A stretch of 33,157 nucleotides of DNA from Candidatus Woesearchaeota archaeon (lineage in GTDB: Archaea > Nanobdellota > Nanobdellia > SCGC-AAA011-G17 > PNOQ01), in assembly GCA_018693795.1 (NCBI GenBank), contig JABHMJ010000052.1:1-33157 (forward strand). The letters are read 5' to 3'. The stretch's first letter is position 1. Each line of letters opens with the position of its first letter. Positions 1-33,157 of this stretch are shown piece after piece. A program made the translations under genes and the position numbers. The notes below the pieces were generated by a model, which saw only the letters and a program-made list of their open reading frames with translations, did no database searches and was not told the DNA's origin.

Positions 1-161
1 CTAAAAACTAAAAATAAAACAAAGAATAATAAAAACGCAAGTACATACGAATTATTTATACTATCAAAGAACATAAAATAGGAATAATGATTTTTTTTAA
101 AAAGCTTTCTATTAAAAAAACTTAACCTAACCTTTATAAACAAATAAACAAAAACAAAAAT

Positions 162-1946
162 ATGAAAACATATGTTCCTGATACTTCTGTAATAATAGAA
201 AAAATAGTTTCTAATTTAATAAAAAATAATAAAATAAAAGGAACAATCCTAATCCCAAATGCAGTAGTTGCAGAGATAGAATCTCAAGCAAACAAAAGAA
301 GAGAAACTGGATTTTTAGGATTAGATGAATTAAAAGAACTTCAAGAATTAAAAAAACAAAATAAGATAGATTTGCAATTCATCGGAAATCGTCCAACTGT
401 AGATCAAATTAAATTTGCAAAATCTGGAGAGATAGATGCATTAATTAGACAAATTGCTTATGAACACTCTGCAACATTAATAACCGCAGATATTGTACAA
501 GCAGAGTCTGCTAGAGTTTATGGACTAGAAGTAGAATTCATCAAACAAATAAAACCGAAAACAAAACTTTCTTTAGAAAAATATTTTGATAATCAAACAA
601 TGTCAATTCATCTAAAAGAAGGTGCAATTCCTGTAGCAAAAAGAGGCCTTCCGGGAAATTGGAAATTGATCAAGATTGCAAAAAAACCACTAAAAAAAGA
701 AAAACTAATAGAATTATCAAAAGAGATTATAGAAAAAACAAAAATGGATTCTGAATCATTTATAGAAATCTCTAGGCCTGGGTCAACAGTAGTACAATAT
801 AAAAATTATAGAATAGTAATCGTAAGAACGCCAATTTCAAGTGGGTTAGAAATAACTGCAATAAAACCAATAAAAAAGCTAACTTTAAAAGATTATAAAA
901 TAGATGAACATATATTAGATAGAATAAAAACTCAAGCAAGGGGAGTATTAATTGCAGGAGAGGTTGGTTCAGGAAAATCAACATTCGCTCAAGCTATAGC
1001 AGAATTTTATTCAGAACAAGGAAAAATAACTAAAACAGTTGAATCTCCAAGAGATTTACAAGTATCAAAAAGTATAACTCAATATTCTAAAAATTTTTCA
1101 ACATCAGAAGAAATACATGATATCCTTTTCTTATCAAGGCCAGATAATATTTTATTTGATGAAATAAGAGACACACCAGATTTTAAATTATTCACAGATT
1201 TAAGATTAGGAGGATCCAATTGTTTAGGAGTAATACATTCAGCATCTGCAATTGATTCAATACAACGTTTCATCCCAAGAATAGAAACTGGAATGATTCC
1301 TTCAGTAATTGATACAATAATATTTATGGAATCTGGAAAAATAGAATCAGTATTAACACTAAAAATAACCGTAAAAACCCCATCTGGTATGACAGAAGCA
1401 GATTTGGCACGCCCAGTAATAGAAGTTTATGATTTCTTAGAAAACAAGTTATCTTATGAAATTTATAGCTATGGAGAAGATACTGTTGTAATCCCAGTTA
1501 CAGAAGAAAAATCTTCAACAACAAAATTTGCAGAACAATATCTAGATAAAGAATTTAAACAATATTCAAGAAATGCAAAAATAGAAATAAAAAACAATAG
1601 AGCAACAGTTTATGTCCCTGAAAAAGAAATTCCAAAATTAATAGGAGTAAAAGGAAAAAGAATATCCAATATAGAAGAAAAACTTGGAATAAGAATAACA
1701 ATAAAAGAAACAAAAACACAAAAAGAAACAATAAATTATCATGCTTCTGAATCTAAAAAATTTATAACATTCACAGTTCCAAAATCATTAATAAAAAAAT
1801 CAGCAGAAATAAAACTAGAAGATAATTTTTTATTTTCCTCAATAGTTTCAAATCAAGGAAAAATACAAATACATAAAAAATCTCAAATAGGCAGAACAAT
1901 CTTAGAAGCATTAGATACAAACAAAAAAATAGAAATTAAAATTTAA
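162..1946 (+). CDS. PINA-family protein: N-terminal PIN domain, VirB11/PilT-like ATPase, C-terminal KH domain
   Basis: 594-aa ORF; PIN-like start (YVPDTSVIIE...VAEIE...DALIRQIA...LITAD), Walker A GEVGSGKSTFAQ, ILFDEIRD Walker B, C-terminal KH-like IPKLIGVKGKRISNIEEKLGIRI. TATA-like cctttataaac about 25-30 nt upstream. Confidence 0.92.
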   Translation: MKTYVPDTSVIIEKIVSNLIKNNKIKGTILIPNAVVAEIESQANKRRETGFLGLDELKELQELKKQNKIDLQFIGNRPTVDQIKFAKSGEIDALIRQIAYEHSATLITADIVQAESARVYGLEVEFIKQIKPKTKLSLEKYFDNQTMSIHLKEGAIPVAKRGLPGNWKLIKIAKKPLKKEKLIELSKEIIEKTKMDSESFIEISRPGSTVVQYKNYRIVIVRTPISSGLEITAIKPIKKLTLKDYKIDEHILDRIKTQARGVLIAGEVGSGKSTFAQAIAEFYSEQGKITKTVESPRDLQVSKSITQYSKNFSTSEEIHDILFLSRPDNILFDEIRDTPDFKLFTDLRLGGSNCLGVIHSASAIDSIQRFIPRIETGMIPSVIDTIIFMESGKIESVLTLKITVKTPSGMTEADLARPVIEVYDFLENKLSYEIYSYGEDTVVIPVTEEKSSTTKFAEQYLDKEFKQYSRNAKIEIKNNRATVYVPEKEIPKLIGVKGKRISNIEEKLGIRITIKETKTQKETINYHASESKKFITFTVPKSLIKKSAEIKLEDNFLFSSIVSNQGKIQIHKKSQIGRTILEALDTNKKIEIKI

Positions 1947-1949
1947 TTT

Positions 1950-3140
1950 TTATTTTATTCTAAATCCCAACTGTTGAGTATTGTACGCCTCAAGTCTTAA
2001 AAACTTCAATGCACCTCTTTTTATTTTTTGGCCAAAAGAATATTTATGTAATTCATCTTTATAACTAGAATATTCTCTCGAATCAGCCCAATGAAAACGA
2101 TCATAGCTATATTTAAAAAAATTAAAAAAATCTCCTTTTGATGCAGCATCATGTCTAGCTTCAGTAAATATATTCAATCCAGTAATACGACGATCAAGGT
2201 TTTTAAGAAATGCTCCAGCGGCAGCAGCACCAACAAAATGATCTTTTAATAAAATGCCTGCAGAGGCATAAGACCTATAATTAATATAAGCAGAATTAGG
2301 CCCCTCATTACGAACATTTGATTGTGTAGATTTATATATCCTGTAAAGTTCGTACGCTCCAGCAGCAATAGATAAATCGTTACTATTTTCAGCTAAAACA
2401 GCTATATGTACTCCCCAATCACTTTCATCAAGATTTGCATTTCTTGTACCCCAAATATGTATCTTTTGATTAGAATTTTTTGAACCTAACCAATCATAAA
2501 TAAAATTGGAAAAAATAATAGTTCCTCCGTAATGAGATGAAGGAAAAGGAAGATTAACCCCCGGTTCATCATTCCATTCATTATCTTCTGGATAAAATTT
2601 CATTGTGCCACTTTCAACCATTCCACGCATTTCATCAATTTGAGAATTTGGGATCCCTCCTTCCTTATAATAACTTTCAAGATTACCAAAATAACTAATC
2701 TGACTATCAGAACTTGGAACAAAAGCCATCCCACTAGGATCAACCATATTAACCGGATTATTTCCAACATATTGATAAGCAGGTTCACTAGGAACTGGAT
2801 CAACAGAAGTAAATCTTCCTAAATTACTATCATAATATCTTGCATTAAAATAATATAAATCAGAATCTAATTCTTTTCCAGTAAAACTAAACCTTTCACC
2901 CTCTTTCAATAATTGACCAAATGGCAATGACTTACTATCAACATCACTTCCCAACCTATTCTGATAATGATAAGTAACTTCATCATCATTTTTAGAAGCA
3001 ACTAATTTACTTCCAGCATAGAAATAAGTAGTTTCACCATCACCAACATCTTCAAAAGTTTCTGGAATAACAACATCTTTAGCAAAAGCAATATTACTAA
3101 ATAAGATAAGTAGAACTACAAATATCACCATACTTTTCAT
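1950..3140 (-). CDS. Secreted RHS-core protein with variable C-terminal domain (orphan Rhs core)
   Basis: Signal peptide (MKSMVIFVVLLILFSNIAFA), then YFYAGSKLVASKN...FSFTGKELDSDLYYFNARYYDSNLGRFTSVDPVP...YQYVGNNPVNMVDPSGMA, a canonical RHS-repeat-associated core motif, then ~250 aa unassigned. The ORF-track start at 3155 is a TTG; the ATG at 3140 (MKSMVIF) fits the TATA-like AAGGCTTTTAAATTTC better. Confidence 0.9.
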   Translation of the reverse strand: MKSMVIFVVLLILFSNIAFAKDVVIPETFEDVGDGETTYFYAGSKLVASKNDDEVTYHYQNRLGSDVDSKSLPFGQLLKEGERFSFTGKELDSDLYYFNARYYDSNLGRFTSVDPVPSEPAYQYVGNNPVNMVDPSGMAFVPSSDSQISYFGNLESYYKEGGIPNSQIDEMRGMVESGTMKFYPEDNEWNDEPGVNLPFPSSHYGGTIIFSNFIYDWLGSKNSNQKIHIWGTRNANLDESDWGVHIAVLAENSNDLSIAAGAYELYRIYKSTQSNVRNEGPNSAYINYRSYASAGILLKDHFVGAAAAGAFLKNLDRRITGLNIFTEARHDAASKGDFFNFFKYSYDRFHWADSREYSSYKDELHKYSFGQKIKRGALKFLRLEAYNTQQLGFRIK

Positions 3141-3189
3141 AGAAATAAAAAACAAAAGAAATTTAAAAGCCTTTCCTTAACAAAAAATC

Positions 3190-3909
3190 ATGAAAATAAA
3201 AAAAATTTTAATTCATAAAGATAAAACATTCTTTTGGAAAGAAGGAGACTTACACACAGAATATGGAGTAATAAAAGAAGAAGATATAAAAAATAAAAAA
3301 TTAGTATATTCAAACAAAAATAAAGATTTCATAATAACAGAAGCGTCATTCTTAGATAATTTAGAAAAAATAAAAAGAGGCCCCCAAATAATGTCTCCAA
3401 AAGATATTGGAGAAATAATTGTAAGAACTGGAATGAACAAAGATTCGAAAGTTTTAGAAATTGGTTCTGGTTCTGGAGCTTTAACTTCATTTATAGCAAG
3501 AATAGCAAAAGAAGTAATAAGTTATGATATAAGAGAAGATCACACAAAAATAGTTGAAAAAAATCTAAAAAATTTAGAAATAAATAATGTAACCCTAATA
3601 ACAAAAGATGCTTCAAAAGAAATAAAAGAAAAAGATTTCGATATTGCAACAATAGATGTAAAAGAACCTTGGACAGTATTAGAAAATGTTTCTAATTCAA
3701 CAAAATCAGGAGGATATATTGTTTCATATTCTCCCTCATTAACTCAATCAAATGAAGTAATAAAATTAACAAAACAAAATCCAGAATTAATGGTTTTAGA
3801 TACAATAGAAGTAATAGAAAGAAAATGGGATATAACTAAATTAATTTTACATCCACAAATAAGAACAATAGGGCACACAGCATTTTTAACTTTTATAAGA
3901 AAAATTTAA
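3190..3909 (+). CDS. tRNA (adenine-N1)-methyltransferase, TrmI/Gcd14-like
   Basis: 239 aa; SAM-binding VLEIGSGSGALTSFIARIAKEVISYDIREDH; GPQIMSPKDIGEIIVRTGMNKDSKVLEIG and the C-terminal layout are typical of archaeal TrmI. Confidence 0.85.
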   Translation: MKIKKILIHKDKTFFWKEGDLHTEYGVIKEEDIKNKKLVYSNKNKDFIITEASFLDNLEKIKRGPQIMSPKDIGEIIVRTGMNKDSKVLEIGSGSGALTSFIARIAKEVISYDIREDHTKIVEKNLKNLEINNVTLITKDASKEIKEKDFDIATIDVKEPWTVLENVSNSTKSGGYIVSYSPSLTQSNEVIKLTKQNPELMVLDTIEVIERKWDITKLILHPQIRTIGHTAFLTFIRKI

Positions 3910-6900
3910 TAAACAAATAAAGATAAAAATTCTGCAATAATTTTATTCCAAAATCCACTAGGACTTAATTCTGGATCTGTTGCAGCTTCTATTCTCGCTT
4001 TTGAGGGTTTATCTGGAATAATAATTATAGGATCATCAACTACTGGATCATCAACTACTGGATCATCAACTACTGGATCATCAACTATTGGATCATCTAT
4101 CGCAGGCACATCACTAATTTCTCCACCAGGAACTCCCATAACTCCATCAGTAACATCAAATGGCAATATTTCAACACAAATTCCATTTACTTCATTATAA
4201 CCCGGGTCACAAAACAATGTTCTAGATTCCTCTACACTAATATCATCACACCAAACTATGCCAGAGGCGCCACCCGGAGGAGTATTATAACAATTAACCA
4301 AAAGTCTAACATCATCCCTACATCCTTCATGTTTAACTACAAACTCTATTTCAGTCCAATCACTAACTCCATAGACTCTCTGAATATCTTCAGAATCAAT
4401 ATTTAACTTACAATTAGAAGACCAATCGAAAGTATCATCATCCTTTATAGCATTAGTAAGCATAGTGCCAAAACAACCTTCAACACCACAACCAGTTTTA
4501 ATCATACCACTAACTTTGTAATAATATCCTTCTCGAGTGGGTATCCTTTGATTAACATAAGAACTCTCATCAAAAATCATAATAGATGAATCTCCAGAAT
4601 AAACTTCTGAACCATCCATTCTTGATTTAGTTTTATCATTAGTCTCCCATCCATCAGGGAAATTATTTCCAGCAATATCATCATCATTATCTGAAAAAGG
4701 TATTAAATCAAAACCTCCATCTAATTCAAAAGAAGGATTTTTTACTAATCCATCTTCTTCAACAAGATTATCTGGCCTAGAACATCCACTGCCATCAACA
4801 ATATAATTTTCATATAAACAACATTTTGAATTTCCATTTGTAGTCACATAATACTCATTAGGATCATCTCCACAACAAGGGCCATTGCTCGCAGTATTGT
4901 CTCCAATAAATAAAGAAGAATCCTTGCAACCCCCATCAGGACAACATAATGGTTCACAATAATTTTTTCCAGGAATCATATCTATCAAATCTAAATCAAT
5001 AGTTTTTATTTTATTTATATTTCCAGCATAGGAACTTACAAAATCATCATCAAAATCACTCCACATACCATCATTATCAAGAACACTGTATTGGAAAAAA
5101 TAATTTGAAGAAAGACCAGAAACTAATAAATTATTAGCAGAGTAAGAAAATATGTCTGAATCGCCAATTGAATTACCACCAAGTTCCCAATTATTAGTCA
5201 AAATAAAACCATAGTCTGAATCGCCAACATCAAATGAACAACCAATTGGATTATCACAACCCTCTCCCTCAAAAATTAAATTCTGACAACCAGATACTGC
5301 CAAAGAATCATAATTAGTTCCTTCTAATTGTTGAAATTCATCATTATATGGATCTGCAATTATTTGAACTATATTTGAAATTGGTTTAATTGGAACAATA
5401 GGTTTAATCAATATACTAACTTGGTCAGCACCACTCAATCCACCAAAATCTATTGCCTCTAACATAACTGTTGCCAGACCATAACGTCCATCTTCTCCAA
5501 AATCACGTATATCTTCTATTTCTAAAGTTTGAGAACCATCTAAATCCCTTTTAATACCATCACTATCGAATGTAATACTCCATTGGTAAATAATATGTTC
5601 CTCTGGAGTGGATGAATCATCAACATTTGAACTAAAAGTAACACTATTTGTGCTTGAGGAGACCATTCTATTTACTTGTGGATGTCCGCCATAACTTGAT
5701 GAAATTCCGGCACCAGTGAAAATCTCTACAACAGGAGCACTATTAGAGAGATCTACAGATTTCATAACAGAACCCAAATCTCCAACAATAAGTGAAGTAT
5801 CATCTTGTAATATTTCAACATCATTTAAATTTAAGAAAATATCCCCTGGGTAATTTTCAACTATTCTCTCTCCATTAGATTCTTGTTTAAGAATTTCTCC
5901 GTTATCTCCAACAATATATATAACATCATTATTTTTAAAATCTATAGCATTTAAATCTACTAATCCTTCTGGGAATATAACTTCCAAAGCATCATACCAA
6001 GTAGAATCAGTCCCGTCATTATATTTAAATTCTCCATAATCTCCGCCAACGAATGTATGTTCACCCCATCTCCAAAAACTACTTAATTTATTGGAAAGTA
6101 CACCAATAGTTGAAATCTCTTCCCAAGTATCCCCATTATAATGATCAACTTTATATTGCCCACAAGTATAAATATCATTTTCAGCCAAAATATGACTTTT
6201 ACCAAAAATTGAAATTTCATTAGGGATCCCACTTTGGATAATTTCGCTCCAACTACCGCCACTAAATTCATAAAAATTCTTTCCCTCGCCAATATTATTC
6301 CCAAATGGTCTCTTAAAATAAATATTTCCTTCATCAGAAACAACAATAGTTGAATGTATATTAAAATAATTAGGAACCGGGTTACCTAAATTTACCCAAG
6401 AAGAACCATCATATTTCCAAGCAACAGCTCCTGCATCATAACCTTGAGCAATAGTAAACAAATTATTTGAAGATATCCCTCCAGCACTAAATATCATAGG
6501 AGGATAATATGCCCAAGTATTTCCACCACCAGAAATAGGCATTTCAATATGATCTGAAGAGCTTCCATCCCACTTAAAAATTATATTTCCAACAGAAGGA
6601 TGAAAATATACATTCCCATCTAAAGAACCAACAATTTTCATACTCTTGAAAGAATAAGGATGATTATAAGGATTAACGTATCGATTACTCAAAATATAAT
6701 TTGTTAAATCTTCTAAATAAGTCCAAGATTCACCATCATAATGAAAAATACCTAACTCTCCATCAGGAACATTTTGTCCGTATATAGAGACATAAACATT
6801 ATCAGGTGAATCAGACCAAAAATCAGTTATTATTCCACCATGCCCATATCCACTAGTGCCAAAATTTAATGTTTCTCCAAAATCAACTATTCCCCACCCA

Positions 6901-9900
6901 TTTCCATCATAATGAGCCAAAATTGGTTCATAATAATTGGAAGTATCTATTAAATTATCATTAAAAACGGCATAAATATCATTAAGAGAGGTTCCTCCAA
7001 TTTCAGTTACAACCATTCCTCCATAAGGGTATGAACTTTTGCCAAAACCATAAAGGCCCTCTTTATCAGAAGTCAAATCAAAATCTTCATCCCAATTTAT
7101 TCCCCCATCTAACGTAGATAAAACTTTTCCATATTTTCCAACAACAAATCCTTCATTTTGATCAATAAATGAAATATCATTAAAATGCCCATTATTAGAA
7201 ATAATATTATTTTCAATTATCCAAGAAAATCCAGAAGGATAAAATTTAGATAATATATTTTCTCTTACTCCAAAACATCCATAATCATCAACACAACTTA
7301 AAAAATTAAAATTTTTATTTGAACTTACCCAACTAGGATTAAAATTATCATCAAATTCAAAAAATCCATTTTCTCCAGAAACAATATATTTTTCTTTCCG
7401 ATTAGGATCTAAAGAGGCAGAAGAATAACCACAACAATAATTTGGAACAGTATCTAATGTAGAAATTGTATTTTCTGGACAAACATAATAATCCCCATCT
7501 ATTCCACCCTCAATAAAATCTGGTTCAACACAAGATTCGACAAAATATTCTCTGTTGGCATCAACAGATGACTTTAATTTACAAAGTTTTAATTGATATG
7601 AATCTGCATTAACAAAAGTTGCATAATTAGAATCATAATATTCTGGGTCCAATCCACATAAAGGAAAACCAGGACAATCAATACAATCAGTCAAATCTGC
7701 TTCAATTTGACCAATGTCTGATAAATCAACAACATACATTAAAGTAAGTGGAATCTCAGATGAAATAACTGGAACCCATCCCTGCCCACTAGCATCACTA
7801 ATTGGACGTTTAGTAAATGGGACCCATTCAACAGTAGATGGAGCACCATATCCTCCAACATAAGAAAAACTATCTATATCTCCCAAATTGCTTTCTCCTA
7901 GTGGAGGAGGAAAATCACCAGTTCCAGAATAAGGAAATAATCTTAAATCATAATAAGCGTTATAAAGATCTCCCCTGTTTTGAGGGGGAAACAAATTAAT
8001 ATTAATAAAATTTGTTGAAGAAACAAAACTAAAATTAAAATTTCCAATTATTCCAGAAGGAAAAGATGAATCAGATATCCCTCCCAAAGAATTTCCATCA
8101 GAATTTTCTATCTCAATGGCCCAAGTACCTCCATCAAAGTTAGTACCTTTTCCAGCCAAAACATAACGAACCACAGGAACAACTTCTAATTCAGTATAAA
8201 GATAATTACTTTGATAATTGCCTAAACTACTAGAAGGCATAATTTCCACCCCATTACCATAATCGCCAACATAGTTTATGTAACCATCATCATTTGCAAT
8301 ATTCCATTCAGAAGGCAAGAAAATATTTGGTGAAACTTCAACCCAATCATCAAAATCTAAATTATCAGTAATAGGATAAATTCTTTCCCAATTAAATGAG
8401 ACAGCACTAAATCTTGGAACATCTCCTTTAAATATATTCTTAATATAATAATAAACATTTTCAAATATATTTTTTTTCATAGAAAAACCAGGAGTAGTAT
8501 AAGGAGATTTAAAAATTCCTTTATTTTTAGTAGAAACAAAAACATTTCCATCTTTAGTGTAAACATCTAATAATGCATAATCAAAAGGAAAAGTAATATC
8601 TTCCCAATTTAAACCATTATCATAAGAAAAAAGAACAGTTCCGCCATCTCCAACTGCAATACAATAATTTCCATCACAACTAACTCCATTCAGATTAAAA
8701 CTTGAAATAAAAGATTGTTCCCAATTTTCTCCCAAATTCGGCATATCAACTATCTCAATTTGTTCTAAATCATAAGTAGACCATAATTCAGAATCTTTAA
8801 CTCTAAATTTAACATCATGCACTCCCAATTCTAATAAGGGCATTTCAAATGAATGTTCCGTGCTTACAACTTGACCATCAATAGACCATTCATATTCCAT
8901 AATAATATCCCCAATGGAATCAGTACCAAACCCAGAAAAACTAATAGGAATATTCATTAAAGAAGGATTAGGAAAAATTGCCCCTATTTGAGCAACAGGA
9001 GCAACATTAGTTATTTCTTCAATTACATTAATATTAATTTCTTCAATAGCATATAACCCCATTCTATCTTCCACTCTTAAATTAATCACAAGTGTACCTT
9101 CAACCTCTCCAGAAAGCAAAGCCATCTTTTCACCACTTAGAATTAATCTTGTAGGATCATCTAATTCAAGATTAGTAATAACTTCAGATGTTCCATCTGG
9201 ATAAGTTATACTCCAAATAAATTCATGGTGATCATCTCCACAATCTAAATTACCATCAGAAACAATTACATTAATTTCTAACGCTTGATTATCAAAAATC
9301 TCACTTGGAAGAGAAGGATTAAATAATAATGAAGGTTGAGAATCGGGGATTACCCCATATCCAGAACAACATTCATACCCATTACAAGTAGGAGAATTAA
9401 TCCTAGATTCTGAAATAGAACCTTGCCAGCCTAATCCTTCAAAACTATGTGTATTCTCAAGAACAAAATTAGAATCAACTATTCTTCCTGTTGTCCAACG
9501 TAATACTGATTTTATATCTGAACCATCAGAGGCACATTCATTAGAATTTATCAACATAAGTTCCTCATTCGATTGAATAGCATCTTCAGTAAAAAATCCA
9601 TCGCCATTATACCCAATCATATTAAAACCACCATCATCAAAAACAGTAGAAATAGATAATGCATCATACCCTGCTAAAATAGATTCTGATTCAAGATAAG
9701 GGATAGTAAAATACTCTTCAATAGGAAGGAAACCATAATTTACAAAACTAGATAATATTGAATCATACACAACAAAACTCCTAGGAGATTCATCGGATGC
9801 AGACCTAATCTCTGCCCCATATTTTCCGCCGACTGACAAATTAAAAAATTCTCCAGGAGGAGTGATATAATTTGAATAATCTACTCCATTATCATCTTTA

Positions 9901-10796
9901 TTAAATCCTAAAACCCCATTTTCAAAAGAAACCATAATAAATCCTTCCCCGGCACCAAGATCTCTAAAATTATTTTCTTCAAATACCCCCCACTCATCTA
10001 AAGAATCACCACAAATGCAATCACCATCGCAACCCCCATATAAACATTTTGTATTACCAGCAATAGCACCCACACAATATACATAATTTGAAAAAGAAAC
10101 ATCAATATCTAATAACTCTCCTACAAAATTATTAAGAGAACCAATATTTGATTGTTCTAAAGTGGATAAAGTTGGTTTATAAACATATTTCTTATACGTA
10201 GTTCCATAATCAACAATAGCCAATCCAACTCCTTCCCCCATATCAGCAATTATTTGTCCATTTTCAACACTTATTTTTTTCCAATCTTCATTATAATAAC
10301 TATAAAAAAATGCATTCATGCCACCAGAAGAACGGTGAGAAACAAATCCCGCACCAGTTCCTCCTGCAAATGTCGAATATGGGCCGTCTCCCACTCCTTC
10401 GTATGACTCTCCATCAATAGAAACAACATCAAAAGATGCTTTTTTAGTATTATAAACATAAGCTAAATTTCTTTCTGGAACTATAAATATTGCGAGGTTT
10501 CCCCCAACAGCATAATTATCAGAATCAAAACCATACGGCCCATCTAAATAATATATTTGGCCCAATCTACAATCATATACTCCATACCTACTATTATCAT
10601 AATCATAAAAAGCAGCAATTTCTCCGCCAGATATAACTGTACCGCCAATATTTTCAGAAATATGTATTTGATTATTACTACAAATAAAATCGTTAACATC
10701 ACTTTGATAAATAACACCAGAAGAAACTTCATTAATAAAAAAAATGAAAAAAAATAGAAAAGAATACAAAATCCATTTTTTACAATGTTTCACCAT
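3906..10796 (-). CDS. Giant secreted multidomain surface protein (BNR/Ycf48-like and HYDG-W beta-propeller repeats, PKD/Ig-like segments, Asp/Pro repeat stalk)
   Basis: 2296-aa uninterrupted ORF; N-terminal signal peptide (ILYSFLFFFIFFINEVSSG); GDGGTVLFSYDNGLNWEDI and GKYGKVLSTLDGGINWDEDF repeats; LAHYDGNGW/IFHYDGESW repeats; C-terminal (VVDDP)n. Starts 8 nt after the stop of the upstream Rhs ORF. Confidence 0.88.
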   Translation of the reverse strand: MVKHCKKWILYSFLFFFIFFINEVSSGVIYQSDVNDFICSNNQIHISENIGGTVISGGEIAAFYDYDNSRYGVYDCRLGQIYYLDGPYGFDSDNYAVGGNLAIFIVPERNLAYVYNTKKASFDVVSIDGESYEGVGDGPYSTFAGGTGAGFVSHRSSGGMNAFFYSYYNEDWKKISVENGQIIADMGEGVGLAIVDYGTTYKKYVYKPTLSTLEQSNIGSLNNFVGELLDIDVSFSNYVYCVGAIAGNTKCLYGGCDGDCICGDSLDEWGVFEENNFRDLGAGEGFIMVSFENGVLGFNKDDNGVDYSNYITPPGEFFNLSVGGKYGAEIRSASDESPRSFVVYDSILSSFVNYGFLPIEEYFTIPYLESESILAGYDALSISTVFDDGGFNMIGYNGDGFFTEDAIQSNEELMLINSNECASDGSDIKSVLRWTTGRIVDSNFVLENTHSFEGLGWQGSISESRINSPTCNGYECCSGYGVIPDSQPSLLFNPSLPSEIFDNQALEINVIVSDGNLDCGDDHHEFIWSITYPDGTSEVITNLELDDPTRLILSGEKMALLSGEVEGTLVINLRVEDRMGLYAIEEININVIEEITNVAPVAQIGAIFPNPSLMNIPISFSGFGTDSIGDIIMEYEWSIDGQVVSTEHSFEMPLLELGVHDVKFRVKDSELWSTYDLEQIEIVDMPNLGENWEQSFISSFNLNGVSCDGNYCIAVGDGGTVLFSYDNGLNWEDITFPFDYALLDVYTKDGNVFVSTKNKGIFKSPYTTPGFSMKKNIFENVYYYIKNIFKGDVPRFSAVSFNWERIYPITDNLDFDDWVEVSPNIFLPSEWNIANDDGYINYVGDYGNGVEIMPSSSLGNYQSNYLYTELEVVPVVRYVLAGKGTNFDGGTWAIEIENSDGNSLGGISDSSFPSGIIGNFNFSFVSSTNFININLFPPQNRGDLYNAYYDLRLFPYSGTGDFPPPLGESNLGDIDSFSYVGGYGAPSTVEWVPFTKRPISDASGQGWVPVISSEIPLTLMYVVDLSDIGQIEADLTDCIDCPGFPLCGLDPEYYDSNYATFVNADSYQLKLCKLKSSVDANREYFVESCVEPDFIEGGIDGDYYVCPENTISTLDTVPNYCCGYSSASLDPNRKEKYIVSGENGFFEFDDNFNPSWVSSNKNFNFLSCVDDYGCFGVRENILSKFYPSGFSWIIENNIISNNGHFNDISFIDQNEGFVVGKYGKVLSTLDGGINWDEDFDLTSDKEGLYGFGKSSYPYGGMVVTEIGGTSLNDIYAVFNDNLIDTSNYYEPILAHYDGNGWGIVDFGETLNFGTSGYGHGGIITDFWSDSPDNVYVSIYGQNVPDGELGIFHYDGESWTYLEDLTNYILSNRYVNPYNHPYSFKSMKIVGSLDGNVYFHPSVGNIIFKWDGSSSDHIEMPISGGGNTWAYYPPMIFSAGGISSNNLFTIAQGYDAGAVAWKYDGSSWVNLGNPVPNYFNIHSTIVVSDEGNIYFKRPFGNNIGEGKNFYEFSGGSWSEIIQSGIPNEISIFGKSHILAENDIYTCGQYKVDHYNGDTWEEISTIGVLSNKLSSFWRWGEHTFVGGDYGEFKYNDGTDSTWYDALEVIFPEGLVDLNAIDFKNNDVIYIVGDNGEILKQESNGERIVENYPGDIFLNLNDVEILQDDTSLIVGDLGSVMKSVDLSNSAPVVEIFTGAGISSSYGGHPQVNRMVSSSTNSVTFSSNVDDSSTPEEHIIYQWSITFDSDGIKRDLDGSQTLEIEDIRDFGEDGRYGLATVMLEAIDFGGLSGADQVSILIKPIVPIKPISNIVQIIADPYNDEFQQLEGTNYDSLAVSGCQNLIFEGEGCDNPIGCSFDVGDSDYGFILTNNWELGGNSIGDSDIFSYSANNLLVSGLSSNYFFQYSVLDNDGMWSDFDDDFVSSYAGNINKIKTIDLDLIDMIPGKNYCEPLCCPDGGCKDSSLFIGDNTASNGPCCGDDPNEYYVTTNGNSKCCLYENYIVDGSGCSRPDNLVEEDGLVKNPSFELDGGFDLIPFSDNDDDIAGNNFPDGWETNDKTKSRMDGSEVYSGDSSIMIFDESSYVNQRIPTREGYYYKVSGMIKTGCGVEGCFGTMLTNAIKDDDTFDWSSNCKLNIDSEDIQRVYGVSDWTEIEFVVKHEGCRDDVRLLVNCYNTPPGGASGIVWCDDISVEESRTLFCDPGYNEVNGICVEILPFDVTDGVMGVPGGEISDVPAIDDPIVDDPVVDDPVVDDPVVDDPIIIIPDKPSKARIEAATDPELSPSGFWNKIIAEFLSLFVY
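4030..4100. repeat. 15-bp tandem repeat (ggatcatcaactact) x4 plus a partial unit, encoding (VVDDP)n
   Basis: Direct reading: units at 4030-4044, 4045-4059, 4060-4074, 4075-4089 and a partial unit from 4090. Confidence 0.95.
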
Positions 10797-10804
10797 CTTT
10801 TAAA

Positions 10805-13800
10805 TTACTCAGATATATCATGAGGAACAATAACCTTTCCTGAATCTTTACATGAACAACCACTAATTTCAATTAAAGATTTATCAGAAGAACATAGATA
10901 TTCACATTTTTGAGAATCACTCATCAATCCAACATCTTTAGATATGCCCCCACAATTCGGATAAACATCACCTATAGAACCAGCATAAAAAACCAAATCA
11001 GCCAAATTATTTTGGCCATCAATATAAAAATCTACAGATGGATAATAATCAGCAGCCATGTATTGGGGAACAAAGTAAATATGATCTGATAAACCAATTT
11101 CTCCATCATTGTTCATATCTCCAGCACAAGTTTCACTAACAACATTTGGATTTAAACCAATTCCATAACTATACCTAGTTATTACATTTCCTTCCGGAGA
11201 ATTATATCCAATTTTAGCGATTCTTCTGCCCAATACATCATAAATAAAATTATATCCTTTAGTAGTTGAACCAGTATTTGGATCTTTATGATACAATCTA
11301 CTCATAAGATGATTATAATCATATTCATAAACAACAATATCTTCACCAACACATGTTTTCTCAATCATATTTCCCACTTCATCATAATCATATGTACAGT
11401 CTAAATTATCTGTACTCATCAATCTATCATCTTTTCTACCATAACAAAATTCTCCAGGACTACATGGGTCGTCATAAACATAATTAGTAATATCTCCATC
11501 TAAATTCCTATATTCTCTATTTCCTACTTCATCATAAATATAAGAAATGCTATCCAAATTAAATTCTCCTTCATCGTAATAATCTAAATCTGTAACAGTT
11601 TCTAATCTACTATTACTATCATAACCAAACGAAACAGCGTTAGTTTCAAATGGCTCAGGACTATCTCTTATGTAATTATCATAATCCGCCATCCCAATTA
11701 AATTGCCAGACAAATTATACGCATAATGTTCTTTAAACATCATAGGATTGATTAAATCATCATATATTTCTATATCAGTAACCCAATCTCGATCAGTATA
11801 CTTATATTCAGTAGACACACCATTACCATACAAAGAAAAGTTTATCAAACCAGCGTCAGTATATGAATAATCAGAACTTATAATTTCTTGACCATTATTA
11901 AAATCTAAAACTCCGACCCTCTCCATTTGACCAAGGGAATTATATTCTTGAATTATCATTTCCGATCTTAATTCATCTAAAATAGTTAATATATTATCGC
12001 CAAAATCATACCCAAATGAATAACTAGAATAAACTTCATTGTGTCCAGAATATAATCCATCATATGATTCCAAATGAATCATTCTACCTCCAATATCATA
12101 CCCATATACTATTTTACTTATAGCATTTCCATTGTCATCATAATTTTCAACCCAACAAAGTCTGCCTTTATTTTTAACAGCACCAAAATCTGAACATTCA
12201 TCATCATAATGACTAATTATTCTAGTAACAAAGCCATTTCCTTTATCGACTTCTACTTCAATAATGTTAATATCAAGCGCATCATAAGTATTTTTAACAA
12301 CAAATCCTCGATCATCAGTTACAGTTAATAAATTTCCATTATCATCATAAGTATAGTTTTCACAACCACTATTTGGATTGCAAGTTTGATTTATTCTTCC
12401 CAATGAATCGTATTTATTTTCGGTTACAATGCCTTCAAAATCAATATTTATTAATTCATTCTTTATATTATAATCAAAAACAGCTTCATTATTTTCGGGG
12501 TCAACTGTTTTTCTAACGTTTCCAAATTCATCTGATAAAGAAAACGAAGTTTTTCCTTCTTCATCAGTAATAGAATTTTTCCTCAAAGTAACACCCAATT
12601 CATCATCATACTGACTTCCATAATTAGATTGAACAAATAAATCTGCATTAGATTTCCCCAAGGGATATACTTTATCTGCTCTAGCTAATGGATTTAATTG
12701 ATAAGAAATTTCAGATTTAATTCTTTCATCCATCTCACTTTTAGAAGAAATTATATAATGTTCATCCATTCCATCGGGATTACTTAATCCAATATTATAA
12801 ATTAATTTTTCAAAAGGATTCATAGATTCAATCATTTTTCCCGCAACACTTTGTAATTTAACAGGCTTATATTCAACATCTACCTTAAATAGCTCATTAT
12901 ATTCTATATCTTGAATAATAGAGGTAGATTCATCAACAACTAATTGTACTTGTTTACTTTTTCCTAAACCATCTGCAACAGCAATACTTTGTATTTCTAC
13001 ACCATCTCCTAATTCTTGACGAGTTAAAACTTCATTCATATTAGAAGATTTTAAAGCACCATCGTGTAAAGCAAAAGTATAATCATAATGAATTTTAGGA
13101 GATCCAGCATCTGTAGATTTTTCTACATCTTTTAATCTAAACATTTTATCATAATTATATTTAATTTCTTGATCATTTAAATCAGTAATAGAATCTACCA
13201 TACCAAATTCATTGTAATGACTTTTTGTTGCATGGTCAAGATCATTTTTTACGCAAGTAATAAAATTATTACCAAACGCCCCAGAAGTTTGAGAACAAGG
13301 ATCCCCATTAGTCCCATAATACATAAAAGAAGAATGTCCTTTTGCATCCATAATTTCTACTGGTGCCCCATATTGATTATACTCTATAATTGTAGAAGTT
13401 AAAATTTCATCTGATCCAACTCCAGAAAAAGACCTTTTTGGCATCCAATCTCCAACAGCACCAGGAACATTTTTTGACCAAACGGTCCTTTCAGATGCAA
13501 CCGGAATTCTAAGGGCAGAATTTTCATAAACATTAGTTCCAGAAGTTTGAGTCATCATATTTTTAGATTTCATTTCTGGATATAATTCAAAAGCAAATTC
13601 TGTTTTAGAAACCCTATTACCGAATGAACTTAATTCTACAACACTATTGACCATTCCATTTTCTAAATTATGTGAATAAATTACTGTATTTGTAACTCCA
13701 TCTACATTCGAAATTTCTCCTAAAAGTTTTGGTAAGGTAGATTTTATATAATAAACAACAGTCTCGGTATCTGGATTTCCATCAGTACTAGGACTCATTC

Positions 13801-16543
13801 CAGTAATCGGATCAACAAAATCATTTGTCATCTCCCATTGAAATCTCACATCTTGAGTATCATGAACATAATTAGTTTCACTAACTAGTCCTTTAGAATT
13901 ATCATAGCTTTTAACAGATTCCACATAATTCCTCTTCCAACTATTATCTGTTAAATAACCAGCAACACAATCTCCATTAACATTTCTCCCAGCGCAATCA
14001 TTCCAATCCTCATCTCTAGATTCATAAGGATCTTTGTAATCATAAACCACTTCTCCAAACGAACCATCAGCAGGAGTTTTAGAAGTAATTGTCCTATATG
14101 CAATATAAACACCAGAACCAGCGCCAGCATTATCCCATGGGAAAGTATAAATAGTTTCCTGTGCAGCAAAATCATAAGTTTCAGAAGGTCTTCTAGTTAA
14201 AACACCAGGACCATATTCAAAAGCCGTATCTGTAGTATCAAATCCATCATTTGCAATGATTTTTCCAACTCTTATCCCTCCCCCGAGTTCATTCAATGGA
14301 GTTTCTCCATCTTCAATAGCACCATCCCAATCTGGAACATCTCCTGTCAGTCTTGGTGCAATATCATATTTATTAGGTTCATATTCATAGGTAACTTTTC
14401 CACTCGTAGGATAAGTTATTTCTTTTAGGGACCATGCATTTGCCCCACAACCATCTGCCATATCATCTACAATATAATTATCTCCATCTTTATTCTGACT
14501 ATAAAATCCCCAGAAATCAGTAAACTCTCTATTTATTCCCTTATTATCATATTCATCAACATCAAAAGAAGGATTACAATCTTCATAAATAAAAGAAGTT
14601 TCAGGATCATATGTAGTTACATCGCCAGAAGTATAATCATAACTTCGTTTTTGTACACTTTTTAAAGTTCTTTGGCCAAATTCAGCGCCATTGGGAGCTT
14701 TTAATTCTGGATCAGCAACAGTCCCCTCGGCATAATTAAAAACATAATCAAACAAATGCTGATTACCAAATTTATAATCCAAACTAATTTTATCTAATTG
14801 TTGAGCCCCATCATTAGAACCAGAATAAACAAAATCAGCTAAATGGGTGCTTGTTTCAATTGAATCAATATGAACTAAATCTCTATCTGTCTTTCTACTT
14901 CCAGATTTAACTGCAATTATCTTTTCAAACGTACCGGGGATTCCAACAAAAGTTTTGACTCCACCAGGCAAATCTTCTATATTACTATGAGGATCATAAC
15001 CAAACCAATTCCCAGAATAATCATCATCAGGATCCGCCCTACTATCTGCAATTTCACGTGCATTATAAATAGGAGTTTTATCAATATAATTCAAATTATA
15101 ATTTTCATAATTTAACTTAACCCAAGAACCCTCATCTCCATCCCCCACAATACCATCTCCATTATCCGAATAGTAAACACTTTTTATTTCATTTAAGTAC
15201 CAAGTATCTATGTGTTCTGCAACATTATTATAAAATCTGTATGGCTGCAAGTTAGAAATATAACCGAACGGGACAGGTTGACCAACCACGGGGGGAACAT
15301 AATCACATCCATTAGATTCAGAAGCAACTAAATATATATCTTCTGTACATTTATCACACTTATAGTACCTAATTTGATAACTATCTTTGGATAAATGGCT
15401 AGAACAATCTCCAATATCCTCACTCCAATCCTTAGTTATTGGACAAGGCAAATCTCCTTTCCAAACATAATCATTTCTTAAAGGTTCTACAACAGAATCT
15501 CCACAAGTTCTAAATCCACTTAAATCTTTTTGATAAGCATAAGGACAAATCCATGCTTTATTACATGCAGTATCATGATCATCTTCAGCAATAATATAAT
15601 AATCATAACTATGCCCGCCTGATGCACTAACTTCAATATAATCAGAAACACATTCTCCTTGAAGATTACAAACTTCAGAAGGTTCAAGAGAAGCTATTTC
15701 TTTATCAGTATACACGGCAGGACTATCTTCTATAGTAATTCCAGTCCAATAATCAGCCTCATTACTACTAATTGAACTAACAGAATCGGCACCACCAAAA
15801 ACATATTCAGTACCATCAACAGATTTAACAACAAAACTATTTATTTTTCCAGAAACATCTGTTGTATAATCAATATCTACTGCACTCCAACTTAAAGGAT
15901 AAAATTTACCATCCTCGCCAAACATCATTTGAGTAGCTCCCCCTGGAAAATTCAAAAACCAATTATCTTGCACCCCGCCCTCATCATCGGAACCAGATTT
16001 ACCTGCTTCATTTAATGAAAATAAACTTCCTTCAATAGAATTAAGTTCTATGAATGGTTCATCACTATAGGCCATGCATCCATCTTGTCCAAGACTACAG
16101 CCGCCAACGCAAGGAGTGGTAATATAACCTCCCGTACAAGAAACAGTATTACCGCATTGAGAATTATATCCATCAGGATCAACACAACCATAATTAGAAA
16201 TAGAAGCACCTATTTTTCCTTGATCATTAGTATCATCAATATAATTTTGAACACCCCTAACAACAGAGCCAGTTCCCAAATTCCAACCAAGTCCAACAGA
16301 ACTAGCTTCTTGGTGAGTTTTAATTCCAGCACTATAACTTAAAGATAATGGAAATCCCATTCTACCCGGGATCTCAAACAAAGGAACGCTAATAGACATA
16401 TCTCCATTATAAGTAGGATCTGTATTGCCATTTACAACATCAAAATTCCCAACTTCAGGAGAAGTTGAAGTATCAGATGCTGAAACAAAATAAACGTTAA
16501 AAATCAAACTAAATACAATAAAAACTAATACACCTTTTTTCAT
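10805..16543 (-). CDS. Secreted Rhs/YD-repeat (SpvB/TcC-like shell) protein with C-terminal dockerin-like EF-hand module
   Basis: Many YD repeats (YDSLGRINQTCNPNSGCENYTYDDNGNLLTVTDDRGFVVKNTYDALD...). N-terminal NGDMSISVPLFEIPGRMGFPLSLSYSAGIKTHQEASSVGLGWNLGTGSVVRGVQNY is SpvB-like. Start corrected from 16588 to the ATG at 16543 (MKKGVLVFIVFSLIFNVYFVSA signal peptide) because AAAGCTTTAAATATTG (BRE/TATA) lies inside the longer ORF. Confidence 0.9.
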   Translation of the reverse strand: MKKGVLVFIVFSLIFNVYFVSASDTSTSPEVGNFDVVNGNTDPTYNGDMSISVPLFEIPGRMGFPLSLSYSAGIKTHQEASSVGLGWNLGTGSVVRGVQNYIDDTNDQGKIGASISNYGCVDPDGYNSQCGNTVSCTGGYITTPCVGGCSLGQDGCMAYSDEPFIELNSIEGSLFSLNEAGKSGSDDEGGVQDNWFLNFPGGATQMMFGEDGKFYPLSWSAVDIDYTTDVSGKINSFVVKSVDGTEYVFGGADSVSSISSNEADYWTGITIEDSPAVYTDKEIASLEPSEVCNLQGECVSDYIEVSASGGHSYDYYIIAEDDHDTACNKAWICPYAYQKDLSGFRTCGDSVVEPLRNDYVWKGDLPCPITKDWSEDIGDCSSHLSKDSYQIRYYKCDKCTEDIYLVASESNGCDYVPPVVGQPVPFGYISNLQPYRFYNNVAEHIDTWYLNEIKSVYYSDNGDGIVGDGDEGSWVKLNYENYNLNYIDKTPIYNAREIADSRADPDDDYSGNWFGYDPHSNIEDLPGGVKTFVGIPGTFEKIIAVKSGSRKTDRDLVHIDSIETSTHLADFVYSGSNDGAQQLDKISLDYKFGNQHLFDYVFNYAEGTVADPELKAPNGAEFGQRTLKSVQKRSYDYTSGDVTTYDPETSFIYEDCNPSFDVDEYDNKGINREFTDFWGFYSQNKDGDNYIVDDMADGCGANAWSLKEITYPTSGKVTYEYEPNKYDIAPRLTGDVPDWDGAIEDGETPLNELGGGIRVGKIIANDGFDTTDTAFEYGPGVLTRRPSETYDFAAQETIYTFPWDNAGAGSGVYIAYRTITSKTPADGSFGEVVYDYKDPYESRDEDWNDCAGRNVNGDCVAGYLTDNSWKRNYVESVKSYDNSKGLVSETNYVHDTQDVRFQWEMTNDFVDPITGMSPSTDGNPDTETVVYYIKSTLPKLLGEISNVDGVTNTVIYSHNLENGMVNSVVELSSFGNRVSKTEFAFELYPEMKSKNMMTQTSGTNVYENSALRIPVASERTVWSKNVPGAVGDWMPKRSFSGVGSDEILTSTIIEYNQYGAPVEIMDAKGHSSFMYYGTNGDPCSQTSGAFGNNFITCVKNDLDHATKSHYNEFGMVDSITDLNDQEIKYNYDKMFRLKDVEKSTDAGSPKIHYDYTFALHDGALKSSNMNEVLTRQELGDGVEIQSIAVADGLGKSKQVQLVVDESTSIIQDIEYNELFKVDVEYKPVKLQSVAGKMIESMNPFEKLIYNIGLSNPDGMDEHYIISSKSEMDERIKSEISYQLNPLARADKVYPLGKSNADLFVQSNYGSQYDDELGVTLRKNSITDEEGKTSFSLSDEFGNVRKTVDPENNEAVFDYNIKNELINIDFEGIVTENKYDSLGRINQTCNPNSGCENYTYDDNGNLLTVTDDRGFVVKNTYDALDINIIEVEVDKGNGFVTRIISHYDDECSDFGAVKNKGRLCWVENYDDNGNAISKIVYGYDIGGRMIHLESYDGLYSGHNEVYSSYSFGYDFGDNILTILDELRSEMIIQEYNSLGQMERVGVLDFNNGQEIISSDYSYTDAGLINFSLYGNGVSTEYKYTDRDWVTDIEIYDDLINPMMFKEHYAYNLSGNLIGMADYDNYIRDSPEPFETNAVSFGYDSNSRLETVTDLDYYDEGEFNLDSISYIYDEVGNREYRNLDGDITNYVYDDPCSPGEFCYGRKDDRLMSTDNLDCTYDYDEVGNMIEKTCVGEDIVVYEYDYNHLMSRLYHKDPNTGSTTKGYNFIYDVLGRRIAKIGYNSPEGNVITRYSYGIGLNPNVVSETCAGDMNNDGEIGLSDHIYFVPQYMAADYYPSVDFYIDGQNNLADLVFYAGSIGDVYPNCGGISKDVGLMSDSQKCEYLCSSDKSLIEISGCSCKDSGKVIVPHDISE

Positions 16544-16595
16544 AACAAAAAATAGACCAAAAACAATATTTAAAGCTTTCCCCATCATTTATAAA

Positions 16596-16904
16596 TCAAA
16601 ATTTTAAAACATACCTAAAAGAAGCATCTTGTACAGAAAGTCCATCATTTCCATTAAAACCAACATAAATACTAATTCCTTCTTTGTCCCACGTAGCACC
16701 AAATTTTTTAAAATTTTCAAATTGGGGTTCAACGCCATATAATTTATTTTCAACAAAATTTAAATAATAATTTCTTAAATTCTCTAAAGAACTAGAAACA
16801 ACTTTATTCTCTTCACAAACTATATCTTCAACAGTAGGAACTTTATCAGCTCCAAAAACAGGAGAACTCAAACCAAGAACAATTCCAAATAAAACTCCTT
16901 TCAT
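16596..16904 (-). CDS. Small secreted hypothetical protein
   Basis: 102-aa ORF with N-terminal signal peptide (MKGVLFGIVLGLSSPVFGA), directly upstream of and codirectional with the Rhs gene. Confidence 0.6.
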   Translation of the reverse strand: MKGVLFGIVLGLSSPVFGADKVPTVEDIVCEENKVVSSSLENLRNYYLNFVENKLYGVEPQFENFKKFGATWDKEGISIYVGFNGNDGLSVQDASFRYVLKF

Positions 16905-16986
16905 AATATAAATTTAAAAAATAACTATAAAAATCTTCCTAAAAACAAAAAGTTATTTTAACAACCTTCGACTACCAAATATAAAA

Positions 16987-17820
16987 TTGAAAAAAATAGA
17001 CAAAACTATCGGATTTGCAGCAACAAGAATTGCAAAAGAAATAGAAGCAGATAGTATCATAACAATTGAAAAAATTCACGATGAAAAATTAAATGACACC
17101 GACGAGATTGCTATTAAAGTTTCAATATTCAAACAAACCTCTCCAGGAATTTTTAAAAAAATAGAATATGAAACCAAAACAAAAAAAATAGAATTTGGTT
17201 CAGTGGCCCCAATAAAAACAATTCTAGCAGAAGCAATTAATAAAAGATATATAGAAAAAGAAGAAAGATTAGTTTGCGTTCAAGATGCAAATATTGGAAC
17301 TGGATACAAAGGGTTATTATTTGTAATTGACGTCGATGAAGTTTTCTTCAAAATTGGTCAACAAAAGCTTTCAGAATATATTTCTTCAGAAATTGTTGAG
17401 GCAGTTATTAATGTAGCAAAAGAAATTGGCGAAGAAGGAAGAGAGGGAAGAAAAATAGGTACAGCATTCATAATAGGAGATCCAAAAGAAATAAATCAAT
17501 ATTTAAAACAAATGATAATTAATCCATTTTATAATTTAGAAGTAAAACCAAAAATAACAGATCCAGATTTAAAAGAAACAATAAAAAACTTTGCTCAATT
17601 AGACGGCGCTTTTATAATAAATAACGAAGGAGAAATATTAACAGCAGGAACTTACATAAATATAGACGCTTCAGATTTAGATTTTCCCGACGGATTTGGA
17701 ACAAAACATAGGTCTGTTGCAGCATTAACAAAACACACAAATGCAATTGGAGTTGTAGTCTCAGAATCGGGTGGAAAAGTAAGAGTTATGAAAAAAGGAA
17801 GAATCTCAATTAAAGTTTAA
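16987..17820 (+). CDS. dacZ: Diadenylate cyclase (archaeal DacZ-like, C-terminal DisA_N/DAC domain)
   Basis: 277 aa (TTG start); DAC motifs DGAFIINNEGEILTAGTYI and FGTKHRSVAALTKHTNAIGVVVSESGGKVRVMKKGRI. Confidence 0.85.
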   Translation: MKKIDKTIGFAATRIAKEIEADSIITIEKIHDEKLNDTDEIAIKVSIFKQTSPGIFKKIEYETKTKKIEFGSVAPIKTILAEAINKRYIEKEERLVCVQDANIGTGYKGLLFVIDVDEVFFKIGQQKLSEYISSEIVEAVINVAKEIGEEGREGRKIGTAFIIGDPKEINQYLKQMIINPFYNLEVKPKITDPDLKETIKNFAQLDGAFIINNEGEILTAGTYINIDASDLDFPDGFGTKHRSVAALTKHTNAIGVVVSESGGKVRVMKKGRISIKV

Positions 17821-18263
17821 TTATCTAAAATTAATACTGCATCAACTTCTGCTCTAATATTATTAACACCAATAGAACTTCCATCAAATCCTACAGCAAA
17901 GATTTTAGATTGAAATGGATCTAATTTAAAATTTTCTGGAGAACAAATTTCACTTCCAAACTCTCCATTAGTTTTTACAATAAAATTAACATCTTGATTT
18001 TCTTCATTCTCAATCAAAATACAATAACAATTACTAGATAAACATTGGATATCTGCGCCCGCACATAAAGTAGCACAATCTGCTTTATTAGGATACCTAG
18101 CATCAAAACTTAATAAAACAGCATTTTCAATTCTTTTATTTTGATCTTCAATTAACCCAGTATTCAAATTAAAAGTACTAATAAAAACAAAAACACCTAT
18201 AACAATTGCAAATCCAACTAAAAACACACTAGCAATTAATGGCGAAATTCCTCTTCTATTCAT
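17817..18263 (-). CDS. Archaeal type IV pilin/flagellin-like N-terminal protein
   Basis: 148 aa; MNRRGISPLIASVFLVGFAIVIGVFVFIS resembles the class III signal/hydrophobic stretch of archaeal pilins. Confidence 0.7.
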   Translation of the reverse strand: MNRRGISPLIASVFLVGFAIVIGVFVFISTFNLNTGLIEDQNKRIENAVLLSFDARYPNKADCATLCAGADIQCLSSNCYCILIENEENQDVNFIVKTNGEFGSEICSPENFKLDPFQSKIFAVGFDGSSIGVNNIRAEVDAVLILDN

Positions 18264-18303
18264 AACAATAAAAATATTTTATAGTTTAAATAAGTTTCTA
18301 ACA

Positions 18304-18379
18304 CGGGCCCGACGGGATTTGAACCCGCGACCTCATCCTTAGGAGGGATGCGCTCTAATCCAAGCTGAGCTACAGGCCC
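18304..18379 (-). tRNA. tRNA-Arg(CCT)
   Basis: Full cloverleaf on the minus strand: GGGCCTG TA GCTC AGCTTGGATTA GAGC G CATCC CTCCTAA GGATG AGGTC GCGGG TTCAAAT CCCGT CGGGCCC G; anticodon CCT. Confidence 0.96.
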
Positions 18380-18417
18380 ATTAATAAAAAGATAATTATA
18401 CAATTTAAAAAACTAAC

Positions 18418-18431
18418 GAATGCGCTGGCCG
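18418..18431 (-). other. tRNA 3'-end-like fragment, att-like copy 1
   Basis: gaatgcgctggccg, identical over 14 nt to 28953-28966; minus strand reads CGGCCAGCGCATTC, like a tRNA acceptor 3' end. A diverged gactgaaccaat follows at 18448-18459. Confidence 0.55.
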
Positions 18432-18520
18432 AATACTAACCCAATGTGACTGAACCAATGAGACTCAAATTGTTTATTATGTTATTCTTATACTTTAGAA
18501 TTTAAATAATTAACTAAAAC

Positions 18521-18913
18521 TTACTCACAAGGACTTTCAGCTGTACAAAGGTTTTCACATCCACAATTCCCATCTTGACAAATTGCCCTTGCAGTAGGAC
18601 CAACAAGCATTTCAATCTCAAGAGTATCTAAACATTCAGAGTCATCACAATCTTCATCAACTTCACAAACAACATAACTTTAATTTTCAATACCCTCATA
18701 TATACATGACCCACAAGTTCCTTCACACAAATAAGTTTCACCATCACAATCTGCATCTTCTGAACAAATATCCTTAATAAGTTCTCCATCGCATTCACAG
18801 ATTGTTTCTCCTGCCAAATCCCAACCACCACACGGAACATTAGTAGCACATCCAGAAATAAATATAAAACTAAAAAATAATACAACAATAAAAATTTGTT
18901 TATTCATAATCAA
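18521..18913 (-). pseudogene. Cys-rich lipoprotein interrupted by one in-frame TAA
   Basis: Lipobox signal (MIMNKQIFIVVLFFSFIFISGC). The ORF stops at 18680-18682, but the same frame continues as SYVVCEVDEDCDDSECLDTLEIEMLVGPTARAICQDGNCGCENLCTAESPCE and stops at 18521-18523. Confidence 0.7.
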
Positions 18914-18962
18914 TTTTACATTTTAGAATTTAAATAATTAACTGAAAAAAAGAAAAAATTAT

Positions 18963-21215
18963 TTAATCCATCCTAAAATAAGGATATACAATTTTCTTAC
19001 ATCCTTCATTTATTCTTCCATCACAATTATCATCATACACAGTTCTACAATTTTCTTCCATAAAAGGATTTACTAATAACTTTGTATCATCACAATCATT
19101 TACTTCCATGAAGAAATTATCTCCATCTCCATCTGTAAAGTTAGAAACATTTACAAAAGTAGATTTTTCATCAAAGTTTCCATTTGGATCTTCTACTCTA
19201 AATGTTATTGTTTCCAATATATCTTCACCAGATATTGGAGAAATTGTTGCAATATGATTAATATCAATATCTATTGAAATATTATAATTTCCATAATAAG
19301 ACCAAGTTAATTGATTTATTGTATTATCTGGATCTGTAACATATTCATCCAAATCAAACTGGAAAATAGGATTATCTATGTCTATATACATTTCTGGCAA
19401 ATTAGACATAACTGGAGGAAGACTTCCTGTTGAGATAACATTAATAATTCTTGATGCAAAATTATTTGTTTCATCTAGTTCTTCTACTTCTTCATATGGA
19501 TCTACATCAATATAGATATTATGCTCTCCTGCCATAGCAGTCCATGGAGATAATATCACTTGAGTTCCATTTTCTTCAATATAGATAATTTCTTCAGCAA
19601 TCATATTAGAAGGATCATCATAATATATCTGAACATAAAAATTAGTTGTGTTTACACTCTCTGAATTGTGAATCATTGAGAATATTGTTATTTCTTCTCC
19701 CTCATCTGGGCTTGGGTTAGAAAAGAACATATCATTAGGTTCAACTATTAAATCAGGAACAGTTCTTACTTGGAAAGGTTTGAATGCAATATTATTAGTT
19801 TCATTCATTTCAATTATTTCATTATTTGAATCAATTTCAATATAAATTTCATAATCTCCCGGAATTGTATTCCAAGCAGATTGAACTGCATAAACATTTT
19901 CCTTAGCTATTTCTTCTTCTACCACTTTTGGAAGATTTTCATACTTTGTTTTTTTAGTTGTATCAATAATTTGATAACCATTTGATATCATATCTTCTCC
20001 ATCATAAACATAAAAATAAACTTTAATACTTTCTGGAGTTATTTCTCCAACATCATGAATTAAAGCAGTAAACCAAATAAGTTCTCCTTGAGTAGGATTA
20101 TTATCACTCAAATATATGTCTGATTCAGAAATTGATAAATCTGCAACAGGAGTATTCAAAACAGTTATTGTAAAATTTTGGGTATTTGAATAATTAAAAG
20201 CACTTTCATTATCAGAATACTCTGCCAATATACTTATTTCATTTTCTCCTGCTTGAAAATAATTTGGAGTCCAATTAATCCAACGTGTTGGCCCATTTTC
20301 TGCAATAATCATTCCTTTTGGTGGGTTCAAAAGAGATAGAGTTAAAGTCCCATAATCTTCTGGAACTAAGCTTGTAATAATTTCATAATTATATAATTCT
20401 CCTTCTATTGCGGTTAGATTGGGAGTTGAATTAAAATGTGGCCAACCAGAACTCCCAACAGGCCAATAATCTCTATTCGTGTAGGATTCCCTCTCAATAT
20501 TGTAATAAATAGGATATCCAGAATTATTATGATCAAAATCATCCCAATAATTTCCCATTTTTCCAAAATTCCAAATATTGTGCCTATAACTGTAAGCATT
20601 TAAAGAAACACCAGATTCATTTTTATTATTAGAAAAATTATTTGCCCAAATAATATTATTTTCCCCCCCGTTATAATGGAATATAATCCCTTCTTTATTA
20701 TCTCTAATTATGTTTCCAGAAATATTATTATCACTGCTATAACCAAAATGAATTCCTCTATAATTGTTATAAATCTCATTACCTTTTATAGTTCCATTAG
20801 AAGCAAGAGATCCATAAATCCCATATGAATTATTTCTAAGAATATTATTTAATATTTGGTTATATTCTGAACCATAAGAATATATTCCTTTATCAAAATA
20901 TTCAATTACACAATTTTTTACTGTATTATTCATTAGTCTAGGCCATGGGCCGCCAGTAGATACCCCCCCACTTCCATTAAAACCACCTTGAGATAAATTT
21001 CTGGATATTTTATGACCTTGGCAATCTAAGACAACATTCGAATTTAAAAACAAACCATCATTATTACAATCCAATAAATCATAAGTTAAAACAGTATCAA
21101 CTGTTACATTATCTCCACAATTACAAGTAACATTTCCACCACAAAATGCACCTTCAACAGAATTAACTATAAATAATAAACTAAATAAACATAATATTAA
21201 CAAGCCCCTTTTCAT
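18963..21215 (-). CDS. Secreted parallel beta-helix (NosD-like) protein with CARDB-like repeats and C-terminal MopE-like metal-binding motif
   Basis: 750 aa; signal peptide; NNTVKNCVIEYFDKGIYSYGSEYNQILNNILRNNSYGIYG beta-helix repeats; two CARDB-like segments (PDLIVEPNDMFFSNPSPDEGEEITI...ELDETNNFASRIINV); C-terminal DGDGDNFFMEVNDCDDTKLLVNPFMEENCRTVYDDNCDGRINEGC. Confidence 0.85.
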   Translation of the reverse strand: MKRGLLILCLFSLLFIVNSVEGAFCGGNVTCNCGDNVTVDTVLTYDLLDCNNDGLFLNSNVVLDCQGHKISRNLSQGGFNGSGGVSTGGPWPRLMNNTVKNCVIEYFDKGIYSYGSEYNQILNNILRNNSYGIYGSLASNGTIKGNEIYNNYRGIHFGYSSDNNISGNIIRDNKEGIIFHYNGGENNIIWANNFSNNKNESGVSLNAYSYRHNIWNFGKMGNYWDDFDHNNSGYPIYYNIERESYTNRDYWPVGSSGWPHFNSTPNLTAIEGELYNYEIITSLVPEDYGTLTLSLLNPPKGMIIAENGPTRWINWTPNYFQAGENEISILAEYSDNESAFNYSNTQNFTITVLNTPVADLSISESDIYLSDNNPTQGELIWFTALIHDVGEITPESIKVYFYVYDGEDMISNGYQIIDTTKKTKYENLPKVVEEEIAKENVYAVQSAWNTIPGDYEIYIEIDSNNEIIEMNETNNIAFKPFQVRTVPDLIVEPNDMFFSNPSPDEGEEITIFSMIHNSESVNTTNFYVQIYYDDPSNMIAEEIIYIEENGTQVILSPWTAMAGEHNIYIDVDPYEEVEELDETNNFASRIINVISTGSLPPVMSNLPEMYIDIDNPIFQFDLDEYVTDPDNTINQLTWSYYGNYNISIDIDINHIATISPISGEDILETITFRVEDPNGNFDEKSTFVNVSNFTDGDGDNFFMEVNDCDDTKLLVNPFMEENCRTVYDDNCDGRINEGCKKIVYPYFRMD

Positions 21216-21395
21216 ATTAATAAACCCCCTTACTAGAAAAAAGGAAGTTAGTTTTAATATAAAAAATTGTCGCCTTTTCAGTAACTATAAGATTATTTTA
21301 TGTATAATTATTGTATGTGACTATCATAAAAATAATATACCTCCCCTACTCCACAAGATTACCTAGTTTTTTGCTATGGCCATTTGAAAACAAAA

Positions 21396-21485
21396 ATGGC
21401 AAAAGAAAAAAACATTGGAGAAGAAATAATCTCCAAACTAAAAGAGATGAAGAAAAAATCAATCAGAGGTGATGAAGATGGTTAA
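21396..21485 (+). CDS. Short ORF upstream of and overlapping the RHH gene
   Basis: MAKEKNIGEEIISKLKEMKKKSIRGDEDG; 29 aa; overlaps the start of the next gene (translational-coupling layout). Confidence 0.35.
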   Translation: MAKEKNIGEEIISKLKEMKKKSIRGDEDG

Positions 21486-21684
21486 AAACTCTCAAATTCA
21501 CCTAATGGTCGATACGGAACTTTATGAAAAGCTAAAAAGTGACGCAAGGGCGAGATACAAATCTCTATCTGCCCATTGTACAGACAAATTAAAGGAAGAT
21601 CCTGAAACAATTAAGATTCAGGAAACACTTTATAATTTGATGAAGGAAATAGCTGACATAAAATCTAGAGTACTCAACTCTTAG
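21478..21684 (+). CDS. Small ribbon-helix-helix-like DNA-binding protein
   Basis: MVKNSQIHLMVDTELYEKLKSDARARYKSLSAHCTDKLKED resembles an RHH fold; SD GAGGTG 7-12 nt upstream of the ATG at 21478 (ORF-track start 21469 is GTG). Confidence 0.55.
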   Translation: MVKNSQIHLMVDTELYEKLKSDARARYKSLSAHCTDKLKEDPETIKIQETLYNLMKEIADIKSRVLNS

Positions 21685-21692
21685 AACGCCTT

Positions 21693-21730
21693 GGTGCGGT
21701 TCTCTCTCAACTTGTTGAGAGAATCGTACC
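21693..21730. terminator. Long stem-loop (intergenic, convergent genes)
   Basis: ggtgcggttctctctcaac-tt-gttgagagaatcgtacc; stem with G-T wobbles and a 2-nt bulge. Confidence 0.6.
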
Positions 21731-21748
21731 ATTTATTTAATAAATTAA

Positions 21749-21767
21749 AGAGATCGGAACGATCTCT
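21749..21767. terminator. Perfect 8-bp stem-loop agagatcg-gaa-cgatctct within a longer imperfect inverted repeat
   Basis: Direct reading; outer flanks taataaattaaa / actttatttatta extend the symmetry. Confidence 0.6.
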
Positions 21768-21777
21768 ACTTTATTTA

Positions 21778-22389
21778 TTAGTAGTGCAATGTCTTCGCAT
21801 CTGTTATACATGATTTATTCAATAATTGAGTTTCCGATTTTATTAAAAAAGGCCCATGATTTAGGTCTACTCCTAAAGAATCACTATTCAATTTTAGTAA
21901 TTTAGAGATTTTGTCCACTTTTATCATAAAAGTATCCTCTACATCAATTTCTGCACATATCCTCTCCACTTCTTCCGCGCAATATTTTTCTTTATTCAAG
22001 ATATAATGATTAAACTCAGGTTTAGTAGATTCTTTAGTAACTATAATAACTCCATCTCTCTCTTCAAAAAAAATTTCAACAAAAAATAGAGGTTTAATAG
22101 ATCCATCAGAATCAACAATTAAAGGATATCCATAAAATAAAGGCGTGCCCATAGAACCTAATTTACAGTCTTTTAAAAAATCTTCAATTTGGGGAGTCTT
22201 CCTAATCCCAATCTGCTCTTGTCTTTCAATAAAAAATCTTTCCTTCTTGAAAAATTTAGAGAAAAATTTCTTTCCTTCCAACCTATAATTGAATTTAAGA
22301 GAAGACATATCTTCTTTTTCTAAACAAGCAATATAATAATCCAATAAAGAAATAAACTCATCCTTCGAATCTATATGTTTTAGCATCAT
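21778..22389 (-). CDS. Unassigned protein, possibly an N-terminal fragment of a larger (helicase-like) protein
   Basis: 203-aa ORF with RLEGKKFF...LGSMGTPLFYGYPLIVDSDGSIKPLFFVEIFFEERDGVIIV; resembles from memory the N-terminal part of large SF1-type helicase proteins, but no catalytic motif is present. Confidence 0.4.
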   Translation of the reverse strand: MMLKHIDSKDEFISLLDYYIACLEKEDMSSLKFNYRLEGKKFFSKFFKKERFFIERQEQIGIRKTPQIEDFLKDCKLGSMGTPLFYGYPLIVDSDGSIKPLFFVEIFFEERDGVIIVTKESTKPEFNHYILNKEKYCAEEVERICAEIDVEDTFMIKVDKISKLLKLNSDSLGVDLNHGPFLIKSETQLLNKSCITDAKTLHY

Positions 22390-22427
22390 AATGGAGCAAT
22401 CAAGGTACTTTTAAAGTTTTTCTTAAT

Positions 22428-22703
22428 CTATTCATCCACAATATCATTAACCCATTTGTGAGAAGATTCTAATTTTATTTCTTCAATTATTTTTCCCCTT
22501 GCAAGAACTGCAGTGTTAAATCTTTGAGGATTTCCATTTTTGCGAATTGCAGTACGTGACAATATATCAAATATTTTCTTGATTTTTTCCGGAATATCGC
22601 CTACCTCTTGGAGTAAAATTATATCTGGTTTGTGTTTCAGCAATAAATCCCAAACTAAACTATCTTTATTTGCCCCTTTTATATTCCAAGATATAACCCT
22701 CAT
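22428..22703 (-). pseudogene. Truncated endonuclease/exonuclease/phosphatase (EEP) family N-terminus
   Basis: 91 aa, MRVISWNIKGANKDSLVWDLLLKHKPDIILLQEV is a clear EEP N-terminus (N and E catalytic residues), but the ORF stops before the D/H catalytic half. Confidence 0.75.
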
Positions 22704-22940
22704 AAATTATAGTTAAAATTTTTAGCATATAAATCTTTTCTTCATTACAATAATATTTATATACATATAATATTATATTTTATATACGGAGGAAATAGTC
22801 AATGTTTACTTTTGTTAATTGTCTCTGAGAAAATTATTGGTTTTAATAAAGCTAGTGAACAAAATTAAACGCTATGGATCTATTTGAAAAATCAATATTT
22901 TTTACGTTAAATTTAAATAGAAGTAAATTAAAAAATATCT

Positions 22941-23573
22941 ATGATAAAAAAAATAGTAACACTTTCTGCTTTATTATTGATTTTTATTATTCTTCCACTT
23001 ATTTCGGCCCCGCTTATTTATGATCCTCCAAGAGAAGATTTAAAGGAAGGAGTTATTTTAGAAAAATTAGATTTGAGCTATGGAGATTCACTTGCGCGTT
23101 ATTCAGTGGAAGTGGATTCAATTCAAATGGTTATTGCATTACCTACTTATTTAAAGAATTATGATAAATTTTCAAAAGGAGACAATGTAATATTTTTTGG
23201 AGAAAAATGGAGAGGACATAATGATGATTTGAACTTAGAAGCATATGGCGTAAGCGATATAAAAAAATCTAATGATATTTATTGGCCAGATGAAAAAATA
23301 ATAATAAACAAAATTTATGCCTCTCCTTCACAAATTTATATTATGCCAATTGTGTTACTCTTATGTCCAATTAGTAGTGATGATTGTTCAATTGGAGATA
23401 AATTTATTTCTTTGATTGGTGTTTTAGCTTTTGTTGGATTAATTATATTTTCATTTAAAAATAGACATAAAAAGTTGGGTATATTAATTGCAATATTAAT
23501 TTTTTTGATAATTCTTCAGCTAATTGTAATATATGATCTTTCGCAATTAAGTTGGTGGCATTTATATCAATAG
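22941..23573 (+). CDS. Membrane protein of unknown function
   Basis: 210 aa; N-terminal hydrophobic signal/anchor and two C-terminal TM segments. Confidence 0.6.
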   Translation: MIKKIVTLSALLLIFIILPLISAPLIYDPPREDLKEGVILEKLDLSYGDSLARYSVEVDSIQMVIALPTYLKNYDKFSKGDNVIFFGEKWRGHNDDLNLEAYGVSDIKKSNDIYWPDEKIIINKIYASPSQIYIMPIVLLLCPISSDDCSIGDKFISLIGVLAFVGLIIFSFKNRHKKLGILIAILIFLIILQLIVIYDLSQLSWWHLYQ

Positions 23574-23615
23574 TTTTGTAACGAAATGTTTATATATAGC
23601 TATTATGATACTAAT

Positions 23616-23716
23616 GAAGTACTTGATTTGAGTTGTCTTTCGGGATTTCTCTTGTCTTGTGCACGTACTTTCACTTGGTTAGGCTTTCGGGTTTTTCCTT
23701 GTGTTCGTACACCTAA
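23616..23716 (+). ncRNA. Candidate tandem structured element (two related stem-loops)
   Basis: TATA-like gtttatatatag at ~23588-23599. Unit A: AAGTAC...GTACTT stem; unit B: TTAGG...CCTAA stem. Both loops share ctttcggg(a/t)ttt(c/t)tc.ttgt. Confidence 0.35.
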
Positions 23717-23761
23717 TATTCTAAAGAATTAATTGATCTAAATTTTGGTTATTTTGTTAAG

Positions 23762-23780
23762 TATATACTAGAGTATATAC
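23762..23780. promoter_or_regulatory. Palindromic operator-like site (tatatactagagtatatac), copy 1
   Basis: With 23761: gtatatact-ag-agtatatac, perfect 9-bp arms; 18/19 identical to 27076-27094. Confidence 0.6.
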
Positions 23781-23820
23781 TTTAGAAAGATTTATAAGTT
23801 ATATTTTAGTATATTATTGT

Positions 23821-25131
23821 ATGAAATATCGCTCCCCTAATTTGGAAATGTTATTGGAAAATAGAATATTAAATAATACTTCTATTGCCTCTAGATACTT
23901 TTTTGAAGAGGGATTTGTTCCTTTTTTGAGTAACGTGGAATTGACAGGCATTGTTACAAAATTAAAGAATTCTATGCTTCATGAATCTGGAGAAATGCAA
24001 AAAATAGGGGTAGAAGCAGAATTATATTTTAGGGAAATATTATCAAAAAAAAATAAATCTATATTCGAAATTTATCTTGATTTAAAAGAAGGGAGGATTA
24101 CTGGGAATAAAGCTAAAAAAATCTGGTCTGAGATATCCCCTAAATTAGGAGACTATGAAATTAAAAATAAGTATATACAATCTAAAATAACCCCCACAAT
24201 TGAAGATGATCGGAAACTTTTTGAAAAAGCTATCGAAGGAATTGTAAGAAAAAGAACAGAAAATTCATTTGATAAATATGATTCAAAAACTCAATTAAGG
24301 AAGTTATCCAAATTACAAATAGATCGATTTGTAGAAACTGCAGAATTTATAAGAACAAATTCTACAGATATTCTTTATGAAAATGGACTTCATGATATTT
24401 TTCTTGATTCTATAAAAGGAAATGAAAAAATTAATTTTCTTTATTGTGTTTGTTTAAGATTTACTCATGATGAAGGAATTCCAGATATAAGTGAACATTT
24501 AGATCCACTTATAAAAATTGATAAAAATGGAAATTTTCAAAAACATACTGGAGAGGCTCAGAGATATCAACTTGAAAAAATAATTGAAATTTCAAAATTT
24601 ATTGGGAATAATTTTCCAAATATAAATCAAGAAGTTATGATTGCTGATTTTGATGTGCATAAATATGGTGTAGATAGTAGTAAAATAATGTTTCCTAAAT
24701 CTAAAAATTATCTTGATTCAGTTTCAAATTTTATTGAAGGCATACCTGTTACTGGGGAAATGGACTATATGGCTGGAATTGGGTTTGACCCTGATCTGTT
24801 TAAAAAAATATATCTTTCATTATTAATTAATGATGGTTCTTTTTTTCCTAAAGAAGATATGACAAGGGAACTTGAAAATTGTGAAAAACATAGATCTAGA
24901 TCGATAAATAATTGGACAAAAAATAATAGCATACACTACGTAGCTTCTTCATTAGCACGTAAGTTGTCTGAAGGGATTACAATGTCTGAATCTCCAATAA
25001 ATCATGTAGTAATGTTATTTAATGATAATGCTGTACCTGGAACAAGGTTTAATTATTTAACTAATAAAAAATTGCCATTTATTAGTTTACCGAAATTAGG
25101 TAGGCCTATTGATGATTACCTATATTATTAA
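23821..25131 (+). CDS. Hypothetical protein
   Basis: 436-aa ORF; TATA-like atttataagt and a palindrome upstream; no family recognised. Confidence 0.75.
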   Translation: MKYRSPNLEMLLENRILNNTSIASRYFFEEGFVPFLSNVELTGIVTKLKNSMLHESGEMQKIGVEAELYFREILSKKNKSIFEIYLDLKEGRITGNKAKKIWSEISPKLGDYEIKNKYIQSKITPTIEDDRKLFEKAIEGIVRKRTENSFDKYDSKTQLRKLSKLQIDRFVETAEFIRTNSTDILYENGLHDIFLDSIKGNEKINFLYCVCLRFTHDEGIPDISEHLDPLIKIDKNGNFQKHTGEAQRYQLEKIIEISKFIGNNFPNINQEVMIADFDVHKYGVDSSKIMFPKSKNYLDSVSNFIEGIPVTGEMDYMAGIGFDPDLFKKIYLSLLINDGSFFPKEDMTRELENCEKHRSRSINNWTKNNSIHYVASSLARKLSEGITMSESPINHVVMLFNDNAVPGTRFNYLTNKKLPFISLPKLGRPIDDYLYY

Positions 25132-25135
25132 ATTT

Positions 25136-25849
25136 TTAAGCTATTCTATATTTTTTGTTTAAAATATTTTTTGTAATTTTTGGTATGGAATTTAAACTTT
25201 TTTCAATTTCCTTTTCAATTATTTTTTTTTGACTAATAGTTAGATTTTTTTCAAACCCTACAACAGTTTTCCAAGGGTCAATAAGTAATCTTCCACTTTG
25301 ACTAATTAAATACACTTCCACGTAAGATTTATATTTCTTTGATAGCATGTTTGCAATATTTTGAGCAGCTATATGATATATTTTTCCTATATGATATACT
25401 GGATTTTTTCCTGCTGCACCCTCCATTGTATAGGGTTTAGTTTGCGAAATTAACCCATTTATTCTATTTCCCCTTCCAACTAAACCTTCATCGCCGCTTT
25501 CTATAGAGGACCCAATAGCAGTTAAATATAGTTCTCCAGTTTCGAAATCATCTCTAGTGTTCATAGAAATTTTAATTTTATATTTTTGAAATCTTTTTTC
25601 AAAAAAATTTTTAATATATTTATTCATTGCAACTAGATTTTTTTTATATTCTCTTTCAGATTTTACATATGCTGCTATTTGTGGAATACAAATGGTTACG
25701 TCTAGTTCACCATTTATTTTGGACGCCATTATTTTTATATCTGTGCCTAACCATGGTTTATTTTTTTTAAATGAATGTTTGCAAAAAGATTCTTCCAGAG
25801 TTAGTATGGATTTTTCAAACTTTGTTAAAGGTGCGAATCCAACACCCAT
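25136..25849 (-). pseudogene. N-terminally truncated archaeal-type S-adenosylmethionine synthetase
   Basis: GVGFAPLTKFEK...ISMNTRDDFETGELYLTAIGSSIESGDEGLVGRGNRINGLISQTKPYTMEGAAGKNPVYHIGKIYHIAAQNIA matches the archaeal MAT C-terminal region. The N-terminal half (HPDxICD region) is absent, and the conserved NDTS lies just upstream in frame without a start codon. Confidence 0.8.
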
Positions 25850-25985
25850 TGAAGTATCATTTGATCCAAGAAAAGTTAATTCTTTAATATCCTCCTTTCC
25901 CCTTGGTTCAAACCAATTTCCTCTGGTCCCTTCCCTAATTTTTTCAACATTTGTTTTACCTGGGCTACTCTTTGTTGAGATATTA

Positions 25986-26669
25986 TTATGTATTTAAATC
26001 TCCTTCTTTGAATTCATTAAATTTTTCAAGTATATTTTCTTTTAATAATTTAATTGGGGAATTTGTTTTATTTGGATCAAGCATATTTTTTATTTTATCT
26101 TCTTCTAAATCTGTAGTTTCTTTTATTTCTTTTACAAGTTTAGAAACTGCACTTCTCTTATCATCTAAATTAAAACTATCATCAAGTAAATTTTTTATTT
26201 CTCCATCTTCACTATCAAAATAATCGTTCATTATTTCAACCAATTTTCCTTCATCTTCATCAAAATAATCCTCTATTAATTCTTTAAATTGAGCCATTGG
26301 GCTATTTTTATTTTTGAAATCAAATGTGTCATCTAATTTAGAAGTAAATTTAGATAAAGGACTATCTTTTTTTTGTATGTTGAAAGTATCTTCTATTTTT
26401 TTGTTTATTTCTTTACTTTGTACTTCAAAATTTCTTTTTGAATCTTCTAAAAATTTATTAAATTCTTTTTCAACAAAATCAACATTCTCAGCTAAAACCA
26501 TCTGTTTTAAACCTACACAACCAAGAATTATTGCTTTTTCTACCCAAGAATCTAAATCTTTTTTATCTTCTAGAAAATCATAAACCGCAGGATTAGAAAT
26601 TTTAAGTCCATCAATAAGAACTTCTTTTTTTGCTTTTTTTAATTTAATATTTGTTTTTCTTTCTACCAT
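25986..26669 (-). CDS. Hypothetical repeat/coiled-coil protein, possibly truncated at its 3' end
   Basis: 227 aa with repeated F(N/D)(I/F/L)..K(D/N)SP(L/M)..(F/L) units (FNIQKKDSPLSKF, FDFKNKNSPMAQF, FNLDDKRSAVSKL); abuts the truncated AdoMet synthetase fragment. Confidence 0.5.
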   Translation of the reverse strand: MVERKTNIKLKKAKKEVLIDGLKISNPAVYDFLEDKKDLDSWVEKAIILGCVGLKQMVLAENVDFVEKEFNKFLEDSKRNFEVQSKEINKKIEDTFNIQKKDSPLSKFTSKLDDTFDFKNKNSPMAQFKELIEDYFDEDEGKLVEIMNDYFDSEDGEIKNLLDDSFNLDDKRSAVSKLVKEIKETTDLEEDKIKNMLDPNKTNSPIKLLKENILEKFNEFKEGDLNT

Positions 26670-26712
26670 TTTTTATATCATTTATCATTTATGTATTAAT
26701 ATAAAGGTTTCC

Positions 26713-27057
26713 ATGCTTGCCAAACACCAGGAAATTCTTTTTAAAGTATTATTCTTTCCCCAATTTATGCCTTTTGATCCAAGCAAATATTCAAATGAAG
26801 AGATTATGAATCTTGTAATATATGGGCATATAAGAAAAGGAATGAGATCTATTTTTAGGGGCCCTTTTGGTGTTTTCCCTTGTAATATGTGTAGATGGCA
26901 AGCATGGGATTTTGATCATTCAGAAGCAGAAATAGTATCTCTATTGTACTGGTTTGGAATCGGACGTTTATGTCAGTGGTGCCAAATAACTCTTTTTTGG
27001 GAATTAAAAAAAAGAAATCTTGGTTTAGAGATTGGGAAAGTTGTTTATGATTTTTAG
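26713..27057 (+). CDS. Small hypothetical protein with two CxxC motifs
   Basis: 114 aa, CNMCRWQAWDFDHSE...CQWC; start may be the downstream ATG (MPFDPSKYSNEEI). Confidence 0.55.
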   Translation: MLAKHQEILFKVLFFPQFMPFDPSKYSNEEIMNLVIYGHIRKGMRSIFRGPFGVFPCNMCRWQAWDFDHSEAEIVSLLYWFGIGRLCQWCQITLFWELKKRNLGLEIGKVVYDF

Positions 27058-27075
27058 TTAATTTTATAAATAACA

Positions 27076-27094
27076 TATATACTAGAGAATATAC
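27076..27094. promoter_or_regulatory. Operator-like site (tatatactagagaatatac), copy 2
   Basis: 18/19 match to 23762-23780, ends 6 nt before the ATG at 27101. Confidence 0.55.
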
Positions 27095-27100
27095 ATTAAA

Positions 27101-27559
27101 ATGCCAGATAATATAATACATTGTGAAATAAGTAAAAAAAGAACAGGAAAAAAATTCTCTGAATTACATAAATGGATCGATAATAAATCTTTATTAAAAC
27201 ATCTAGGCATAGATCATCGAAGACACAGGCATTATTACAATATAAGAGATGAAGAAATTATTTTATCTAGATGGGGTGCAGAGGGAGTAATTGAATGGCT
27301 TTTTCATATAGCAATAGATAATTTAGAAACTGCTCAAAAAAGAGCTAGAAAATTAGAAATCTCAGAAAATAACTATATTCAAATTGCTTTTGGTAAAGAA
27401 AGCGGATTTATCTATTTGGATTTTGAAGAAGTAAAAAAGCAAGATATTATAGAAAAATTTACAATTGGAGAAATAAATAAACACGAAATAAAAGAACAAA
27501 GAATAAAAGATATTATGGAAAGATATGGTGAACCAAATAACTTTGCCACAGCAAGTTAA
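27101..27559 (+). CDS. Conserved hypothetical, His-rich (resembles the DUF6915-type 'HTWFD/HRALRHH' family)
   Basis: 152 aa; FSELHKWIDNKSLLKHLGIDHRRHRHYYN...EGVIEWLFHIAIDN; family name from memory only. Confidence 0.5.
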   Translation: MPDNIIHCEISKKRTGKKFSELHKWIDNKSLLKHLGIDHRRHRHYYNIRDEEIILSRWGAEGVIEWLFHIAIDNLETAQKRARKLEISENNYIQIAFGKESGFIYLDFEEVKKQDIIEKFTIGEINKHEIKEQRIKDIMERYGEPNNFATAS

Positions 27560-27729
27560 CTTTCTTTGAGCATACTCTTCTTTTTCTCCAAATCTTCAGT
27601 TTCGTAACCCATCCTATACCTAAACAACGGACAATCAAAAACTTGGCACATACGCACCTCTTTTGGACAAACCGAACATTCCAAACACTTCAAACGAATA
27701 GATTTACCCCGAGTTAAACGTTTAGACAT
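27556..27729 (-). CDS. Small Cys-rich putative zinc-binding protein, translationally coupled to the integrase
   Basis: Not in the ORF track: MSKRLTRGKSIRLKCLECSVCPKEVRMCQVFDCPLFRYRMGYETEDLEKKKSMLKES (57 aa). CxxCxxCPKEVRxCxxxDCPLFRYRMG resembles small phage/MGE zinc proteins. Overlaps the integrase 3' end by 8 nt. Confidence 0.7.
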   Translation of the reverse strand: MSKRLTRGKSIRLKCLECSVCPKEVRMCQVFDCPLFRYRMGYETEDLEKKKSMLKES

Positions 27730-28876
27730 TTTTCACCCCAGATAACTCATTAACTAGCTCAAGAATCTTAGACATTTGATTTTCCATCAAACCAATTCTA
27801 TCACTAAGCAAATTATTCTCTTGCTCAGACTTATCCAACTTACGTTCAATTTCAGTTTTATCAATACCAATTAACAAATCTTCTTCAGAAATTGTATCAC
27901 TCATCCCAAGAAACTCAGAATAATAATAAATCTTATCAGATTTCTTCCATCCAAACCTATGCATAATTTCTCTTTCCTTCTTATACTTAGGAGTCCAAAA
28001 ACAACAAGAAATATGTCTAAGATCATACATAGTAATCTCAGAATACTTCTTTCCAGCTAAAGTAACAGAATCCCCAAATAATCTAAAACAAGCTCTTTTC
28101 AAATATTTGTTAACACATGGAGCACTTATGTCAAAAACATAATCATTACCACTCAAACCTTTAGATTTAATATATTCTTTCAATAATCCTTTACTTAGCA
28201 ACAAATTAATTTTACGACCAAAAGTTTTGGAAACCTCATCACGAATATCTAACTTACTAAAATCTTCACTTAAATCAGAAACCCTGACATTAACTAATTC
28301 AGTGGGAGCCCGTATTCCAGAATCAAAAATAAACATTATCAAAACTTTATAATCAAATTTTACATTATCACATAATCTACGAATTTCTTCTTCAGTAAGA
28401 TAAACCCATTTAGGTTTTTCTTGACTAGTATCTAAATCTATAGTAATATCCTCAATTTTCTTATCTTTCTTTTTACAAACTTTCTGATACCAATGCCAAA
28501 ATGCCTTAAAGGTTTTAACATAATCTCCAACAGATTTATACTGCTTGCCATCATTACGTAAAAGTTCTCCATTTCTCATTTTAGAAAACAATGTGTGTAT
28601 CTCTTCTTCAGAAACTTTAGTAATATCTTCAACTCCAAATAATTCTTTAGTTTTTTTAAAAATAAACCTACTTTTATCTTTTATAGAAATCAACCTTCCA
28701 TAACTTCTCGGACCTTTCTTAGAATCCTTAGAAACGTTTAAACCCATTTCCATGTCTCCTAAGTATTGTAAAAGTATTTCTCCACTCCTAGTACCTATGT
28801 CTGCATCTTTAAAGCAATTGTAATTTATTTTCCATTTCAAAAATTTTTCTTTATTCTTGTAAGGATCTATTTTCAT
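27722..28876 (-). CDS. Tyrosine recombinase/integrase
   Basis: MFIFDSGIRAPTELVNVRVSDL (R box), TMYDLRHISCCFW (second box), KKSDKIYYYSEFLGMSD (Tyr box). Start set at the ATG at 28876 with SD gaggtg; the ORF-track start at 28909 is TTG. Confidence 0.88.
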   Translation of the reverse strand: MKIDPYKNKEKFLKWKINYNCFKDADIGTRSGEILLQYLGDMEMGLNVSKDSKKGPRSYGRLISIKDKSRFIFKKTKELFGVEDITKVSEEEIHTLFSKMRNGELLRNDGKQYKSVGDYVKTFKAFWHWYQKVCKKKDKKIEDITIDLDTSQEKPKWVYLTEEEIRRLCDNVKFDYKVLIMFIFDSGIRAPTELVNVRVSDLSEDFSKLDIRDEVSKTFGRKINLLLSKGLLKEYIKSKGLSGNDYVFDISAPCVNKYLKRACFRLFGDSVTLAGKKYSEITMYDLRHISCCFWTPKYKKEREIMHRFGWKKSDKIYYYSEFLGMSDTISEEDLLIGIDKTEIERKLDKSEQENNLLSDRIGLMENQMSKILELVNELSGVKNV

Positions 28877-28952
28877 ATTGTTTACACCTCTTTCGATTTT
28901 TATAAACAATCTGTGTTATTCTTGTAGTCCCATAGAATTAGTCAATAAGTAT

Positions 28953-28977
28953 GAATGCGCTGGCCGGGACTCGATTC
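28953..28977 (-). other. tRNA 3'-end-like fragment, att-like copy 2 (next to the integrase start)
   Basis: gaatgcgctggccgggactcgattc; minus strand GAATCGAGTCCCGGCCAGCGCATTC resembles a T-loop/acceptor 3' half. Confidence 0.65.
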
Positions 28978-29048
28978 ATTCTGTTCAACTCGCCGAATTC
29001 GAATAAGTCTGCTAAGTACACTAAGTAAGTTGGTTATAATTTAAATAA

Positions 29049-30200
29049 TTAACTTATTTTAAATAAATCCACAAAAGTTAAAAATTCATAATTTGATGGA
29101 GATAATTCAATTATTACATTAACTAATTCACCAGAACAACATTCTTCAAAACAATCATTAACTCCTTGTGTAGTTCTTTTAGAAGAATCATACTCACAAA
29201 TCATTTCTTTATTTAACAAATTAGAATCTATCACATTATTTTCTAAAAACCAAAATTTAACAATACAATTTCCTGCCTGTTCACCCTGAATCTCATATCC
29301 ACGAAATATCCCCATAAACGGTTCAAAACCAAGAGCGAAAGTTCCTTGTGAAATCTCACACGATCCTAATCTAACTCCAAATGAATCAGTAAACCCGATG
29401 GCATCTTCAGGACCGCATAGCATTTCTGAAAGATCTTCACTATAACAATCTAATATGGTGTCTGGATTAGTAACAGAATATGTTTGATTTTCTTCAGGTT
29501 CTTCTTCCTCAATAACACAAATATTATTTGTACATTCATATCCATCAACACAACCAAAATCAGTTATACATTCAACACATGTCTGATGGATAGAAGGATT
29601 AGAACTACTATATACACAAACATAATTTCCATCATCACAGTTTGTGCATGTTTGTGTACAATCATCATTATTTGTACATCCAGGAATATTAGAAGGATCA
29701 ATATAACTACAATCTTGAGAGGTAGCAGGCTTATTTTTAGTTGTTTCACAAGAATTTAAATCTATACAATTTCTTGTTTGAATTTCTTGTTCTGAACAAG
29801 AACTCCAAGTTTCACAATTCCAATTCTCATTACACATATTTTCATGAATTTTTTTAATATAAATTTCTAAAACCATCTTCTCAATTCCATTTAATTTAAG
29901 TTGTATATCATAAAACCCATCATCATCTAAATCAAGTTTTATTTCTTCTCCCATTTCAATGTCTATTTGAGAAGGATTACCTTGAATAATTAAATTTACT
30001 GAATTACTATCTATAGAATTAACCTTTAGAGCATGTTCTTGATTATCAAACATAAATTTTTGTCCTTCATTTTCTTTTAAATGTAAATTAGTTCCTTTAG
30101 AGAATTCTTCATTTGAGATTATTTTTGTTTCTGAACATCCAAAAATAAAAATCAAACTAAAAACAAATATCATAAATAAATAATTTAATTTCATAATCAA
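29049..30200 (-). CDS. Cys-rich lipoprotein with TSP1-like module
   Basis: 383 aa; lipobox MIMKLNYLFMIFVFSLIFIFGCS; NENWNCETWSSCSEQEIQTRNCIDLNSCETTKNKPATSQDC (TSP1-like) plus a CTNNDDCTQTCTNCDDGNYVC Cys-rich stretch. Confidence 0.8.
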   Translation of the reverse strand: MIMKLNYLFMIFVFSLIFIFGCSETKIISNEEFSKGTNLHLKENEGQKFMFDNQEHALKVNSIDSNSVNLIIQGNPSQIDIEMGEEIKLDLDDDGFYDIQLKLNGIEKMVLEIYIKKIHENMCNENWNCETWSSCSEQEIQTRNCIDLNSCETTKNKPATSQDCSYIDPSNIPGCTNNDDCTQTCTNCDDGNYVCVYSSSNPSIHQTCVECITDFGCVDGYECTNNICVIEEEEPEENQTYSVTNPDTILDCYSEDLSEMLCGPEDAIGFTDSFGVRLGSCEISQGTFALGFEPFMGIFRGYEIQGEQAGNCIVKFWFLENNVIDSNLLNKEMICEYDSSKRTTQGVNDCFEECCSGELVNVIIELSPSNYEFLTFVDLFKIS

Positions 30201-30239
30201 TTTTGTATTTAAGGATTTAAATAATTAACTAAAAAAGAC

Positions 30240-30261
30240 TGCGCTGGCCGGGACTTGAACC
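30240..30261 (-). other. tRNA 3'-end-like fragment, att-like copy 3
   Basis: tgcgctggccgggacttgaacc; minus strand GGTTCAAGTCCCGGCCAGCGCA = T-loop plus acceptor 3' strand. No matching 5' half nearby. Confidence 0.65.
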
Positions 30262-30535
30262 AAATAGTTCAAGACGTGAAAATAGATAATCCAACTTTTA
30301 AGTAAACTAACTAACTTAGTCGGCCTTAATATACCTTTCTAATGCCTATAAGAAACCGATATCACATATAAGAAACCTATTCCAATACAGAATCAACTCA
30401 AAAAGCCCCATTTACCTTGTAATCCCGTTAATATCTAGCGTGGGGCGTGACATATATGTATTACTATGGTCTAAATTGAATTTGAAATGAGATATTTAAT
30501 ACGTATAAGATAAATATACACGAAAAAATAATTTG

Positions 30536-30892
30536 AATCAAGGCATATCAAATAACATTGAATTAATTGCAAAGATAATTGTAAGCAATGGATTTATTTG
30601 ACTATTATTTACTCATCGACAGTGCTTTCAAATAATCATAATTATCAAATAATTACTTAATTTAGGGAAGTAATTTAAGTTTATAATCATTATGTTTTTG
30701 ATAATCTAACACTTAAAGGGCTGTGAGATATCCCAATCAATAAGCTTAATGATAAGGATAAAAGGAATTTGATTTAAGGCTTATATGAAACTCTTATCTT
30801 ATCCAAAAGAATAAACAGAAATTAATCGGCAGATAGGCTCGAAGTGTGTTCGAACCCATAGTTATTTGATATTTGATAACGCATGCCTTGAT
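30536..30892. ncRNA. Candidate structured noncoding RNA (family unknown)
   Basis: Closing long-range pairing ATCAAGGCAT-ATCAAATAAC with GTTATTTGATA-(11 nt)-ATGCCTTGAT; internal hairpins at 30566-30589, 30651-30675 and 30836-30856; no long ORF. Confidence 0.35.
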
Positions 30893-30899
30893 ATATGAA

Positions 30900-31001
30900 C
30901 TAAATAGCCCGGGAAGAAATGATGAATAGGGTACCCGCTAAAATCATAATTAGGCCCAGGAGTAAGAATTGATTTTTATTTAGTGTTTTTAGTTGTTTCA
31001 T
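30900..31001 (-). CDS. 33-aa single-pass membrane peptide, translationally coupled to the HNH gene
   Basis: MKQLKTLNKNQFLLLGLIMILAGTLFIISSRAI; its ATG overlaps the HNH stop (TAATG). Confidence 0.55.
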   Translation of the reverse strand: MKQLKTLNKNQFLLLGLIMILAGTLFIISSRAI

Positions 31002-31315
31002 TATAACCTCTTAACCTCTAAAGCTTTTTTCTTGTGTAAATCTCTATGGTCCTTATAATGTAATAGAATTAAATTCTCTCGTTTATTGTTCTCTCTGTCT
31101 TCATCTAGATGATGTACTTCAAATCCTTTTGGTATTTTACTTTTAGGAAAATACATTTTTTGGGCAACTCTCCTATGGGCCCAAACCCATTTCTTTTCTT
31201 TGTTATCATAATACTGTTGATATTGGTTTCCTTCTCTGCCTTTCATTCTAACTCGTAAAGGTTTACCATAATACTTGATTGTTTTTTCCTGGGATGTTAT
31301 TATTTTATTTTTCAT
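31001..31315 (-). CDS. Small HNH endonuclease
   Basis: 104 aa; KGFEVHHLDEDRENNKRENLILLHYKDHRDLHKK HNH signature. Confidence 0.85.
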   Translation of the reverse strand: MKNKIITSQEKTIKYYGKPLRVRMKGREGNQYQQYYDNKEKKWVWAHRRVAQKMYFPKSKIPKGFEVHHLDEDRENNKRENLILLHYKDHRDLHKKKALEVKRL

Positions 31316-31512
31316 TTTGATTTATTCCAAATATAGCTAACTATTAAAGCAATAATAAATATTGGGATAGTTACAAGAATTGCAGAAAGAATATTAAGTA
31401 AACCAAACCATTCTATTTCTTCTCCAGCAAAACTAAATATAGAGCTTATTCCTGCAAGGATTCCCCAAACAATTAGTGGAATTTTAAATACTTTCTTTTG
31501 TTTTTTATTCAT
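31312..31512 (-). CDS. Small two-TM membrane protein
   Basis: 66 aa, two hydrophobic segments; SD-like gagg upstream of the ATG. Confidence 0.6.
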   Translation of the reverse strand: MNKKQKKVFKIPLIVWGILAGISSIFSFAGEEIEWFGLLNILSAILVTIPIFIIALIVSYIWNKSK

Positions 31513-31529
31513 TTCTTATCCTCTTTCTT

Positions 31530-31569
31530 TTGTCGTCTTTCTGTTTTTGTGCGACAAGACTATGGCACT
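31530..31569. repeat. Repeated hairpin element, copy 1
   Basis: TTGTCGtctttctgtttttgtgCGACAAgactatggcact; inverted repeat TTGTCG/CGACAA. Confidence 0.7.
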
Positions 31570-31575
31570 TCTAGA

Positions 31576-31962
31576 CTACCCATGAACAGAACATTCACAA
31601 ACTAAAACCCCGTCATCATCACAATAATGAGATTTATACCTAACTGAAATACGAGTGTTCTCATGAAAATAACTATTACTTGGACAAACACCTCTACATT
31701 CTATTTCTAAAATCCAATTTCTTGTTTCTTCATCATTATATATTCTATTACTATTACCACCATAAATAGGGTCATTATTAATAATATCCTCACAATTACT
31801 GCCAGTGTTATATGTTGTTGGAACTTCAGATATTGCATTTTCTAATTCAATTTGTTCTAAGTTAGGAATCCTTATTCCAAAAAACCAGCTAATAGCATAA
31901 ACAACAATTAATATTGTTAAAATTGCGAAGAAAATATTAACCCAATTTGTTTCTTTGACCAT
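31576..31962 (-). CDS. Membrane-anchored hypothetical protein
   Basis: 128 aa; N-terminal TM (VNIFFAILTILIVVYAISWFFGI), Cys-containing exterior domain. Confidence 0.6.
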   Translation of the reverse strand: MVKETNWVNIFFAILTILIVVYAISWFFGIRIPNLEQIELENAISEVPTTYNTGSNCEDIINNDPIYGGNSNRIYNDEETRNWILEIECRGVCPSNSYFHENTRISVRYKSHYCDDDGVLVCECSVHG

Positions 31963-31991
31963 ACTAAAAACGATGAATAGTATTATTTAAA

Positions 31992-32032
31992 CTTGTCGTA
32001 AAACTTGTTTAGTGCGACAAGACCATGGCACT
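31992..32032. repeat. Repeated hairpin element, copy 2
   Basis: CTTGTCGtaaaacttgtttagtgCGACAAGaccatggcact; shares gtgcgacaagac(t/c)atggcact with copy 1. Confidence 0.7.
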
Positions 32033-32315
32033 AAAAACGCTCCCCTTTAATTGTTTAATTTTTAATAAATTTACACAGAGTATAAAGGGCTTTTAGTTAG
32101 ACCCCTTTTTAATTCTTTGAACGCCCTCATATGTCTAAAATACCCTACCTAAAAATTAACTAGTTTCTATATAAATAAATTAGTGTATAAAATAGAAGTG
32201 TAAGATTGACAAAATATAAATTAAACAGTGTATTGGTTATTTAACATCATTTTTTATATTTTAATATGGGAACGATTAGATAATTTTATAAAATAAGATT
32301 TCTAATTTTAATCAA

Positions 32316-32927
32316 ATGAAATGGTTAGCTTTACTAATCCCCTATATCTCTGCGATATTTGGTTTGTATGCCTTTAATAATATTTGGCTAGCAGTGGGAA
32401 TTTATCATATTTTAATTTTAATATTTTTAGCTTCAAGTAATAAATTAGATTTAGATAAAAATTTGTATAAAGGATGGGATTTAAAAATTGGTTGGTTGGC
32501 TATTGCGATTGGATTTTTAGCAGGCATTATAATATTCCTTACAATACCTCTAATTACAACAACAGAACACCTAAATAACGCCCTAGTTAATTTAGGATTG
32601 GGGAATATGAAATCTTTGTTAGTCTTTATTTTATACTGGTCATTCGTAAACCCCATTATTGAAGTTGTTTTTTGGAGGGGGTATTTACAAGATAAAAACA
32701 AAAAAATAGCCCCAATAGATTTCGCATTTTCAGGATACCACTTACTTTACCTTGTATTTTTAATACCTTGGCAATTCTTAATTTTTCCTTTTGTTTTTCT
32801 AGTTTTTGCTTCATGGATTTGGAGATGGATGGCCTATAAATATAAAGGATTACTACTCCCTGCCATATCGCATATTGCAGCAGATTTTACAGTTGTTTTA
32901 TCAGTTTATTTATTTTTAACAATATAA
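32316..32927 (+). CDS. CPBP-family intramembrane metalloprotease (CAAX protease-like)
   Basis: 203 aa, multi-TM; motifs NPIIEVVFWRGYLQ, FSGYHLL, ISHIAADF. Confidence 0.78.
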   Translation: MKWLALLIPYISAIFGLYAFNNIWLAVGIYHILILIFLASSNKLDLDKNLYKGWDLKIGWLAIAIGFLAGIIIFLTIPLITTTEHLNNALVNLGLGNMKSLLVFILYWSFVNPIIEVVFWRGYLQDKNKKIAPIDFAFSGYHLLYLVFLIPWQFLIFPFVFLVFASWIWRWMAYKYKGLLLPAISHIAADFTVVLSVYLFLTI

Positions 32928-33066
32928 TTGTTTGCCAAGCATAGCCACAGGGCAAAATGCAGCCGGAATTCAAGTAACCCCAAACCTGAAGTTCTATTTT
33001 CTAATTTATTAAATGAACCTCTTTCCTTGTCTAACAAACTAATGTAATTTAGATAAAAGAAAAATA

Positions 33067-33157
33067 TTATTTTCTTTGAAGGCCTCTATCTGACCTTCTC
33101 TTTCTTGGCTTTTTATCTCTTCCACGCTTACCGACATTCTTGGCGTGTTTTAGTCCA
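33067..33157 (-). CDS. 3' end of a basic protein running off the window (partial)
   Basis: Reads GLKHAKNVGKRGRDKKPRKRRSDRGLQRK then TAA; open to the window edge, strongly basic tail. Confidence 0.45.
   Translation of the reverse strand, partial: GLKHAKNVGKRGRDKKPRKRRSDRGLQRK

Follow-up and report, generated by a model that had tools for sequence, protein, structure and literature searches.

The window analysed here is an entire contig (C17, 33,157 nucleotides) of the incomplete draft assembly (662 kb, 53 contigs) of a Candidatus Woesearchaeota archaeon (G000). Its right-hand half contains a series of units with copies of a tRNA-Gly 3' end between them (att1, att2 and att3), and this series appears to continue on a second contig, C34. 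The features are:

18303-18380, minus strand: tRNA-Arg(CCU), a chromosomal gene identified with ARAGORN that forms the distal border of the array; tRNA-Gly(UCC) is its neighbour in the relatives G005 and G001
18420-18431, minus strand: att1 (CGGCCAGCGCAT, 12 nt), remnant of the original tRNA-Gly 3' end, acceptor strand alone
18432-18955, minus strand: unit Y, with a small lipoprotein gene (ORF 18680-18913, 77 aa) and both ends in common with unit X
18956-28955, no strand assigned: body of element C, between att2 and unit Y, with genes for a NosD-like beta-helix protein, a truncated endo/exonuclease, unknown proteins and an integrase
27722-28909, minus strand: tyrosine integrase of element C, 395 aa (phrog_1, 4e-14), starting 46 bp from att2
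28956-28971, minus strand: att2 (AGTCCCGGCCAGCGCA), the last 16 nt of tRNA-Gly with one mismatch
28972-30239, minus strand: unit X, 1.28 kb, a single gene and no integrase
29049-30200, minus strand: lipoprotein gene of unit X, 383 aa, recognised as an ORF with a lipobox
30240-30261, minus strand: att3 (GGTTCAAGTCCCGGCCAGCGCA), 21 of 22 positions identical to the intact tRNA-Gly 3' end (last 22 nt, one mismatch)
30262-33157, no strand assigned: distal part of element A, with an HNH endonuclease, a CAAX protease and small membrane proteins
33022-33156, minus strand: C34-C17 junction, 135 bp shared without mismatch, as the reverse complement, with the very end of C34
C34:10468-17557, strand not given: proximal part of element A, with an integrase, several small ORFs, a prim-pol, a helicase-like gene and a resolvase

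Read from the tRNA side, the order is tRNA-Gly, element A, att3, unit X, att2, element C, unit Y, att1 and tRNA-Arg. With the contigs joined, the feature coordinates give a total insertion of ~21.7 kb between tRNA-Gly(UCC) and tRNA-Arg(CCU). Elsewhere in the window (3906-16588), two giant RHS/YD-repeat-like proteins are encoded between the gene for a 594-aa protein and a DAC gene, and these two genes are adjacent in G001, a member of the same genus. C34 begins with a sequence 87.6% identical to window positions 2727-3168, which adjoin this RHS/YD-repeat locus.

The sequence GCGCTGGCC occurs at 18422, 28957 and 30241, each time on the plus strand, where 0.01 occurrences are expected in the window and no shuffle gave three. 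A preliminary description of this DNA had noticed three same-orientation copies resembling a tRNA 3' end; they lie far beyond chance relative to the shuffles, with the second at 28957 rather than 28956. In the 662-kb assembly TGCGCTGGCC occurs five times (the three copies in the window, the 3' end of a tRNA-Gly(UCC) gene on C34 and one site on C41), and its reversed control not at all. The match on C41 looks like chance and sits within an ORF-like, coding-like stretch. The tRNA-Gly(UCC) gene (C34:10396-10467) is intact and ends in the att sequence; it is the genomic tRNA that the preliminary description had suggested looking for. The sequence GGTTCAArTCCCGGCCAGCGCA is common to it and att3, AGTCCCGGCCAGCGCA to att2 and att3, and CGGCCAGCGCATTC to att1 and att2. 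Thus, the second copy has the mosaic flanks earlier ascribed to it. The copies had also been read as acceptor/T-loop 3' halves. All three are tRNA-Gly(UCC) 3' ends; att1 is short, comprises the acceptor strand alone and has no recognisable T-loop. Lacking anywhere in the window is a tRNA-Gly 5' half, as had been noted, and the sole complete tRNA that ARAGORN identified there is tRNA-Arg(CCU), 40 bp from att1. Decay of the copies rises with distance from the tRNA (att3, 22 nt with one mismatch; att2, 16 nt with one mismatch; att1, 12 nt), which fits an order of age.

The 135-bp junction sequence is found at only two places in the assembly, the end of C34 and the right end of the window. Joining the two contigs on the basis of this terminal overlap and of synteny would lead to the intact tRNA-Gly. 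By the feature coordinates, element A then spans ~9.9 kb, with its tyrosine integrase gene 86 bp downstream of tRNA-Gly(UCC). Its helicase-like protein has Walker-type motifs recognised by eye and no Pfam match, and no close relative was found in the viral contigs scanned. Two tandem units had previously been proposed, one at 18.4-28.95 kb with a recombinase and one at 28.95-30.24 kb with a lipoprotein. Both exist, but the array is larger, as element A, with an integrase of its own, continues on C34.

We located the site in relatives via the DAC gene beside tRNA-Arg. In G005 (Candidatus Woesearchaeota), tRNA-Arg(CCU) is followed by tRNA-Gly(UCC) with 39 bp between them, and in G001 the two are 12 bp apart; this arrangement is the empty site. 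The tRNA-Gly(UCC) gene of G001 holds a 42-nt intron (L070 3488-3600). The flank on the tRNA-Arg side (DAC gene, pilin-like gene, tRNA-Arg) is common to the relatives, and the tRNA-Gly-side flank on C34 matches them as well, with genes for a 161-aa protein (81% identical to that of G001, 68% to that of G005) and an 861-aa protein. The 40-bp spacer between att1 and tRNA-Arg aligns with the spacer between tRNA-Gly and tRNA-Arg of G005 (score reached by 2 of 1000 shuffles) and with the corresponding stretch of another relative, G008 (1 of 1000). The sequence now 3' of the intact tRNA-Gly gave no alignment to the spacer of either. In G008, ~1.6 kb with a decayed border separates the two tRNAs, and the site therefore looks like a hotspot.

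Element C (~10.5 kb, from att2 to the att1 side) carries the second integrase of the array. Also present (25136-25849) is a fragment of an S-adenosylmethionine (SAM) synthetase, the C-terminal part only. The integrases of elements A and C are 25% identical, and both retain the catalytic positions; in that of element C, Arg, Lys, xxxR and Tyr align, with Tyr replacing the usual His of HxxR. Their closest solved relatives are XerA/XerC-like recombinases. We considered and rejected an integron-type integrase (IntI): the two score 26.6 and 19.7 bits with TIGR02249, a model whose cut-off is 265. In five of the seven genomes with good matches (G052, G027, G153, G118 and G105), the relative of the element C integrase starts a little way downstream of an intact tRNA, either tRNA-Gly(GCC) or tRNA-Asp, and shares its direction; for the other two matches, both truncated, no tRNA was found. 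Since the integrase gene starts so near att2, and its relatives lie similarly close to intact tRNAs, element C probably once abutted tRNA-Gly and was later displaced by newer arrivals. Among the 10 proteins compared with PHROGs profiles, only the integrase and primase matched. Scans of viral contigs gave one weak integrase match and none for two cassette-end patterns, and the element genes scanned include no convincing defence gene.

Units X and Y encode no recombinase. The lipoprotein of unit X matched no Pfam or NCBIfam family, and the proteins of the two units have little similarity outside the signal peptide. The unit ends, in contrast to these dissimilar proteins, are shared (proximal z 18.3, distal z 6.8; repeats D2-D4), which fits exchange of cargo but may instead reflect gene duplication. 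Unit Y is probably an old cassette that has lost its inner att. The distal arms of element A and unit X are only weakly similar (z 1.9), so one integrase may, but need not, serve both.

Comparable arrays occur at other tRNAs of this genome. On C43, tRNA-Ser(GCU) borders a 0.6-kb unit whose single gene encodes a GNAT protein; beyond it come an att, an integrase-bearing element of ~8.9 kb and another att (L143 711-10400). Downstream of tRNA-Val(UAC) on C49 are four single-gene units (encoding proteins of 199 aa and 66 aa, a Fic protein and a cytidine deaminase; L155 2575-5158). The copies of the tRNA 3' half that bound these units include two degenerate ones, and units one and two have conserved distal ends. 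At tRNA-Glu(CUC) on C37, an integrase gene lies directly downstream. In the stretches scanned around 31 tRNAs (268 kb), every 3'-end copy lies downstream of the tRNA that it matches and on that tRNA's strand; upstream regions, opposite strands and the surroundings of other tRNAs have none. Also on C49, a copy of the last 10 nt of tRNA-Gly(GCC) (GGACCGCGCA) lies ~63 bp beyond that gene, with two short hairpin-like repeats between (L155 5730-5870), and is possibly a minimal att remnant.

The tRNA-Ser(GCU) site can be compared with that of a sister species, G002, whose flank is 92% identical (L181 10217-10904). Identity is complete across the 74 bp of tRNA-Ser 3' exon and proximal unit end, and 88% across 76 bp of the distal end, whereas the gene between encodes a GNAT protein in G000 and an unrelated lipoprotein in G002. 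As regards attC-like folding, the unit ends at tRNA-Ser form inverted repeats (z 5.4 in G000 and 3.6 in G002), which those of unit X do not (z 1.9). The tRNA-Ser gene itself has an intron in G000 (L143 711-828) and none in G002 (L181 10217-10302). A 340-aa ORF beside the G002 repeat was considered as an integrase and rejected; it is a topoisomerase IB. Of 190 genomes searched, G000 and G002 alone have the tRNA-Ser cassette end, and G000 alone that of tRNA-Val. Around 112 tRNA predictions in four relatives (some stretches overlapping), the tRNA-Ser repeat of G002 is the only such repeat.

We conclude with high confidence that site-specific integrative elements form a tandem array here, anchored at the tRNA-Gly(UCC) 3' end. 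This rests directly on the repeats, the intact tRNA, the contig junction, the empty sites and the integrase geometry. As for a tRNA-targeted element, intact tRNA-Gly(UCC) forms one border and its 3'-end copies att3, att2 and att1 lie beyond it; these share one orientation, and two integrases accompany them. Very probably, at least three mobile units have stacked serially at this one gene, so that tRNA-Arg is now ~22 kb away. Serial insertion had been suggested from the window alone, and the intact tRNA-Gly(UCC), the second integrase-bearing element beside it and the empty sites in G005 and G001 bear the suggestion out. The intervening DNA is absent from these two relatives, contrary to a fixed pattern of three fragments. 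We predict that the tyrosine integrase of an element recombines a tRNA 3'-end copy on the circular form of the element with its chromosomal counterpart, and that each such integration would leave the element flanked by an intact tRNA and, at its opposite end, by a 3'-end copy (att). As the tRNA is rebuilt every time, the target would be reusable, newer units would lie nearest the tRNA and older ones would be pushed outward. Element C probably arrived together with unit Y or later than it; unit X would have come next and element A last. Units X and Y may have been mobilised in trans by the integrase of a neighbouring element, presumably also through circular intermediates.

How units X and Y came to be without a recombinase gene has a second explanation, compatible with a tandem array, to which we give slightly less than an even chance: they may be remnants of larger elements from which the integrase was deleted. 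Integrated elements often suffer deletion, and both att1 and the inner border of unit Y are decayed. The tRNA-Ser units of the two sister species, which have common ends and comparable sizes around unrelated single genes, argue against deletion, as do the four consecutive single-gene units at tRNA-Val. A single ~22-kb element that entered once and contains att copies by chance would agree with all units being enclosed by a single intact tRNA and a single chromosomal border. It is improbable given two such divergent integrases, both immediately following a tRNA 3' end or att, the unequal decay of the att copies, and the same layout at tRNA-Ser of this genome, where the sister species has the small unit alone. 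Although the draft is incomplete and in 53 contigs, an assembly or binning artefact is very improbable: the three repeats lie inside one contig, both flanks match those of relatives and the 135-bp junction is confined to two contig ends. Split tRNA genes are known in Nanoarchaeum equitans, the relatives indicate a DPANN archaeon, and the three 3' ends have no 5' halves, but we reject separately encoded tRNA halves as scarcely conceivable because a complete tRNA-Gly(UCC) gene is present, the fragments lack the anticodon arm (att1 even the T-arm) and a single intact gene occupies the site in relatives.

Returning to serial insertion, we tentatively propose, as a possibility that may well prove wrong, that some DPANN archaea have an integron-like cassette system landing at tRNA-Gly, tRNA-Ser and tRNA-Val genes. 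Its units would be single-gene and integrase-less, with conserved ends and exchangeable cargo, and would be moved in trans by the tyrosine integrases of their neighbours. Should the single-gene units prove to be true cassettes, they would provide DPANN archaea with a means of exchanging genes anchored at tRNAs. The case shows a very small archaeal genome gaining genes without damage to an essential tRNA, and is a worked example that combines an intact target, empty sites and a probable arrival order.

The array is a further example of the known serial insertion at RNA genes, and the exchangeable single-gene units are its most interesting part. Serial landing at one RNA gene is established in Dehalococcoides (PMC3146451), Actinomarinales (PMC7771536), Methylophilaceae (PMC10872708) and archaea generally (PMC6563490, PMC8371274). 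For tRNA-anchored arrays in DPANN archaea, we found no description in the literature searched, which excluded most subscription journals. The ssrA islands of Dehalococcoides (PMC3146451) resemble the present array in that multiple tandem islands are bounded by 20-bp copies of the RNA-gene 3' end, integration genes lie at the edge nearest the RNA gene and 15 islands have no integration module. They differ in being bacterial, in their tmRNA target (here a tRNA), in their CcrA/B-related serine recombinase (here tyrosine integrases) and in their dehalogenase cargo. The additive flexible genomic islands of Ca. Actinomarinales (PMC7771536) and fGI-2 of Methylophilaceae (PMC10872708) are likewise small tRNA-anchored gene units with direct repeats of the tRNA end, but in bacteria, and the portions of these accounts consulted do not describe conserved unit ends with swapped cargo. 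As far as the portions consulted go, work on Thaumarchaeota elements (PMC6563490) and archaeal tyrosine recombinases (PMC8371274) shares with our case tRNA 3' ends, att sites that are short (in Thaumarchaeota, a median of 17 bp) and arrays formed by reuse of a site; unlike here, those portions concern mostly whole proviruses, conjugative elements and casposons, with no DPANN archaea or single-gene units. Archaeal integrons, reported from nine archaeal phyla with Nanoarchaeota among those named (PMC9668308), are also arrays of single genes with common recombination ends. They rely, however, on IntI and attC, whereas the arrays described here are anchored at a tRNA gene and have integrases scoring far below the integron-integrase cut-off.
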